Notes under the pieces: generated by a model
What the model was told of the DNA's origin: nothing
Databases searched by the model: none
Seen by the model: the letters and a program-made list of their open reading frames with translations, nothing else
Made by a program: the position numbers and the translations under genes
From: an uncultured Tateyamaria sp.
Lineage (GTDB): Bacteria; Pseudomonadota; Alphaproteobacteria; Rhodobacterales; Rhodobacteraceae
NCBI GenBank assembly: GCA_905480645.1
Contig: CAJQRC010000010.1
Coordinates: forward strand, 62,001 to 126,000
Length of the DNA stretch: 64,000 nt
Reading direction: 5' to 3'
In this document: in pieces, positions 1-64,000 of the stretch
Layout of the letters: each line of letters starts with the position of its first letter
How positions within the stretch are numbered: position 1 is the stretch's first letter

Positions 1-1
1 G

Positions 2-247
2 AATTCGTTGCCAGAAATCTTTACAGGTGCCAGAGTTGCGATGGGTGTTTGTTGGGGTACCGTCGTTGCAGCAGAGCTTGTAGCTGCTGAACAGGGGGCA
101 GGAATGATGATCATGGTTGCGTCTAAATTTCAGAATACAGATATTGTGATTATGGGGATCATATTGATCGGCATTATTGGTTTTGGAATAGATATGTTGA
201 TGCGCTGGGCCGAACGAATTCTAGTTCCTTGGAAAGGTAAAGGTTGA
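2..247 (+). CDS. ABC transporter permease, TauC/SsuC type (C-terminal part)
   Basis: The gene runs in from the left edge, so only about the last 81 codons are present and no start can be chosen. The visible part reads LPEIFTGARVAMGV, then a stretch rich in Ala, Val and Glu (VVAAELVAAEQG), then a hydrophobic segment (IILIGIIGFGIDML) and a basic C-terminus. This matches the end of permeases of taurine, alkanesulfonate or nitrate type importers, where the EAA-like loop precedes the last membrane helix. The substrate cannot be told from this fragment; the ATPase and binding protein presumably lie to the left. No gene on the same strand follows closely, so it is probably the last gene of its operon. 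Confidence 0.75.
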   Translation, partial: NSLPEIFTGARVAMGVCWGTVVAAELVAAEQGAGMMIMVASKFQNTDIVIMGIILIGIIGFGIDMLMRWAERILVPWKGKG

Positions 248-373
248 CCTCTGATCAGGGTTAAGAATTGAAGTAGTGTCGTTGAGCTAAGCTTTCTATC
301 CATAGTTTGAACACCTCATTGTGAAAGGTGAACTACTGTTATCCCAATATCTTTTAGATATTTAATAAAAGAA

Positions 374-449
374 TGGTGGAGCATAGCGGGGTCGAACCGC
401 TGACCTCCTGCATGCCATGCAGGCGCTCTACCAACTGAGCTAATGCCCC
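374..449 (-). tRNA. tRNA-Ala (anticodon GGC)
   Basis: Read on the minus strand, the 76 bases fold as a standard cloverleaf. The acceptor stem GGGGCAT pairs with ATGCTCC (one G-T pair), the D arm contains AGCTCAGTTGGTAGAGC, the anticodon stem CCTGC/GCAGG encloses loop ATGGCAT with anticodon GGC, the T arm is GCGGTTCGACCCCGC, and CCA is encoded at 374-376. It decodes GCC and GCU. It lies downstream of the FYDLN gene on the same strand, behind a strong inverted repeat. Confidence 0.97.
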
Positions 450-488
450 ATTCTTTTGTGGCTACTTTCTGCCTCGCTCGGTTGATTA

Positions 489-521
489 GGCTTTTTACTT
501 GATGGGATCAAGTAAAAAGCC
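489..521. terminator. 15-bp perfect hairpin between FYDLN gene and tRNA-Ala
   Basis: Arms GGCTTTTTACTTGAT and ATCAAGTAAAAAGCC pair without mismatch around a GGG loop. The hairpin starts 17 bases past the stop of the minus-strand FYDLN gene and 40 bases before the tRNA, so it probably ends the mRNA and may separate the two transcripts. Neither side carries a long T run outside the stem, so termination efficiency is uncertain. Confidence 0.6.
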
Positions 522-537
522 CCTTTAACCAATGCTA

Positions 538-864
538 TTAAGATACATTATCTTCTGTGGAAACATCAGCGATTTCTTCCAAAGGCACTGTTTCTTCTTC
601 CTCATCGTCATCATCTAGCAAATCGTCATCTAGATCCACATTAACATCATCGTCATCAAGCACCTGATCGTCGTCTGATGCGGCAGACGCAGCTTTAGCC
701 GTGACTGCATCTTCAGCGTCTGCTGCTATCATGCGCGTCTTGGTACTGTCCAGTTCAACGGCCTCACCTGTGTAAGGGCTGATAATGGGTGTTTGGTTCA
801 TATCGTAAAAACGTTTGCCTGTTGTTGTGCAAAGTCGTTTTGTACCCCATTCTTCCTTTGGCAT
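538..864 (-). CDS. FYDLN-type acidic protein (TIGR02300 family)
   Basis: Alphaproteobacterial family of unknown function, 108 residues here. The N-terminal 40 residues carry the family core (EEWGTKRLC, then KRFYDMN, then SPYTGEAVEL); the rest is an extremely acidic tail with runs of Asp around residues 66-95 and a glutamate run after. In many homologues the core is a four-cysteine zinc ribbon; here only one cysteine (residue 12) remains and the CxxC positions read CTTTG and SPYTG, a form I associate with Rhodobacterales. The start at 864 was chosen because AAGGA sits a few bases upstream and the family begins MPKEEWG; a longer reading frame to 1068 has an uncharacteristic extension. It diverges from the metallopeptidase gene at 1006. 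Confidence 0.85.
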   Translation of the reverse strand: MPKEEWGTKRLCTTTGKRFYDMNQTPIISPYTGEAVELDSTKTRMIAADAEDAVTAKAASAASDDDQVLDDDDVNVDLDDDLLDDDDEEEETVPLEEIADVSTEDNVS

Positions 865-1005
865 CGGAAATCCTTTTCTCTGTAATTCCGCGCTGCAGCG
901 TTTCGTTTGGTTGCGCAGACAAGCGGTCGATGTTGCAGCGTTTCTGGGCAAGTGCCATAAGGCTGCGACGGAGTCAAAGCAATATGGCACAAAGAGGTAA
1001 ATGGG

Positions 1006-1698
1006 ATGGCCGAGCAAGCTCTTAAAGGACACCCAGATATTTTCCTGACAATCCGGCGTTCTGCGCAAGCTCGACGTATAACATTGCGGATATCTCAGTT
1101 AGATGGACGCGTAAGCCTAACCTTGCCTAAAGATATTACAGAGGTGGTAGCAATTGAATTTGCGCAACAAAAAGCATCGTGGATTCGAAAGCACTTAGAG
1201 TGCCGGCTTCAAAATGTATTTGTGGGCATTGGTAAAGAAATTCCTATATCAGGCCGAATGCGTTTGATTTCAAAAGGGTTGGGAAGGTCTGTTCAACTAA
1301 AAGATGAATGCTTTTACGTGCCAGGGCATGAGGCAACAGTTCCAAGGAAAATCTTGGGCTATCTCAAAGTGCTTGCAAGGGATCGGTTGGCTGCTGCAAG
1401 TGATTATTATGCCAGTAAACTTGGATATTCATATTCTGGAATTAGTATACGGGATACTAGGTCTCGCTGGGGTTCTTGTTCTTCCACCGGCCGTTTGATG
1501 TATTCGTGGCGTCTCGTCATGGCTCCGCCTGACGTGCTCAATTACGTGGCCGCCCACGAGGTTGCGCATCTTGCACATATGGATCATTCGCCGAAATTCT
1601 GGAAAGAGGTGAAAACGATATTTGGGCCGTATAAAGATCAAAGGCAGTGGTTGCGAATTGAAGGCACTGCCTTGCATAGATATCGATTTGATGATTGA
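1006..1698 (+). CDS. YgjP-type zinc metallopeptidase (M48-like, DUF45)
   Basis: Predicted soluble metal-dependent hydrolase of the YgjP/SprT-like family, 230 residues. The zinc site is visible: HEVAH at residues 184-188 with a third histidine at 194 in DHSPKFW, typical of this family. Upstream, RSRWGSCS (about 152-159) is the usual YgjP signature. The physiological substrate is unknown for most members. The start ATG at 1006 lies in the divergent region shared with the FYDLN gene. A GntR regulator follows 31 bases later on the same strand and could be co-transcribed, although that gene has its own palindrome. Confidence 0.88.
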   Translation: MAEQALKGHPDIFLTIRRSAQARRITLRISQLDGRVSLTLPKDITEVVAIEFAQQKASWIRKHLECRLQNVFVGIGKEIPISGRMRLISKGLGRSVQLKDECFYVPGHEATVPRKILGYLKVLARDRLAAASDYYASKLGYSYSGISIRDTRSRWGSCSSTGRLMYSWRLVMAPPDVLNYVAAHEVAHLAHMDHSPKFWKEVKTIFGPYKDQRQWLRIEGTALHRYRFDD

Positions 1699-1710
1699 CG
1701 GATCAAGTTT

Positions 1711-1724
1711 TTTGTGATCACAAA
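1711..1724. promoter_or_regulatory. Perfect 14-bp palindrome at the GntR start, putative operator
   Basis: TTTGTGATCACAAA is its own reverse complement and ends five bases before the GntR-family start at 1730. FCD-type GntR proteins bind short palindromes with GT...AC half-sites, so this is a plausible autoregulatory operator that would also cover the ribosome-binding region. No binding data; inferred from symmetry and position. Confidence 0.5.
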
Positions 1725-1729
1725 TATGC

Positions 1730-2380
1730 ATGCAAGCGATGGAAAATACTCGCGATACTGTTTCTGTTGCCCATGACTGGGTTTACCGTCGTTTGCGCAC
1801 TCGGATTATGTACGGTGACTTAGCGCCAGGAGAGCCTTTAACACTACGTGGTATTGGTAAGCAATATGACGTATCCATGACCCCTGCGCGAGAAGCTGTG
1901 CGCCGTCTTGTTGCGGAAGGGGCGCTGACCATGTCCTTATCAGGACGCGTATCGACACCTGAACTATCCAATGAACGAATAGAAGAACTGGCGGCACTGC
2001 GCGCTTTAATTGAGGTCGAGTTGGCGACGCGGGCTTTGCCACGGGCACATCTTGCACTTATTGAGCGACTACAAAGTATAAACACCTCGGTGGCTGAAGC
2101 CGTTGCCCACCGCAATGCTGTAAGTTACATTCAAACAAACCTTGAATTTCATCGTACTCTCTATTTGCGCGCGCAGGCTCCCGCGATGCTCGCAATGATG
2201 GAGACAGTTTGGCTGCAAATGGGGCCAACTATGCGCGCTCTTTATGGTCGGCTGCGTCAGACTGAACCGCCGAGATATCATAGACTTATTATAGCAGCCT
2301 TACGGGCAGGGGATGAACCGGGGCTACGACTTGCCGTGCGATCGGATGTAACGCAAGGTTTAAGGATGTTGGCTACTTAA
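1730..2380 (+). CDS. GntR-family regulator, FCD (FadR) subfamily
   Basis: DNA-binding transcriptional regulator of 216 residues. Residues about 14-75 form the winged helix (RIMYGDLAPGEPLTLRGIG, then a recognition region SMTPAREAVRRLVAEGAL). Residues about 80-205 are the all-helical FCD ligand domain, with ELAALRALIEVELA and NLEFHRTLY as recognisable pieces. FCD members usually respond to organic acids or sugar acids. The first ATG at 1730 is used; one at 1739 is equally possible because neither has a clear Shine-Dalgarno sequence. A perfect palindrome just upstream suggests self-repression. The regulated genes cannot be named; accA and mcl1 are convergent with it. Confidence 0.88.
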   Translation: MQAMENTRDTVSVAHDWVYRRLRTRIMYGDLAPGEPLTLRGIGKQYDVSMTPAREAVRRLVAEGALTMSLSGRVSTPELSNERIEELAALRALIEVELATRALPRAHLALIERLQSINTSVAEAVAHRNAVSYIQTNLEFHRTLYLRAQAPAMLAMMETVWLQMGPTMRALYGRLRQTEPPRYHRLIIAALRAGDEPGLRLAVRSDVTQGLRMLAT

Positions 2381-2426
2381 CCTATAGCCTTTGTACTAAT
2401 GCGCATTGCTAAGAATAACTTTACTT

Positions 2427-3389
2427 CTAGGCCGCAAGTCCCTTTTGACCTAATTCAAGAAATTTACGTCGACGATCTTTGATCAATGCTTCCCCATCCT
2501 TACCTTGAAGTTCGGCTAACATCTCACTGATCGCTATTCCTACTGATCGAATTGTTGCCGTGCGGTCGCGATGTGCTCCTCCGAGTGTCTCGGGAACAAT
2601 CAGGTCAGTTACTCCTAGCTTTTTAAGATCTTGCGCAGTCAGCCGCAACGCTTCAGCTGCTTCACGCATTTTTTCTGCATCCTTCCACAAAATCGATGCG
2701 CAGCCTTCTGGACTTATTACGGAGTAAATTGAGTGCTCCAGCATTGCCAATCTGTTTGCAGTTGCAAAAGCAACAGCACCTCCTGAGCCACCCTCACCAA
2801 TTATCATCGAGACAAGAGGCACACCAATCTGTAAACATTTTTCTGTGGATCGGGCGATAGCCTCTGATTGCCCACGCTCTTCAGCACCCTTTCCGGGGTA
2901 GGCACCTGGTGTATCAACCAATGTAATTACTGGCAGTCCAAATTGATCTGCCATTTCCATTAGCCGTATTGCCTTACGATATCCCTCCGGACGTGCCATG
3001 CCAAAATTATGTTCAATCCTTGATTTTGTATCATTACCCTTTTCATGACCAATTACTATGACTGGCCTGTCTTCAAATCGTGCGAGGCCACCCATGACAG
3101 CGTGGTCATCTGCAAAGTTACGATCTCCAGCAAGCGGTGTGTAATCGGTGAATAATGCTTCGATATATTCGACGCAGTGTGGTCGCTCTGGATGACGAGC
3201 TACCTGACATTTTCTCCATGGAGTGAGATCTTTGTAGAGGTCTTTCAGCATGGATTTGGCTTTAGTATCGAGGGCCTCTGCCTCTTGTGATATGTCCATG
3301 TCTTTGTTTTCACGAGCAAGGGCGCGCAGTTCTTCTGCCTTACCTTCGATTTCCGCGAGTGGTTTTTCGAATTCTAGATACTGCGTCAC
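2427..3389 (-). CDS. accA: Acetyl-CoA carboxylase carboxyltransferase subunit alpha
   Basis: Catalyses, together with AccD, transfer of the carboxyl group from biotin carboxyl carrier protein to acetyl-CoA, the first step of fatty acid synthesis. The protein is 320 residues, the usual length. It begins with the coiled N-terminal segment ([19 protein letters not shown]) and carries the crotonase-like core: [33 protein letters not shown] and [13 protein letters not shown]. It lies 219 bases downstream of mcl1 on the same strand; the gap is long enough for a separate promoter. No accD or accB/accC is present in this window. Confidence 0.97.
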
Positions 3390-3608
3390 ACGTGCGCTCC
3401 AGCTTTAGTTTCTTTTTATATGGCTGGGTCTAGCGATGTTTGCAATGACATCCAAAAAGAATGGTAAAGATGTAGGAGTTGGAAAAACCAGTAGCTTTGA
3501 TTTTTTTATTAAGATTTACTTGTCTTATTATAATTTTTCATGGTGTCCTCATAATGCTGATTATAGAATCATGATATACTAATTATTCAAAAACTAAATT
3601 TTGTTCAG

Positions 3609-4568
3609 TTAACCGTTAGCAATCATATCAGACTGACGAACAATTACTTCTGCCTGTTTGATTGATGCAATATCCACCAATCGCCCTCTGTAAACGGTAG
3701 CACCCTCACCATTTTCCTTAGCTATTTCCATCGCTGAGAGAATTTCACGGGCCTCGACGACGGCTTCATTGGATGGTGTGAACACTTCGTTTGCAATGAT
3801 TACCTGCTTGGGGTGGATTGCCCATTTTCCAACCATTCCCAACGTAGCCGATCTGTATGACTGAGCGCGAAATCCTTCATTATCAGAAAAGTCACCAAAT
3901 GGGCCATCTACTGGCAAAACGCCGTTTGTACGACATGCGGCAACGATGGCAGCTTGTGCCCAATGCCATGGGTCAGACCAGTGTTTCTGATCTTCATATA
4001 TCATATAGTAATTTTTCTGTGTGCCCCCGATACCAGTTGTTTGCATACCCATAGAAGCGGCAAAATCAGCTGCACCTAAGCTCATTGCGACCATGCGTGG
4101 AGATGCAGCAGCAATCTCTTCAACGTGAGAGATTCCTGCCGCAGATTCTATAATAACTTCAAAATCTATAAGTTTTTTGCGGTTTTTAGCAATCTCAATA
4201 GCTGTCACTAGTGCGTCTACAGCATAAATGTCAGCAGCACAGCCAACTTTTGGAACCATAATTTGATCAATTCTACTGCCAGAATTTTCTAGCAGATCAA
4301 TCACGTCGCGATACCAGTATGGTGTGTCTAAACCGTTAATTCGGACCGAGAGTGTTTTGTTCCCCCAATTTATGTCCTGAATGGCTTCTATTACGTTCTT
4401 TCGAGCTGTGTCTTTGTCAGATGGTGCAACGGAGTCTTCTAGATCTAAGTTTATTACGTCTGCTGCAGAAGTGGCCATTTTTTCAAATATAGCAGGTCGT
4501 GAGCCGGGTCCAAATAATTGGCAACGGTTGAGCCGGGCTGGTGGGGCGGGTTGAAGACGGAAAGACAT
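3609..4568 (-). CDS. mcl1: L-malyl-CoA / beta-methylmalyl-CoA lyase (Mcl1 type)
   Basis: HpcH/HpaI (CitE-like) TIM-barrel lyase of 319 residues. It would cleave beta-methylmalyl-CoA to glyoxylate and propionyl-CoA and L-malyl-CoA to glyoxylate and acetyl-CoA, as in the ethylmalonyl-CoA pathway. Recognisable pieces are RCQLFGPGSRPAIFEKM, the metal-site region INLDLEDSVAP, IMVPKVG, FEVIIESAAG (catalytic-site acidic residue) and MVGKWAIHPKQV. The sequence closely resembles what I know of Mcl1 from Rhodobacter and relatives, including the N-terminus MSFRLQPA. Other ethylmalonyl-CoA genes (ccr, mcd, ecm) are not in the window, so the pathway is inferred. Confidence 0.88.
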   Translation of the reverse strand: MSFRLQPAPPARLNRCQLFGPGSRPAIFEKMATSAADVINLDLEDSVAPSDKDTARKNVIEAIQDINWGNKTLSVRINGLDTPYWYRDVIDLLENSGSRIDQIMVPKVGCAADIYAVDALVTAIEIAKNRKKLIDFEVIIESAAGISHVEEIAAASPRMVAMSLGAADFAASMGMQTTGIGGTQKNYYMIYEDQKHWSDPWHWAQAAIVAACRTNGVLPVDGPFGDFSDNEGFRAQSYRSATLGMVGKWAIHPKQVIIANEVFTPSNEAVVEAREILSAMEIAKENGEGATVYRGRLVDIASIKQAEVIVRQSDMIANG

Positions 4569-4847
4569 AAATCACTCCATTAAGAAATTTTATTACTTAT
4601 TTTATAATTTAATTGTTATTAAGTTACCAAGGTAGCTGCAAGCTAGATTACTAAAGTGGAGTATATTTAAATCGTTAATTTAAAGCGTTTTTATTTCTGA
4701 TACGCATTTTTTTTTCAATATTTCATCAATGAATCGAATTATATTCAATAATTTTCATCAAATGGGTAAGATTTGAGAAGTCATTTCTGTTCAAAAGAGT
4801 CTAAATCTAGCGTAATTTGCTAATAGAGCTTGTTGAGGAATGTTGAA

Positions 4848-5849
4848 ATGATTCAAACACCGTATCTTTTATTTTTGGGTGATGCCCCAGATCAATTGGC
4901 TGCTAAAGTAGCTCAGGGCATTAAGGACTGGCGCCCATCTAATGCTGTAGGACAGTTTCGGTTGCCTGCCTGCAGAGCAGATATGGGCCTTCAGGATATG
5001 TCCCTTGAGCAAGGCCTGCAGGCTGGTGCCAAAACATTAGTGATAGGGGTGGCTAACCGCGGTGGAACTATCTCAGTTGAGTGGAAAGCCGTTCTTGTTG
5101 AGGCCCTGCGGCTTGGCTACGATCTTGCTGCCGGATTACATAATCTACTGCGTGACGAGAACGAATTACAAGCAGCGGCAAAGGTGAACGGTGGTACCTT
5201 GCACGACGTTCGTGTGCCTACAATAGCCTATCCAATTGCTAATGGTATTAAACGGTCTGGTAAGCGTGTTTTAGCCATTGGAACAGACTGTTCATGTGGC
5301 AAAATGTATACAGCAATGTCCATGGATTCAGAAATGACTGCTCGTGGAATGAAATCAGATTTCCGAGCGACTGGTCAGACCGGTATATTAATAACAGGAA
5401 AAGGCGTGCCTTTAGATGCGGTAATAGCTGATTTCATGGCAGGTGCAGTCGAGTATCTAACACCGGATAATGATCCTGATCATTGGGATCATATTGAAGG
5501 ACAGGGTAGCCTATTCCACGTATCATATTCTGGAGTAACAATGGCTTTGATACATGGTGGTCAACCTGACGCTTTAGTTCTTTGTCACGAACCTACACGT
5601 AAACACATGCGGGGGCTGCCACATTTTTCATTGCCGTCATTGGCAATTTTACGTGATACAGCATTACCATTGGCGCAAGTTGCTAATCCTGCTGCAAAAG
5701 TCATAGGTATTTCTGTAAATACCAAAGCGTTAGATCAAGCAGAGGCAAGAATCTTACTGCAACAGATTGAAGATCGCATGGACTTGCCCACAACAGACCC
5801 TTTTCGATTTGGTTCTGGAAAGCTGGTAGATGCGTTAACCAATCTTTGA
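4848..5849 (+). CDS. dgcN: DUF1611 protein, probable D-glutamate N-acetyltransferase (DgcN-like)
   Basis: DUF1611 family, 333 residues. The characterised member DgcN N-acetylates D-glutamate, and its partner DgcA then racemises the product; the partner is the next gene here. The N-terminal half has a Rossmann-like fold (PYLLFLGDAPDQLAAKV, TLVIGVANRGG). The C-terminal half is P-loop like, with GTDCSCGK at residues 145-152, then GQTGILITGKGVP and the HEPTRKHMRG segment. The start ATG at 4848 was chosen because AGGA lies eight bases upstream; the frame is open a little further through TTG codons without a better site. It is divergent from mcl1 across an AT-rich 279-base region that must hold the promoter. 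Confidence 0.8.
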   Translation: MIQTPYLLFLGDAPDQLAAKVAQGIKDWRPSNAVGQFRLPACRADMGLQDMSLEQGLQAGAKTLVIGVANRGGTISVEWKAVLVEALRLGYDLAAGLHNLLRDENELQAAAKVNGGTLHDVRVPTIAYPIANGIKRSGKRVLAIGTDCSCGKMYTAMSMDSEMTARGMKSDFRATGQTGILITGKGVPLDAVIADFMAGAVEYLTPDNDPDHWDHIEGQGSLFHVSYSGVTMALIHGGQPDALVLCHEPTRKHMRGLPHFSLPSLAILRDTALPLAQVANPAAKVIGISVNTKALDQAEARILLQQIEDRMDLPTTDPFRFGSGKLVDALTNL

Positions 5850-5904
5850 TTTTTCATGCACTTATCTTTGATGAAAATTGTCTAGACGAAAGAAAGGGAT
5901 AGCC

Positions 5905-6870
5905 ATGGATCTCGCAGTAAAAAGAGAAGTATTTAAATTAAAACAGGCATTTACAATTTCGCGGGGATCACGAACAGAAGCTCAGGTATTAACGGTATCT
6001 ATTCACGATGGTGTTTATTGGGGCTGGGGCGAATGTGTGCCTTATGCAAGATATGGAGAAACCTTAGATAGTGTAAATGCTCAGATTCAGTCGTTACCAT
6101 CTGAATTTGATCATCAAAACTTGTACCACCTTCTGCCTCCTGGTGCTGGCCGTAATGCGGTTGACTGCGCTTTGTGGGATTTGGAGGCAAAGCAATCCAA
6201 CCGAAGGGTTTGGGAGCTCGCTGGCCTTCCCGCTCCCCGCCCAGAGATTACGGCTTACACACTGTCTCTCGACTCGCCCGAAGTGATGCGAGCACAGGCG
6301 AAACAGAATGCCAAACGTCCTATACTAAAAATAAAGCTCGGCACTTCGGATGATATGCCACGATTAGAAGCTGTACGTTCCGGTGCCCCAGACGCCCGGA
6401 TTATTGTTGATGCAAACGAAGGGTGGACGGTGGAGTTATATTCAGATTTAGCACCCCATCTTGCACGCTTAGGTGTAGACATGGTGGAGCAACCGCTGCC
6501 AGCTGACAATGATGATGCTTTGTTAGGCATTGAAAGGCCTTTACCAATTTGTGCAGATGAAAGCTGTCATGATCGAGCAAGTTTGCCGAGCTTGAAGGGC
6601 AAATATGATATGATCAATATAAAGCTTGATAAGACTGGAGGGTTGACGGAAGGTTTGGCGTTGCGTGAAGCAGCTCTAAGTGCTGGATACAGCGTAATGG
6701 TGGGGTGTATGATGGGATCATCTTTGGCAATGGCTCCTGCACAGTTATTGGCACAGGGTATGTCTATCGTAGATCTGGACGGGCCTCTCTTGTTAGCTGA
6801 AGATCGTGAAAGGCCACTTTTTTATGACAAATTTGGCGTTCACCCGTCAAAACGCGAACTCTGGGGGTAA
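5905..6870 (+). CDS. dgcA: Enolase-superfamily epimerase, probable N-acetyl-D-glutamate racemase (DgcA-like)
   Basis: Muconate-lactonising subgroup of the enolase superfamily, usually annotated dipeptide (Ala-Glu) epimerase; 321 residues. Catalytic residues are present: K142-I-K144, metal ligands D169 (VDAN), E195 (VEQP) and D218 (ADES), and K240 on the opposite face (NIKLDKTGG). A DxD near the C-terminus (DLDGP), the dipeptide-specificity motif of Ala-Glu epimerases, is also there, so that activity is not excluded. Adjacency to the DUF1611 gene favours racemisation of N-acetyl-glutamate. The start at 5905 has AAAGGG seven bases upstream; the spacing of 55 bases from dgcN suggests one operon. 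Confidence 0.8.
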   Translation: MDLAVKREVFKLKQAFTISRGSRTEAQVLTVSIHDGVYWGWGECVPYARYGETLDSVNAQIQSLPSEFDHQNLYHLLPPGAGRNAVDCALWDLEAKQSNRRVWELAGLPAPRPEITAYTLSLDSPEVMRAQAKQNAKRPILKIKLGTSDDMPRLEAVRSGAPDARIIVDANEGWTVELYSDLAPHLARLGVDMVEQPLPADNDDALLGIERPLPICADESCHDRASLPSLKGKYDMINIKLDKTGGLTEGLALREAALSAGYSVMVGCMMGSSLAMAPAQLLAQGMSIVDLDGPLLLAEDRERPLFYDKFGVHPSKRELWG

Positions 6871-6967
6871 TATAGCACACTTGCTTTAGCTTTCGGCTGA
6901 AGGTTACTGCAAACAATCAGGGCTTGGCGGTATTAGTCGTCTAATTAGTATACAGAGTGAGATGTGA

Positions 6968-7831
6968 ATGAATAGAATAGTATATGTTAATGGAGTTTAT
7001 CTACCTGAAAGTGAAGCTAAAGTTTCAATTTTTGATCGTGGATTTCTAATGGCTGACGGTGTCTACGAGGTGACATCTGTCCTTGGAGGGAAATTGATTG
7101 ATTTTGACGGCCATGCCTTCCGTTTAAGACGCTCATTGACTGAGTTGGAAATGGCCTCTCCTATATCAAAAAATGTTTTATTAGAAGTTCACCGCGAATT
7201 GGTGCGCTTAAATGAAATCGATGAGGGTATGATCTATCTCCAGATCACTCGTGGTGCCCCTAATGATCGTGATTTTGTTTTTCCTGATCCACAAAAAACT
7301 CCATCTACCATTGTGCTGTTTACTCAAAACAAGCCAGGATTGGCTAACAATCCAGCAGCAAAGAAAGGTATAAAGGTAATCAGTATCGAAGACATTCGGT
7401 GGGGACGAAGAGACATTAAGACTGTACAACTGCTTTACCCCTCAATGGGAAAAATGATGGCCAAAAAAGCTGGAGTTGATGATGCTTGGATGGTCCAAGA
7501 TGGTTTTGTTACGGAAGGAACTTCCAATAACGCTTATATTGTGAAGGGTAATAAGATTATTACGCGAGCTAAGTCTAATGACATATTACATGGGATTACT
7601 CGTGCTGCGGTATTACGCTTTGCAGAAGAAGCGCAAATGGAGATTGAGGAACGTAATTTTTCGATTGAGGAAGCCCGTGAAGCAGATGAGGCGTTTATTA
7701 CTTCTGCTTCAACATTTGTAATGCCAGTAGTAGAAATTGATGGTGTGATGCTGGGTGATGGAAGCCCAGGAAATGTTGCGCCACGACTTCGTGAAATATA
7801 CATTGATGAAAGCCGGAAAATAGCAATCTAA
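6968..7831 (+). CDS. dat: D-amino acid aminotransferase (class IV, PLP)
   Basis: Fold-type IV pyridoxal-phosphate transaminase of 287 residues; converts D-alanine and other D-amino acids plus 2-oxoglutarate into 2-oxo acids plus D-glutamate. The Schiff-base lysine is K151 in RRDIKTVQLL, the cofactor-contacting glutamate is E183 in VTEGTSNNAY, and the LQITRGAPNDRDFVFP segment is typical of D-alanine aminotransferases rather than branched-chain enzymes. It lies 97 bases after dgcA on the same strand. Its product, D-glutamate, is the expected substrate of dgcN, so the three genes form a coherent route. A branched-chain or D-specific side activity cannot be separated by reading. Confidence 0.85.
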   Translation: MNRIVYVNGVYLPESEAKVSIFDRGFLMADGVYEVTSVLGGKLIDFDGHAFRLRRSLTELEMASPISKNVLLEVHRELVRLNEIDEGMIYLQITRGAPNDRDFVFPDPQKTPSTIVLFTQNKPGLANNPAAKKGIKVISIEDIRWGRRDIKTVQLLYPSMGKMMAKKAGVDDAWMVQDGFVTEGTSNNAYIVKGNKIITRAKSNDILHGITRAAVLRFAEEAQMEIEERNFSIEEAREADEAFITSASTFVMPVVEIDGVMLGDGSPGNVAPRLREIYIDESRKIAI

Positions 7832-8037
7832 AGATAGAATAGAATGACCCTGGTGCCTTTTATTTGCTTTAAGTAAGTATTTTGGGATCAATGCAGCTAA
7901 TCTGTCTTGCCGAGGTTTTAATAAGTAAAGCAGATATAGCTGTAAAGCTATCGCTTACCCGTTACTTGGGTCTAAGGAAGCCCAATTTTTAGATGAGCTT
8001 ATCCTAGGTTTGCTCAATGAAAACCTGATATTGGTTC

Positions 8038-8239
8038 TGGATCGCTGCGGTCTTGGTACTCAGCATAATTGAGGTTTTGAGCCTGTCTTTGTTTTTCTAG
8101 GTATGTTTATTGGAGCTTTAATTGTTGGTCCTGCTCTTTCAGTCAGTGCGTTGATTTCATTGGGGTGACCTTGCCAAAGCCACTTTTCATTTTTGCTGCA
8201 ATTACAGTCGTTGGCTGGGTATTTTTTGTGGCCAGATAA
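8038..8239 (+). pseudogene. Remnant of a membrane-protein gene, frames broken twice
   Basis: Three consecutive hydrophobic segments of about 20 residues each lie end to end but in three different frames. 8038-8100 reads WIAAVLVLSIIEVLSLSLFF then stop, 8103-8168 reads MFIGALIVGPALSVSALI then stop, and 8171-8239 reads LPKPLFIFAAITVVGWVFF then stop. Joined, they would give a helix, a Gly/Pro-rich helix and a third helix after a proline pair, as in a polytopic transporter. I do not recognise the family. It may be a chance hydrophobic run in AT-rich DNA, hence the low confidence. Confidence 0.35.
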
Positions 8240-8621
8240 AAATTGTGATACTGAAATAAACGATTAAGGGGCAGAGATATTATACTTTTTTGACTTTAGG
8301 ATATATTATCTCACGGTGTAGATGTTATCACCTTTGACTTAATCGAAATTTTTGAATTCTATTATAAATTTATCGCACGATCCTTAGAGTTAAAGCTTTA
8401 TTTGGTGGGTGGAATATTGGCCCAATATTCCCGTCAATATGTAAACAGCGAAAACCTAGTGTGACAAAAAATAAGGTATTGAAAAATACATGATCATTGC
8501 CACTTGTTATTTAAATTTTGATGCTTGGTGAATGGCGGGATCTAAGCGTCAATTTAGATAATAGTTCTGGAACGATATCAGTGAATTTCGATAAACTTAT
8601 TAATTTAGTTTAAAACAAATT

Positions 8622-8639
8622 GTTGAAATATATTTCAAC
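8622..8639. promoter_or_regulatory. Perfect 18-bp palindrome, putative operator of the EryD-like regulator
   Basis: GTTGAAATATATTTCAAC equals its own reverse complement and ends 42 bases before the regulator start at 8682. SorC/DeoR-type regulators of sugar operons bind AT-rich palindromes near their own promoter, so this is a good candidate for the operator that controls the whole 14-kb operon. I saw no second copy within the operon. Confidence 0.55.
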
Positions 8640-8681
8640 TAGAGTAACATTTTTCAAATAATAAGGTTAGGTCTGATTCGT

Positions 8682-9632
8682 ATGTCTCTTTCGGTAAATC
8701 ATGATGAGGAACTTAGTCTTTCTACGCGGGCGGCTTGGTTGCATTATGGTGGAGGGCTATCTCAAACAGAAGTAGCTAAGAGGCTGGGAGTTACAAAAAT
8801 AAAGGCTCACCGTTTAATTGGGCGAGCAAACCAAGAGGGTATCGTCAAAATTAGTTTTGATGGTGAAATAGCAGAATGTGCTGCGCTCGAAATGAAGCTA
8901 AGTGAAGCTTATTTACTTTCTTACTGCGAAATCGTCCCTGATCTCGAAGAAGCGGGGCTTCCGGTGCGAGCTCTTGGTCTAGCAGGCGGCCGCTTCTTAA
9001 GTCGCGAAATTGCTAGTGGAGACCATGATGTAATTGGTGTTGGCAATGGAAGGACACTTGCGTCTTGTGTACGTCACATGCCCAGTCTGAAATCAAAAAA
9101 TGTTCAATTTGTTTCTTTGATGGGCGGCCTGACAAGAAATTTTGCAGCTAATCCACACGACGTTATGCATAGGCTTGCAGAGAAAACTGGAGCTGAGGCC
9201 TATTTCATGCCAGTGCCCTTTTTTGCAAACTCTACCGACGATCGTAACGTTATGTTGCAGCAGCGTGGTGTGCCTGAAGTCAGACAGATGGCAGCAGCGT
9301 CATCGTTAAAATTTGTTGGGATAGGGACAGCAGAAAATACAGCTCAAACTGTCACTTCTGGTGTCGTTGCGGAGAGTGCCATGCAAGATGTGCGTGAGCG
9401 CGGCGGTGTGGGAGAAATGGTAGGTCACTTCTTCGATCAAAGTGGCAAGCGCGTCCAGTCAAAGCTTGCCGACCGCACTTTATCAGTTGGAATTGAAGCA
9501 TTAGAAGAAAGTAGGATTGTCGCTGTCGGAGGCGGTGACGAGAAGGTCCGAGCAATCGGATCTTTACTAAGAAGTGGCCTATTAAACGGTCTCATAACGG
9601 ACGAGCGCTCCGCTAAAGCGCTCATTAACTAA
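8682..9632 (+). CDS. SorC/DeoR-type regulator, EryD-like
   Basis: Transcriptional regulator of 316 residues, the same length as the erythritol repressor EryD. A helix-turn-helix at residues 26-49 (LSQTEVAKRLGVTKIKAHRL) is followed by the sugar-binding domain related to phosphosugar isomerases (from about 60). The segment GGLTRNFAANPHDVMHRL and then MPVPFFANS strongly recalls EryD. The ligand is probably a free or phosphorylated polyol. It is the first gene of the operon, 21 bases before the binding-protein gene, and a perfect palindrome lies 42 bases upstream of its start, which suggests autoregulation together with the transporter. Confidence 0.85.
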   Translation: MSLSVNHDEELSLSTRAAWLHYGGGLSQTEVAKRLGVTKIKAHRLIGRANQEGIVKISFDGEIAECAALEMKLSEAYLLSYCEIVPDLEEAGLPVRALGLAGGRFLSREIASGDHDVIGVGNGRTLASCVRHMPSLKSKNVQFVSLMGGLTRNFAANPHDVMHRLAEKTGAEAYFMPVPFFANSTDDRNVMLQQRGVPEVRQMAAASSLKFVGIGTAENTAQTVTSGVVAESAMQDVRERGGVGEMVGHFFDQSGKRVQSKLADRTLSVGIEALEESRIVAVGGGDEKVRAIGSLLRSGLLNGLITDERSAKALIN

Positions 9633-9653
9633 ACTATCCAAGGGAGGATAAGC

Positions 9654-11099
9654 ATGTACGAAAAAGAAAAGAAACTAGCCAAGTCTTATATTGACGGTAA
9701 GGTTAGCAGACGCTCCATGTTACGTGGAATGGCTTCAATGGGTGTTACCGCCTCAACGGCCGGGGTTCTGGTTAACGCCGCCGCAACTCAGGCTCTCGCT
9801 CAGAATGGTTTTGACTGGAAGAAGTACTCGGGCACGACCGTGAAGCTTCTCTTGAACCAGCACCCCTATGCCGATGCGATGATAGCAAATCTTGATAACT
9901 TCAAAGAGCTCACTGGCATGGATGTTGAATACGACATTTTCCCAGAGGATGTCTATTTTGACAAAGTCACGGCAGCTCTTTCTTCAGGGTCAAGCGAGTA
10001 TGATGCATTCATGACAGGTGCTTACATGACATGGACCTATGGTCCCGCTGGTTGGATTGATGATCTGAATGAGTACATCGGAGATGATTCTAAGACAAAT
10101 CCTGATTATAATTGGGAAGATATGCTTGAAGGTGTAAGAAAATCCTGTGCTTGGAATGGTCAGCCAGGAGGCGCACTTGGATCAGATGATGCGAAACAGT
10201 GGTGCATACCGTGGGGTTATGAACAGAACAATTTAACCTACAACAGTCGGATGTTTAACGAGGCCGGGTTGACAGTTCCAACGAACATCGACGAATTGGC
10301 AAGCACAGCGGCTGAAGCAAAAGCTAAACTGAATGGTGTTTACGGAATTGGCGTTAGGGGTTCCCGTTCATGGGCCACTATACACCCCGGATTCTTGTCT
10401 GCGTATGCTAATTTTGGCCAAAAAGACCTTAATGTAAGTGATGATGGTATGCTATCAGCTGCTATGAATACTGATGTTTCGCGTAACATGCATGAAAAGT
10501 GGGTCAAAATGATCCAAGATAGTGGAGCACCTGATTGGTCAACTCACACATGGTATCAGGCGGGTACTGATTTGGGTGCTGGTAAATCTGCTATGATTTT
10601 TGATGCTGACATCTTAGGTTATTTTATGAATGGTGGTGATAATGCTGAAGCCGGCAACTTATCGTTTGCACCATTTGCGGCCAATCCAGAAGCTAAGGCT
10701 CCGACGCCAAACATTTGGATCTGGTCTTTGGCTATGGCAAATGCATCTAAACAAAAAGATGCCACATGGTACTTTTTGCAGTGGGCATCTGGACCAGAAC
10801 ACGCCTTGTTTGGCGCTACTGAAATGGACTTTGTTAATCCTGTCCGGAAATCTGTTTGGGCTGATGCGGGTTTCCGTTCGCGCCTAGACAAGAATTATCC
10901 TGGTTATGTTGAAATGCATGACATATCTGCGCCTGGTGCCCAAATTTACTTCACTGCTCAACCGTTGTTTTTTGATCTTACAACAGAATGGGCGGCAACA
11001 CTTCAGAAAATGGTGGCAAATGAAGTGCCTGTGGATGAGGGCCTCGATCAACTCGCACAAAGTGTGGATCGGCAACTCAAAGAAGCAGGGTTGGGTTAA
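9654..11099 (+). CDS. ABC importer substrate-binding protein, sugar/polyol (family 1), Tat signal
   Basis: Periplasmic solute-binding protein of 481 residues that delivers substrate to the permeases encoded next. The N-terminus has a twin-arginine signal: S18-RR-SMLRG followed by a hydrophobic region and a likely cleavage after ALA at 47-49. The mature part is a family 1 binding protein (NLDNFKELTGMDVEYDIFPED, then the pattern of carbohydrate-binding proteins). GGGAGG lies just upstream of the ATG. The substrate is unknown; the EryD-like regulator and EryA-like kinase suggest a tetritol or related polyol. A 10-bp stem hairpin follows the stop. Confidence 0.88.
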   Translation: MYEKEKKLAKSYIDGKVSRRSMLRGMASMGVTASTAGVLVNAAATQALAQNGFDWKKYSGTTVKLLLNQHPYADAMIANLDNFKELTGMDVEYDIFPEDVYFDKVTAALSSGSSEYDAFMTGAYMTWTYGPAGWIDDLNEYIGDDSKTNPDYNWEDMLEGVRKSCAWNGQPGGALGSDDAKQWCIPWGYEQNNLTYNSRMFNEAGLTVPTNIDELASTAAEAKAKLNGVYGIGVRGSRSWATIHPGFLSAYANFGQKDLNVSDDGMLSAAMNTDVSRNMHEKWVKMIQDSGAPDWSTHTWYQAGTDLGAGKSAMIFDADILGYFMNGGDNAEAGNLSFAPFAANPEAKAPTPNIWIWSLAMANASKQKDATWYFLQWASGPEHALFGATEMDFVNPVRKSVWADAGFRSRLDKNYPGYVEMHDISAPGAQIYFTAQPLFFDLTTEWAATLQKMVANEVPVDEGLDQLAQSVDRQLKEAGLG

Positions 11100-11118
11100 C
11101 TCCCTAATCCAACTTTCT

Positions 11119-11147
11119 CCACCGCCAAGCCTTTCGTTTGGCGGTGG
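11119..11147 (+). repeat. GC-rich hairpin between binding-protein and permease genes
   Basis: CCACCGCCAA and TTGGCGGTGG pair over 10 bp with a nine-base loop, 20 bases past the stop of the binding-protein gene. There is no T run after it, so it is unlikely to terminate fully. In binding-protein-dependent systems such hairpins protect the upstream mRNA from 3' decay and give more binding protein than permease. Confidence 0.65.
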
Positions 11148-11216
11148 GGTATCTTGATGAGCCCGCAACTAAATAAGCTATTCCAGCCCACAGAATGGGC
11201 ATAAGAGAGATATGTC

Positions 11217-12140
11217 ATGGCAACTTCGACAACTGGCGATCCTTCAAGGCGCAAGTTTACTATTAATAAGAAGTATTTGCCTTATCTATTAAGCCTGCCT
11301 GCTTTACTGACTTGTATTGGTATATTAATTCCATTTTTTACTGCCGTTGCATACTCCTTGCAGCGCTATCGGTTGTCTCAGCCTTGGGCGCAAAAATACA
11401 ATTGGGGAGAAAACTATATAAATTTTATGACTGATCCGTCATTCTGGAACACGCTGAAGGTGTCTATGACTTATGCCTTTGTGACAGTTGGAGTCGAACT
11501 ACTTTTAGGATTGGGGATTGCACTACTTCTACAGAAACGGACGCGGTTCAATAATTTCGTTTCGATCATGTTACTTATGCCGCTGATGACAGCGCCCGCG
11601 TTGGCATCTTTGATGTGGAAACTCATGACCAATCCAGGGTTTGGCGTATTGAGTTATTTTGCGGAAACCATTGGAATTGAAGATATGCGATGGGCATCTG
11701 ATCCATCAACCGCCATGCTTACCGTCGTGATTGTAGACGTTTGGGTTTATACACCGTTCATTATGATTTTACTTCTGGCAGGCCTCAGGTCGCTACCTCG
11801 ACAGCCATTTGAAGCCGCTGAACTGGATGCTGTTCCGCGTCTTTTTGTGTTCTGGCGCATAACATTACCAATGCTTACCCCATTTCTTCTTACTGCCACT
11901 CTTTTTCGAGTTATTGAGTCCATTCAACAATTTGATATCATTTATGCAATGACCCAAGGTGGCCCAGGAGATACGCTAACAGTTTTTCAGGTTGAGGCTT
12001 ACCTAAACTTTTTTCAATCAACAAATGTTGGCCGCTCTGCAGCTCTCTTGATGATTCTCTGGGCTATCACTTATTTTTTATCAAACATTTTCATCAAAAA
12101 CTGGTTACGTCTGCGTGAAAAAGCACGCGGCGGTGCATAA
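11217..12140 (+). CDS. Sugar/polyol ABC importer permease 1 (MalF-like)
   Basis: Inner-membrane permease of 307 residues with about six helices; the first spans roughly residues 20-45. The cytoplasmic EAA loop is EAAELDAVPRLFVFWRITLP at about 200-219, the site that docks the ATPase. TQGGPGDTLTVFQVEAY near the C-terminus is typical of MalF-type permeases. It forms the channel with the second permease, encoded 11 bases downstream. The start at 11217 follows a GAGAGATAT region with a weak ribosome site; it lies 117 bases after the binding-protein gene because of the intervening hairpin. Confidence 0.9.
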   Translation: MATSTTGDPSRRKFTINKKYLPYLLSLPALLTCIGILIPFFTAVAYSLQRYRLSQPWAQKYNWGENYINFMTDPSFWNTLKVSMTYAFVTVGVELLLGLGIALLLQKRTRFNNFVSIMLLMPLMTAPALASLMWKLMTNPGFGVLSYFAETIGIEDMRWASDPSTAMLTVVIVDVWVYTPFIMILLLAGLRSLPRQPFEAAELDAVPRLFVFWRITLPMLTPFLLTATLFRVIESIQQFDIIYAMTQGGPGDTLTVFQVEAYLNFFQSTNVGRSAALLMILWAITYFLSNIFIKNWLRLREKARGGA

Positions 12141-12151
12141 GGACATTACGG

Positions 12152-13009
12152 ATGCAAAAGAATAGCAATCTTGAGAACGTTCTTCGTGGCGTAGCTATTA
12201 CTGCGATAATATTATTTTTCATGTTCCCAATACTGTGGATTTTTCTGATGTCCTTTCAGACGAACGAAACTATTCTGCGCGTTCCACCATCACCCTTTTT
12301 TGAACCTACGCTAACCAACTACCGTTCTCTCATTTCTGGAAAATTAGAGGGGAGTACTGCTACCTTAGAGATTGCGTTTATGTCTAATCTCTACAATTCA
12401 CTTTTTTTGTCCGTTACTTCAGTAACAGTGGGCCTGATACTTGGAGTTCCCGCGGCTTATGCTTTTGCAAGGCTGAAATTTCGTGGCTCTGAGGACATTG
12501 CTTTCACGCTCTTGTCATTTCGTTTTGCACCGCCACTCTTAGTTCTCTTGCCTCTTACGATTTATTTCCAACAGATAGGTTTGGCTGACACCTATGGAGG
12601 TCTGATCTGGGTATATCAACTTATAGTTTTACCTCTAATCTTGTGGATCGTGCGAGGTTATTTTGAAGATATCCCAGCTGATATAGAATATGCTTACAGG
12701 ATCGCTGGGCATAGCTTTTGGGCTACTTTCCGCAAGATTGCATTGCCTTTAGCTGGTCCGGGTATCGCAGCCGCTGGCTTGCTGGCTTTTATATTCGCTT
12801 GGAATAACTTCATTTTTGCCCTAGTACTTGCTTCCGCAGATAAACAACCCGTCACAGTGGGTGCGCTGGCCTTTATTACGGCATCTGGCATTAATTATGG
12901 CCAGATTGCTGCGGGGATCATGCTCTCGATTGCCCCAACTTTTGCCCTCGCGCTGTATGCCCAACGCTACCTTGTCGAAGGTTTATCACTTGGCGCAGTG
13001 AAGGGGTAA
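12152..13009 (+). CDS. Sugar/polyol ABC importer permease 2 (MalG-like)
   Basis: Second inner-membrane permease, 285 residues, about six helices. The EAA loop is degenerate: IPADIEYAYRIAGHSFWATF replaces the usual EAAxxDG pattern (Tyr for the second Ala, Ala-Gly for Asp-Gly). It pairs with permease 1. The next gene, an ATPase, starts three bases after its stop, so translation is probably coupled. A divergent EAA loop beside an atypical ATPase pair is worth noting. Confidence 0.9.
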   Translation: MQKNSNLENVLRGVAITAIILFFMFPILWIFLMSFQTNETILRVPPSPFFEPTLTNYRSLISGKLEGSTATLEIAFMSNLYNSLFLSVTSVTVGLILGVPAAYAFARLKFRGSEDIAFTLLSFRFAPPLLVLLPLTIYFQQIGLADTYGGLIWVYQLIVLPLILWIVRGYFEDIPADIEYAYRIAGHSFWATFRKIALPLAGPGIAAAGLLAFIFAWNNFIFALVLASADKQPVTVGALAFITASGINYGQIAAGIMLSIAPTFALALYAQRYLVEGLSLGAVKG

Positions 13010-13012
13010 AAT

Positions 13013-14104
13013 ATGTCGCTCGAGCTTACCAACATCAGTAAAAGCTTCAAAGACGAAATGGTACTTGATGGAGTGTCTATTCAAGTGCATGAAGGGAAAA
13101 CGCTTGTCTTGTTTGGTCCATCTGGTGCTGGTAAAACGGTGCTACTGCGATTAATCGCAGGGGTCATTGAGCCAGACAGTGGCCAGATAAAAATCTCAGG
13201 GACTGACGTTGATGGTGTAGAGCCTGAAGATCGCAACATAGGTATGGCCTTCCAGAACTTTGCACTGTTTCCGCATATGGATGCTCACGCCAATATCGCG
13301 AGCCCATTAACAGCACAAAAGCAGGATAAATCTGCGATTCAATCTGGCGTTCAAACGTTAGCCAAGCTCTTGAAGATCGACCACGTCCTTGACCACAAAC
13401 CAAAAGAACTTTCGAACGGTCAAAAACAACGCACAGCTTTGGCACGAGCACTTGCTGGTAAGCCAAAAGTTCTGTTACTTGATGATCCACTGCGCAATGT
13501 TGACGCCAAGCTGCGGTTCGAGATGCGCCTTGAATTGCCCCGTTTGCTATCCGACCAAAACACCACAGTGATTTATGTGACACAAGACTACAAAGAGGCA
13601 ATGGCTTTTGGTGATGAGATTGCTGTGATTAGCTCTGGTGTTGTCCAACAAATCGGCACACCGGAAGATATCTACTTGACGCCTGCGAATATCGAAATTG
13701 CGCGGTTGTTTGGTGATCCAGTGATCAATTATCTTGATGTTACAGTACAAAAAGATGCAGTGGGGATCTTCGCGCTCGTCTCCGATAAACGCGTTGATCT
13801 GAATTCAGGATATGCCCGAGCCGTAGGGCAAGACTGCAGCCTTGGTATCCGACCTGAATCCATTCTGTTCGTCCCAGCTAGCCACCCCGGAGCAGTACCC
13901 GTGACTGTGGAAGCTGAGACGCCCCTGAACGAAAAAACTGTCAATCTATGCCTGACCGCGCGTGGTCGTGAAATCATGGCTTCCCGTCCTTCCGGTACAG
14001 TTGGGCCCGCAAACGGCCCAGCATTTGTATCGATAGAAGCGGCTAACGTGCTGATTTTTGACAAACACACTGGCGAGTTAATTGAACCGGACAAGTTCTA
14101 TTAG
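13013..14104 (+). CDS. Sugar/polyol ABC importer ATPase 1, degenerate catalytic residues
   Basis: MalK/UgpC-type ATPase of 363 residues: nucleotide-binding domain about 1-235, then a TOBE regulatory domain. Walker A is GPSGAGKT (35-42) and the Q-loop glutamine is Q81. Three positions are unusual: the signature reads LSNGQ (133-137), Walker B ends D157-D158 so the catalytic glutamate is Asp, and the switch histidine is Q191 (VTQD instead of VTHD). It probably forms a heterodimer with ATPase 2, as in the GlpST glycerol importer, and its own Walker site would be the weak one. It starts three bases after the permease stop. Confidence 0.9.
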   Translation: MSLELTNISKSFKDEMVLDGVSIQVHEGKTLVLFGPSGAGKTVLLRLIAGVIEPDSGQIKISGTDVDGVEPEDRNIGMAFQNFALFPHMDAHANIASPLTAQKQDKSAIQSGVQTLAKLLKIDHVLDHKPKELSNGQKQRTALARALAGKPKVLLLDDPLRNVDAKLRFEMRLELPRLLSDQNTTVIYVTQDYKEAMAFGDEIAVISSGVVQQIGTPEDIYLTPANIEIARLFGDPVINYLDVTVQKDAVGIFALVSDKRVDLNSGYARAVGQDCSLGIRPESILFVPASHPGAVPVTVEAETPLNEKTVNLCLTARGREIMASRPSGTVGPANGPAFVSIEAANVLIFDKHTGELIEPDKFY

Positions 14105-14118
14105 AAAGGAAAATCCGC

Positions 14119-15246
14119 ATGAGTGATGTGATGTTAGATCTTAATTCTGTAGATAAGTTTTATGGCTCCAAAGGTCAGGGTGTACATGCAGTTTGCAACA
14201 TCTCCATGAAGGTTATGCGTGGTGAGATTATTGCGCTTTTGGGCTCATCGGGTTGTGGCAAGACGTCGATGTTGCGCATGGTAGCTGGGTTTGAAGCTGT
14301 TAGCCGAGGTAAGATTAGCATTGGTGACCGTGAAATTCATGCTCTGCGGCCCGTAGAACGAAACGTCGCTATGGCGTTTGAAGGCTACTCCCTCTACCCG
14401 ACTGTCACCGTGCGTGACAATATTGCTTTTGCGCTGAAAAGTAGCAAGTTTTCAGCTACGGATGTCGCTGTCAAAGTGGACGAGATTGCGGCAATGCTTG
14501 AAATATCTACTATTCTTGATAAATATCCTTCCTCAATCTCTGGAGGCCAGCAACAACGCGCTTCTCTTGCGCGCGCGTTGATCCGTGATGCTGATTTGTA
14601 TCTTCTGGACGAACCTATGGGACAGTTGGAACCCCAACTGCGTACGCTCCTGCGCGGACGGATTAAGGCATATATCAAAGAGCGTGGTTTAACTGCGATC
14701 TTGGTTACACATGACCAGACTGAAGCAAACGCGCTGGCTGATAGAATTGCTGTCATGGAGGATGGTGAGCTACAACAATTCGCCAGTCCAGAAGATATCA
14801 AGAAGTCACCTGCTAATATATTTACAGGCACATTTGTCGGTGAACCACCGATGAATGTTTTTCCTGCCCGTGCTAGTATCTCCGAAGAGACAGTGTGCTT
14901 GCGGCTCAACGAAAACATTGACCTAAGCTACCCCGCGGATGCATTTTCTGCTGAATTGCGCGCAAGTCTAGCTGAAATGGGTGATATTGTACTTGGTGTT
15001 CGCCCGTATGCGGTGCAGCGTCGTGACACGGGATCGCTTGCTACTGTCGTAGTCAATCAATGGCTCGGCGATCAAAGCCATATTGCTACAAATTTCGCTG
15101 GTGGGTCATTAGTGCTGGTTGAACACGATCGTACCCAACTGTCTGAAGATGAACAAATAGCCATTTACCTAGAGCCATCTGACATTCATATTTTCAACTC
15201 CAAAACTGGTATGGCGATAAGCCATGGGGCGCGGTTGATCGGATGA
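14119..15246 (+). CDS. Sugar/polyol ABC importer ATPase 2
   Basis: Second MalK/UgpC-type ATPase, 375 residues, with TOBE domain after about 240. Walker A is GSSGCGKT (42-49), the signature ISGGQ (140-144), Walker B ends D164-E165 and the switch histidine is H198 (VTHD), all consensus. The Q-loop position, however, is E88 in AMAFEGYSLYP instead of glutamine. Together with ATPase 1 this gives one consensus-like and one degenerate ATP site. AGAAAGGAAAA precedes the ATG. Its stop overlaps the start of the kinase gene (ATGA), so the two are translationally coupled. Confidence 0.9.
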   Translation: MSDVMLDLNSVDKFYGSKGQGVHAVCNISMKVMRGEIIALLGSSGCGKTSMLRMVAGFEAVSRGKISIGDREIHALRPVERNVAMAFEGYSLYPTVTVRDNIAFALKSSKFSATDVAVKVDEIAAMLEISTILDKYPSSISGGQQQRASLARALIRDADLYLLDEPMGQLEPQLRTLLRGRIKAYIKERGLTAILVTHDQTEANALADRIAVMEDGELQQFASPEDIKKSPANIFTGTFVGEPPMNVFPARASISEETVCLRLNENIDLSYPADAFSAELRASLAEMGDIVLGVRPYAVQRRDTGSLATVVVNQWLGDQSHIATNFAGGSLVLVEHDRTQLSEDEQIAIYLEPSDIHIFNSKTGMAISHGARLIG

Positions 15247-16799
15247 GTAAAGATCTAATCATAGGCATCGACGCGGGTACATCAGTGATAAAATCCATTG
15301 CTTTCGATTTAAGTGGAAAGCAAATAGCGACAGCCGCAGTGCCCAATCGTTATTTTACCAGTAAGGATGGTGCAGCCACGCAACCATTGGACCAAACTTG
15401 GCAAGATTGTGCATATTCTTTGAACCAATTAGGGGATAAAATCCCTGAATTAGCTGATCGCGTGGCAGCAGTTGCAGTAACTGGACAAGGTGATGGCACC
15501 TGGCTAATTGATAAAGACACAAGACCAGTTGGCGATGCGTGGCTTTGGCTTGATGCACGTGCGGGTAGTAAAGCAGAAGCCTTGCGAAAACATCCCAGTG
15601 ACATTGCGCGATTCAAGAGAACTGGAACTGGTCTTAACGCCTGTCAACAGGGCACACAACTTGCGTATATGATGACGCACTTCCCTGAGCAGATTAATCA
15701 GGCTGAGACAGCCTTTCATTGTAAAGATTGGCTGTATCATAACTTTACGGGTGTTCGAGCAACTGACCCTTCAGAAGGTTGTTTTACATTTGGTGACTAT
15801 CAAACAGGTTGTTATTCAAGTGATGTGATTGATTTCTACAATCTTGGTACATACTCGTCATTGATCCCACCTATATGCGATGGTGTGCAAACCCACCACC
15901 CAATGACGCGATCAGCGGCCAAACAAACGGGGCTATTAGCCGGAACACCAATTGTTTTGGGCTATGTCGATATAGTTTGCAGCGCTTTAGGAGCGGGCGC
16001 TTATGAACCTGGGGTTTCAGTTGGCTGCACAATCGTTGGCAGTACTGGTGTTCATATCCGTGCTCAGAAATCTGCAGAAATAAAGCTGAATTGTGATCTA
16101 AAGTCAGGATATGCAATGGTTATGCCTATCGAGGGTATCGCCGCGCAATTACAAACAAACATGGCTAGTACTTTAAATCTTGATTGGGTTCTCGGCCTTG
16201 CTGAACAAATTGCAGGCAGCTTGGGTGTAAATGTTGAAAAAGATTTTTTTTTGAAACTTGTCGATGATTGGATTGTGAATGCTCAACCAGCTTCACTACT
16301 TTACCACCCTTATATTTCGAATGCAGGTGAGAGAGGCCCGTTCATTGACCATACAGCGAGCTCTAGTTTTTTAGGTTTAAGCTCAAACCATCAATTTGGT
16401 GACTTGGTACGTGGTACAATAGAAGGATTAGGCTTTGCTGCACGTGATTGTTATACAGCGATGGGAAAAGTTCCGCAGGAAGTTCGTCTAACCGGTGGTG
16501 CTGCGCGCTCGAAAGGTTTGCGTGAAATTCTATCAGCAACGCTAGGAACGCCTGTGCGTCAGTCAACTCGTGAAGAAACTGGCGCTTCGGGTGCTGCAAT
16601 GATTGCGGCGGTATCATTGGGGGTTTTCAACACTATGGATCTCTGTCTTGAAGAGTGGGTTACGCCAATGTTGGACGAACAGGAAAAGCCTGTTCTAGAA
16701 TTAACCAATAAATACAACCGCCATTTCCCTAAATATATCTCAGCACGGCAGGCGCTTCAGCCAATTTGGCATCAATTATCAAATTCAAAGGGACACTGA
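15243..16799 (+). CDS. FGGY carbohydrate kinase, erythritol kinase-like (EryA)
   Basis: ATP-dependent polyol kinase of 518 residues, the length of EryA. The N-terminal domain starts IIGIDAGTSVIKSIAFDLSG (phosphate-binding loop), with AVTGQGDGTWL and the WLWLDARAG substrate-site segment. The C-terminal domain has the adenine-binding LTGGAARSKGLREIL and EETGASGAAM motifs. Several stretches match what I recall of Brucella EryA (GDAWLWLDAR, HCKDWLY, TDPSE), so phosphorylation of erythritol or another tetritol is the best guess. It overlaps the ATPase 2 stop by four bases, and a hydroxyacid dehydrogenase starts two bases after its stop. Confidence 0.8.
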   Translation: MSKDLIIGIDAGTSVIKSIAFDLSGKQIATAAVPNRYFTSKDGAATQPLDQTWQDCAYSLNQLGDKIPELADRVAAVAVTGQGDGTWLIDKDTRPVGDAWLWLDARAGSKAEALRKHPSDIARFKRTGTGLNACQQGTQLAYMMTHFPEQINQAETAFHCKDWLYHNFTGVRATDPSEGCFTFGDYQTGCYSSDVIDFYNLGTYSSLIPPICDGVQTHHPMTRSAAKQTGLLAGTPIVLGYVDIVCSALGAGAYEPGVSVGCTIVGSTGVHIRAQKSAEIKLNCDLKSGYAMVMPIEGIAAQLQTNMASTLNLDWVLGLAEQIAGSLGVNVEKDFFLKLVDDWIVNAQPASLLYHPYISNAGERGPFIDHTASSSFLGLSSNHQFGDLVRGTIEGLGFAARDCYTAMGKVPQEVRLTGGAARSKGLREILSATLGTPVRQSTREETGASGAAMIAAVSLGVFNTMDLCLEEWVTPMLDEQEKPVLELTNKYNRHFPKYISARQALQPIWHQLSNSKGH

Positions 16800-16801
16800 A
16801 C

Positions 16802-17851
16802 ATGACGCGAAAAATTGCGATCATTGGTGATCATTTTATTCTCCCTGAGGTATTCGAGTCTGAGCTCCTTAAAACCTGTTTTGAATATAATCTTGACTGT
16901 CGTCTTCGTTTAGAAGACTGGCCCAATAGTCCTGTCACACATGGCTACGAGGGCGCTGTAGATGTTCCAATAAGAGAGTTTATTGGAGATTTTGATGAGG
17001 TAACAGCCTTCATTGCGGATGCTGAAATTTTGGTTATGCACCAATCTCCAGTTACAGATAAAATGCTGGAAAAATTACCAAAACTAAAGTTCATTGGTTG
17101 TTCTAGGGGGGGACCTGTTAATGTTGACATCAACGCCGCAAATCGGCGCGGTGTTCAAGTTGTTCGCGCACCTGGCCGGAATGCTTCGGCCGTTGCGGAA
17201 TTTACAATTGGCGCTATTCTCGCAGAGACACGTAAAATTCGAATTGGGCATGAAGCTATGCGTAACGGAGTTTGGCGTGGTGATCTTTACCGTGCCGACA
17301 CAACTGGTCGTGAGTTGAACGAGATGACTGTTGGTGTAGTTGGTTATGGAAAAATTGGCACACGATTGGTTAAAATTCTGCAAGCCTTTGGCTGTCGCAT
17401 TTTGGTGAATGATCCCTATGTGCAGTTAGATCCTTTTGATATCGCAGCTGGCGTTGAACAGGTTTCGCTAGAAATGCTGCTTGAGCAGAGTGATGTGGTC
17501 ACACTCCATCCACGCGTTAGTCACGAAACAACGCAGATGATCAATAAAAACACATTAGCCAAAATGAAAAGTGAAGCATTATTGGTTAATACGGCTCGAG
17601 GACCTCTTTGTAATTATGACGATCTTTATAAAGCCCTTAAGAACGGTATAATTGGCTCTGCAATGCTCGAAACTTTTTCTATTGAGCCCACGCCGCCAGA
17701 CTGGCCACTACTGAAACTCGACAATGTGACTTTAACCCCGCATATCGCTGGAGCCTCTGTTCGTACCGCTCAATATGCTGCTCAAGTACTCGCGGCGGAT
17801 GTAAAAAATTATATTTCTGGATTACCTCTAGTTAATCTTTGTAGGTCATAA
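16802..17851 (+). CDS. D-isomer-specific 2-hydroxyacid dehydrogenase (PGDH-like)
   Basis: NAD-dependent dehydrogenase of 349 residues. The Rossmann loop is GYGKIG (181-186) in VGVVGYGKIGTR, and the catalytic set is visible: R266 (NTARGPL), E295 (in SIEPTP) and H314 (LTPHIAGAS). This is the arrangement of phosphoglycerate and erythronate-phosphate dehydrogenases. Substrate is unknown; in this operon a phosphorylated sugar acid or 2-oxo acid is plausible. The N-terminus is longer than in short family members (an extra 60 residues with many acidic positions). The start at 16802 was preferred because it falls two bases after the kinase stop. Confidence 0.85.
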   Translation: MTRKIAIIGDHFILPEVFESELLKTCFEYNLDCRLRLEDWPNSPVTHGYEGAVDVPIREFIGDFDEVTAFIADAEILVMHQSPVTDKMLEKLPKLKFIGCSRGGPVNVDINAANRRGVQVVRAPGRNASAVAEFTIGAILAETRKIRIGHEAMRNGVWRGDLYRADTTGRELNEMTVGVVGYGKIGTRLVKILQAFGCRILVNDPYVQLDPFDIAAGVEQVSLEMLLEQSDVVTLHPRVSHETTQMINKNTLAKMKSEALLVNTARGPLCNYDDLYKALKNGIIGSAMLETFSIEPTPPDWPLLKLDNVTLTPHIAGASVRTAQYAAQVLAADVKNYISGLPLVNLCRS

Positions 17852-17852
17852 A

Positions 17853-18056
17853 ATGAGCAAAAGACATATTGAGTTTGGGACTTTTCCGCGATCAAATTTT
17901 TTACTTAAGATGTGGTTAGCTGATGATTTAGGAGCGTCACTCGTTCAGTATTTTAAAATTTTTATATTAGATAATACTCAAAATTTTTGTTTATTTGATA
18001 CCTACAAAGCTGCTAAATTAGCGGCTTCCCTTAACTCTCAGGCATTGGAGAAATAG
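17853..18056 (+). CDS. Unknown 67-residue protein in the polyol operon
   Basis: I recognise no family. The ATG comes one base after the dehydrogenase stop (TAA-A-ATG), and the stop lies two bases before the GlpD-like start, so it fills the gap exactly as a coupled gene would. The product has a basic N-terminus (MSKRHIEF), a mixed middle (FLLKMWLADDLGASLVQYF) and a C-terminal helix-like stretch (YKAAKLAASLNSQALEK). No cysteine pair, signal peptide or clear membrane helix is seen. The DNA is more AT-rich than its neighbours and the GlpD ribosome site GGAG lies inside its end. It could be a real small protein or merely spacer that stays open. Confidence 0.5.
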   Translation: MSKRHIEFGTFPRSNFLLKMWLADDLGASLVQYFKIFILDNTQNFCLFDTYKAAKLAASLNSQALEK

Positions 18057-18058
18057 GT

Positions 18059-19564
18059 ATGCCTGAAGCTATTGACCTTTTTATAATAGGCGGTGGAGTA
18101 AATGGTGCTGGCATTGCTCGTGACGCTGCTGGTAGGGGTTTGTCTGTGGTCCTTTGTGAAAAGGATGACCTAGCAGAAGGAACATCTTCGCGATCGGGTA
18201 AGTTGATACACGGCGGTTTGCGCTATCTAGAGTACTACGAGTTCCGCTTAGTTCGTGAAGCTCTTATTGAGCGGGAAATATTGTTGAATGCGGCTCCGCA
18301 TATTATTTGGCCATTGCGTTTTGTGCTTCCTCATAGTCCAACGGATAGGCCAGCATGGTTAGTTAGACTTGGGTTATTTTTGTACGATCACTTAGGGGGA
18401 AGAAAGCGTTTACCAGGCACGCGTGTACTTAATCTGACGCGTGATCCGGAAGGTCTACCACTCAAGGCTCAATATACCAAAGCATTTGAATACTCTGATT
18501 GTTGGGTGGATGATGCGCGATTAGTTGTCCTAAATGCAGTTTCTGCTCGCGATAATGGTGCAGAAATATTGCCGAGAACTGATTGTAAATCGTTGAGGCA
18601 AGAAAATGGTTATTGGGTAGTGCGTGTTGAAAATACAGTCTCTGGTCAGTCTCGTGAAATTTTTGCAAAAGCTGTAGTCAACGCGGCAGGGCCATGGGTG
18701 AACGATGTCATCGGACGCGTAGCTGGTGCAAACTCTAGTCGCTTGGTTAAGCTGGTCAAAGGCAGCCATATTATTGTGCCAAAATTTTGGCATGGGCAAC
18801 AGGCTTATCTAATTCAGAACCATGATAAGCGAGTTATTTTTATCAATCCTTATGAAGATGATAAGGCTCTGATTGGAACAACTGATATTGCGTATGAGGG
18901 TGATCCAAATAATGTTTCTGTAGATAAAGGTGAAATCGAGTATCTTCTTGAAGCTGTGAACCGCTATTTTGAAAAACCATTGCAAGAAGAAGATGTGGTA
19001 GCATCTTTTTCTGGTGTGCGGCCGCTTTTTGATGATGGAAACGGTAACCCAAGCGCAATTACCCGGGACTATGTGCTAGACTTGGACCGGTCTCGTGGTG
19101 CGCCGTTGCTTAATATTTTTGGTGGTAAAATTACCACTTATCGAAAATTAGCAGAGCATGCGGTTCAAGAACTCAAGGCTATCTTTCCCCAAATGGGTCC
19201 TAGCTGGACAGCAATTGAACCGCTGCCCGGCGGGGATATATTGGATGCAAATTTTGATGCCTTTTTATTGGAATTACAACGTCAGTATAGTTTTCTGCCA
19301 AGCGATTTGGTCAAACATTATGCGCGCCTGTATGGGACAAGAGCAACACATATCATTGGTAACGCATCCCACATTAAACAACTTGGAAATCAGTTTGGAC
19401 CGCTTCTGTTCGAGGCAGAATTAGAATTTTTGGTTGAGTATGAATGGGCCTGCTGCGCTGACGACGTTTTGAAACGCCGAACCAAGCACGGGCTTACAGT
19501 TAATCCAGATGAGGTAGCTCAAATCAATGAATGGTTCAAAAATGAACACTCGAAAACAGTCTGA
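18059..19564 (+). CDS. FAD-dependent glycerol-3-phosphate / tetritol-phosphate dehydrogenase (GlpD/EryB-like)
   Basis: Membrane-associated flavoprotein of 501 residues that oxidises a polyol phosphate and passes electrons to quinone. The FAD-binding loop is GGGVNGAG (11-18), followed by GTSSRSGKLIHGGLRYLEYY, which is the GlpD signature, and FEYSDCWVDDARLVV. The C-terminal domain (from about 380) is the GlpD cap. EryB, the erythritol-phosphate dehydrogenase, is in the same family and of the same size. The neighbouring EryA-like kinase favours a phosphorylated tetritol over glycerol 3-phosphate, but reading alone does not settle it. GGAG sits eight bases upstream of the ATG. Confidence 0.85.
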   Translation: MPEAIDLFIIGGGVNGAGIARDAAGRGLSVVLCEKDDLAEGTSSRSGKLIHGGLRYLEYYEFRLVREALIEREILLNAAPHIIWPLRFVLPHSPTDRPAWLVRLGLFLYDHLGGRKRLPGTRVLNLTRDPEGLPLKAQYTKAFEYSDCWVDDARLVVLNAVSARDNGAEILPRTDCKSLRQENGYWVVRVENTVSGQSREIFAKAVVNAAGPWVNDVIGRVAGANSSRLVKLVKGSHIIVPKFWHGQQAYLIQNHDKRVIFINPYEDDKALIGTTDIAYEGDPNNVSVDKGEIEYLLEAVNRYFEKPLQEEDVVASFSGVRPLFDDGNGNPSAITRDYVLDLDRSRGAPLLNIFGGKITTYRKLAEHAVQELKAIFPQMGPSWTAIEPLPGGDILDANFDAFLLELQRQYSFLPSDLVKHYARLYGTRATHIIGNASHIKQLGNQFGPLLFEAELEFLVEYEWACCADDVLKRRTKHGLTVNPDEVAQINEWFKNEHSKTV

Positions 19565-20588
19565 AGTAACGTCAACTGATTTTGACGCTTTAAAAGTTTT
19601 ATCTGCGGATTTTGGTCGAAACCCGCTACACATTCAGGGCGCTGGTGGAAACTCATCGATCAAAGACGGTGATAAGATGTGGATTAAAGCTTCTGGAACT
19701 CTGCTCGGGGATGCACTTACCCGCGAGGTATTTGTCCCTGTTGATCTTGTTAGTATGAGAACTGCTCTTGAGTTTGATCACGCGCAATCTGATACGCCGG
19801 CTGTATTCCTTATTCCTGGTTTTTCTGATCTTCGCCCTTCAATTGAAACTAGCCTGCATGCTGTTTTTTCTCAACGCATAGTCCTGCATACGCATTGTAT
19901 TCATACTATTGCTCATGCTGTTCAAACGAATGTTTGTGATCTTCTGGCTGCTCGTTTAAGCGAATTTAATTGGGCTTTTGTGCCTTATGCCAAACCGGGT
20001 GCTAATCTTGCGCGGTCTGTCATGAAGGTTCTTAAACCTGACACTGATGTAATAATCTTGGGTAATCATGGGCTTATAGTAGCTGGGGAAACTATAAACG
20101 AAGTAAGGGCCCTCCAAAATAAAGTGCACTCGGCTCTTGCCTTGTCTGTAAGAGAATTAGCCGGGGAAAACTACAATGCTTTGATGGACCGTGTGGATGA
20201 TGGAGAATATGTTCTTCCTAATGACCTGCTTCTGCACCAAATCGCACTTTCAGATAAAAGGGTCGCGCTAGTGACAGCCGGAAGCTTATACCCAGATCAT
20301 GTAATCTTTTGTGGAATCGCTGTAACGGCCTTAAGTCTGAACCAGAGTACTTATGAAGTAAAACAGCATGATAAACGAAAACAACCCGTTTGCCTCATTG
20401 TTCCAGAAGTTGGCTTGCTTTTGCATAAAGATGCTAGCATGGGTGCTAGATTAATGCTGCGTTGTCTGGCTGATGTTATCATGCGTCTTCCGGAAAATGC
20501 TGAGTTGAATTATCTAACCCAAGATCAGAATTATGAACTCCTAGATTGGGACGCAGAAAAGTATCGTCAAGCTCTCAATGCTGAATGA
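19527..20588 (+). CDS. Class II aldolase/adducin-family protein, probable sugar-phosphate aldolase
   Basis: Zinc-dependent aldolase fold, up to 353 residues, longer than FucA (about 215) and closer to the aldolase part of RhaD-type proteins. GAGGNSSIK (39-46) is the phosphate-binding region, H121-T-H123 provides zinc ligands, and GNHGLIVAGE (179-188) adds the third histidine. A C-terminal extension of about 110 residues is of unknown use. The gene overlaps the end of the GlpD-like gene by 38 bases if the ATG at 19527 is used, or 23 bases if 19542 is used; no strong ribosome site decides. It could split a ketose phosphate made by the dehydrogenase. Confidence 0.8.
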   Translation: MNGSKMNTRKQSEVTSTDFDALKVLSADFGRNPLHIQGAGGNSSIKDGDKMWIKASGTLLGDALTREVFVPVDLVSMRTALEFDHAQSDTPAVFLIPGFSDLRPSIETSLHAVFSQRIVLHTHCIHTIAHAVQTNVCDLLAARLSEFNWAFVPYAKPGANLARSVMKVLKPDTDVIILGNHGLIVAGETINEVRALQNKVHSALALSVRELAGENYNALMDRVDDGEYVLPNDLLLHQIALSDKRVALVTAGSLYPDHVIFCGIAVTALSLNQSTYEVKQHDKRKQPVCLIVPEVGLLLHKDASMGARLMLRCLADVIMRLPENAELNYLTQDQNYELLDWDAEKYRQALNAE

Positions 20589-21843
20589 TATTTTTATAGG
20601 TATAGACCATGGCACTTCCGGTGCGCGTGCTACAGCCATCGATTCTCAAAACCATATTATTGGAGAAGGCAAATCAAGACTTGCCGATCATCGTGCGGAC
20701 CCAAGAGATCCTTGCGCTTGGTATGCTGCCGCAGCCACGGCATTGGCTATAGCAATTAAGAATATTAAACGCCAAAATGTCCGAGCAATCGCTATAGATG
20801 GCACTTCTGGCTCTATGTTGCCTATCGATATTAATGGCAAGCCTCTTGCGCCCGCTCTTATGTATAATGATCCTTGTCAAAATCTTGATATTTTAGAAAA
20901 AATTGCTCATACTGCACCCTTGAATAGTGCTGCGCACGGTGCCACTAGTGGGGCAGCAAAAGTAATGTTTTTTCAGGCAGCGGTTCCACTTACTTACAAG
21001 ATAGTTCATCAGGCAGATTGGATTGCAGGCCAATTTTGTGGCATTTATGCTTCTGATGATAACAATGCCCTCAAGACTGGATTCGACTCCGTGAGTAGAT
21101 CTTGGCCTGATTGGATGGAAAGTGTAGGTATTGACCGAAATTTATTGCCTGACGTCAATGAGCCAGGCACAGTTTTTGCGCCAATATTTTCGGATGTTGC
21201 TGCAAAATTTGATCTTCCGTTATCAACAAAAATTGTATCAGGAACAACGGATGGGTGCGCGGCCTTCCTGTCAACCGGAGCGTCAAAACCTGGTGATGGG
21301 GTAACATCTATTGGCACAACAATGATAATTAAAATTATCTCTGAAACGCCAATTTTTGATGCTTCTAGTGGCGTTTATAGCCATAAGATCCTTGGTAATT
21401 GGTTAGCTGGAGGCGCATCGAATACTGGTGGTGGCGTACTTCTAGACTATTTTTCTATGGAGGAAATATCACTCCTCTCACGGCAAATTGATACAACAGC
21501 AAAACTGGGTCTTGAGTATTATCCACTAAGCAAGCCAGGTGAGCGCTTTCCAATATCTGACCCCAATCTAAAACCTGTTCTCTTCCCTAGACCAGAAAAT
21601 AATGCGGATTTTTTGAAAGCCATTTTTGAAGGAATTGCTGGAGTGGAGCGCCTTGCGTATGGAAAGCTGAATAGTCTTGGTGCTCCGTCGTTAAGTACAA
21701 TCCGTACAGTAGGTGGGGCAGCAAAAAATGATACTCTAACCAAAATTCGTGAGCATTGCCTTGGTATTAAAGGCAGCCGTCCAATACATGAAGAAGCCGC
21801 TTACGGTACTGCTCTTTTGGCAAAACACGGTTTTCAAAAATGA
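20578..21843 (+). CDS. FGGY carbohydrate kinase 2, D-ribulokinase/xylulokinase-like
   Basis: Second FGGY kinase of the operon, 421 residues, clearly shorter than and different from the EryA-like one. The N-terminus is IFIGIDHGTSGARATAIDSQ, a pattern typical of the D-ribulose kinase group (short xylulokinase-like proteins). The middle has GTTDGCAAFLSTGA and SIGTTM; the C-terminus has TVGGAAKNDTLTKI and EEAAYGTALLA for nucleotide binding. It overlaps the aldolase stop by 11 bases and the HAD gene start by four. It may phosphorylate a ketose that the aldolase then cleaves. Confidence 0.85.
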   Translation: MLNDIFIGIDHGTSGARATAIDSQNHIIGEGKSRLADHRADPRDPCAWYAAAATALAIAIKNIKRQNVRAIAIDGTSGSMLPIDINGKPLAPALMYNDPCQNLDILEKIAHTAPLNSAAHGATSGAAKVMFFQAAVPLTYKIVHQADWIAGQFCGIYASDDNNALKTGFDSVSRSWPDWMESVGIDRNLLPDVNEPGTVFAPIFSDVAAKFDLPLSTKIVSGTTDGCAAFLSTGASKPGDGVTSIGTTMIIKIISETPIFDASSGVYSHKILGNWLAGGASNTGGGVLLDYFSMEEISLLSRQIDTTAKLGLEYYPLSKPGERFPISDPNLKPVLFPRPENNADFLKAIFEGIAGVERLAYGKLNSLGAPSLSTIRTVGGAAKNDTLTKIREHCLGIKGSRPIHEEAAYGTALLAKHGFQK

Positions 21844-22679
21844 CTTTTAAGATTGAACTGTTAGCTCCAATTATTAACCGATATGATGCTTTCTTGATTG
21901 ATCAATTTGGCGTGCTCATAGACGGAGAACAGACGTATCCAGGTGCGATTGATGCTCTTAAACATATTGCACAAAGTGGCAAGCCGGTGGTCATATTGTC
22001 CAACTCAGGGAAACGCGCTGAACCCAATTGTAATCGCTTGACCTCTTTTGGATTTGATCGCCAGCATTTTGTAACTGTTGTCACATCCGGTGAAATTGCT
22101 TATCACTCAATCAAAAATCAGCTTGGTATTACCATTAAAAATGATGCGCGGGTCATGGTGTTGGCTCGGCCAGGTGAGACATCGCCTATTTTGGATTTAG
22201 ATTTGACAGAAACTAACAACCCAAGAATGGCTGATATTCTTCTTATTGTAAGCCGTGATATTGGAATGAATCGCAAAGATTACATCAAATTATGGACTGA
22301 ATTCAATGCAACTGGAGGCAAATGTTATTGTCTCAATCCTGATCTTAATATGCTTACGCCAAAGGGAATTACCTTTAGTGCTGGTACCATTGCTAAGCTT
22401 TTTGAACAGCGTGGCGGTGACATTATTTGGTATGGGAAACCGTATCAGGATATCTACGCTGATGCGCTCAGATTTTTTAACAACATACCAAGGGATGATA
22501 TTTTATGCATTGGTGATAGCATTCATCACGACATTATAGGCGGTCACGCCGCTGGTCTAGCCACTGCACTTGTTCGTCAAGGAGTTCATAGTGATATTTC
22601 AGACGGGAAAGTCTATAATATTTTGTCAGGACTGGGGATATCTCCAACACATATTTTACGGTCATTTTCGATTACTTAG
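21840..22679 (+). CDS. HAD-superfamily class IIA phosphatase (NagD-like, TIGR01459)
   Basis: Phosphatase or phosphoglycolate-phosphatase-like enzyme of 279 residues. Motif I is atypical at YDAFLIDQFGVLIDG: in the canonical DxDGV(L/I)W motif the nucleophile and acid are two residues apart, and here the pair reads D-Q-F-G. Motif II is VVILSNSGKRAE; the C-terminal motif is CIGDSIHHDIIGGHAAG. Its cap domain (C2a) lies between. It is the last gene of the operon, overlapping the kinase by ATGA. A role in removing dead-end sugar phosphates is plausible. A structured inverted repeat follows. Confidence 0.85.
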   Translation: MTFKIELLAPIINRYDAFLIDQFGVLIDGEQTYPGAIDALKHIAQSGKPVVILSNSGKRAEPNCNRLTSFGFDRQHFVTVVTSGEIAYHSIKNQLGITIKNDARVMVLARPGETSPILDLDLTETNNPRMADILLIVSRDIGMNRKDYIKLWTEFNATGGKCYCLNPDLNMLTPKGITFSAGTIAKLFEQRGGDIIWYGKPYQDIYADALRFFNNIPRDDILCIGDSIHHDIIGGHAAGLATALVRQGVHSDISDGKVYNILSGLGISPTHILRSFSIT

Positions 22680-22700
22680 TAATGGTTGTTCCCCGTTTTA

Positions 22701-22750
22701 AATTGTAGCAAAGTTATCAGAACAGTCCTGATAAACACAATGTTACAATT
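22701..22750 (+). terminator. Two-tier inverted repeat after the polyol operon
   Basis: Outer arms AATTGTA (22701-22707) and TACAATT (22744-22750) enclose inner arms TTATCAG (22714-22720) and CTGATAA (22728-22734). It lies 21 bases past the last stop codon of the operon. There is no T run, so it may be a structured 3' end rather than a classical terminator. Confidence 0.4.
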
Positions 22751-22938
22751 TCTGTACTGCGCAGAATTCTGGTAAAAATTTTTAATTTAATGTGTAACTA
22801 GAGCCACATTGCTTCTTCGGGTATGATAGTCATTTTTGGATGGTATAATCGCTCAACGCGACGACATTTTAAGGGGTGTTGGTCAAATTTAAATTAATCT
22901 TTTTTATCGCATTTTTTAAAACTTTGTTTAAATGCAGC

Positions 22939-23205
22939 CTATTGTTCGTCCGTTGTGCTAGTCTGATAGTTGGATTTCCATTCTTTCATTGTCATGCCGT
23001 AAAAACTCTCACGTGCCATATCTTTTGAAATAGAAATGCCTTTTTCTGCCGCCGCCTCTTGGTACCATCGACTTAAACAGTTTCTGCAAAACCCAGCTAA
23101 ATTCATCATGTCTATATTTTGAACATCTTTACGCTCTTGCATGAGGTGGTGCTGAAGGCGACGAAAGGCAGCAGCCTCGAGTTCGATTTGAGTTTGGGTA
23201 TCCAT
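22939..23205 (-). CDS. DUF1244 protein
   Basis: Small conserved protein of 88 residues with no known activity. The family core is present: FRRLQHHL, ERKDVQNIDMMNLAGFCRNCL (two cysteines, CRNC) and SRWYQEAA. It is soluble and helical by composition. In alphaproteobacteria it usually sits beside an N-formylglutamate amidohydrolase and pyruvate kinase, and it does here. The 137 bases between it and the amidohydrolase upstream could hold a promoter. Confidence 0.88.
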   Translation of the reverse strand: MDTQTQIELEAAAFRRLQHHLMQERKDVQNIDMMNLAGFCRNCLSRWYQEAAAEKGISISKDMARESFYGMTMKEWKSNYQTSTTDEQ

Positions 23206-23342
23206 TGTCTTAATCCTTAATTACATTTGTGTGGAAAAGGGTCATTTAATCATATTAATAGTAGAATTTATCATCTTTGAAACGTCTAGATTTTTGGTTG
23301 ATCTTAAAATTTCTGGTGTTTGAAAAAGGGCAAGCCGATTTA

Positions 23343-24080
23343 TTAAATATTGGCATCTTTTCTCGCATGTTCAAGATGGGATCCGATGAGTTTAGCCCAA
23401 TGAATTTGACTGTCTAATTTAGTGATTAAGTCTTGGCGTATCTCAATGAGTGCATTGGGTCGAGCTTTTTTCAGAGCATGCTGGTCGATTGTATCTCCGG
23501 GCAAATGCCCTCTGTAGGGTTCGTTATCGCCTACCGGGGTACTTAACGTTTTTTGTAGCCGTGTGATCAGAGGATCCGCTATGCGACGGTCATAGGCTGA
23601 AAGAATGCTGACTTCCCAAGGTCTTGTTTCGCGTCCATTTAGTCTTGGCGTGAAGCTATGAACGGAAATAATAGCAATCTCAGGCCGTGCAGCCAGTTCA
23701 CTGATTGCTTTGTGATATGGCTTGTAGAGCTGATTAATTCTGGTTTGCCGCGAGATGGAGCTCAAGTTCTGGTTGCCGGGAATGACCGTGCCATCATATA
23801 GTTGCATAATTAATGTGGGGTCATCTACACCTCGATTGGGATCAATAACTAGTCGTGAAAAGTTGGAGCAGATGACTGGTGCGTTCAATTTTTCGCCCAA
23901 GGCTAAGGCAACTCTTTTGCAGCCGATGTCATATGCAATGTGGCGTTTCATTTCAGATTTTGGTAATCCTAGAGTACCGTTTCCTATAAATTTAGGGATC
24001 GTATTAGTGGCGTGATCACACGTGATTAGCCAAGCACCAGGTCGATCAGAGCCAAAGGTTGAGAAGGGAGCATAAGTCAT
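23343..24080 (-). CDS. N-formylglutamate amidohydrolase family protein
   Basis: Predicted zinc amidohydrolase (245 residues) that in the characterised members hydrolyses N-formyl-L-glutamate to formate and glutamate. Family segments are LITCDHATN (17-25, likely metal ligands), AYDIG, NFSRLVIDPNR, SVHSFTP and NEPYRG. No other histidine-degradation gene is close, so the physiological substrate may be another N-acyl amino acid. It diverges from pyk at 24182. Confidence 0.87.
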   Translation of the reverse strand: MTYAPFSTFGSDRPGAWLITCDHATNTIPKFIGNGTLGLPKSEMKRHIAYDIGCKRVALALGEKLNAPVICSNFSRLVIDPNRGVDDPTLIMQLYDGTVIPGNQNLSSISRQTRINQLYKPYHKAISELAARPEIAIISVHSFTPRLNGRETRPWEVSILSAYDRRIADPLITRLQKTLSTPVGDNEPYRGHLPGDTIDQHALKKARPNALIEIRQDLITKLDSQIHWAKLIGSHLEHARKDANI

Positions 24081-24181
24081 TTCATTGGAACCAAATTTAT
24101 TTACTGTTTAGGGCAGTTGCTAGTGAATGTGAATTGCGCAATAACGTGCGCTGTTAGCGGTATCAGAAAAGAGACTTTATT

Positions 24182-25627
24182 ATGAGACGTCTAAGGAATG
24201 TAAAAATTGTAGCCACATTGGGTCCCGCTTCGGCAAATTATGAGATAATCCGAGCATTACATGAGGCTGGCGCTGACGTTTTTCGTTTAAATATGTCTCA
24301 TGGAACACATGATGAAATAGCGGAGAAGCATAAGATTATCCGCTTGGTTGAAGAGGATACTGGGTCAACTATTGGGATTTTGGCGGACTTACAGGGTCCA
24401 AAGCTTAGAGTGGGTGTGTTTTCAAACGATTTTGAAATACTGGAAGATGGTGCTGTGTTCCGTCTTGATCTGGATGTATCGGAGGGAGATGGTACTAGAG
24501 TTTGCTTGCCTCACCCAGAAATTTTTGCTGCCTTGGAGCCTGGTAAACACTTGTTAATCAACGATGGTAAGATTCGATTACGCGTCAATGAGTGCGGCCC
24601 TGACTTTGCCAATTGTGTCGTGACAGCGGGAGGTCAAATTTCTGACCGTAAAGGTGTAAACGTCCCTGATGTCGAGTTACCGCTTGCAGCTCTTTCGGAA
24701 AAGGATCGGGCAGACTTAGAATTTGTAGCGGAATTAGGTGTTGATTGGATGGCGCTAAGTTTTGTTCAGCGTGCTGCGGATGTAAAAGAAGCTCGTGATT
24801 TGATTAGAGGCCGTACCGCAGTTTTGTCCAAAATTGAGAAACCTAATGCCGTTGAACGGTTTGAAGAGATTCTAGCTGTTAGCGATGGAATTATGGTTGC
24901 TCGTGGAGATTTAGGTGTAGAGTTGCCGGTACAAAATGTACCTCCAATCCAAAAACGTTTAATACGTAAATGTCGGGCTGTGGCTAAGCCTGTGATTGTT
25001 GCTACACAGATGCTTGAAAGCATGATAGACAGTCCAATGCCTACTCGCGCTGAGGTCTCAGATGTGGCTACCGCGATCTATGAGGGTGCTGATGCAGTTA
25101 TGCTTAGTGCTGAGAGTGCCGCTGGAAGCTACCCTGTGGAGGCTGTCATGACCATGGATAACGTAGCCGTTGAGGTGGAGTTGGATCCAACTTACACGCA
25201 AATCATTGAATCAAGTAGAAAAGCAAGTAGGGCATCGGTAGCTGACGGTATCGTTGCTGCGGCGCGGGAGATTGCTGAGACGACCGATATTAAGGCTATC
25301 GCATGTTTTACGCAGTCTGGAACAACTGCACTGCTCACAGCTCGCGAGCGTCCAAGAGTACCCATTATCGCACTAACACCCTTGGTGAAAACTGCCCGAC
25401 GTCTTGCCCTTAGTTGGGGGTGTAACTGCGTAATAACTGATGCGCTAGATCGCTTTAAGATGGCTGTAGTGAGTGCTGCTGAGGCTGCACGAAAAGAGGG
25501 ATTTGCTTCCGTGGATGATCAGATTGTTGTTACTGCGGGCGTACCGTTTAATGTTCCTGGCAGCACAAATATTCTGCGGGTTGCTCCTTGTGATGAAAGA
25601 TTAATTTATCCGTCTGACTCAGAATAA
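24182..25627 (+). CDS. pyk: Pyruvate kinase
   Basis: Glycolytic enzyme making pyruvate and ATP from phosphoenolpyruvate and ADP; 481 residues. Visible segments are KIVATLGPAS (8-17), RLNMSHG (about 38-44), LADLQGPKLRVG, the active-site lysine region LSKIEKP, GIMVARGDLGVELP, and ATQMLESM. The C-terminal domain (from about 355) is of the usual length. The ATG follows a GAGAC-like ribosome site. It is divergent from the N-formylglutamate amidohydrolase gene and probably monocistronic. Confidence 0.97.
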   Translation: MRRLRNVKIVATLGPASANYEIIRALHEAGADVFRLNMSHGTHDEIAEKHKIIRLVEEDTGSTIGILADLQGPKLRVGVFSNDFEILEDGAVFRLDLDVSEGDGTRVCLPHPEIFAALEPGKHLLINDGKIRLRVNECGPDFANCVVTAGGQISDRKGVNVPDVELPLAALSEKDRADLEFVAELGVDWMALSFVQRAADVKEARDLIRGRTAVLSKIEKPNAVERFEEILAVSDGIMVARGDLGVELPVQNVPPIQKRLIRKCRAVAKPVIVATQMLESMIDSPMPTRAEVSDVATAIYEGADAVMLSAESAAGSYPVEAVMTMDNVAVEVELDPTYTQIIESSRKASRASVADGIVAAAREIAETTDIKAIACFTQSGTTALLTARERPRVPIIALTPLVKTARRLALSWGCNCVITDALDRFKMAVVSAAEAARKEGFASVDDQIVVTAGVPFNVPGSTNILRVAPCDERLIYPSDSE

Positions 25628-25796
25628 ATGTAAAATTATCCTTGGATTATAACAAAAATGTCTAAATTTTGTGGCCTGTTCATGTGAAGGGTTGCCAATC
25701 CCTACTAACCGTTTTAGACGCTAATTCCTAAGCCCGTCCGGCCGACAGTGGCATGCCGAGTCGAGCAAATACCGAACTCAAGATATGGAGACGGAA

Positions 25797-25997
25797 ATGC
25801 CCAAGATGAAGACAAAGTCGAGTGCAAAAAAGCGCTTTAAGGTGACTGCGACTGGTAAGGTAATGGCAGGTCAAGCAGGCAAGCGGCATGGAATGATCAA
25901 GCGCACGCGTAAGTTTATTCGTGATGCACGGGGAACGACGACCCTGTCCGCACCAGATGCCAAAATAGTCAAGGGCTTTATGCCCTATGACCGTTAA
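25797..25997 (+). CDS. rpmI: 50S ribosomal protein L35
   Basis: Large-subunit ribosomal protein of 66 residues, the standard length, highly basic: [20 protein letters not shown], then [16 protein letters not shown]. The start at 25797 was chosen over an in-frame ATG four codons upstream because L35 proteins begin MPKMKTKS and GGAG precedes it. It forms the rpmI-rplT operon; infC is not adjacent. The 169-base leader after pyk has a GC-rich stretch near 25733-25758 that could be part of an L20-controlled leader, but I cannot show it. Confidence 0.97.
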
Positions 25998-26015
25998 TCC
26001 TTAAGGAGAGCTGAT

Positions 26016-26381
26016 ATGTCCAGGACTAAAGGTGGAACAGTAGCCCACGCCCGTCACAAAAAAGTCATCAAAGCCGCTAAAGGCTATTATGGCCGACGTA
26101 AGAGCACTTTTAAGGTTGCGCGTCAGGCAGTTGACAAAGCCAATCAATACGCAACACGCGATCGGCACAACCGCAAGCGGAATTTCCGCGCTCTGTGGAT
26201 TCAGCGTATAAACGCTGCCGTGCGAGCCCAAGATGATGCTTTGACATATAGCCGTTTCATAAATGGCTTATCGTTGGCAGGTATCGAAGTTGATCGTAAG
26301 GTACTTGCTGACTTGGCTGTAAACGAGCCTGCCGCATTCTCAGTGATAGTGGATCAAGCCAAAGGCGCCCTTGAAGCTTAG
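26016..26381 (+). CDS. rplT: 50S ribosomal protein L20
   Basis: Large-subunit protein needed early in 50S assembly, 121 residues. [30 protein letters not shown] and [20 protein letters not shown] are diagnostic. It starts 19 bases after rpmI with a strong AAGGAG site and is followed by a clear hairpin terminator. L20 can repress its own operon by binding the leader in other bacteria. Confidence 0.98.
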
Positions 26382-26401
26382 CACCCATAGCTAGATGTGT
26401 G

Positions 26402-26430
26402 AAAGCCCTGCCGCTAACTGGCGGGGCTTT
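26402..26430 (+). terminator. Rho-independent terminator of rpmI-rplT
   Basis: AAAGCCCTGCC pairs with GGCGGGGCTTT (11 bp, one G-T pair) around loop GCTAACT, 20 bases after the rplT stop, with the T run inside the right arm and following bases. Confidence 0.85.
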
Positions 26431-26761
26431 ATCTAAGTACAAAGCATTTGCATCTTGACTGGAACGATTTTCAAGTAAACAAGGGTTTTCAGCAGAATAC
26501 TGTTTTAATTGTTTAAGTATAAATACCTAATTCATTCACTCCCCTCAAAAAAATTAGAACTAAATCAGTTTATGCTCAATATAGACTGACTAGTTTATTT
26601 TCAGTTAAGAAAAATTATTTTAAATTAGATGTTGATATTGAGAACATAAGCTATCGAAAGCTGTTAAGTTTGTATTTTAGTTCATAATAGCTGAGCGGCA
26701 TGGCTTGCACTGTGGCTAGTGAAAGTCTACTCCGCAAATGTGTGACAGTGGAGCCACTCCC
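26431..26761. other. 331-bp gap before pheS, no gene seen
   Basis: AT-rich DNA between the rplT terminator and pheS. I see no open frame with family features and no convincing leader structure such as a phenylalanine attenuator peptide. The pheS promoter must lie here. Confidence 0.6.
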
Positions 26762-27835
26762 ATGGACGATCTTAAAGAAAAATATCTTCCTCGAATAGCG
26801 GATGCCTTAGACGAAGCAGCTTTAGAAGATATTCGTCTGGCTGCCGTGGGTAAAAAGGGTGAAGTGGCCCTGAAGATGCGTGAGCTTGGTCAGATGGATC
26901 CTACAGAGCGCCAAATCAAAGGCCCTATTCTCAACGCACTTAAGAATGAAATACTTTCAGCGATTGCTGCAAAAAAAGCTGGCTTAGCAGATACAGCTCT
27001 GGATGCCCGTCTGCGTAGTGAATGGTTAGATGTTACCTTGCCTACACGTACCCGTCGGCGAGGGACAATCCATCCGCTTAGTCAAGTAACTGAAGAAGTC
27101 ACGGCGATCTTTGCAGAAATGGGTTTCTCTGTTGCCGAAGGTCCACGTATTGAAACTGACTGGTATAATTTTGATGCGTTAAATATTCCCAGTCATCACC
27201 CTGCTCGTGCAGAAATGGATACGTTTTATCTGAATCGAGCGGCAAGCGATGATCGCCCGCCCCACGTTCTGCGCACCCATACCTCTCCAGTCCAAATCCG
27301 TTCTATGGAATCCACAGGAGCACCAACTCGGATCATTTGCCCGGGTGGTGTGTATAGAGCAGATTATGATCAGACACACACTCCAATGTTTCATCAAGTA
27401 GAAGGGCTGGCGATTGATAAAGATATATCGATGGCAAATTTGAAGTGGGTTCTGGAAGAATTTGTGAAATCATATTTTGAAGTAGACGACGTTGACCTGC
27501 GCTTTCGAGCATCACACTTCCCGTTTACTGAACCATCCGCCGAAGTAGATATTAGGTGTTCTTGGGAAAATGGAAATCTTAAAGTGGGTGAAGGCGATGA
27601 TTGGCTTGAAATTCTTGGGTCAGGCATGGTCCATCCTAAAGTCTTGCAGGCTGGTGGAATTAACCCAGAAGAGTGGCAGGGTTTCGCCTTTGGCATGGGG
27701 ATCGATCGTATTGCGATGTTGAAATACGGCATACCTGACCTCAGAGCTTTTTTTGATAGTGACCTGCGTTGGTTGCGTCACTATGGATTTGAGGCTCTAG
27801 ATGTCCCAACGCTCCATAGCGGTTTGAGCCGTTGA
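26762..27835 (+). CDS. pheS: Phenylalanyl-tRNA synthetase alpha subunit
   Basis: Charges tRNA-Phe as part of the alpha2-beta2 enzyme; 357 residues. The N-terminal coiled coil is followed by [14 protein letters not shown], motif 2 [12 protein letters not shown] and motif 3 [18 protein letters not shown]. The start at 26762 has GGAG eight bases upstream and gives the usual MDDLKEKYL beginning; an in-frame ATG 24 bases earlier is less likely. Unusually, pheT is not adjacent: about 870 bases with a YrhK-like gene intervene. Confidence 0.97.
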
Positions 27836-28005
27836 GATAAATTTCTCTGGGCGGGCAATTGAAAACAGATTTTTTTAAGTACCTGGAATGAGCCAAAGGT
27901 AGTAAAAGACTTACGCTCTGATTCCATTGTAATTTTTGTGTTTTTACATTTAATTGGGTAGCCCGATGGTTGTTGTTGAACAAACTTATAATTTGGAGGT
28001 GTCGA

Positions 28006-28290
28006 ATGATATTTGAACCGCAGCATGGACATCAAAGTCCTGCATTAAGACGCTGCTATGCGTTATACGAAATTGCATACACGGCCGTTGATTTTAGTGC
28101 AGCACTTAGCTTTATCGTAGGCTCAATTATGTTTTTTTCTGAAGATTGGATGGTTCCTGGGACTTGGCTTTTCTTGGTTGGTTCTATTCTTTTTGCTTGC
28201 AAGCCCAGCATTCGACTCTGGAGAGAAATACACTTGTTTGCCAGCGGAAAAGTAGACATTTTGGCAAGCCGGGTAAGCAAGGACCGCTGA
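28006..28290 (+). CDS. YrhK-like small membrane protein
   Basis: Predicted integral membrane protein of 94 residues with two helices: ALSFIVGSIMFF (about 34-45) and TWLFLVGSILFACKPSIRLW (about 53-72). The YrhK domain is recognised from LYEIAYTAVDFSAAL and the KPSIRLWREIHL ending. Function unknown. The ATG at 28006 is preceded by GGAGG at seven bases. It lies between pheS and pheT, with gaps of 170 and 416 bases, so it probably has its own transcript. Confidence 0.75.
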   Translation: MIFEPQHGHQSPALRRCYALYEIAYTAVDFSAALSFIVGSIMFFSEDWMVPGTWLFLVGSILFACKPSIRLWREIHLFASGKVDILASRVSKDR

Positions 28291-28706
28291 TATGCATTTA
28301 ATCAGTAGTAGAAAAATTATGTGCTATTGCTTCTTAAATAATCCCATTTATCTCATATCTTATCTTTAAAGTGTGCAAAGAGATTATAGTCCAACAAAGG
28401 TATTATCGTCGCGAGCAGGTGGAGCTAAAAATTAAATTGAGATCTTTTTTGATAGATTGGGTCAAACTTCAAAAAGCTATATGAATGTTGTCATGTGTAG
28501 GTCCAGTGTAGATGCTGATCAATTTTATTAAATGAATATTTTCTTTATGACCTCTCATTTTGAGTAGATATAGAGTTAAATGGTCTGATCGCCTGCGCAC
28601 TTTGAGGACAAATTGCCGAGAGTTATAGTCTGAAAGTTCAGTTGCCTTGCACACAGCGCTGATCTTTGCCATTGCAGGGCAACTTCGCATACAAAGGCCT
28701 CGTTCA
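28291..28706. other. 416-bp gap before pheT, no gene seen
   Basis: I see no open frame with family features, no tRNA and no clear hairpin. The sequence is AT-rich on the left and more mixed toward pheT. Confidence 0.55.
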
Positions 28707-31106
28707 ATGAAATTCACACTTTCCTGGCTAAAACAGCATCTCGAAACTACGGCATCAATGGATGAGATTGTTTACGCATTGACCGACCTTGGACTTGAGG
28801 TTGAGAGAGTTGAGGATCGTAGTGTTAAGCTGGCGGATTTTATAATCGGTAAAATTATAAGCGCAACAAAGCATCCAGACGCAGATCGTCTGAAGGTTTG
28901 TCAAGTCGATACTGACGAAGGCAACAGGCAGATTATATGTGGCGCTCCGAATGCCCGCGAAGGTATTACTGTCGTCGTTGCTAAACCAGGCGTCTATGTA
29001 CCTGGCATCGATACCACAATTGGGGTTGGTAAAATTAGGGGTATCGAGAGCTTTGGCATGATGGCGTCAGAGCGTGAGGTCGAGTTGAGTGAAGAGCATG
29101 ACGGTATCATTGAACTTCCCTCTGGTGAAGTTGGGGATCGTTTTATTGACTGGCTTGTTGAAAATGATTCTTCCAAAGTTGATCCAATTATCGAGATTGC
29201 AATTACACCGAACCGCCCCGATGCCCTCGGGGTCCGTGGTATCGCGCGCGATTTGGCGGCACGCGGCATTGGCAAGCTAAAACACGCATCTACGCCATCG
29301 CTCGAAGGGGGTTTCCCTTGTCCTGTGTCAGTATCAATTGATGAAGACACTTTAGAATACTGCCCTGTTTTTTTTGGTCGTTTAATACGTGGTGTGAAGA
29401 ATGGGCCTAGCCCCAAGTGGCTTCAGGATCGTTTGCGCTCTATTGGTCTGCGCCCAATTTCTTTTCTTGTAGATGTTACCAATTACTTCACCTACGATAA
29501 TAATCGTCCTCTTCACGTCTTTGATGCTGATAAATTGGCAGGTAATAATTTACGTGTTTCCCGTGCTAAAGGAGGCGAAACTCTAGTTGGTTTGGACGAA
29601 AAAGAGTATAAATTTGCCCAAAATATGACGCTCATTTCTGATGTGAATGGTGTTGAAAGTATTGGTGGCATTATGGGGGGTTTACGTAGCAGCTGTACTG
29701 AAGAAACAGTCAATGTTTTTGTAGAGGCCGCGTATTTTGACCCGATCCGTACCGCTTATACCGGCCGCGCGCTTAAGATTAATTCTGATGCTAGGTATCG
29801 CTTCGAGCGTGGCATTGATCCGAGCTTCACTCCCATTGGGCTTGATCTGGCCTGTGAAATGATAATGGAACATGCCGGTGGGGAGGTGTCTAGCCGTGTA
29901 CAGGCAGGGACAATCCCAAGTTCTACAAGGGCTTACCGTTTGAATGCGGCGCGAGTTCAGAGCCTTGTTGGTATGGAGATTCCCGAATCTGAACAAAGGC
30001 AAACACTAACTGCTCTTGGTTTCCGCCTTGATGGTGATATGGCATATGTACCTAGTTGGCGTCCGGATATAATGGGTGAAGCTGATCTTGTTGAAGAAGT
30101 TGCTCGTGTCGCATCTTTGACTAAACTTGTGGGAAAGCCACTACCACGCGTTATCAGCGGTGTGCCGAAGCCAGTTATGACACCAATGCAGCGCCGCCAA
30201 CAATTAGCACGCCGCAGGGCGGCCTCCTTAGGCTATAACGAATGTGTAACGTACAGCTTTATTGATCAAGGTGCTGCTGTGCTTTTTGGTGGTGGTATTG
30301 ATACCACAAAACTGGAAAATCCAATTTCTAGCGATATGAGCCATATGCGTCCTGCGCTGTTGCCAGGATTGTTGCAAGCAGCAGCCCGCAATCAGGCGCG
30401 TGGCTTCATGGACTTGGCAATGTTTGAAGTCGGACCAGCTTTTCATGGTAGTGAACCTGGAGAAGAGCACCTTTTGGTGAGCGGTTTGCTAGTTGGCCGT
30501 ACGGGGCCAAAAGATGTACATGGTGCGTCGCGTCTAGTGGATATTTTTGATGTCAAATCCGATGCGGAGGACATTTTGGCTGCTATTGGCGCTCCGGCAA
30601 AGACACAAGTTTTTCGTGGAGCATCTGAATACTGGCACCCAGGTCGGCACGGTATGATTTGTCTAGGTCCCAAGAAAGTATTGGCTGTTTATGGAGAACT
30701 GCATCCTCGCATTTTAGAGGAAATGGGTGTTCAAGGCCCAGTTATGGCTTTTACCCTGTGGCTAGAAAAGGTACCCTCACCGCGTCAAACAGGTCCTAAT
30801 CGTGGTGCATTCACTGTAAGTGATTTACAAGCGGTCGAACGTGATTTCGCTTTTGTTGTTGATGCAGAAGTTGAAGCGCTGACTTTGGTAAGTGCTGCCA
30901 ATAGTGCTGATAAAACGCTTATAGAAGACGTACGTGTTTTTGATGAGTTTTTGGGTGAATCTTTGGGTGAAGGTAAAAAGTCACTTGCAATCACAGTCCG
31001 GTTGCAGCCTCGTGCGGCTACATTAAAAGATACCGATATAGAAGCCGTAGCGCAAAAAGTGATTGAAAAAGTTAACAAGGCCACCGGCGGCGTGTTGCGC
31101 GGTTAA
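28707..31106 (+). CDS. pheT: Phenylalanyl-tRNA synthetase beta subunit
   Basis: Editing and tRNA-binding subunit of PheRS, 799 residues, full length. The start at 28707 gives the standard MKFTLSWLKQHL; a longer frame begins 60 bases upstream without a family match. Domains in order are an EMAP/tRNA-binding fold (about 38-150; ICGAPNA), B3/B4 editing region (about 200-390; SDARYRFERGID), B5 (about 400-475), the synthetase-like core (about 490-680) and a C-terminal FDX-ACB anticodon-binding domain (about 705-798; FDEFLGESLGEGKKSLA). Confidence 0.97.
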   Translation: MKFTLSWLKQHLETTASMDEIVYALTDLGLEVERVEDRSVKLADFIIGKIISATKHPDADRLKVCQVDTDEGNRQIICGAPNAREGITVVVAKPGVYVPGIDTTIGVGKIRGIESFGMMASEREVELSEEHDGIIELPSGEVGDRFIDWLVENDSSKVDPIIEIAITPNRPDALGVRGIARDLAARGIGKLKHASTPSLEGGFPCPVSVSIDEDTLEYCPVFFGRLIRGVKNGPSPKWLQDRLRSIGLRPISFLVDVTNYFTYDNNRPLHVFDADKLAGNNLRVSRAKGGETLVGLDEKEYKFAQNMTLISDVNGVESIGGIMGGLRSSCTEETVNVFVEAAYFDPIRTAYTGRALKINSDARYRFERGIDPSFTPIGLDLACEMIMEHAGGEVSSRVQAGTIPSSTRAYRLNAARVQSLVGMEIPESEQRQTLTALGFRLDGDMAYVPSWRPDIMGEADLVEEVARVASLTKLVGKPLPRVISGVPKPVMTPMQRRQQLARRRAASLGYNECVTYSFIDQGAAVLFGGGIDTTKLENPISSDMSHMRPALLPGLLQAAARNQARGFMDLAMFEVGPAFHGSEPGEEHLLVSGLLVGRTGPKDVHGASRLVDIFDVKSDAEDILAAIGAPAKTQVFRGASEYWHPGRHGMICLGPKKVLAVYGELHPRILEEMGVQGPVMAFTLWLEKVPSPRQTGPNRGAFTVSDLQAVERDFAFVVDAEVEALTLVSAANSADKTLIEDVRVFDEFLGESLGEGKKSLAITVRLQPRAATLKDTDIEAVAQKVIEKVNKATGGVLRG

Positions 31107-31371
31107 ATGAAAAATTTTTTTAAATAATACACTGAACCTTGTGAACTATTTTAACTTTGGTTTTCAAGGTCAAGGAAATACTGTTGAAATAGTCATAGTA
31201 TTTTGGAAGTGTTAGAATTGCTTTTATTAACTAATCACAGTTATGTAACTTAAGTTTAGACGCGGAGCTCGGGCAGAAAGCACCGCATTCAACCGGTCAA
31301 CATTTAATTGCCCAGAGCTTATTAGTATAAATTTTAAATGTCTGTTTTTGAAGATTTTATGGGAGTTAATT

Positions 31372-31821
31372 ATGACACTTAAAGTATATTTGTCTGGAGA
31401 GATCCACACTGATTGGCGTGAACAGATAACTGAAGGGGCGGCTGGGATGGATGTCGCCTTTTTTGGTCCTGTTACAGATCACGCCGCCAGTGATGATTGT
31501 GGTGTTACCATCTTTGGTAATGAGCCAAATAAATTTTGGCATGATCATAAAGGGGCTATGATTAATGCTATTCGGATCCGTAAAGGAATTGCAGACGCTG
31601 ATATTGTAGTTGTTCGTTTTGGAGATCAGTACAAACAATGGAATGCAGCTTTTGATGCGGGATATTCTGCTGCTTTGGGAAAATCACTGATTATTTTGCA
31701 TGGGGCTGATCACGCGCATGCTTTGAAAGAAGTAGATGCAGCGGCTTTGGCTGTCGCTCAAAAACCTTCTCAGGTGGTTGAGATATTACATTACGTTTTA
31801 AAGGGCGAATTACCAAAATAA
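31372..31821 (+). CDS. YtoQ family protein
   Basis: Conserved protein of 149 residues with unknown function, distantly nucleoside-deoxyribosyltransferase-like. Family features are VYLSGEIHTDWREQI at the start, FFGPVTDHAASDDCG, FWHDHKGAMINAIRIRKGI and ADIVVVRFGDQYKQWNAAFD, then YSAALGKSLIILH. The ATG at 31372 has GGGAG just upstream; an in-frame ATG eight codons earlier lacks this. Probably monocistronic. Confidence 0.85.
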   Translation: MTLKVYLSGEIHTDWREQITEGAAGMDVAFFGPVTDHAASDDCGVTIFGNEPNKFWHDHKGAMINAIRIRKGIADADIVVVRFGDQYKQWNAAFDAGYSAALGKSLIILHGADHAHALKEVDAAALAVAQKPSQVVEILHYVLKGELPK

Positions 31822-32018
31822 GTTGTAATGTATTGCACTATATATTTCCGAATAGCTGGTAGTATAACTTAAAAAAATCTCACTTCACAGACTTCAGCGA
31901 TTAAAAACCATTAGATAGTTCCAACTACAAAATATAAAAAGGGTAAGTCACTTTTCATACGCCAAGATCAATAGTTACGTTTTAAAACTAAAACAAGTAT
32001 GTTCCTTACTGCCTTCTT

Positions 32019-33137
32019 TTAAACTTTGAGGGCAAGGTTGGGCGTTAAGACATTAATTCCTAATGCTTTACCAACCGCATAGTACGTCAGTCTACCTGCA
32101 TGAATGTTAAGTCCAGCCAAAAGGTGGGGATTGTCCTCACAAGCCTTTTGCCAGCCTTTGTCGGCCAAAGCTAGCATGAAGGGCATAGTTGCATTTCCGA
32201 GCGCGATTGTTGATGTGCGCGCCACTGCTCCTGGCATGTTGGCAACACAGTAATGCATGATCCCTTCCTCATTGTAGATTGGGTCTTCATGAGTTGTGGC
32301 GCGCGAAGTTTCAAAACAACCGCCCTGATCAATGGCAACATCCACGATAACTGCCCCTGATTTCATCGTGGTTAATTGTTCCCGTGTGACTAGTTTAGGT
32401 GCCGCCGCACCAGGAATTAAGACTGCCCCTATAACCATGTCAGCCTGTGATACCAGTTCGGCTGTGTCTCCCTGGCTGGCATAGTTTGTTTTGAAATGCG
32501 TGCCAAAGGTATCGTCGAGATAACGCATACGTGGTAAAGACTGATCAAGCACGGTAACGTCCGCACCCATACCAGCAGCGATGCGTGCTGCTTGTGTCCC
32601 GACAACGCCACCACCAATGATAACGATGCGCGCAGGGCCAACGCCAGGAACGCCACCCATCAAAACGCCACGCCCACCGTTCGCCTTTTGCAGCGTCCAT
32701 GCGCCAACCTGTGGAGCTAGTCGTCCGGCAACTTCTGACATTGGAGCGAGTAAAGGGAGGCCACCAATATGATCTGTTACTGTCTCATAAGCTATTGCAG
32801 TGCAACCAGAAGCTAATAAGTCGTGGGTTTGATCTGGATCAGGTGCTAGATGCAGATAGGTGAATAATAACTGACCTTCAGATAGCATTTTGCGTTCCAC
32901 TGCTTGTGGCTCTTTTACTTTAACAATCATATTTGCAGTAGAAAAAATCTCTTCAGCAGTGTCGACGATTTGCGCACCAACTGCGGAGTAATCAGTGTCG
33001 TAAAACCCCGCTCCTTCGCCTGCCTTCTTTTGTATAATTACAGTGTGGCCATGCCCGATAGCTTCGTTTGCGGCATTAGGTGTTAATCCAACTCTGAATT
33101 CTTGAGGTTTGATTTCTTTCGGGCAGCCAATTTTCAT
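32019..33137 (-). CDS. ald: Alanine dehydrogenase
   Basis: NAD-dependent oxidative deamination of L-alanine to pyruvate and ammonia; 372 residues, full length. Catalytic K75 (VKVKEP) and H96 (TYLHLAPD) are present, as is the Rossmann motif GGGVVGTQAA and the SEVAGRLAPQVGA segment. AGGAGG precedes the ATG at 33137, which fixes the start; a further ATG six codons upstream overlaps it. An Lrp-type regulator is encoded divergently 133 bases away, the usual arrangement for alanine-responsive control. Confidence 0.97.
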   Translation of the reverse strand: MKIGCPKEIKPQEFRVGLTPNAANEAIGHGHTVIIQKKAGEGAGFYDTDYSAVGAQIVDTAEEIFSTANMIVKVKEPQAVERKMLSEGQLLFTYLHLAPDPDQTHDLLASGCTAIAYETVTDHIGGLPLLAPMSEVAGRLAPQVGAWTLQKANGGRGVLMGGVPGVGPARIVIIGGGVVGTQAARIAAGMGADVTVLDQSLPRMRYLDDTFGTHFKTNYASQGDTAELVSQADMVIGAVLIPGAAAPKLVTREQLTTMKSGAVIVDVAIDQGGCFETSRATTHEDPIYNEEGIMHYCVANMPGAVARTSTIALGNATMPFMLALADKGWQKACEDNPHLLAGLNIHAGRLTYYAVGKALGINVLTPNLALKV

Positions 33138-33270
33138 GTGTTTTCCTCCTGACACTGTTTCAGTATCAGGGTATTCACTTGCAAGTAGGTTCGAAAATAG
33201 TCCTGTTATTTATTATAATTTTGCAATAATGATGCATTAAATTTAAAAAACGTAAAAGAATTTGCTAATA

Positions 33271-33729
33271 ATGTTACTTGATGCAACAGATCGGCGTATT
33301 TTATCAGTACTCCAACGCCGTGGCCGAATGTCAAATACAGAATTAAGTGATACGGTACATTTGTCAGCGTCTGCGTGCCATCGACGTGTGCAACGATTAG
33401 AGGAGACAGGCTATATCCGTGACTATGTTGCGCTGCTTGACGCTCGTAAAATGGGTGTTCCTACAACAGTTTTTGTTGAGATCACTCTGCAAGGACAGGC
33501 TGATGAAGTTCTGGAGGCATTTGAGAAAGCAGTAGCGCGAATCCCCGACGTGTTGGAGTGTCATTTGATGGCAGGGACAGCAGATTATCTTTTAAAAGTT
33601 GTAACTGAAGGGACAGAAGATTTTGCTCGAATTCATCGCCAGTATCTCGCTCGCTTACCGAGCGTGGCACAGATGCAATCAAGCTTCGCACTACGTACAG
33701 TTTTCAAAACAACAGCGCTCCCAGTTTAA
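33271..33729 (+). CDS. Lrp/AsnC-family regulator, probable activator of ald
   Basis: Feast/famine regulator of 152 residues: helix-turn-helix at about 18-45 (MSNTELSDTVHLSASACHRR) and an effector-binding RAM domain after about 60 (TTVFVEITL, LECHLMAGTADYLLKV). The divergent position next to ald suggests it controls that gene in response to alanine. The ATG at 33271 is preferred to the upstream TTG in the same frame. The 133-base shared region is AT-rich, as Lrp sites are, but I do not see a clean consensus repeat. Confidence 0.88.
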   Translation: MLLDATDRRILSVLQRRGRMSNTELSDTVHLSASACHRRVQRLEETGYIRDYVALLDARKMGVPTTVFVEITLQGQADEVLEAFEKAVARIPDVLECHLMAGTADYLLKVVTEGTEDFARIHRQYLARLPSVAQMQSSFALRTVFKTTALPV

Positions 33730-33760
33730 TTTGCGCTTTTTTGAGTGATTATGACATAAT

Positions 33761-33791
33761 TAAACCCTCAAAGCTTGGCAGTGAGGGTTTA
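33761..33791. terminator. Shared terminator hairpin between lrp and rpsU
   Basis: TAAACCCTCA pairs with TGAGGGTTTA over 10 bp around an 11-base loop. It lies between converging genes, 31 bases past the regulator stop and 25 bases past the rpsU stop, so it can serve both strands. Confidence 0.7.
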
Positions 33792-33816
33792 ATGGAAGTC
33801 AAATTGCCAAGGAGAT

Positions 33817-34023
33817 TTACATCATCCCTTCGCGTTGGGCCTTTTTACGAGCCAACTTGCGAGAACGGCGGATAGCTTCAGCTTTTTCTCGCGCCTTCTT
33901 TTCGGAAGGCTTCTCAAAATGTTGCTTGAGCTTCATTTCGCGGAAAACGCCCTCTCGCTGTAGCTTTTTCTTTAAAGCACGGAGCGCCTGATCTACGTTA
34001 TTATCACGAACACTAACCTGCAT
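33817..34023 (-). CDS. rpsU: 30S ribosomal protein S21
   Basis: Small-subunit protein of 68 residues that helps initiation and sits near the 3' end of 16S r[23 protein letters not shown], then [19 protein letters not shown] and a basic C-terminus ending [16 protein letters not shown] are diagnostic of the alphaproteobacterial form. A GAAAGG site precedes the ATG. It is divergent from coq9. Confidence 0.97.
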
Positions 34024-34131
34024 GTGGTTTTCACCACCTTTCTAGATATGAGTTGCAAGGATTTGCAGGAAGTGGCCGTATAGCAATGACGCTCTATTTT
34101 GTCTAGTACTGTTATTTTTAAGGAGAAGATG

Positions 34132-34827
34132 ATGGCGGTGCCTTATGAAGAGATTAAAATGACGCTGCTAGATGCCGCTTTGATTCATGTGCCATTTGAC
34201 GGTTGGTCAGACGCAACGTTTCATGCCGCGTCATCTGATGCAGGTTTCGAGATTGGGATAGCCCGTGCTGTCTGCCCACGTGGGGCTGTGGATTTGGCTT
34301 TAGCATATCATTTTCAAGGTGATTCCCTCGCTATTAACCGAATGAACTCAGATGAAATGCCAGAGCGTTTCCGTGATAAGGTTGCCACAGGTATACGATT
34401 TCGGATCGAGGCTATTTCGGACAAAGAAGTAGTACGCAGGGCGACTACACTTTTTGCCTTGCCGATGTATGCATCAGATGGTGCTAAAGCAGTTTGGGGC
34501 ACGGCAGATAAAATATGGAATACTTTGGGAGACACGTCGGAAGACATCAATTGGTATACCAAAAGGGTTACCTTATCCGGTGTTTATAGTGCAACGGTCT
34601 TATATTGGTTGGGCGATGATAGTTTTGATAATCAAGCAACTTGGGATTTCTTAGACCGGCGGATAGAAGATGTCATGCGGATAGAAAAGATAAAGTCAAA
34701 TTTTCGTAAAAATGCAGTACTGGGTAAATTTTTTAAATCGCCAAAGCGATTGGTAGATAAAATCAGAGCACCAATGAAATCCTCAAATGCCAGTTTTCCT
34801 GGTAGTTGGGGCCGCGACAGTAACTAA
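34132..34827 (+). CDS. COQ9 family protein (ubiquinone biosynthesis accessory)
   Basis: Lipid-binding accessory protein of ubiquinone biosynthesis, TetR-fold related, 231 residues. The family segments are LLDAALIHVPFDGWSDATFH at the N-terminus, and TLSGVYSATVLYWLGDDS with WDFLDRRIEDVMRIEK at the C-terminus. AGGAG lies six bases before the ATG at 34132 and three before that at 34129; 34132 fits better. Two quinone-oxidoreductase-like genes follow on the same strand. Confidence 0.9.
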   Translation: MAVPYEEIKMTLLDAALIHVPFDGWSDATFHAASSDAGFEIGIARAVCPRGAVDLALAYHFQGDSLAINRMNSDEMPERFRDKVATGIRFRIEAISDKEVVRRATTLFALPMYASDGAKAVWGTADKIWNTLGDTSEDINWYTKRVTLSGVYSATVLYWLGDDSFDNQATWDFLDRRIEDVMRIEKIKSNFRKNAVLGKFFKSPKRLVDKIRAPMKSSNASFPGSWGRDSN

Positions 34828-34955
34828 GTTGTCGTTACCATATTGGTTTTCCTTTTTAATTATCTGAATGCCTGATTATTGACCCGATATCCTCTCGGCA
34901 GAGCTTTTCACCAAAGAAAGCGGCTGTTACCTACCGTCACTAAAAGGATAGCACT

Positions 34956-35942
34956 ATGACTGAAGTAATGCGTGCCATTGAAATTAGCTCCCACGGGGGG
35001 CCGAGTGTATTGAAGGCCACAACCCGCCGCAGGCCAGAGCCTGCCCATGGCCATGTTGTAATAGAGGTGGCATTTGCAGGAGTAAATCGACCTGATGCGC
35101 TGCAACGAGCGGGCTTATATAACCCGCCGAGGGGTGCAAGTGATTTACCTGGTCTTGAAGCTTCTGGAACAATCGCTGCCATCGGCTCTGGCGTCAGTGA
35201 ATGGACGATTGGTGATTCTGTTTGTGCACTTTTACCTGGTGGTGGCTATGCTGAATTTGTCTCAACCCCAGCTGCACATTGTCTGCCGGTGCCTGAGGGA
35301 CTTGGTTTAAAAGAGGCAGCTTGCCTGCCAGAAACTTATTTTACGGTCTGGTCTAATGTTTTCATTCGTGGGAGCCTCAAAGGAGGGGAGCGTTTTTTAG
35401 TTCACGGGGGTTCAAGTGGGATAGGAACAACGGCAATTCAATTGGCTCATCATTTTGGCGCGCGCGTATTTACTACGGCTGGGTCTGAAGAAAAATGTCA
35501 GGCTTGTCGTGAACTCGGCGCGGAAGTTGCAATTAATTATCGTGAAACTGATTTTGTTGATGTCATTAAATCGGAGGGTGGAGCAGATCTTATATTGGAT
35601 ATGGTCGGAGGTAGTTATATCCAGCGCAATTTGAGTGCACTGGCTGATGATGGCCGGCTGGTTCAAATAGCATTTCTTCAAGGCCCAACAGAGAGAATTA
35701 ATATGGTTCAGTTAATGACCCGTAGACTGACCATGACTGGTAGCACTTTAAGACCGCAAACTGATCTTGCTAAGGCGCGGATCGCGCAGGATTTGCGTGA
35801 AACGGTGTGGCCGTTATTGGCCAAAGGACGGATTGCCCCAGTTTTGGATTCAGAGTTTCCGCTAAATCAGGCCGCAGATGCTCATACGCGAATGGAAAGT
35901 AGCAACCATATTGGTAAAATTGTTTTGTCAGTAGCGTCTTGA
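34956..35942 (+). CDS. NAD(P)H quinone oxidoreductase, PIG3 type (MDR family)
   Basis: Zinc-free medium-chain dehydrogenase/reductase of 328 residues, expected to reduce quinones or enones with NADPH. The N-terminal catalytic domain has VEVAFAGVNRPDALQRAGLY-like PIG3 features (VNRPDALQRAG) and PGLEASG. The Rossmann domain has LVHGGSSGIGTTAIQLA and SEEKCQACRELGA. AAAGGA precedes the ATG. It follows coq9 by 128 bases and a second paralogue begins 71 bases after it. Confidence 0.88.
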   Translation: MTEVMRAIEISSHGGPSVLKATTRRRPEPAHGHVVIEVAFAGVNRPDALQRAGLYNPPRGASDLPGLEASGTIAAIGSGVSEWTIGDSVCALLPGGGYAEFVSTPAAHCLPVPEGLGLKEAACLPETYFTVWSNVFIRGSLKGGERFLVHGGSSGIGTTAIQLAHHFGARVFTTAGSEEKCQACRELGAEVAINYRETDFVDVIKSEGGADLILDMVGGSYIQRNLSALADDGRLVQIAFLQGPTERINMVQLMTRRLTMTGSTLRPQTDLAKARIAQDLRETVWPLLAKGRIAPVLDSEFPLNQAADAHTRMESSNHIGKIVLSVAS

Positions 35943-36013
35943 TGGAGCCCAGCGTTATAGGGCTATCTTTTTTGCCTTCTCCTAGGGTTTAAAAGATGAA
36001 TAAGGTTTAAAGC

Positions 36014-36988
36014 ATGGCAAAGACGGTAATCATTGAAGCTCATGGTGGGCCAGAAAATTTTTGTATAGTTGATCGGAAGGTTGGAGCGCCTGGACCTGAG
36101 GAGGTCCGGATCTTGCACAAAGCAATTGGCTTGAATTTCATTGATGTTTACCAACGCACTGGTCTTTACCCCATGGAACTTCCGCATCCAATGGGGATGG
36201 AAGCAGCTGGTGTAATAGTGGAGGTGGGAGAAGCAGTTACGCATTTGCAAGTGGGTGATCGTGCGGCTTATGCTGCAATGCCACCAGGCGCTTATGCTGA
36301 AGAAAGAGTAATGCCAGCAGCACAAGTTGTAAAATTGCCGAATGAAATTGCTTTCGATGTAGCGGCGGCCATGATGCTGAAAGGTTTAACAACAGAGTAT
36401 CTTTTCCACCGTACGACAAGTATATGTAAGGGCGATACTGTGCTTTTTCAGGCTGCTGCTGGAGGGGTTGGTTTAATTGCTTGTCAGTGGGCTAAATCTG
36501 AAGGCATAACTTTAATAGGTACTGCCGGTGGCTTGGATAAATGTGAGTTGGCATTAGCTAACGGAGCGAAGTATTGCATTGATTATAAAACCAAAGATTT
36601 TGTTCCTGTAGTACGTGATCTTACTTCTGGTCAGGGCGTGGATGTGGTTATGGATGCGGTAGGGAAGGACACATTTAATGGATCAATTAACTGTTTGAAG
36701 CCATTGGGAATGTTTATCTCATTTGGTAATGCGTCTGGTCCTGTCCCACCTTTAAATATTGGAATTTTAGGTCAAAAGGGCTCGTTAAAAATTACACGCC
36801 CTACTCTTTTTACTCACATTAGCAACTCAGATACATTGCAGACTATGGCAGAACATTTGTTTAATAAGGTTATAAGTGGTGATGTGACGTTAAGAATTGA
36901 TCAGCGGTTTGCACTGGATGATATTGCAGAGGCGCATCGAGCGTTAGAAGCTCGCCAAACGACTGGCTCTACTGTAATCCAGCTCTGA
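36014..36988 (+). CDS. NADPH:quinone oxidoreductase (QorA type)
   Basis: Second zinc-free MDR protein, 324 residues, of the QorA/zeta-crystallin type. It has GLNFIDVYQRTGLYP (family signature), PMGMEAAGVI, QAAAGGVGLIACQWA for NADPH binding and GQGVDVVMDAVGKDTF. It is only loosely related to the preceding paralogue. No strong ribosome site is seen besides AAGG-like bases ahead of the ATG. Confidence 0.9.
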   Translation: MAKTVIIEAHGGPENFCIVDRKVGAPGPEEVRILHKAIGLNFIDVYQRTGLYPMELPHPMGMEAAGVIVEVGEAVTHLQVGDRAAYAAMPPGAYAEERVMPAAQVVKLPNEIAFDVAAAMMLKGLTTEYLFHRTTSICKGDTVLFQAAAGGVGLIACQWAKSEGITLIGTAGGLDKCELALANGAKYCIDYKTKDFVPVVRDLTSGQGVDVVMDAVGKDTFNGSINCLKPLGMFISFGNASGPVPPLNIGILGQKGSLKITRPTLFTHISNSDTLQTMAEHLFNKVISGDVTLRIDQRFALDDIAEAHRALEARQTTGSTVIQL

Positions 36989-37343
36989 AATGCTCAGCTA
37001 AGGGCACGTTAGATTTGGTAGAAATTCTCCAAAAGAACATAATGCACTATTATATCTTAGGGTTGTATAAAAACTGTTACGAGATGGTTGTGTTAATTAA
37101 ATGTTTTGATTTAGGACAGCTTAACGAAAGCTGCTGCATTTGATTGACCCGTCAAGTTTTACAATTGACCTAATTTGTGGTTATATATTGCACCCATCTT
37201 TATTTTGATTGACGCATTGGGCTTTTCTTTTTGATCTGTGCTGACTATATGGCTTTATGGTTCCCCCAAATGGAAACTCGCCTTGAAAACCAAGGCCGCT
37301 TATTTCAGGCGATGGGGAAGATATGTGCGAAGGAGCATACAAG
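36989..37343. other. 355-bp gap before trcR, no gene seen
   Basis: AT-rich in the left part. I see no open frame with family features. TTGATTGAC-type repeats (near 37141 and 37208) could belong to promoters, but I see no matching -10 that convinces me. Confidence 0.5.
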
Positions 37344-38093
37344 ATGGCAAAACCTATTATGGCCAGGGCTACTGCAGTTTGGCTGGTAGACAATACCACA
37401 CTTAGTTTCAAACAAATCGCTGATTTTGTAGAAATGCACGAGTTAGAAGTTCAAGGTATCGCCGACGGTGATGTTGCCACTGGTGTCAAAGGCTTTGATC
37501 CTGTGACTAACAATCAACTGACGCAGGATGAAATTGATGCGGGAGAGAAAAGCCCTCTTCACAAGCTAACTCTGAAATTCAATGCCGCTGCTGTGGGTGA
37601 GGAAAAAAGACGTGGTCCGCGTTACACACCCTTGTCAAAGCGTCAGGATCGGCCAGCAGCGATCTACTGGCTGGTTAAGTTTCATCCTGAGCTCACCGAT
37701 GGCCAAATTTCAAAACTAGTAGGCACTACAAAGCCAACTATTCAATCGATTCGTGATCGTACCCATTGGAACATAAGTAGTATTCAGCCGGTCGATCCGG
37801 TTGCGCTGGGCTTAACGAAACAATCTGAATTAGATGCCGCTGTACAGAAGGCTGCAGCTAAGAAGGCTGCCGATGCTCCAGTAATGACGGATGATGAACG
37901 TCGAAAATTGGTCAGTACGGAACAAAGTCTTGGTATGGAAACAGAGCCAAAGATTCCGACAGCAATTGAAGGACTCGAGACGTTTTCACTTTCAATGGAT
38001 GTGGATGATGATAAGGAATTGGAATCATCAACTGTAGATGCGGATAGTCTTTTTAATTTACCAAAAGATATTGGAGAAAAAGAAGAAAAATAA
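37344..38093 (+). CDS. DUF1013 protein, cell-cycle regulator TrcR-like
   Basis: Alphaproteobacterial regulator with two DNA-binding-like segments, 249 residues. The N-terminus carries the family start MAKPIMARATAVWLVDNTTL then SFKQIADFVEMHELEVQGIA. A second helix-turn-helix-like segment is ELTDGQISKLVGTTKPTIQS (about 119-138). The C-terminus is acidic (DVDDDKELESS). AGGAG lies upstream of the ATG at 37344; an in-frame ATG seven codons earlier is weaker. The name comes from the annotation used for this family; direct evidence here is sequence resemblance only. Confidence 0.85.
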   Translation: MAKPIMARATAVWLVDNTTLSFKQIADFVEMHELEVQGIADGDVATGVKGFDPVTNNQLTQDEIDAGEKSPLHKLTLKFNAAAVGEEKRRGPRYTPLSKRQDRPAAIYWLVKFHPELTDGQISKLVGTTKPTIQSIRDRTHWNISSIQPVDPVALGLTKQSELDAAVQKAAAKKAADAPVMTDDERRKLVSTEQSLGMETEPKIPTAIEGLETFSLSMDVDDDKELESSTVDADSLFNLPKDIGEKEEK

Positions 38094-38109
38094 AATATCA
38101 GTGTCAATA

Positions 38110-38172
38110 CTTGGGCATCGTATTGTTCAAACTTGAATGAGCGTGCCCAAGAAAAGGTGCGCTCCTTTTTTT
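38110..38172 (+). terminator. Hairpins with T run after trcR
   Basis: CTTGGGCA (38110-38117) pairs with TGCCCAAG (38144-38151), with an inner TTCAA/TTGAA pair. Directly after it AAAAGG (38152-38157) pairs with CCTTTT (38164-38169) and is followed by more T. The second hairpin with its T run fits a rho-independent terminator; the threonine aldolase start is only 14 bases further on, so the promoter of that gene would overlap. Confidence 0.6.
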
Positions 38173-38186
38173 AAAAAGGCCCAATT

Positions 38187-39230
38187 ATGAGTCAATATGC
38201 GACTAGAAATAAGAAATTATCACAATCAGTAATTTGTGACTTACGTAGTGACACAGTCACAATGCCTGACAGTGCAATGAGAGCAGCAATGGTTGCTGCG
38301 GACGTTGGTGATGATGTTTATGGCGAAGATTTGACTGTAAATCGACTGGAAGCCGCAGTAGCTGAGCGCTTAGGTAAAGAAGCGGGACTATTTTTGGTGT
38401 CGGGCACACAAAGTAATCTCGTTGGAATGCTGAGCCATTGTGCCCGTGGGGATGAAATTTTAACTGGACGTGGGTACCATATTTACAAATATGAGGCAGC
38501 GGGAGCATCAGTGCTCGGTGGAATTGCGTTTGATCCATTAAATGTTGCTAGAGATGGTGGTTTAGAACCTGAAGCCATACGGACTGCAATAAAAGATGTT
38601 GAAGATCCCCATAACGCAATCACGCGGTTAGTTGGACTGGAAAATACCCATAACGGGCGGGCGGTGCCAATTTCTCGCTGTCAGGCCGTCACTAAAGCAG
38701 CACGTACCGCTGGCTTATCTGTCCATCTTGATGGTGCGAGATTCTTTAACGCTATCGAAGCATTAAGCTGTTCTGAAACTGAACTAGCAAATCTGTTTGA
38801 TACAATTTCTGTGTGTTTGTCAAAAGGGTTGGGTGCGCCTGTTGGATCAGTTTTAGTTGGGCAGAAATGTTTGATTGATAGAGCACGTCGGTGGCGTAAA
38901 ATGTTGGGTGGTGGGACCCGTCAGTCCGGCATGTTAGCGGCAGCAGGACTGTATGCTCTTGGACACAATGTTGAGCGTTTAAGAGAAGATCGTTTGCGGG
39001 CAGAATGGATGGCTCGTGCTTTAGCGGCTTATGGCAAAGTTGAACAGGCAACTAATATGATTTTTTTTACGCCAAATAAAGGCGTTACCCCCTCATTGAT
39101 AAGTCATATGGCGCATAATGGCGTTAAACTAAGTGGGCCTAACGATACTATGCGCTTAGTAATTCATAAAGATATTACGGATAGGGGCTTAGAAGTTGCA
39201 GTATCCGCTTTTCAAAGTAGCCTTGGGTAG
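38187..39230 (+). CDS. ltaE: Low-specificity L-threonine aldolase
   Basis: PLP enzyme cleaving L-threonine or L-allo-threonine to glycine and acetaldehyde; 347 residues. The Schiff-base lysine is K213 in SVCLSKGLGAPVGS, the cofactor-binding aspartate is D182 in VHLDGARFFNA, and LRSDTVTMP marks the N-terminus of the family. GTRQSGMLAAAGLYAL is also diagnostic. It lies 93 bases after trcR, with hairpins between. Confidence 0.93.
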   Translation: MSQYATRNKKLSQSVICDLRSDTVTMPDSAMRAAMVAADVGDDVYGEDLTVNRLEAAVAERLGKEAGLFLVSGTQSNLVGMLSHCARGDEILTGRGYHIYKYEAAGASVLGGIAFDPLNVARDGGLEPEAIRTAIKDVEDPHNAITRLVGLENTHNGRAVPISRCQAVTKAARTAGLSVHLDGARFFNAIEALSCSETELANLFDTISVCLSKGLGAPVGSVLVGQKCLIDRARRWRKMLGGGTRQSGMLAAAGLYALGHNVERLREDRLRAEWMARALAAYGKVEQATNMIFFTPNKGVTPSLISHMAHNGVKLSGPNDTMRLVIHKDITDRGLEVAVSAFQSSLG

Positions 39231-39351
39231 TTTTGCGTTGATCTGTTAACAATTTTAGTTTCATAAGAAATAGAAGTTCTTTTACCCTTACTTACTTATT
39301 TGTGCATCCCAATTTAAAAAAGACATTTTTAGATAAATAAACGCTTACTAA

Positions 39352-40332
39352 TTAAGACCAAGGATCAAGTATGATTTTTGGTGCAGCAACTTTTCCGGTA
39401 TGTAGATCATGAAAAGCCTGTGAACCATCTGAAAGCGCCCGCTCTTCAATCCAGTCAAGAGGGCCAAGTCGGCCATCGAATAGGGCTTTCGCAGTGTCTC
39501 GAAAATCTTGTGAAGTGTAGGTGTATGTTCCGATAAAAGTGATTTCTTGTAGTGTCATACGGCGTATATTGAGGCCGTCAGTATCTTCCCCCAACCCTAC
39601 GTGTGCGATTACTCCGCCAGGTGCAGCGAGTTCTGAAGCCAGTGCGCGCGTTGCAGCATAACCAACGGCATCAATGACTATGGAGACAGGTTTGGACGCA
39701 TTTTTAGTGACGGTTTGATTGCAGATTTCTGAGAGAAAGGCACGACGCGCGTCGTTTGGTTCAACAATTGTAATTGCTTCGATACCCATTGTACGAAGCG
39801 CAAGCGCGGCTGCTAATCCGATGGCACCTCCACCAATTATAAGTGCAGTATGCTCCATCTTAAGGTGTATAGCTTCTAGTGCTAGTCGTGAAGCATGCCA
39901 ACTGACAGCTAGCGGTTCTACAAGTGCTGCTTTAGACAGTGGGACATCGTTAGGAACAGTTACTAGGTTGTTGTTTGGCATCGCAACGTATTGCGCGAAT
40001 GCACCCTCGCGTGGTGGCATCGATATAATTTGGCGGCTCTGGCATAAATTTTCCCGCCCTGTAGTACAAGCTGCACAAGTGCGACAATTAACCAGTGGAT
40101 TAATGGTAACACGGCGACCGTCATCTAACCCACCTTCAATTATTCCGGCGGCCTCATGACCAAGAATTAGGGGAGCCGGACGGCGGGTATCATGTCCAAG
40201 GTATGCGTGCATGTCAGAGCCACAAATACCGGAAGCGATAACACGGATAAGATGTTCCCCTTTACGCGGCTTGGCTTTTTGAACATCACAATATCCAAGT
40301 TTTTTTATATCATTATAAACTAATGCTTTCAT
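39352..40332 (-). CDS. Zinc-dependent alcohol dehydrogenase (idonate/sorbitol dehydrogenase-like), third gene of HpsN-type cluster
   Basis: Medium-chain dehydrogenase of 326 residues. The catalytic zinc site is indicated by ASGICGSDMHAY and GHEAAG; the structural zinc cysteines are C-x2-C-x2-C-x7-C in NCRTCAACTTGRENLC; and the Rossmann loop is IIGGGAIGLAAAL. It resembles L-idonate 5-dehydrogenase. It overlaps the SDR gene by four bases and closes an operon that begins with a TRAP transporter. In DHPS-degrading bacteria two such dehydrogenases (HpsO, HpsP) interconvert the DHPS enantiomers; that role is inferred from order only. Confidence 0.83.
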   Translation of the reverse strand: MKALVYNDIKKLGYCDVQKAKPRKGEHLIRVIASGICGSDMHAYLGHDTRRPAPLILGHEAAGIIEGGLDDGRRVTINPLVNCRTCAACTTGRENLCQSRQIISMPPREGAFAQYVAMPNNNLVTVPNDVPLSKAALVEPLAVSWHASRLALEAIHLKMEHTALIIGGGAIGLAAALALRTMGIEAITIVEPNDARRAFLSEICNQTVTKNASKPVSIVIDAVGYAATRALASELAAPGGVIAHVGLGEDTDGLNIRRMTLQEITFIGTYTYTSQDFRDTAKALFDGRLGPLDWIEERALSDGSQAFHDLHTGKVAAPKIILDPWS

Positions 40333-41090
40333 TTTGCAGTGAAGCCTCCGTCAACCATCATAATTTGACCGGTTACATACGAAGAAGCATCCGAACATAA
40401 GAAAAGTAATGGACCGTCTATATCTTCAAGTCGCCCGTTTCGTCCAATACATGTTTGGGCTGCATTTCGGTCTGCGCGTTCTTTGTCATCAAAAACTGCT
40501 TGTGTAAGCTCGGTCGGGAAAAAACCAGGACCAATAGCATTAGCCGTGATGCCATGAGGAGACCATGCCTCTGCCATTGCGCGGGTTAATTGCGCGATGC
40601 CTGCTTTACTTGCACCATAGGCTATGCCGCCGGGAAAAGCTCGGGTAGTTTGTAGTGATGCAAAGTTTACAATTCGTCCCCAGCCATTTTCTTTCATGGG
40701 TGTAACTAAAGCCTGACTTAGAAAAAATGGGGCCTCAAGGTTCAAGGCTAACGTGGTTTCCCAGCCCTTCCGGGAAACTTCGTCTGCGGATTGGCGTGTA
40801 TTCACTCCTGCTGCATGGATCAGGATATCTGGAGGCCCAAATGGGTTAGTGATGGAATCGCACAGTACCTTGAGCTGTCTTTGATCTGTGATATCACCTG
40901 CAACATGAGCTGCATTCGCTCCAATTTCCAACGATAGACTACGCAATGCTTGCTTACGGCGAGCTACTGCAATTACTTTTGCGCCAGCTAAAGATAAAGT
41001 AACCGCCGCGCGACGCCCAAGGCCAGAACTTGCCCCAGTAATGCAGGCAACCTTGCCTGTAAGATCAAATAATGATCGAGGATCAACCAT
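40329..41090 (-). CDS. Short-chain dehydrogenase/reductase, second gene of HpsN-type cluster
   Basis: Classical SDR of 253 residues. The cofactor motif TGASSGLG (17-24) and the catalytic set are present: Ser in NFASLQTT, then Tyr and Lys in YGASKAG. The sequence resembles gluconate 5-dehydrogenase and 3-oxoacyl reductases, so the substrate is open. The start overlaps the stop of the HisD-like gene by eight bases, and its own stop overlaps the zinc dehydrogenase start by four, so the three are translationally coupled. Confidence 0.85.
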   Translation of the reverse strand: MVDPRSLFDLTGKVACITGASSGLGRRAAVTLSLAGAKVIAVARRKQALRSLSLEIGANAAHVAGDITDQRQLKVLCDSITNPFGPPDILIHAAGVNTRQSADEVSRKGWETTLALNLEAPFFLSQALVTPMKENGWGRIVNFASLQTTRAFPGGIAYGASKAGIAQLTRAMAEAWSPHGITANAIGPGFFPTELTQAVFDDKERADRNAAQTCIGRNGRLEDIDGPLLFLCSDASSYVTGQIMMVDGGFTAK

Positions 41091-42390
41091 TAGCTGTCAG
41101 GTCAAATGTTGCATTGGGAAAATATTTAGCCAAACGTACATCGGCTGACCTTGCGTGCCCTTCCATGCCTTCAAGACGTGAAATCCTTGCGGTAGCTTCG
41201 GCTACTGCTTTTGATCCCTCCCGCGTTGAACGTTGCCAAGTGACTATCTTCATATATTTATGCACACTAAGTCCGCCCGTATACCTCGCGGCACCCGATG
41301 TCGGTAATACATGGTTTGTTCCTGCGGCCTTGTCACCGTATGAAACAGTCGTTTCTTCCCCTAAAAACAGCGAGCCATAACAACGTAGCCGGTTTAACCA
41401 CCAGTCCAAATCATCAGCTTGGACAGTCAGATGCTCTGGTGCGTATTCGTCAGATGTTGTGGCCATTTCTTCACGATCCGAACACACAATGACCTCTGCA
41501 TAATCACGCCATGCGGCTTCAGCATTCTCGCGGTTTAAATCTGGTAAATCTGCAATTAAACTTGGAACACGAGCCAGAACATCTTCTGCCAAAGGACGGT
41601 GGTCTGTAACTAGCCAAACTGGTGAATTATACCCATGTTCTGCTTGGCTGACCAGATCGGTTGCAACTATATGTGGATCAGCTCTCTTGTCGGCGAGTAT
41701 TAAACTATCAGTAGGTCCTGCAATCATGTCGATTCCGACACGTCCGTAAAGTGAACGTTTTGCCTCTGCCACAAACTGGTTTCCAGGGCCGACAATCATG
41801 TTGGCTTTTGGTTGGCCAAACAAACCAAAAGCCATCGAAGCTATCCCCTGAACCCCGCCAATGGCCATAATTTTATCTGCACCGCAAACGTGGGCTGCAT
41901 ATACTATTGCTGGGTACAAGCCAACTCCTGGTTGAGGTGCTGAACAGACCGTAATGTGTTCACAACCCGCGACTTTAGCTGTTGTCACAGTCATGATTGC
42001 GCTGGCTATATGGCGATAGCGTCCTGCGGGAACGTAGCAACCCGCGGCGGTAACAGGAATTGCTTTTTGACCGGCAATTAGTCCTGGGTTAATCTCATAT
42101 TCTAAATCAGCGACTGTCGCTTTTTGCGCCTCTGCAAATCTGCGCACATTATCATGAGCAAAGAGTATATCATCTTTAATTTTTCGTGGAACCAATGCGC
42201 TGGCAGATTCTATGTCATCGAGAGTGAGTTGGACACCACCGTCATATTTGTCGAATTTTGTTGCATATTCTAAAGCAGCGGTCTCGCCACCAATCTCAAT
42301 GTCAGCAAGGATTTTTGCAACAACTTTTGCTGTCTCACCCTCTTCAGATCTAGAAGTAAGAGTGGCTTTTTTTAGGTATACACGAGACAT
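41083..42390 (-). CDS. HisD-family dehydrogenase, probable sulfopropanediol 3-dehydrogenase (HpsN-like)
   Basis: Histidinol-dehydrogenase fold, 435 residues. Zinc ligands and catalytic residues of HisD are all conserved: Q249, H252 (LVSQAEHG), E319-H320 (APEHL), D353 (GDKAAGTNH) and H412. HisD normally sits with other his genes; here the neighbours are a TRAP transporter, an SDR and a zinc dehydrogenase. HpsN, which oxidises DHPS to sulfolactate with NAD, is in this family with nearly this length. Genuine histidinol dehydrogenase is less likely but not excluded by residues alone. It starts 30 bases after the DUF475 gene. Confidence 0.75.
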   Translation of the reverse strand: MSRVYLKKATLTSRSEEGETAKVVAKILADIEIGGETAALEYATKFDKYDGGVQLTLDDIESASALVPRKIKDDILFAHDNVRRFAEAQKATVADLEYEINPGLIAGQKAIPVTAAGCYVPAGRYRHIASAIMTVTTAKVAGCEHITVCSAPQPGVGLYPAIVYAAHVCGADKIMAIGGVQGIASMAFGLFGQPKANMIVGPGNQFVAEAKRSLYGRVGIDMIAGPTDSLILADKRADPHIVATDLVSQAEHGYNSPVWLVTDHRPLAEDVLARVPSLIADLPDLNRENAEAAWRDYAEVIVCSDREEMATTSDEYAPEHLTVQADDLDWWLNRLRCYGSLFLGEETTVSYGDKAAGTNHVLPTSGAARYTGGLSVHKYMKIVTWQRSTREGSKAVAEATARISRLEGMEGHARSADVRLAKYFPNATFDLTANG

Positions 42391-42420
42391 ATTTGGTTGG
42401 TCCTGTCTGTTTGCAAGAGT

Positions 42421-43467
42421 TTATGTTTCACGTTTATTGTGAGTGATGGAAGCGTAAAAAGACAAGGCAATCAATACCATACCAATTCCGCCCGTTATTA
42501 ATTCATGAACATGCATGATTGGCTGCAAGAACATTATGATGGAGAGAGCAAAGATCGAATAAAATGCGCCATGTTCCAAATAACAAAATTCTGCCAATGC
42601 TCCTCTTTCTACCAACATGATGGTCATCGAGCGCACGTACATTGCACCAATACCCAAACCTATAGCGATTAGAAGAATGTTAGTTGTTAATGCAAATGCA
42701 CCAATCACACCATCAAAAGAGAAGCTGGCATCAAGTACCTCTAGATATAAAAAGGCCCCTAATCCGCCTTTTGCACCTATTGCAGCTGTAGAGCCAGCCA
42801 TGTTGTCCAAATATGTTCCGAGTCCGTCTACCATTGTGAAAACTAGAAGCCCCATGATAGCTGAGGTTAAGAACGGCGCGATTTCATGCGTAGGCAATGA
42901 TCGTGAGATTAAAAATACTATTACAAGAACGAGCGCAATCTCGAATCCTCGAATTGATCCACAGACACGCACGCGTTTTTCGATGGCTTCTATCCAGTCA
43001 ATTGATTTGTCTTCATCAATGAAAAACTTAAGGGCAACCATCATGAGGAACGTACCGCCAAAAGCTGAAATGGGCCCATGAGCATGGCTGATTATTCGTG
43101 AGTACTCGTCTGGATTTGAAAATGCCAAGTGCATTGCAGCGAAGGGATTTATCCAGGCAAAAATAGCTACGATAGCAAGTGGAAAGACAATTCTCATTCC
43201 AAAAACAGCAATGAGAATTCCCCAAGTCAGAAATCGTTGACGCCATATTGGTGTCATTTCTTCAAGTTTGTTGGCGTTCACGATTGCATTGTCAAAAGAA
43301 AGTGCAATCTCCAGCGCTGCCAACACTGTACCAACCATTAAAAAAGATAAAATACCTGCCCAATCACCTTTTGTCGCCCAACCTAACCAGCCGGTTAGCC
43401 CTAAACCAACAACTGTCGTAATTAAGGGCCATTTTAGATAGGAAACAGAACTGCGGTGTGTATTCAT
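42421..43467 (-). CDS. DUF475 integral membrane protein (TerC-like)
   Basis: Polytopic membrane protein of 348 residues with about nine hydrophobic segments. The DUF475 features are LEIALSFDNAIVNANKL near residue 52, and DASFSFDGVIGAFALT near 229: acidic residues within membrane segments, as in TerC-type proteins that handle metal ions. Cytoplasmic loops carry PIWRQRFLTWGI and KSIDWIEAIEKRVR. It starts three bases after the DctQM stop and is followed by the HisD-like gene after 30 bases, so it is embedded in the catabolic operon. Its substrate is unknown. Confidence 0.85.
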   Translation of the reverse strand: MNTHRSSVSYLKWPLITTVVGLGLTGWLGWATKGDWAGILSFLMVGTVLAALEIALSFDNAIVNANKLEEMTPIWRQRFLTWGILIAVFGMRIVFPLAIVAIFAWINPFAAMHLAFSNPDEYSRIISHAHGPISAFGGTFLMMVALKFFIDEDKSIDWIEAIEKRVRVCGSIRGFEIALVLVIVFLISRSLPTHEIAPFLTSAIMGLLVFTMVDGLGTYLDNMAGSTAAIGAKGGLGAFLYLEVLDASFSFDGVIGAFALTTNILLIAIGLGIGAMYVRSMTIMLVERGALAEFCYLEHGAFYSIFALSIIMFLQPIMHVHELITGGIGMVLIALSFYASITHNKRET

Positions 43468-43470
43468 TGT

Positions 43471-45945
43471 CTAGTTTCCTGACATCACTGCGGGTAGCCA
43501 AAGCACTAATTGGGGAAAAATAAACAGAAGGATGAGACCCAATAGCTGAACCAACATGAATTGCATCATGCCCAGATAAATATCCTTGAGATCCCAATTG
43601 GGGACGACACCTTTTAGGAAGTATGCTGACAGGGCGACCGGTGGCGACAACCAAGCTGTTTGTAAGTTTACTGCAACTAAAATGCCAAACCAAACCATGA
43701 GGTCGTACCTCTCCAGACCATATACATCCAAAGATTCCACAGTTGGCAGAAGAATAGGCACAACAATTAATACGATTGGAACCCATTCCAGTGGCCACCC
43801 GAGTAGAAAAATGAGTGCCATCACGATGATCAAAATTAAGTAGGGGGATAAATCTAAACCCAAGAGCATCTCTGTCATCATCTTGGGGGTTCCAAGCGCA
43901 CTGAATTCAGCGCCAAAAAAGTTTGATGCTGCTACAAGAAACATGATAAGCACAGTAATTTCTAGGGCTTTAATTAAGCTGTCAAAAAAGTTTGGAATAG
44001 TAAATTTTCGATAACCAATTGATAGTAAAATAGCTCCAAATGCACCCATTGCCGCTGCTTCAGCAGGTGTTGCAAATCCAAGTAATATTGACCCTAAGGC
44101 AAAAGAAATAAGAATTGTAGGTGGCATTAGACCAGCAAAAAATTCATTCCAAAGGTCAGAAAAATAAAAATCTTCTTCTGTTCCAGAGTAATAAATAGGC
44201 TTTCCAAGATACGCCAGAAACATAGTGAACACACCAAATATGATCGACCAGATTGGTAAACCACCATGGTCACCAATATTTGCAAATATTAAGTAGAGGT
44301 GGAATAAAACTACAACTGGTAATGCCACCCTAAGAACTGAAAGTTTTTTATAAGCTAAATATGAAATTGCCATGGCAATGCCCAAAACTATCAGACCTCC
44401 AAATGGGACGATGCCACCAAATGTACCGCTTAAGCTTAAGCCAAAAATACGACAGATTGTTAAAATACCTAAACATATTAAAGCCACTTCGGCACCGTAA
44501 AAACCTGATGTTTCGGGTTGGTCTTCTTCACCCAGAATTGGACCTAATTCTGGGTTTAGCCAGCATCGGCCAAGAGTGTAGATCAAATATAGTGACGCCA
44601 AGAGTGCGCCAGGGATGAAAGCTCCACGAAAAAGATCCAACGTAGATACTTCTAGTACTGGACCCATTACAATTAGCATAATCGAAGGTGGAATTAAGAT
44701 CCCCAACGTGCCTCCCGCAGTTATAGTTCCAGCTGCGAGCTGCACATTGTAGCCTGAACGGGTCATGGTTGCGCCGGCCATAATCCCAAGAAGGGTCACG
44801 GATGCCCCGACGATCCCTGTTGCAGCAGCAAAGATTGTTGAGACTATTAAAACTGCAATAAAAAGAGAGCCGCGCACTCGAGCCATAATCATTTGGATCG
44901 AAGCAAACAGACGCTCCATTAAGCCTGCCGCCTCCATCACGATCCCCATAAGAACAAATAAAGGTACCGCCATAAGTTGATCGTTGAGCATTGTTGAATT
45001 TGTATTCAAAGTCATAAGGAGAGTAGTCAATTTAAAGTTAGCCCCCCAAATACCAAAAACGAAAGCAAGAAAGATTAATGTGAACGAAATTGGGAAGCCT
45101 ATAAAAATAACGAAAAGCATCGCAGCTAGCATAATCAAACCAATGGTAGGTTTGGACATGCTAGGTTGTGCTTTCATCAGATCGGTGAACCACTCACCAC
45201 CTGGTACAAGGTTGGGTGTAAAAATTGCGAGAATGAGCCAAATAAGCGCAATCAAATAGATAGGTAAGATCTTAATGAACCACTGTTCACGCTCTTTACC
45301 CATCTTGTGAAAGGCTCGAAATATTTCTGGCACGCCTTGTAGCGTTAAAAGAATTCCGCCTACTGGCATAGCCAAACGCGCCGGCCACAAAACTGGTCCC
45401 CAAGCGCTATCTATTTGCATGGTCTCACCTGTTGAGAATGCAAGCCACCAAAATTGACTGGCTACCACAGTGAAAAAAATCATTGATGGTATGAAAAATA
45501 AAAGATAGAGAGTCGCATCTACTGTTGCTTGCGTCTTATTTGTCCAGCCCCTGTACAGAAAATCTGCGCGGATATGTACACCACGCATGAGGCCGTAACC
45601 TGCGGCCGCCATAAACAATACGCCTGCTATCATTCTGCTTGAATCGTAGACCCAAAGAGTGGGGCCAAGCCCCAAAGAGCGTGCAAAATCTTCAAAACCT
45701 GCATTGGCCAAAATCGAAAATGAGTTGCGTGAGATAACTTCAAAAACTACCACTGCAATCAGAGGTACCATTAGGAGTGCGATAATTTGGCCAGCACGGT
45801 AGTTGATCAAATCAATTACTGCGGTGATTGGACGTTGCCACGCCGTCATGTCTTTGGGAGTTTCGCCAGGTGCCTCGGTTCGTCTTTCTGCGATTAGCTC
45901 GTCTGCGATCTCAAGCTCATCTGGATTGACTTCATCTGCGGCCAT
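43471..45945 (-). CDS. TRAP transporter, fused DctQ-DctM membrane protein
   Basis: Single 824-residue polypeptide joining the small and large TRAP membrane subunits. The DctQ part (about 40-225) has four helices, with the AGYGLMRGVHIRADFLY segment. After a linker around residues 245-270 the DctM part follows, with GFPISFTLIFLAFVFGIWG, the repeated ATGIVGASVTLLGIMAG and GGTLGILIPPSIMLI segments. TRAP transporters import organic acids or sulfonates using an ion gradient and a periplasmic binding protein, encoded just upstream. Fused forms are known but less common than separate genes. Confidence 0.92.
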   Translation of the reverse strand: MAADEVNPDELEIADELIAERRTEAPGETPKDMTAWQRPITAVIDLINYRAGQIIALLMVPLIAVVVFEVISRNSFSILANAGFEDFARSLGLGPTLWVYDSSRMIAGVLFMAAAGYGLMRGVHIRADFLYRGWTNKTQATVDATLYLLFFIPSMIFFTVVASQFWWLAFSTGETMQIDSAWGPVLWPARLAMPVGGILLTLQGVPEIFRAFHKMGKEREQWFIKILPIYLIALIWLILAIFTPNLVPGGEWFTDLMKAQPSMSKPTIGLIMLAAMLFVIFIGFPISFTLIFLAFVFGIWGANFKLTTLLMTLNTNSTMLNDQLMAVPLFVLMGIVMEAAGLMERLFASIQMIMARVRGSLFIAVLIVSTIFAAATGIVGASVTLLGIMAGATMTRSGYNVQLAAGTITAGGTLGILIPPSIMLIVMGPVLEVSTLDLFRGAFIPGALLASLYLIYTLGRCWLNPELGPILGEEDQPETSGFYGAEVALICLGILTICRIFGLSLSGTFGGIVPFGGLIVLGIAMAISYLAYKKLSVLRVALPVVVLFHLYLIFANIGDHGGLPIWSIIFGVFTMFLAYLGKPIYYSGTEEDFYFSDLWNEFFAGLMPPTILISFALGSILLGFATPAEAAAMGAFGAILLSIGYRKFTIPNFFDSLIKALEITVLIMFLVAASNFFGAEFSALGTPKMMTEMLLGLDLSPYLILIIVMALIFLLGWPLEWVPIVLIVVPILLPTVESLDVYGLERYDLMVWFGILVAVNLQTAWLSPPVALSAYFLKGVVPNWDLKDIYLGMMQFMLVQLLGLILLFIFPQLVLWLPAVMSGN

Positions 45946-45964
45946 TCCTGTTCTCCCTATCTTT

Positions 45965-46044
45965 GAAGCCCTTAGGGGCTTTCATTTTTGGAAAAGGCAT
46001 TTGCCCTTGCCAAAAATGAAGTGCGGAGCCATATGGCTCCGCAC
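45965..46044 (-). repeat. Three hairpins between dctP and dctQM
   Basis: Consecutive inverted repeats lie in 109 bases between the binding-protein gene and the membrane gene. They are GTGCGGAGCC/GGCTCCGCAC (46021-46044, 10-bp arms), TTCATTTTTGG/CCAAAAATGAA (45981-45991 and 46010-46020, 11-bp arms) and AAGCCC/GGGGCTT (45967-45981, overlapping the second). They probably stabilise the dctP message or reduce readthrough so that the binding protein is made in excess. Confidence 0.7.
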
Positions 46045-46054
46045 AAAACTTAAC

Positions 46055-47149
46055 TTACTTCAGTGAGTCTGCATGAGCTTTACCCAGTGCTGCGTTTGAG
46101 GCCTGTGCACCTGCCCAGAATGGGACTGCAATATCAGCAAAGTCTTTTTGTGACTGCCAAACTTCTGCAAAGAACTCATTTTCATCTGCAGCTGCCTGAA
46201 GCGCATTCTTGGCAGCAGCCATATACTCTGTGAAATAGTCTGCTGGCGTATCTTCAAGGATTACACCGTGATTATCGGTTAAGTCTTTCAGTGCCTTACC
46301 GTTTTCGTAAATGCGGTAAGACATTGATTTTGAGAGTGAAGCGTTTGCTGCAACTTCCAGTGCTTTCTTTTCAACATCTGTAAGACCATTATAGAAGTCT
46401 AGATTGACATACATATCAGCGTTCACGACTACTTGGTGTAAGCCTTGCAAGTAGTAGTGCTTTAGAACTTTCTGAAAGCCAAAGACTGAGTCTGGTTTGG
46501 GACAGCACCACTCAGCTGCGTCGATTGTGCCTTTTTCTAATGCCGGTAGAATATCACCACCACCCATCGCAACAGCAGGAACACCAATGTCAGCATAAGC
46601 TGCACCAACCATGCCTGGAGGTGCACGGAAACGCATCTGACGGAAATCATCCATTGATTTGATTGGCCTTGGGAACCAGCCTAGCGCTTCAGGGCCTACA
46701 GGTTGCAGCATGAAGCCTTTAACATTGACACCCATTTCTTCCCACAGACGATCGTACAACTCTTTTCCGCCTCCGTACTGAAACCAGCTCAAGAATGCTA
46801 TATTGTCAATGCCAACGCCCGCACCCGCAACAGGTGCGCCAAAAAGGTTTGCTGCAACATGTTTACCACCCCAATAGTGTGTCCAAGCCATACCACCTTC
46901 AACTAGGCCGGCATCGACTGCGTCCATGATATCACGAGGTCCAACAACGGCGCCAGCTGGCAATAACTCGATTGTCAGAGAACCATTTGTTAATGCGGCA
47001 ACATCTTTACCAAAGTCCTGAAGCATGAAGCTTTCATCAGCGGAGGCTGGAAGTACCGACTGAACCCGTAGTACTTTTTCAGCAAATGCTGCTGATGTTG
47101 TAAGAGCCAGTGCTGTTGCACCAACTGCTAAATGTTTTAGTTTGAACAT
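46055..47149 (-). CDS. TRAP transporter substrate-binding protein (DctP family)
   Basis: Periplasmic binding protein of 364 residues. A Sec signal peptide covers about residues 1-23 (KHLAVGATALALTTSAAFA). The mature part carries VQSVLPASADESFMLQDFG and the ligand-contacting arginine region RQMRFRAPPGM, then PALEKGTIDAAEW. It resembles the TakP/DctP group that binds oxo and hydroxy acids; the substrate here may be a sulfonate such as DHPS. AGGGAGG precedes the ATG. It heads an operon running to 39352. Confidence 0.9.
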   Translation of the reverse strand: MFKLKHLAVGATALALTTSAAFAEKVLRVQSVLPASADESFMLQDFGKDVAALTNGSLTIELLPAGAVVGPRDIMDAVDAGLVEGGMAWTHYWGGKHVAANLFGAPVAGAGVGIDNIAFLSWFQYGGGKELYDRLWEEMGVNVKGFMLQPVGPEALGWFPRPIKSMDDFRQMRFRAPPGMVGAAYADIGVPAVAMGGGDILPALEKGTIDAAEWCCPKPDSVFGFQKVLKHYYLQGLHQVVVNADMYVNLDFYNGLTDVEKKALEVAANASLSKSMSYRIYENGKALKDLTDNHGVILEDTPADYFTEYMAAAKNALQAAADENEFFAEVWQSQKDFADIAVPFWAGAQASNAALGKAHADSLK

Positions 47150-47294
47150 AAGTGTTCCTCCCTACTATTTTTGCCCTCAAAGTCTGTTTGATTTACTGCC
47201 GAAGGCGAAGGCACCAACCTGGCAGTGTTCCGTCGTTTACCAAAGGGATGATCTGGTCCGTTTAGTAAGAAATAGATCATTTTAAATTGCATAA

Positions 47295-48896
47295 TCATTC
47301 TGTTGCGTCCTCGAGAACAAGTGCGCTGGCCTTTTCTCCAATCATGATCGCTGGCGCATTGGTATTGCCACTCACAATTTGAGGCATAATAGACGCATCG
47401 GCCACGCGAAGTCCCCTTACTCCTTTAACGCGCAACTTGGGGTCAAGAACTGCCATAGGGTCGATGCCCATTTTGCATGTTCCTGTTGGATGATAAATCG
47501 TAGCCATAGAGCTCCGTGCCCAATTCAGCGTAGCATCTTCGTCATCAAGTGCCACGTGAGCGCCGGGCGCGTACTCTTCTGTGATGTGTGATTTAAGTGG
47601 CTCAGTCTGAGCAATTTTGCGAGCTATCTGAATACCTTTTACAACTGTTCTGCAATCAGTTTCGGTTGCTAGGTAGTTCGGGTAGATGGCAGGGTGGTCA
47701 TCTATTTTCGCTGAGACTAATGCTAGATGTCCTGTGCTTTCGGGGCGGAGTTGTAAGACGGATGCTGTAAATGCAGAAAATTTATGTGGTCCATCTGCCG
47801 GTTTATCCGCGCTCCAAGGTTGAATATGGAATTGAATATCTGGTGTTTCAAGATGCTTTTCTGTTTTTAAAAAACCTGTACCAAGGCTTGCTGCCATAGT
47901 CATGGGGCCACGTTGGGTAAGCAGATATTGAAGGCCAATTATCGCTTGCTTGACTTTGTTGTTTGTCTCGACATTGATTGTGCTCAAATTAGTTTTGAAT
48001 ACTGGTCGAGCCTGCAAATGATCCTGAAGATTTTTTCCTACACCTTTGAGATTAACTTTGACTTCGACGCCATGTGATTTAAGGTCCTCTCCGTCTCCAA
48101 TGCCTGAAAGCATTAGAATTTGTGGCGATCCAATGGCTCCAGCGCACAAAATTACTTCGCAGCTTGCTTTTAATTCTTTCATCTGACCTTTGTGGCGGGC
48201 TCTTACCCCCACTGCGCGCCCATTTTCTATTAAGACTTTTTCGGTTTGTATATTGGTGATTACATGAAGGTTTTTTCGTCTACGGTTAGGTCGCAGATAG
48301 GCTACTGCAGATGAACACCGTCGACCACCTTTCATAGTTAGCTGGAAGTGGCCTACACCTTCTTGGTCTTTGCCGTTGTAATCTGGATTATGATTATAGC
48401 CAGCATTAATGGCTGCATCTACCCAAGTATCAACAATATCTCTCTTTAATCGTGAATGCTGAACCGATAAGGGGCCATTTTTCCCCCTCAGGCCTGAAGT
48501 ATCATCGCTTTCCCAGCTTTCTGATTTCTTGAAATATGGTAACACACCATCCCAACCCCAGCCTGTGCAACCCATTTGTGCCCAACCGTTATAGTCTTCA
48601 GCTTGTCCGCGTACATATAAAAGTCCGTTTATGGAGCTCGATCCACCTAAGACGCGGCCTCGTGGCCATGGTATTGAACGGCCAGCGATACCTGGGTCGG
48701 CTTGAGTTTTATACTGCCAGTCACTGCGAGGGTTGTCCATTGTACGAAAGTATCCAACCGGAATGTGAATCCATGGGCTTCGATCTTTTGGTCCTGCTTC
48801 AAGTAGTGCAACAGAATACGTCCCGCTTTCGGAAAGACGCGCTGCAAGTGCACACCCCGCGGAACCTGCGCCAACTACAATGAAGTCAAAATCCAT
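47295..48896 (-). CDS. GMC-family oxidoreductase (choline dehydrogenase-like)
   Basis: FAD-dependent alcohol dehydrogenase of 533 residues. The dinucleotide motif VVGAGSAGCALAARLSE (6-22) is followed by RGRVLGGSSSINGLLYVRG, the first GMC signature, and GAIGSPQILMLSGIG, the second. The catalytic histidine region is TIYHPTGTCKMG and the closing region is SGNTNAPAIMIGEKA. Choline, polyethylene glycol or another primary alcohol could be the substrate. It lies 145 bases upstream of dctP on the same strand and is divergent from the IclR regulator, so it likely belongs to this catabolic locus. Confidence 0.9.
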   Translation of the reverse strand: MDFDFIVVGAGSAGCALAARLSESGTYSVALLEAGPKDRSPWIHIPVGYFRTMDNPRSDWQYKTQADPGIAGRSIPWPRGRVLGGSSSINGLLYVRGQAEDYNGWAQMGCTGWGWDGVLPYFKKSESWESDDTSGLRGKNGPLSVQHSRLKRDIVDTWVDAAINAGYNHNPDYNGKDQEGVGHFQLTMKGGRRCSSAVAYLRPNRRRKNLHVITNIQTEKVLIENGRAVGVRARHKGQMKELKASCEVILCAGAIGSPQILMLSGIGDGEDLKSHGVEVKVNLKGVGKNLQDHLQARPVFKTNLSTINVETNNKVKQAIIGLQYLLTQRGPMTMAASLGTGFLKTEKHLETPDIQFHIQPWSADKPADGPHKFSAFTASVLQLRPESTGHLALVSAKIDDHPAIYPNYLATETDCRTVVKGIQIARKIAQTEPLKSHITEEYAPGAHVALDDEDATLNWARSSMATIYHPTGTCKMGIDPMAVLDPKLRVKGVRGLRVADASIMPQIVSGNTNAPAIMIGEKASALVLEDATE

Positions 48897-49005
48897 ACTT
48901 TTCCACCAAAACGCAAATAATGGGACTTTTCGTCTCGTTTTCTGTGAAATTTAATATAAAGTGATTCGCAATCAACACACCAATCTTTTTTTAAGGGTAT
49001 CGGAA

Positions 49006-49770
49006 ATGGCTTCGAAAGATAGAATTCCATCAAACCTCCGAGCACTACTTATTCTTGAAGTTTTGGGACGAAGTGACCACGCAATGACTGCTACTGAAAT
49101 CAGCCATGCGCTCTGTCTTCCTAAACAAACTGTTCACCGTCTTTGCACTACGCTCACGGAGAATGGGTTCATCTCGCGGGTCTTGAGCTCAAAAAAATAT
49201 CAGGTTGCAAGGAGATTGCGTGAACTTGGTTCAGGTCTTCTGCATAACTCTAGAGGTCATATAGCCCGACGACAGATTTTGAAAGATTTGGCCAATGAAG
49301 TAGGCGAAACTGTTAACTTTGTGGTTCCTGAAGACGATGGCATGCGATATCTTGATAGAGTCGAAACAGATTGGGCTTTTCGTATCCAATTGCCTATTGG
49401 AACTAATGTTCCATTTCACTGTACCGCGAGCGGCAAATGCTTTCTTGCCAGTCTGCCACTGCAAAAACGGCGCAGCTTTGTTAATAATTTGAATTTTGAG
49501 CAAAGGACCGAGCAAACGCACACATCAACCGAAACCTTACTAGAGGAGTTAGCGCAAATCCGGAAACTGCAATACTCTTTAGATCGAGAAGAATTATTTG
49601 ATGGAATGATCGCTTTATCCGTACCAATTACGGATAAGACAGGACGTTTTGTTGCAGCAATTGCAATGCATGGCCCAACTCAAAGGCTTTCGATAGACTT
49701 GTTGGTATCTCAGGTGGACCTAATTAAAAATGCAGGAAAAAGGCTAAGTAAAGAGCTTTTCTTCGATTAA
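49006..49770 (+). CDS. IclR-family regulator of the catabolic locus
   Basis: Transcriptional regulator of 254 residues: winged helix about 10-75 (TATEISHALCLPKQTVHRLC) and IclR effector domain about 85-250 (GETVNFVVPEDDGMRYLDRV, PFHCTASGKCFLA). IclR proteins respond to small aromatic or organic acids. It is divergent from the GMC gene, with 109 bases between the starts, and probably controls that gene and the TRAP operon. The ATG at 49006 fits family length; an upstream in-frame GTG at 48961 would add 15 residues. Confidence 0.88.
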   Translation: MASKDRIPSNLRALLILEVLGRSDHAMTATEISHALCLPKQTVHRLCTTLTENGFISRVLSSKKYQVARRLRELGSGLLHNSRGHIARRQILKDLANEVGETVNFVVPEDDGMRYLDRVETDWAFRIQLPIGTNVPFHCTASGKCFLASLPLQKRRSFVNNLNFEQRTEQTHTSTETLLEELAQIRKLQYSLDREELFDGMIALSVPITDKTGRFVAAIAMHGPTQRLSIDLLVSQVDLIKNAGKRLSKELFFD

Positions 49771-49911
49771 AATATTTTAGACTAAAATTTAGATTTATTT
49801 ATTGTCTGGATATAGGCTCAGACGGTTCGCTAAATAAAATATCACCAGATAATAATAAAGATAATTGAAAAAACCGATATTATTTTACCAGTTAGGCTTT
49901 CTGAAAGTTTC

Positions 49912-50505
49912 TCATAATACCTTTCTGGATTTAAGGGCAGCTGTAATTGTTCCGTCATCTAGGTAATCAAGTTCGCCGCCAATCGGCACTCCCTGTGCAA
50001 GCGATGTTAGGCAAACCAGACCTTCCAATTGATCGGCAATATAATGGCAAGTAGTTTGTCCATCGATTGTTGCATTCAGCGCCAGAATTACCTCACGGAC
50101 ATTTTCGGTTTTTACTCGATCAATCAATTGTGGGATGCGTAATTCTGTAGGGCCTATTGCATCTAAAGCTGATAGAGTTCCACCCAAGACATGGTAGCGT
50201 CCTTTGAATGATCCAGAGCGTTCCATAGCCCAAAGGTCTGACACATCTTCTACTATGCATAGCTCCCCATTTTTGCGTTTTTCAGAAACACAAATATCAC
50301 ATATGTTTGCCGTACCAATGTTGCCACAGTTAAGGCATTCACGAACTGTGCTTGCCACTGTTTGCATCAAGTCTGCCAGCGGTGCCAGCAACAGAGCGCG
50401 CTTGCGTACCAAGTGAAGTACTGCGCGCCGGGCTGACCGAGGTCCGAGGCCAGGAAGCTTGGCCATAATCTCTATAAGGTTGTCAATATCGCGTGTACTG
50501 CTCAA
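49912..50505 (-). CDS. recR: Recombination protein RecR
   Basis: Acts with RecF and RecO to load RecA on gapped DNA; 197 residues, full length. The N-terminal helix-hairpin-helix is [16 protein letters not shown]; the zinc finger cysteines are CLNCGN and CDIC; the TOPRIM domain has [13 protein letters not shown] and the C-terminus [19 protein letters not shown]. It is the last gene of the dnaX-ybaB-recR run, 72 bases after ybaB. Confidence 0.97.
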
Positions 50506-50577
50506 ATGATTGTCCGATGTTTGGCTGGAGCAAGTCTCCTGTGGAGCATGCTAAAGTTCTAATTTTATGCTGCTTTA

Positions 50578-50922
50578 TTAAAAAGGCAGCTTCATTCCTG
50601 CTGGTAAGCCAAGACCTTCAGTTAATTTGCCCATTTCCTCTTGAGCTTTCTCAGTTGCTTTGATTTGTGCGTCTTTGACGGCTGCAAGGATAAGATCTTC
50701 AACCACTTCTTTATCGTCTCCATTGAAAATAGATGGATCAATTTCTAATGCTGTCAGTTCACCTTTGGCCGTGGCGGTGGCCTTGACCAGTCCCGCACCA
50801 CTTTGACCTGTGACTGTAAAGTTTTGCAGCCCATCTTGCATCTCTGCCATTTTATTCTGCATTTCTTGAGCTTTTTTCATCATTCCAGCCATATCACCGA
50901 GCCCACCTAATCCTTTAAGCAT
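50578..50922 (-). CDS. YbaB/EbfC family nucleoid-associated protein
   Basis: DNA-binding homodimer of 114 residues. The family core is MAGMMKKAQEMQNKMAEMQ then ATATAKGELTALEIDPSIF and the Gly/Pro-rich C-terminus GLGLPAGMKLPF. GGAGAG lies ahead of the ATG at 50922; a longer frame upstream is not typical. Its conserved neighbours are recR and dnaX, but here a broken small gene separates it from dnaX. Confidence 0.95.
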   Translation of the reverse strand: MLKGLGGLGDMAGMMKKAQEMQNKMAEMQDGLQNFTVTGQSGAGLVKATATAKGELTALEIDPSIFNGDDKEVVEDLILAAVKDAQIKATEKAQEEMGKLTEGLGLPAGMKLPF

Positions 50923-50939
50923 AAAATTCTCTCCAATTT

Positions 50940-51299
50940 TCAGGCCCCATGATTGTGCGGGGCGGTATAAAGTTTTGTTAAGATACATATTGCAGCCACA
51001 GCGGCGATGAACAAGGTCGGTGAGCCAACACATCCGTCAGTCATAGCTGATACGCGTGTGCCTGCTAAATCCATCACTGCCTGCACCGAAACCACAATTG
51101 TTCAAAGGATTACCGTTGCAACACCACCGCATTGGCTTTTTAATCTTATGACGATTAGGGTTAATGCAATAAGTACTAAGACTAAAGGTGATGATGTGAG
51201 TTTAATGGCTTCATCAAGGCCGGATACTTGAACACCGTCCCAATTTGGACGCCGCAAGGCACATGAATCACCCTGTACAGTCCCAGAAAGTGTCGGAAT
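50940..51299 (-). pseudogene. Broken small membrane-protein gene between dnaX and ybaB
   Basis: On the minus strand a 120-codon frame runs from 51299 to a stop at 50940, interrupted only by TGA at 51104-51102 (codon 66). The first part reads RRPNWDGVQVSGLDEAIKL, then a hydrophobic helix (LVLVLIALTLIVIRL); after the TGA come TIVVSVQAVMDLAGTRVSAM and a second helix (LFIAAVAAICIL). A GAGGAGG site overlapping the dnaX stop is spaced seven bases from codon 1, which is ATT instead of ATG. A tryptophan (TGG) at codon 66 would restore the frame. This looks like a once-functional two-helix protein gene, now inactivated; I do not recognise the family. Confidence 0.6.
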
Positions 51300-51301
51300 G
51301 A

Positions 51302-53035
51302 TTAATCCTCCTCAAATGGGTCCCATTCTTCGTCTACTTTCGGCAATGCTTCACAAAAAGCCTCATTAGCGATTTCTTGGGGCGTTCGGATATAGGTGAT
51401 TTTTGCTTTTGGGAAATATGTCAAAACAGCTTTTACCAGTAGATGATCTTTGGCTTGATTTCTGAGAATATTGTCTGTTGCATCGCGTTTTTCCGCTATT
51501 GTTTCGCCACCGCCCTCGTTTACCAACGTTACTGCCCAGCGGTTACCTGTCCATGTTTGTAGCCGTGCTCCCAATCGTTGAGAAAGATCTCTTGGCGCGC
51601 GCTCGGTGGGTACAAATTCGATACGTCCTGGCTGGTAGCTGGCTAGCCGCAGTGTTGTTTCCACTTCTACAAGTAATTTCACGTCACGGTTTATGCGGAT
51701 AAGTTCAAGCACATGTTCAAAACTCGGGTACTGTGCAAGCTCCTCAGCGTGGTCATAAGCCAGAGCAACTGTTTGCGCTGAAGTCTTGGAGTATGATTTT
51801 ATTGGTGTTCGTTCTTGATTTACATCATGGTTACTATCGGATTTAAATGCTGGTGCTGGTGCTATAGGCGTGTTTTTTGCTTGCAGTTTTCGGACTAACT
51901 CTTCTGGGCTGGGCAAGTCTGCTACATGTGTTAATCGGATTACGGCCATTTCAGCAGCCATCATTGTGTTGGGAGCTGTGGCAACCTCCTCAAGAGCTTT
52001 CAGTAACATTTGCCAAAGTCTGGTCAGTGCGCGCATAGGTAAAGCTTCAGCCATTTTCTGGCCTCTCTGGCGCTCATCTGTTGAAATCGTCGGATCTTCA
52101 GCGGTTTCTGGTGTTATTTTAACTACAGAAACCCAATGAGTAATTTCAGCTAAATCCCGAAGTACTGCAACCGGGTCTGCTCCATCGGCATATTGTCCAC
52201 CTAACTCATTTAGAGCACCGGCAGCGTTGCCTTTTAGAATCATATCAAACAAGTCTAGCACGCGGCCTCGATCTGCTAGACCTAGCATAACGCGAACTTG
52301 ATCAGCGGTTGTTTTACCTGCACCATGAGAAATTGCTTGATCTAGCAGAGACGTTGCATCGCGCGCGGACCCCTCTGCCGCGCGGATAATCAGCGCAAGT
52401 GCGTCATCGGCAATTTCTGCTTTCTCGCATCTTGCAATTTTGCGCAGCATCGTAATCATGTTTTCGGGTTCAATTCGGCGCAAGTCAAACCGTTGACACC
52501 GAGATAGTACTGTCACAGGAACTTTACGGATTTCTGTGGTAGCAAAAATGAATTTCACATGTTTGGGTGGCTCTTCAAGCGTTTTTAACAATGCATTAAA
52601 AGCGCTATTAGACAGCATGTGTACTTCGTCAATAATATAAATTTTGTATCGCGCAGTCGCTGCGCGATAATGCACGCCGTCGATAATCTCGCGAATGTCG
52701 TTAACTGACGTATTAGAGGCGGCATCCATCTCGAGCACGTCCACGTGCCTACCTGCCATAATTGCAATACAGTTTTCGCACTGGCCACACGGTTCTGTGG
52801 TTGGGCCGTCACTGCCATTTGGACCAATACAATTCATGCCCTTGGCAATAATTCGCGCTGTAGTTGTTTTACCGGTGCCGCGGATACCAGTCATAATGAA
52901 AGCTTGAGCTATACGATCCGCTTTGAACGCATTTTCTAACGTGCGGACCATGGCATCTTGGCCTATTAAGTCTGTAAAAGTCTCTGGCCGATATTTGCGT
53001 GCTAAAACCTGATAGTGTTGGGGTGCGTCAGACAT
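51302..53035 (-). CDS. dnaX: DNA polymerase III subunits gamma and tau
   Basis: Clamp-loader ATPase of 577 residues. Walker A is GIRGTGKTTTAR (about 50-61), the zinc-binding cysteines are in PCGQCENCIAI, Walker B/DEXX is YIIDEVHMLS and the SRC motif is VTVLSRCQRFDL. The C-terminal part after about 400 is tau-like and ends in an acidic tail EEWDPFEED. I looked for a slippery A run that would give gamma and did not find a clear one. The SRP RNA gene lies upstream. Confidence 0.97.
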   Translation of the reverse strand: MSDAPQHYQVLARKYRPETFTDLIGQDAMVRTLENAFKADRIAQAFIMTGIRGTGKTTTARIIAKGMNCIGPNGSDGPTTEPCGQCENCIAIMAGRHVDVLEMDAASNTSVNDIREIIDGVHYRAATARYKIYIIDEVHMLSNSAFNALLKTLEEPPKHVKFIFATTEIRKVPVTVLSRCQRFDLRRIEPENMITMLRKIARCEKAEIADDALALIIRAAEGSARDATSLLDQAISHGAGKTTADQVRVMLGLADRGRVLDLFDMILKGNAAGALNELGGQYADGADPVAVLRDLAEITHWVSVVKITPETAEDPTISTDERQRGQKMAEALPMRALTRLWQMLLKALEEVATAPNTMMAAEMAVIRLTHVADLPSPEELVRKLQAKNTPIAPAPAFKSDSNHDVNQERTPIKSYSKTSAQTVALAYDHAEELAQYPSFEHVLELIRINRDVKLLVEVETTLRLASYQPGRIEFVPTERAPRDLSQRLGARLQTWTGNRWAVTLVNEGGGETIAEKRDATDNILRNQAKDHLLVKAVLTYFPKAKITYIRTPQEIANEAFCEALPKVDEEWDPFEED

Positions 53036-53170
53036 AGACCTACTCTAAGATTCGGATTGTGTTAAGGAACGTAGTGGGACTGTTGAGTGACGTCCACTAT
53101 CGGAAGTTATCTTTAACTTATTCAAAGGGATTAGCTTTTGGAAAAAGTAGCTAATTTGAAATTTTGGTGA

Positions 53171-53261
53171 GAGATTGACATCGACCCAAGCGGGGCTCGT
53201 TGCGGCTGCTTCCTTCCGGATCTGACCGAGTTGGCGAGGAGCTTGCCCGCGCCAACCTCTC
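53171..53261 (-). ncRNA. ffs: Bacterial signal recognition particle RNA (4.5S)
   Basis: On the minus strand the apical region reads GGTCAGATCCGGAAGGAAGC then AGCC, which is the universally conserved SRP RNA tetraloop and symmetric-loop region (GGTCAGGTCCGGAAGG in E. coli) with one change. Flanking arms can pair (AGGTTGGCGCGGG side against GAGCCCCGCTTGG side with bulges). The 5' end is taken seven bases after a good -10; the 3' end is approximate. Any reading frame through it is a false gene. Confidence 0.93.
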
Positions 53262-53267
53262 AAAACA

Positions 53268-53296
53268 TCCATAGTGGGCCTTTTGATTGCACGCAA
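53268..53296 (-). promoter_or_regulatory. Predicted promoter of ffs
   Basis: On the minus strand TTGCGT (53296-53291) and TATGGA (53273-53268) are 17 bases apart, and transcription would start near 53261, exactly where the RNA's first stem begins. Good spacing; moderate match to the -35 and -10 consensus. Confidence 0.65.
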
Positions 53297-53318
53297 GAGC
53301 TACAGATTTTTTAATCTA

Positions 53319-53353
53319 AAGTAGGAAATTAGAGAATATTTAATTTCCTACTT
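53319..53353. repeat. Perfect 13-bp inverted repeat between ffs and nudC
   Basis: AAGTAGGAAATTA pairs with TAATTTCCTACTT around a nine-base loop. It lies upstream of both the ffs promoter and the nudC start. It may be a terminator-like hairpin from convergent reading, a protein-binding site, or part of the nudC leader. Confidence 0.6.
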
Positions 53354-53421
53354 ACCCATTGCGCCGTGGATACACACATGCCAAGCGCAATGGACTTATT
53401 ATAATAACGGGGTTCTATGGA

Positions 53422-54390
53422 ATGCGCCATGCAGAGACAGTTACATTTGGAGGGTCAGGTTTAGATCGGGCCGCTGCAATTCGTACCGATAATGATAGAT
53501 TGAACGCTGCAAAAGTTCATCCAGACGCCCAAACGATAATCCTTTGGCGAGGAAAAGTTTTAATTAGGCAAGTCAGTCCTGCACATGTGATAAAATTACC
53601 TATGGATCATCCTGTCCTTACGGGATTTGAAACCAAGTTAATATTTTTAGGCGTAGAGGAGAACTCACCGAAGTTTGCGCATGATATTTCTGCTTGGGAA
53701 CCGGAGAGCCTAGATTTGGAGTTACTTGGTAGTTTTCTTGATCCGACTGAGCAGCGTCATCCTGCATTCTCGTCGTCAGAGGTTTTTGTAGAGTTGCGTC
53801 GTGTAATGACGTGGCTTACCCCGCGTGACGCCGAATTAGCTGCAACGGCTAAGGCAGTATTTGGATGGCATGAAAGTCATAAATTTTGTTCCAAATGTGG
53901 CGATAAAAATATTGTGACCCACGCTGGCTGGCAAAGTACGTGCCCATCTTGCAAAGCCCATCACTTTCCGCGAACAGACCCAGTGGTTATCATGTTGATT
54001 ACTCATTGTAATTCAGTATTGGTCGGTAGATCCCCTGGGTGGCCAGAAGGAATGTTCTCACTGTTGGCTGGCTTTGTGGAGCCGGGCGAAACATTAGAAG
54101 CTGCAGTGCGGCGTGAGGTATTAGAAGAAGTAGGTGTTGTAGTTGGTGCTGTAGAGTACTTAGCTAGCCAGCCATGGCCATTTCCTGCTTCGTTGATGTT
54201 TGGCTGTAAAGGTCGAGCCATAAGTCATGAAATCATCACTGATCCAACAGAGATTGAAGATGCAATGTGGATTACAAGGGAAGAAATGATAACAGTAGTT
54301 TCTGGTCAACATTCTAAAATACAGCCTGCTAGAAAAGGCGCAATCGCGCATTTTCTTATCCAAAATTGGCTATCTGATACTTTAAATTAA
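53422..54390 (+). CDS. nudC: NAD(+) diphosphatase / NADH pyrophosphatase (NudC)
   Basis: Nudix hydrolase of 322 residues that cleaves NADH to NMNH and AMP and removes NAD caps from RNA in characterised members. The zinc ribbon has C-x2-C pairs (FCSKCGDKN and CPSCKAH); the Nudix box is GFVEPGETLEAAVRREVLEE; and SQPWPFPASLM is the NADH-pyrophosphatase motif downstream of it. The start at 53422 gives the typical family N-terminus; upstream ATG in the frame at 53359 lacks a match. No strong ribosome site is seen. Confidence 0.93.
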   Translation: MRHAETVTFGGSGLDRAAAIRTDNDRLNAAKVHPDAQTIILWRGKVLIRQVSPAHVIKLPMDHPVLTGFETKLIFLGVEENSPKFAHDISAWEPESLDLELLGSFLDPTEQRHPAFSSSEVFVELRRVMTWLTPRDAELAATAKAVFGWHESHKFCSKCGDKNIVTHAGWQSTCPSCKAHHFPRTDPVVIMLITHCNSVLVGRSPGWPEGMFSLLAGFVEPGETLEAAVRREVLEEVGVVVGAVEYLASQPWPFPASLMFGCKGRAISHEIITDPTEIEDAMWITREEMITVVSGQHSKIQPARKGAIAHFLIQNWLSDTLN

Positions 54391-54756
54391 CTGAAGTAAA
54401 AGGTAATTTTTTCTCTAACCGGACTAACCCACCGAAGGAATTTTCTATTTTGAGTCCCACACCGCCCATTTATACTTTTAATTATGTGAACTCATGTTGG
54501 TTGTTTCCTAAAGTTGATATATTTTTTCTTTTATGTAAATCATTGTATTGCAGTTGATGTTTACGATGGTGGATCACACAAAGTCCCTTTGCTGAATGCC
54601 GATCGGGTAATATTGAGATACCGCATCAGATAAATACAGCATCTCGGTATTGAAGTTTGACCTTTTTTGCCTGTTACTAACAACCGCGTGTTACCACGAC
54701 TATAGTTTTTGAGACCTACACCAAAAATGTTGGGTCCCGTTTTAACTCTGTGTTAA
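54391..54756. other. 366-bp gap between converging nudC and pheA, no gene seen
   Basis: No open frame with family features and no tRNA. Only a weak ATACCG/CGGTAT inverted pair near 54620-54655 was noticed, with a loop too long to be convincing. Confidence 0.55.
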
Positions 54757-55587
54757 CTAACTTCGACCATCTGCAGCGGGATAAACCCCAAGTATATCCA
54801 ATTTGTTGGTGTAATGGTGTAGTTCTTCCAATGCCTGTGCAACGGCGGTATGGTTGGGATGTCCTTCTATGTCAGCATAGAACTGAGTAGCAGTAAACGT
54901 TCCCCCAACCATGTAACTTTCTAATTTGGTCATATTGATCCCGTTGGTCGCAAATCCACCCAAAACTTTGTACAATGCTGCCGGGATATTGCGAACTTCG
55001 AAAACAAAAGTCGTTATCATCTTTGGCGACCGTGCACTATGATCTGCTGTTGGAGACATAATTAAAAAACGCGTCGTGTTATGCAGCTGATCCTCAATAT
55101 TGTGAGACAAAACTTCTAATTTATGAATTTTAGCAGCCACTGAGGATGCTAAAATACCAATGCCTGTCTCACCTGTTTTTGAAATTTTAGCTGCCGCACC
55201 TGCACTGTCTGCTGCTGCTTCTGAAGTAATACCATGTGTGGTTAAAAATGTTTTAGCTTGAGGAAGTAAAACTAAATGCGCTCTTACATGTTTAATATCA
55301 CTAAGTCTTTGGCCTGGTATTGCCATAAGTGAGATGCGCACTCGTACAAAAGCTTCGTCTACAATGTGTAGACCACTTTCTGGCAACAGCCGATGGATGT
55401 CAGCTACGCGTCCATATGTTGTATTTTCGACGGGTAACATTGCCATATCAGCTCGCCCGTCTCGTACTGCATCGATAACATCTTCGAAAGTTGAGCAAGG
55501 GATAGGTTCTGCGCTGGGTCGTGCTTGGAGGCATGCCTCGTGACTGTAAGCGCCTAGGTCTCCTTGGAACGCAATTCTTTGCGACAT
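54757..55587 (-). CDS. pheA: Prephenate dehydratase
   Basis: Converts prephenate to phenylpyruvate in phenylalanine biosynthesis; 276 residues, monofunctional (no chorismate mutase domain). The catalytic domain is residues 1-185 with RIAFQGDLGAYSHEA, ADMAMLPVENTTYGRV and LSHNIEDQLHNTTRFLIM. The ACT regulatory domain follows at about 197-270 (NGINMTKLESYMV). The ATG at 55587 has GGGGAAAG ahead. It is divergent from the cytochrome c gene, 134 bases away, a pairing I associate with Rhodobacterales. Confidence 0.95.
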   Translation of the reverse strand: MSQRIAFQGDLGAYSHEACLQARPSAEPIPCSTFEDVIDAVRDGRADMAMLPVENTTYGRVADIHRLLPESGLHIVDEAFVRVRISLMAIPGQRLSDIKHVRAHLVLLPQAKTFLTTHGITSEAAADSAGAAAKISKTGETGIGILASSVAAKIHKLEVLSHNIEDQLHNTTRFLIMSPTADHSARSPKMITTFVFEVRNIPAALYKVLGGFATNGINMTKLESYMVGGTFTATQFYADIEGHPNHTAVAQALEELHHYTNKLDILGVYPAADGRS

Positions 55588-55721
55588 CTTACTTTCCCCG
55601 CGTTGTTTTACCCGAAAGGTTTTAAAGGGCGTTTGGTCGCGGTTACTATAGCTTGCCAGCAGGAAGGGGAAGCAATACATAGCCGACGGAGTTTTTTTGT
55701 TTTGATGAAAGTATAAACCGG

Positions 55722-56231
55722 ATGTTTGACACTATGACCTTTACCAAAATAGCTGGGAGCTTTTGTGGCGCACTATTAATACTGCTGCTTGGTAAGTGGG
55801 CTGCTGAAGAGTTGTATCACACTGGTGGTCATGGAGCGGAGCAGTCCTACGTCGTAGAAACTGGCGAAGAAGAGCTGGAGCCCGAGGAGGCTGTTGTACC
55901 GTTTGCCGAAGTTCTTGCATCGGCTGATATTGGTGATGGGGCAAAAATCTTTCGGAAATGTAGTGCTTGCCACAAGGTTGAGGCTGGGGCCAATGGAACA
56001 GGCCCGTACCTACATGGTGTCGTGGGACGAGATATTGCTTCAGTAGACACATTTGGATCCTATTCTGTGACATTGTCTGAAATGGACGGTGATTGGACGG
56101 CTGATAATTTAAATGCGTTTCTGGAAAACCCAAAGGTATGGGCCAAGGGAACATCTATGGGCTTTAATGGGTTAGACAAAGTTGAAGACCGTGCAGCGGT
56201 CATAGCTTATCTTGACAGTCTGGACGACTAA
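55722..56231 (+). CDS. Membrane-anchored class I cytochrome c (CycM type)
   Basis: Electron carrier of 169 residues. An uncleaved N-terminal anchor (about 9-24, IAGSFCGALLILLLGK) is followed by an acidic linker rich in Glu (48-58) and a cytochrome c domain. The haem site is C80-S-A-C83-H84 and the distal ligand is M146 in GTSMGFNG. Such anchored cytochromes link the bc1 complex to terminal oxidases in alphaproteobacteria. Either ATG at 55722 or 55734 may start it. Confidence 0.92.
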   Translation: MFDTMTFTKIAGSFCGALLILLLGKWAAEELYHTGGHGAEQSYVVETGEEELEPEEAVVPFAEVLASADIGDGAKIFRKCSACHKVEAGANGTGPYLHGVVGRDIASVDTFGSYSVTLSEMDGDWTADNLNAFLENPKVWAKGTSMGFNGLDKVEDRAAVIAYLDSLDD

Positions 56232-56426
56232 TTTTACCGCACCTGTCAACTCAAGGGCCTCGTCTACCACCCGGGTGTAAGTTTACTGTCTTATGCATTG
56301 ATGTTACATCCTGCTCACGGTTGCGGCATTACGATCACTTTTTCTTAAGTTGCATCTTGGAGATTGCCGTCGTTAGCTTAAATTAGTCTAACAGGTGATG
56401 TCGCCCGCTCTAAAGAGGAAACTCCA

Positions 56427-58379
56427 ATGCACCTAATCCAACCACGCAACTGCGTCCACTTCCGTGTTGAAACGATGAGAAGAAAATTCTTGATATGGTG
56501 GGGTCTTAGCTGCTTAGGGCTTTTGTTAAGCTTTTTTGCTGCAACAAGTGTTCATGCTGACAGCCACGATGCAAAAATCTCGGCGCACGGATACTCATTC
56601 TATGGTGATTTAAAATATTCAGAAGATTTCGAGCATTTTGATTATGTCAATCCTGATGCGCCAAAGGGTGGTGAAATTGCTCTTGGTACAGTTGGTACTT
56701 TTGATTCGATGCACCCGTACACTCGAAAGGGTCGGGCGGGTGCGTTATCGTCATCAATTTATGAGAGTTTGTTGGGTAGTGGTGTAAATGGGACCGCGGC
56801 TCCGGCAGATGTTTATGGAGAGTATTACGGCTTATTAGCAGAGCGGCTTGAATATGATGATGATAAAAACTGGGTTATTTTTTACATGCGCCCGGAAGCG
56901 CGTTTCTCAGACGGAACACCTGTTACGGCCCATGACATTGCGTTCAGTCATAACTTATTACTTGATGAGGGTCTGAAATCCTACGCGGACGCGGTACGTC
57001 AGCGCATTCCAAAGGTTGAAGTGCTGGACGACCATACTATCAAATTTTATTTTTCTGAAGGTATTTCGCGGCGATCATTAATCGATCAGGTTGGGTTTGT
57101 GCCTGCTTGGTCCGAAAAATGGTATCGGGAAACAGGAGCTGGCTTAGATGAAAGTCGGTTAGATATTTCGCCAGGATCTGGCCCCTATATGGTTGACACG
57201 GTAGATGTGAATAGAAGGGTAGTATATAAACGAAATCCAGATTATTGGGCAAATAATCTGCCCTTCAACGTTGGCCGAAACAATTTTGACTCGATCCGAA
57301 TAGAATATTTCGGCGATGCGGAAGCTGCCTTTCAAGCGTTTTTAGCTGGTGAGTTTACTTTTAGAACAGAAAACGATTCTAAGAAATGGGCGACTGGATA
57401 CGATAATCCTAAAGTGCGCGATGGAGCGATTAAAAAGGCAGAATTTCCTGATGGGTCACCTCCAACGCCATCCGGTATCGTCTTCAATCTAATGCGACCA
57501 CAACTGAAAGATCGACGTGTTCGCGAGGCCATTGCAATGGCCTATAATTTTGAGTGGACAAATGCATCGCTTCAATATGGTTTATTCAAACAGCGCGCAT
57601 CCTTCACACAAGATACCCCGCTAATGGCCACTGGTATACCGAAAGGTGGCGAGTTGAAGCTTCTGAAATCTTTAGGCGATCTTGTTCCGGTGGACATATT
57701 AACCCAAGATGCACGTGTCCCGCACAGTTCAAATGAAGCACGGCTTTTTGATCGCCGTAATGCTCGTAAAGCAATGGCCTTGTTAGACGACGCTGGCTGG
57801 TTAGTCGCCGATGACGGCATTCGGCGTAACAGCGAGGGAGAAATTTTATCTTTAAACTATTTATTTAATTCATCTTCGCCTGACACTTTAAGTGGTGCGA
57901 TGGAAAACTTTGTGGCTAATGTAAGAAAACTGGGTGTTGAAGTTGAGTTTGAAAAGGTGGACTCCTCACAATACACGTCGCGCGAACGAGACCGCGATTA
58001 TGATCTAGTTTATGATTCATATTCAGCGTTTTTGGGCACTGGTACTGGCCTTATGCAACGGTTTGGTTCTGAAGCGGCTGAGTTTTCACTATTCAATCCC
58101 GCCGGTTTGGCCAGCCCACTTGTCGATGCTATCATTGAAGCATCTCTTAATGCCAAAACTCGAGCCGATGAGGAGGCGTCTTTGATGGCTCTTGATCGTG
58201 CATTACGGTATGAGTTTATTATGATCCCTGTCTGGTACAACCCTTCTTATTGGGTTGCTTACTATGATATATTTGAGCACCCAAAATCTATTCCACCTTA
58301 TGAACTAGGTCAGCTTGATTTCTGGTGGTATAATGAAGAAAAGGCTGCAGGTCTTAAAGCCTCAGGCGCATTGAGGTAG
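56427..58379 (+). CDS. yejA: Peptide ABC importer substrate-binding protein (YejA-like)
   Basis: Periplasmic family 5 binding protein of 650 residues, in the size range of YejA, which in enterobacteria takes up peptides such as microcin C. The signal peptide is [20 protein letters not shown] with cleavage likely after VHA. The mature part has the oligopeptide-binding features [20 protein letters not shown] and [18 protein letters not shown]. The ATG at 56427 has GAGG upstream but adds 16 residues before the usual MRRKF start; both are possible. The permeases and ATPase follow in order. Confidence 0.9.
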
Positions 58380-58383
58380 ACGC

Positions 58384-59475
58384 GTGGGTCCCTATATCCT
58401 CCGGAGATTGCTCTTGGTCATACCAACCCTGTTAGGCATCTTGTTGGTTAACTTCACTCTGACGCAGTTTGTACCGGGAGGACCAGTTGAACAGGCAATC
58501 GCGCGCGCGCAGGGTGGTGGTGACGTTTTTGGCGGTTTTGCAGGTGGTAATAACGATGCTGGTGCGGATGAATTGAATACTGCCTCTGATAGCACTTATG
58601 TGGGAGCGCGTGGTCTACCGCCAGAGTTTGTGGAAGAATTGAAAAAAGAGTTTGGGTTTGACAAACCACCATTTCAGCGTTTTCTAAACATGGTATGGAA
58701 CTACGTACGATTTGATTTTGGAGAAAGTTATTTCAGATCGATCTCGGTCATAGAACTTGTCAAAGAAAAGCTACCCGTGTCGATCACTTTAGGGCTTTGG
58801 TCCACGATTATTGCATATTTGGTGTCAATTCCTCTTGGTATCAGTAAAGCTGTGAAAGACGGGACACCCTTTGACACGTGGACCAGCGGGGCGATTATTG
58901 CAGCATATGCAATTCCTAGCTTCTTATTTGCAATTTTGCTGCTCGTTTTGTTTGCGGGAGGTACGTATTGGCAGATTTTCCCATTGCGAGGCCTTACCTC
59001 AGATAATTTTGAGGAATTGAATGCTTGGGGTAAAGTGACGGATTACTTATGGCATATAACCTTGCCTGTTTTAGCAGGAACAATTGGCGCTTTTGCAACA
59101 CTGACACTGCTTACTAAAAATAGCTTTTTAGATGAAATAAAAAAACTTTATGTTATGACGGCACGCGCCAAAGGTTTATCAGAGCGATCTGTTCTCTATG
59201 GGCACGTCTTTCGTAATGCAATGCTAATCGTGATTGCAGGATTTCCCGCCGTATTCATAGGCGTTTTCTTCGGGGGCTCTCTGATTATTGAAACAATTTT
59301 TAGCCTTGATGGTTTAGGACGTTTGGGTTTTGAAGCCGCTGTTGCGAGAGATTATCCGATTGTTTTTGGGACGCTGTACATCTTTGGACTTATGGGTTTA
59401 CTCGTTGGTATCCTTTCTGACCTGATGTATGTGGCTGTTGACCCTCGTATTGATTTTGAACGAAGGGAAGGCTGA
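58384..59475 (+). CDS. yejB: Peptide ABC importer permease (YejB-like)
   Basis: Inner-membrane permease of 363 residues, starting with GTG. It has five to six helices, a long periplasmic Gly-rich insert after helix 1 ([18 protein letters not shown]) typical of YejB, and the EAA region [20 protein letters not shown] (about 259-278). It begins four bases after the yejA stop and its stop overlaps the yejE start (TGATG), so the genes are coupled. Confidence 0.92.
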
Positions 59476-60581
59476 TGTCATTTTCTGCCTTAAATCAACG
59501 TCGATGGCGTAACTTTCGTCGAAATAGGCGCGCTTTTTGGTCGCTATGGATTTTTACAATCCTTTTTGGAATGAGTTTGTCTGCTGAATTTATAGCCTAT
59601 GATAAACCAATTCTGCTTAGCTATCGAGGTGATCTTTATGCTCCAATCTGGAATTTTTATGCAGAAACAGATTTCGGTGGTGATTTTCAGACTGAGGCAT
59701 CTTACCGTGACATTGAGGTCAAGTGTTTGATTTTATCTGGGGGTTTGGATGCCTGCTTTGATGATCCGGTAGCAGTTATTGAGGACGCTAAAGACGGTAC
59801 TGTTGAGGATGAATTAATTTATAAAGGCTGGATGATTTGGCCGTTAATACCCTACAGTTTTGATACGGCTGTTGATAGGCTTGGCGCCGCGCCACTTCCC
59901 CCAAATAGTGAAAATCTCCTTGGGACGGATGGTACAAAAAGGGACGTAATGGCGCGCGTAATTCACGGATTCAGATTATCTGTTCTTTTTACTCTTATTG
60001 TTACTGGGGCGTCTGCAATCATTGGAGTAATTGCCGGGGCTGTGCAGGGATATTTTGGTGGTCGTACGGACCTCATTTTTCAACGTGTGATAGAGATATG
60101 GTCCTCTACGCCGAGCTTATATGTGATAATCATCATGTTTGCTATTTTGGGACGAAGTTTCTGGTTACTTGTTTTTCTACTTATTCTTTTTGGATGGACT
60201 GGCCTTGTTGGTGTTGTTAGGGCAGAATTCTTGAGAGCTCGTAATTTGGAATATGTTAGGGCTGCTCGCGCGCTTGGGGTTGGGAACGTAACGATCATGT
60301 TTCGTCACATGTTGCCAAATGCGATGGTGGCGACTTTAACGATGTTACCCTTCATCATAACGGGCACCATTTCATCCCTCGCTGTTCTTGACTTTCTTGG
60401 TTTTGGTTTGCCTTCTTCAGCACCTTCCTTGGGAGAGTTAACGTTGCAGGCAAAACAAAACCTACAAGCTCCATGGTTAGCTTTTACTGCCTTTAGTGTC
60501 TTCGCTGTCATGTTGAGTCTTTTGATTTTTATTTTTGAAGGTGTTCGGGATGCATTTGATCCAAGGAAGACATTTTCATGA
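59475..60581 (+). CDS. yejE: Peptide ABC importer permease (YejE-like)
   Basis: Second permease, 368 residues. It has the N-terminal helix, then a long periplasmic segment of about 110 residues (YDKPILLSYRGDLYAPIW onward) that marks YejE, followed by GTDGTKRDVMARVIHGFRLS and the EAA region RAARALGVGNVTIMFRHMLP. Overlaps yejF by ATGA. Pairs with YejB. Confidence 0.92.
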   Translation: MSFSALNQRRWRNFRRNRRAFWSLWIFTILFGMSLSAEFIAYDKPILLSYRGDLYAPIWNFYAETDFGGDFQTEASYRDIEVKCLILSGGLDACFDDPVAVIEDAKDGTVEDELIYKGWMIWPLIPYSFDTAVDRLGAAPLPPNSENLLGTDGTKRDVMARVIHGFRLSVLFTLIVTGASAIIGVIAGAVQGYFGGRTDLIFQRVIEIWSSTPSLYVIIIMFAILGRSFWLLVFLLILFGWTGLVGVVRAEFLRARNLEYVRAARALGVGNVTIMFRHMLPNAMVATLTMLPFIITGTISSLAVLDFLGFGLPSSAPSLGELTLQAKQNLQAPWLAFTAFSVFAVMLSLLIFIFEGVRDAFDPRKTFS

Positions 60582-62158
60582 AATCTCGGCTTGAGGTAAA
60601 AGATTTACGGGTTTGTTTTCGGCAAGATGGAAAGTTTACAGAAGCGGTTAAAGGTGTGTCGTTTTCTGTTGGCCTAGGTGAAACAGTAGCGCTTGTAGGT
60701 GAATCTGGTTCAGGAAAATCTGTTTCTGCACTCTCCACTGTTTCACTGTTGGGCGACAGTGCTACAGTATCTGGATCTGTAACCTACGCTGGTCAACAAA
60801 TGATTGGTGCTGATGAAAAATTGTTACGCAAAGTGCGTGGTAATGATGTCTCGTTTATTTTTCAAGAACCAATGACGTCACTTAATCCTTTGCATACAAT
60901 TGAAAAGCAGCTTGGAGAAAGTCTTGCTCTGCATCAAGGAATTGCGGGCAATCAGTCCCGTAGTTTAATTTTAGAGCTATTAAACAAAGTTGGAATTCGT
61001 GAAGCTGAAACCCGCCTGAATGCCTATCCACATCAACTGTCCGGCGGTCAGCGACAACGCGTGATGATTGCAATGGCCTTGGCTAATAAACCTGATGTGT
61101 TGATTGCGGACGAGCCAACCACAGCACTCGATGTCACAATTCAAGCCCAAATTCTTGATTTGTTGGTCGAACTTAAGAATACTGAAAACATGGGTCTACT
61201 GTTCATTACCCATGACTTAGGAATAGTGAGACGCATAGCGGATACTGTTTGTGTAATGCAAAACGGGTTGATCGTAGAGGCGGGTCCTGTGGATAAGGTT
61301 TTTGATTATCCGCAGCATTCTTATACACAAAAGTTACTTGCAGCAGAGCCCTCTGGACAGCCAGATCCTATCCCAACTGGAGCAGGGATTATTGCAGCGG
61401 CAGAACATTTGAAAGTATGGTTTCCTATTACAGCTGGCCTGCTCCGAAGAACGGTTGGCCATGTACAAGCAGTAAATGACGCAAATTTTGAGCTACGTGT
61501 GGGTGAGACTGTTGGGATCGTTGGTGAAAGTGGATCAGGCAAGACTACCTTAGCCTTAGCAGTCATGAGACTGATACCGTCAGAAGGGCGCGTTATCTAT
61601 ATGGGACAAGATATCCGTGACTGGTCAGTTAGTGAGTTGCGGCGCTTGCGTAAAGATATGCAAATTGTATTCCAAGATCCTTTCGGATCACTTAGCCCCC
61701 GTATGACCTGCATGCAGATAATTGCTGAAGGTCTAGGTGTGCACGGTGTTGAAGATGGGCGACCGGTGCGAGACGCAGTTTCAGAAGTTATGCTCGAGAC
61801 TGGGCTAGACCCAACCACAATGGATCGATATCCACACGAATTTTCAGGGGGGCAACGACAACGTATTGCAATCGCAAGAGCTATGGTTTTACGCCCTAAG
61901 TTGGTGGTTCTGGACGAGCCTACTTCTGCACTCGATATGACAGTTCAGGTGCAGATTGTTGAGCTGTTGCGCGGTTTGCAACGAAAATATGGGCTCGCAT
62001 TTTTGTTTATCAGCCACGACTTGAAGGTTGTTCGCGCTATGAGCCATAAAGTACTTGTGATGAAACAAGGTGATATTGTAGAACAAGGCTCTGCAGAAGA
62101 CCTATTTGAACGTCCTCAGACAGATTATACACGCCTTTTGCTTCAAGCAACACATTAG
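60578..62158 (+). CDS. yejF: Peptide ABC importer, fused double ATPase (YejF-like)
   Basis: Two ABC ATPase domains in one polypeptide of 526 residues. Domain 1 (about 1-265) has Walker A GESGSGKS, signature LSGGQRQRVMIAMAL, Walker B VLIADEPTTALD and THD. Domain 2 (about 270-526) has GESGSGKT, FSGGQRQRIAIARAM, LVVLDEPTSALD and SHD. Both sites look fully active. Fused ATPases are usual for YejF. It closes the operon; the first domain Walker A begins near residue 40. Confidence 0.94.
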   Translation: MKSRLEVKDLRVCFRQDGKFTEAVKGVSFSVGLGETVALVGESGSGKSVSALSTVSLLGDSATVSGSVTYAGQQMIGADEKLLRKVRGNDVSFIFQEPMTSLNPLHTIEKQLGESLALHQGIAGNQSRSLILELLNKVGIREAETRLNAYPHQLSGGQRQRVMIAMALANKPDVLIADEPTTALDVTIQAQILDLLVELKNTENMGLLFITHDLGIVRRIADTVCVMQNGLIVEAGPVDKVFDYPQHSYTQKLLAAEPSGQPDPIPTGAGIIAAAEHLKVWFPITAGLLRRTVGHVQAVNDANFELRVGETVGIVGESGSGKTTLALAVMRLIPSEGRVIYMGQDIRDWSVSELRRLRKDMQIVFQDPFGSLSPRMTCMQIIAEGLGVHGVEDGRPVRDAVSEVMLETGLDPTTMDRYPHEFSGGQRQRIAIARAMVLRPKLVVLDEPTSALDMTVQVQIVELLRGLQRKYGLAFLFISHDLKVVRAMSHKVLVMKQGDIVEQGSAEDLFERPQTDYTRLLLQATH

Positions 62159-62351
62159 CAATTGAGGAGTTATGTAAGCTGTAATCATGCCTGTTGTACC
62201 GTTTTTAACAAGCAGGATTGGTATTGTTTTGAATTAAGCTGACTTAAATTATTCCGTAATGAACATTTAGACAGTCCTTTTATCATAATTGATTGACTGC
62301 ATCATCTAGTGGCTTCGGGCATAGTACTCTGGCCAAAAGTTTCAAATAATT

Positions 62352-63764
62352 TTATGGACCAATCATAAAGCATGTTACATCTCGTGCTGCCAGACGACGA
62401 CAAGCTAAATCGGCAGTTTCTTGTGTCATTCCCAGAAAATTAGCGTCAAAGCCTTGTGGTTGTTTGACCACCTTGCGCAAACTTCCGTCTAAAGATGACA
62501 TTTCCGCCAAAGCTGTCTGTAGGAGTATTTTTTCTGCATGGTAGCGGCTGGGATAACGACCTATGTTTACGCCCCAATGTCGCCCACCTGATGTGGACAG
62601 GCGTGTTACAACTTCTGTTTTAGCTTTGGCCAATACTACATTACTCTGAGGTTCTAGAGGTGGAGTTTTTTCAACGATATCCACATTGACTGTTGTTTGT
62701 GCCTCTTCAAGCGCGGTGCGGATGTCATTTGTCAAGACCGATGGATCTGATGATTTTTCAGTGACAAGAGTAGGTTCAGCCTCAGCTGAAACTGGCCGCA
62801 GTTTAGGCCGATACGATGTTGTGACCGCGCCGCTCTGACGGATAATTTTAGCGACATTTGATGAGGTGTTTGCATTGCCTGCTTCGCGCTCATTGCCAGC
62901 CTGGTACCTAGGTTTACGTGGTTTCTGTAGCTTTGCACGGCTTGGAGCTCTGCTGAAACCAAGATCTAGAAGCTCTGCAACTTTTGCATTTCGTGCTGCT
63001 GATGATTTACCACCAAACATGGTAGCGATAATACGTTCGTTACCACGTTCAGCCGAAGCGACGAGATTTGATCCAGCTGCGCGCGTGTACCCAGTTTTGA
63101 TACCATCTGCCCCTTTATAGGATGCTAGCAGTCGACGGTTAGTGTTAGCCACTTTTCGCACACCAGCATTTGTAGATCTACGGGAGAATAAGTTGTAATA
63201 TTGTGGATAATCATAAATCATATGGCGACCTAAGATCGACATATCATGGGCGGTGGATAGGTGCCCTTTCTCGGTTAAGCCATGTGCATTTTTGAAGGTA
63301 GTTTTTGTCATACCCAATGATTTTGCTGTCCGAGTCATTCTACGTGCAAACGCTGCCTCCGACCCTGAAATAGCTTCGGCCAAAGCCGTTGCGGCATCAT
63401 TCGCCGACTTTACAGCAGAGGCGCGAATTAAGTAACGTAACTTAATCTTCTGCCCCGACCGAAGGCCTAATTTAGAAGGTGGTTCGCCGGCAGCTTTTGG
63501 GGAGATTTTAATTTTGGTATCAAGAGTAATTTCACCTCGCTCTACCGCTTGAAATACAACGTAGAGGGTCATCATTTTTGTGAGGGATGCAGGATGCAGT
63601 CGAGTATCTGCATTTCGAGAATGTAGTACCTCTCCAGTTCTTGCATCCATCACATATGCTGCGTACGGAGCCGCAAGTACTGATGCTGGTAAAATAACTA
63701 ACATCCAAAATGCCGTTAAAATTAATAGCCCTAACCGGGCCGACTGCGAGCGTCGATCCTTCAC
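62352..63764 (-). CDS. D-alanyl-D-alanine carboxypeptidase with C-terminal SPOR domain
   Basis: Penicillin-binding protein of the DacA/DacF class, 470 residues, that trims pentapeptide side chains of peptidoglycan. The signal sequence is LGLLILTAFWMLVILPASVL; catalytic motifs are S60-LTK (SxxK), S120-A-N and K223-T-G. After a basic, low-complexity linker (about 275-385), a SPOR-like domain (about 390-470; WGVNIGRYPSRYHAEKILLQ) would target the enzyme to denuded glycan at division sites. It starts with GTG at 63764, with AGG upstream. The long linker distinguishes it from plain DacA. Confidence 0.88.
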   Translation of the reverse strand: MKDRRSQSARLGLLILTAFWMLVILPASVLAAPYAAYVMDARTGEVLHSRNADTRLHPASLTKMMTLYVVFQAVERGEITLDTKIKISPKAAGEPPSKLGLRSGQKIKLRYLIRASAVKSANDAATALAEAISGSEAAFARRMTRTAKSLGMTKTTFKNAHGLTEKGHLSTAHDMSILGRHMIYDYPQYYNLFSRRSTNAGVRKVANTNRRLLASYKGADGIKTGYTRAAGSNLVASAERGNERIIATMFGGKSSAARNAKVAELLDLGFSRAPSRAKLQKPRKPRYQAGNEREAGNANTSSNVAKIIRQSGAVTTSYRPKLRPVSAEAEPTLVTEKSSDPSVLTNDIRTALEEAQTTVNVDIVEKTPPLEPQSNVVLAKAKTEVVTRLSTSGGRHWGVNIGRYPSRYHAEKILLQTALAEMSSLDGSLRKVVKQPQGFDANFLGMTQETADLACRRLAARDVTCFMIGP

Positions 63765-64000
63765 AATAAACCTGCCTATTTCTGCCTCTGACCGCCGATT
63801 TTTCGACTAGCCTTTTTTTTATAACCATAGAGCTAGCACACTGTATGATTTCAATAAAGCATTGATGTTCATTGTATTTTAATTTTAATTATTTTCAAAT
63901 AATGGGTACAATATGTAGTGCTTGCAGATTGGTCGATTACTAAACATGCTAATGTTGTTTATGTGCATTCATTCATTGATGATGCTCTTTGGTCACACTT
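63765..64000. other. Right edge of the window, no gene seen
   Basis: 236 AT-rich bases upstream of the carboxypeptidase gene; its promoter is expected here. No open frame with family features reaches the edge. Confidence 0.5.

Follow-up and report, generated by a model that had tools for sequence, protein, structure and literature searches.

The window analyzed here is a 64,000-nucleotide stretch of contig C10 from an uncultured Tateyamaria sp., beginning at C10:62001. Positions 8682-22679 hold a single plus-strand run of 12 genes. A first-pass annotation had counted thirteen genes in this run, many of them overlapping; the strand, extent and protein families it named hold, as does its pairing of EryD-, EryA- and EryB-type genes with an aldolase-family protein, a second sugar kinase and a HAD protein. 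Neighboring genes overlap at four junctions (mptE/eryA, eryB/lalA, lalA/rbtB and rbtB/rbtC), and eryA and rbtA overlap only if rbtA starts at a TTG, its first ATG (16802) leaving none. The names rbtA, lalA, rbtB and rbtC are putative assignments by gene order and gene count, given by position to the 2-hydroxyacid dehydrogenase, the class II aldolase, the second FGGY kinase and the HAD protein, respectively. A sequence search against solved structures covered five of the 12 proteins (LalA, MptA, RbtB, RbtC and RbtA). The features are as follows, with percentages giving sequence identity.

8622..8656, plus strand: candidate EryD operator, a pair of TGNAANNNNTTNCA boxes spaced at 19 bp, with an exact copy at 8624 and a copy with 1 mismatch at 8643
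8682..9632, plus strand: eryD, SorC/DeoR-type sugar-binding regulator (PF04198, 230.5 bits; 58% to NGR234)
9654..11099, plus strand: mptA, solute-binding protein (PF01547; 75.5% to NGR234)
11217..12140, plus strand: mptB, permease (PF00528; 79% to NGR234)
12152..13009, plus strand: mptC, permease (PF00528; 81% to NGR234)
13013..14104, plus strand: mptD, ATPase (PF00005; 65% to NGR234)
14119..15246, plus strand: mptE, ATPase (PF00005; 68% to NGR234)
15243..16799, plus strand: eryA, FGGY polyol kinase (PF00370/PF02782; 53-56% to the EryA-position genes of NGR234, R. johnstonii 3841 and Paracoccus seriniphilus; tree)
16766..17851, plus strand: putative rbtA, D-2-hydroxyacid dehydrogenase family, start TTG 16766 or ATG 16802 (PF02826/PF00389; 59% to NGR234)
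17852..18058, no strand: AT-rich gap of 207 bp at the fucA1 position of the six nearest relatives (slot comparison)
18059..19564, plus strand: eryB, GlpD-family polyol-phosphate dehydrogenase (NF009906, 822 bits, cut-off 352; 69% to the R. johnstonii 3841 EryB-position gene)
19527..20588, plus strand: putative lalA, class II aldolase family (PF00596, 64 bits; 43% to NGR234; FucA-like fold)
20578..21843, plus strand: putative rbtB, FGGY kinase related to the D-ribulose kinase SePSK and to AtXK-1 (5HTN, E=2e-88, 300 bits; 5HTR, E=2e-87; 53% to NGR234)
21840..22679, plus strand: putative rbtC, TIGR01459 HAD-family protein (TIGR01459, 211 bits, cut-off 103.75; 40% to NGR234)

Judged from its sequence, this operon very probably belongs to the mpt-ery-rbt polyol loci of the S. 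meliloti type, a confidence that covers the identity of the locus and not the pentitol branch discussed below. All 12 genes are collinear with genes 1 to 12 of the Sinorhizobium fredii NGR234 polyol locus (L031), in the order eryD, mptABCDE, eryA, rbtA, eryB, lalA, rbtB, rbtC, and because the order is kept throughout, the likeness is not due to chance. The S. meliloti Ak57 locus has the same order with fucA1 in between and comprises 17 genes, the number reported for S. meliloti. The EryA, EryB and EryD homologues are 53-69% identical to those of NGR234, S. meliloti Ak57 and R. johnstonii 3841, the five genes of the MptABCDE-type ABC transporter stand in order at 65-81% to NGR234, and LalA and RbtABC follow the NGR234 order at 40-59%. 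LalA itself, at 43% to NGR234 and 42% to the S. meliloti Ak57 protein, falls under the cut-off of 49% used for it in PMC3599248, where EryC and TpiB have cut-offs of 68% and 69%.

According to Geddes 2013 (PMC3599248), the S. meliloti-type locus serves erythritol, ribitol (adonitol) and L-arabitol; the transporter and EryA are common to the three polyols, lalA-rbtABC serve the two pentitols only, and rbtA, lalA, rbtB and rbtC are described as pentitol genes that are unused for erythritol. The gene combination, in which the first-pass annotation saw a possible different pathway, is the one already published for S. meliloti.

The candidate EryD operator lies just upstream of eryD. Its pair of boxes at 19 bp recurs in 9 of the 13 loci in which an eryD start heads the operon, and within 126 kb of contig C10 it is the only such pair at ≤1 mismatch per box.

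The operon itself holds no homologue of EryC, TpiB or RpiB, as had been noted, but a genome search finds all three side by side on the same contig, about 68 kb upstream: eryC at C10:305-1237, tpiB at C10:1379-2149 and rpiB at C10:2173-2628. They are 60-75% identical to their counterparts in known loci. Identities to R. johnstonii 3841 are 74.5% (EryC), 67.7% (TpiB) and 73.2% (RpiB), those to NGR234 are 65% (EryC) and 62% (TpiB), and TpiB lies slightly under the published 69% cut-off. The genome therefore encodes an ordinary erythritol route ending in erythrose 4-phosphate, and the proposal of an aldolase route in place of EryC-type isomerases falls away. Only 141 bp separate eryC and tpiB, which leaves no eryR there, and the best match to the DeoR-type EryR in the 126 kb compared reaches 26%; Table 2 of PMC3599248 has the two Roseobacter genomes of category 1 without EryR. 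This comes close to the result that the first-pass annotation named as refuting its reading, namely such homologues elsewhere under the same regulator. The 304 bp upstream of eryC, at whose far side the contig ends, contain no paired operator box. An operator common to eryC and the operon was sought in both upstream regions and not found; their longest common substring is 12 bases, and 30 shuffles give 9-13.

MptABCDE would import erythritol, ribitol and L-arabitol, EryA would phosphorylate all three, and EryB would turn the resulting phosphate ester into a ketose 1-phosphate by oxidation. From erythritol, that product would reach erythrose 4-phosphate via EryC, TpiB and RpiB, and the pentitol products would be handled by LalA, RbtA, RbtB and RbtC.

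An erythritol route in which an aldolase replaces EryC, TpiB and RpiB is very improbable in this genome, which encodes homologues of all three, even though they are missing from the operon itself. A search for EryC found it nowhere in 8 of 8 other genomes, none with a completeness value, that hold EryA, RbtA, EryB and LalA together and no EryC in the flank, yet such genomes also fit the pentitol-only category 3 described in PMC3599248. According to PMC10733421, the in vivo action of E. coli FucA and RhaD on D-erythrulose 1-phosphate runs in the condensing direction, and cleavage of erythrulose 1-phosphate by an aldolase during erythritol breakdown has already been suggested there for S. meliloti. 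Against the aldolase route, the operon lacks fucA1, and of the class II aldolases encoded outside it the closest shares 39-46% identity with the fucA1 products of L034 and S. meliloti. Moreover, fucA1 of S. meliloti is reported in PMC3599248 to be dispensable for growth on all three polyols. For the 80 loci surveyed, presence was called with author-set bit thresholds and 10-kb flanks, and absences among them are weak because many contigs are also short; the genomes reached through these loci carry no completeness value.

In all six nearest relatives (L034-L038 and L040) the fucA1 slot measures 672-679 bp, as against 207 bp here, and encodes a small class II aldolase of 218-223 aa that is 67-86% identical to that of L034. 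An inverse association between fucA1 and EryC was considered and dropped, as several loci hold both.

The GlpD-like gene of the operon is identified as EryB by its 69.0% identity to the R. johnstonii 3841 EryB-position gene (L023); the other full-length relative above the family cut-off (C10:34793-36379) is 45% identical to the L023 protein. RbtA, rather than EryB, was considered as the pentitol-phosphate dehydrogenase because three loci (L060, L074 and L093) have eryA-rbtA-lalA-rbtB with no eryB in between, and one of their genomes (G011, a MAG) has nothing closer to EryB than a 23-bit match. This assignment appears improbable, its standing having been lowered by the placement of the genes in the other two genomes: there the sole EryA lies inside the eryB-less operon and EryB in a separate eryB-eryC-tpiB-rpiB locus, and EryB there must therefore cooperate with an EryA from another locus. 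All 8 of the EryC-less genomes tested also retain EryB. RbtA, for its part, carries R278, E307 and H326 in 39 of 39 aligned rows, which we take to be the Arg/Glu/His set of hydroxyacid dehydrogenases, residues of carboxylate-binding enzymes.

A pentitol branch through ketopentose 1-phosphates, with EryB acting on the pentitols, is possible, though we hold it only tentatively. Ribitol would yield D-ribulose 1-phosphate and L-arabitol L-xylulose 1-phosphate, which LalA would interconvert; RbtC would then dephosphorylate, and RbtB would make D-ribulose 5-phosphate. The stereochemistry of this scheme was derived by hand. The first-pass proposal of phosphorylation, oxidation and renewed phosphorylation of a ketose fits such a branch.

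Somewhat less probable still is that LalA, RbtC and RbtB form a portable ketopentose-1-phosphate module. LalA, as a pentulose-1-phosphate 4-epimerase, would convert L-xylulose 1-phosphate into D-ribulose 1-phosphate. RbtC, a HAD protein unusual in lacking the second Asp, would remove the phosphate, and RbtB, as a D-ribulose kinase, would restore it at C5 and so supply the pentose phosphate pathway. Of the 80 loci, 74 have rbtB together with lalA and 70 have rbtC together with lalA; lalA-rbtB-rbtC stand alone in 36, and in 34 of these a single regulator and a single additional carbohydrate kinase lie alongside. RbtB is closely related to the D-ribulose kinase SePSK, but AtXK-1, an enzyme with little response to D-ribulose, is almost as close a relative, and the odds of both the branch and the module are lowered for this reason. 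Its residues D10, T13 and D225 correspond to SePSK D8, T11 and D221 and are kept in 78 of 78 rows, but they are general FGGY residues too and do not fix the substrate. The usual HAD phosphatase motif is DxD; in RbtC the second Asp is replaced, by F in 67 of 68 rows and by Y in one, a point against the branch.

LalA may instead be a plain ketose-1-phosphate aldolase in the same locus, splitting a pentulose 1-phosphate into dihydroxyacetone phosphate and glycolaldehyde, with RbtA acting downstream on a two- or three-carbon hydroxyacid. We consider this unlikely to about the same degree as the epimerase module. LalA keeps E107, H121, H123 and H181, which match the Glu and the His triad of fuculose-phosphate aldolases, throughout the 34 aligned rows, and the aldolase-type Glu leans towards cleavage over epimerization. 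Foldseek with the predicted LalA structure (pLDDT 86.9) returns an uncharacterized Thermoplasma aldolase domain as the best match, followed by L-fuculose-1-phosphate aldolases, and the conserved Arg/Glu/His set presumably suits RbtA to a hydroxyacid. A plain aldolase, however, leaves no clear job for RbtC or the D-ribulose-kinase-like RbtB, despite their frequent co-occurrence with lalA, extending to the 36 loci that hold only these three genes.

Literature on the gene names of the locus led to PMC3599248 and PMC10433430. In the literature on ribulose-1-phosphate aldolase or epimerase routes from pentitols, no paper recognizable by title or abstract treats the biochemistry of LalA, RbtB or RbtC, and the literature found gives lalA, rbtB and rbtC genetic roles only. 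If the pentitol branch is correct, it would supply biochemical roles for these genes and suggest the job of the second, lalA-rbtB-rbtC-only loci of Mesorhizobium. The present analysis adds the tandem candidate EryD operator, the absence of fucA1 relative to the six nearest relatives, the kinship of RbtB to a D-ribulose kinase, the Glu and three His of LalA, and the lack of the second Asp in RbtC.

The operon is a relative of a known small-sugar-alcohol cluster and largely ordinary; the claim of a new erythritol pathway is removed, and the operon takes its place in a published locus type. Like the category 1 mpt-ery-rbt loci of NGR234 and S. meliloti, it has the 12 genes in order and EryC, TpiB and RpiB homologues in the genome, but eryC-tpiB-rpiB lie 68 kb off rather than at the operon end; fucA1 is missing here and in NGR234, whereas S. 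meliloti has it. The Rhodobacteraceae-type loci of Ruegeria sp. EL01, Roseobacter and others (L034-L038 and L040) have the same operon order and LalA proteins 56-72% identical to this one, but in them fucA1 stands between rbtA and eryB, and a search of their genomes found no EryC. The loci that Geddes 2013 (PMC3599248) places in category 3 (Bradyrhizobium BTAi1/ORS278, Acidiphilium and Verminephrobacter) share the lack of eryC, eryR and tpiB adjoining the operon. The Tateyamaria genome does encode EryC and TpiB homologues, which rules out a category 3 pentitol-only locus, defined by the absence of both from the genome. Compared with the eryABCD-tpiB-rpiB loci of Brucella and Rhizobium leguminosarum, the operon has EryA, EryB and EryD, with EryC, TpiB and RpiB elsewhere in the genome, together with an Mpt-type transporter and the additional lalA-rbtABC genes.

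The operon comprises 12 genes on the plus strand (window 8682-22679), rather than the 13 counted in the first-pass annotation. In order, they encode a SorC/DeoR-type regulator (EryD), a solute-binding protein, two permeases and two ATPases (MptABCDE), an FGGY kinase (EryA), a D-2-hydroxyacid dehydrogenase (RbtA), a GlpD-family dehydrogenase (EryB), a class II aldolase (LalA), a second FGGY kinase (RbtB) and a TIGR01459 HAD protein (RbtC); we infer the names rbtA, lalA, rbtB and rbtC from gene order. Four pairs of adjacent genes overlap, and eryA/rbtA forms a fifth only if rbtA starts at TTG, the ATG at 16802 giving no overlap. Among the genes directly before the operon (window 5878-7831), one scores 493 bits as a DgcA-type N-acetyl-D-Glu racemase, against a cut-off of 400, and another 378 bits as a D-amino-acid transaminase, against 320; they probably serve D-glutamate metabolism and have no relation to the operon.

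The isomerase genes of erythritol loci are absent from the operon, as the first-pass annotation had stated, but are present elsewhere in this genome (3.07 Mb, 99.85% complete). RpiB and a second triose-phosphate isomerase are encoded at the left end of contig C10, which also carries the operon; the window spans C10:62001-126000.

Genes at the left end of C10, with identity to Rhizobium johnstonii 3841
C10:305-1237, eryC, 74.5%
C10:1379-2149, tpiB, 67.7%
C10:2173-2628, rpiB, 73.2%

Because EryA and EryB of the operon are accompanied by EryC, TpiB and RpiB on the same contig, all five steps of the standard erythritol pathway, which leads to erythrose 4-phosphate and is described for Brucella in PMC11508834, are encoded. 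With these homologues on C10, a new erythritol pathway through an aldolase, as proposed earlier, is unsupported for this genome. A single EryA was found (E <= 1e-60), and two GlpD-family proteins lie above the cut-off: EryB and one at C10:34793-36379. The contig start (C10:1-45), about 260 bp before eryC, resembles by eye the 3' end of a tRNA gene and ends in CCA; it could be an island edge or a mere assembly break at a repeated tRNA.

The split layout is not unique to this genome. Genomes G008 and G009 carry mpt-eryA-rbtA-lalA-rbtB-rbtC in one locus and eryB-eryC-tpiB-rpiB in another, the EryA of the mpt locus being the only one found in each. Across 12 genomes searched, EryC was clearly present in our genome, G008 and G009, matched weakly in G011 (21%), and was not found in any of the eight others carrying EryA, RbtA, EryB and LalA. 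In one of these eight (L054), no RbtB or RbtC was seen within the flank. Among 149 sampled genomes of the family, EryC occurs in 10 and LalA (E <= 1e-40) in 17, four of which reach at least 50% identity (our genome, G012, G014 and G144); EryC and this closer LalA occur together in our genome, G014 and G144.

EryC is named D-erythrulose-1-phosphate 3-epimerase in PMC10733421, a name that fits the production of D-erythrulose 1-phosphate by EryA and EryB. By the same stereochemical logic, ribitol would yield D-ribulose 1-phosphate and L-arabitol would yield L-xylulose 1-phosphate, two compounds that differ only at C4. The mechanism that we infer for this pentitol branch would end in D-ribulose 5-phosphate.

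LalA may either epimerise or cleave its substrate. It groups by Foldseek with fuculose-1-phosphate aldolases (best 3m4r, next 2opi) and has E107, H121, H123 and H181 in 34/34 rows; E107 aligns to the Glu of a fuculose-1-phosphate aldolase, which leans towards cleavage. At the motif position where a second Asp is usual in HAD phosphatases, RbtC carries F in 67 of 68 rows, which weakens the case for a phosphatase step. The dehydrogenase site of RbtA is intact in all 39 rows. RbtB matches SePSK with E=2e-88 (300 bits, versus 68 bits for xylulose kinase 2itm), and its match to AtXK-1 is almost equal (297 bits). According to PMC4880283, D-ribulose was, of five substrates, the one that stimulated SePSK most, and it had little effect on AtXK-1. 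The same paper gives three SePSK residues as important; these are present in RbtB and in 78/78 rows. The frequent presence of a D-ribulose-kinase-like protein beside LalA leans towards D-ribulose 5-phosphate as the end point of the route.

In one scan of genome contigs, LalA relatives were encoded in 560 stretches; we retained the best 80 and scored them with our own presence thresholds. Among these best 80 of 560, RbtB was present in 74, RbtC in 70, RbtA in 36, EryA in 35, EryB in 32, EryC in 26, TpiB in 23 and RpiB in 21. In 36 of the 80, lalA-rbtB-rbtC were the only genes seen of 15 probes, and in 34 of these 36 loci the trio is accompanied by a DeoR-type regulator together with a carbohydrate kinase. 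These 34 loci (L061 and 33 others) are mostly from Mesorhizobium, and most also contain an ABC transporter of the ribose type as well as a sugar-phosphate isomerase; the trio is used there independently, on another sugar. In Aminobacter (L025), it lies among L-rhamnose genes.

Two boxes, TGNAANNNNTTNCA, lie upstream of eryD at 8624 and 8643, with a spacing of 19 bp, and represent a candidate EryD operator as judged from sequence. Allowing one mismatch or less per box, the pair precedes eryD in 9 of 13 loci with eryD at the operon head (the window, L118-L122, S. meliloti Ak57, NGR234 and Gemmobacter fulvus) and was not found in the other four (L060, L062, L074 and L093). Neither the R. johnstonii nor the Paracoccus ery locus has such a pair. 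The 304 bp that precede eryC contain none either, a result that gives no support to shared control by EryD. The window pair is the only one in 126 kb of our sequence; of 20 random sequences of the same length drawn from a first-order Markov model, 3 contained a pair somewhere. A perfect inverted repeat with 10-base arms and a 1-base spacer lies about 250 bp upstream of eryD (8411-8431).

In the six nearest loci (L034-L038 and L040), a slot of 672-679 bp between rbtA and eryB encodes a small class II aldolase, FucA1, of 218-223 aa and with 67-86% identity to the L034 protein, whereas the window has 207 AT-rich bases in its place. Our genome has six class II aldolase matches overall. The nearest to FucA1, on contig C12, is 39% identical to that of L034 and 46% to that of S. 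meliloti; since these two are 52% identical to each other, the C12 gene more likely encodes another aldolase than a relocated fucA1.

The S. meliloti Ak57 locus has the same gene set plus the small class II aldolase, with 17 genes by our count, some with frame breaks; Geddes, Hausner and Oresnik (2013, PMC3599248) likewise give 17 genes for S. meliloti, with NGR234 lacking fucA1. The breaks, in mptA (L022 3532-4973), mptC (L022 6097-6950) and rbtC (L022 16390-17210), reflect either sequencing errors or decay; the Ak57 record, of 3.7 Mb, is labelled pSymB. A riboflavin-synthesis gene is close to this locus, and in G. fulvus one for 6,7-dimethyl-8-ribityllumazine synthase (L030 1-415) directly precedes eryD. 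The 2013 paper assigns mptABCDE and eryA to adonitol and L-arabitol use too, and lalA-rbtABC to adonitol and L-arabitol, not erythritol; a 2023 paper (PMC10433430) restates erythritol, ribitol and L-arabitol as MptABCDE cargo. LalA (42-43% identical) and TpiB (67.7% to R. johnstonii) would fall short of the respective identity cut-offs, 49% and 69%, of PMC3599248. All 12 operon proteins are matched in the Sinorhizobium fredii NGR234 polyol locus in the same order, at 40-81% identity (tblastn). The operon belongs to this known locus type, without fucA1 and in a split layout, whereas in NGR234 eryC, tpiB and rpiB come after the 12 shared genes.
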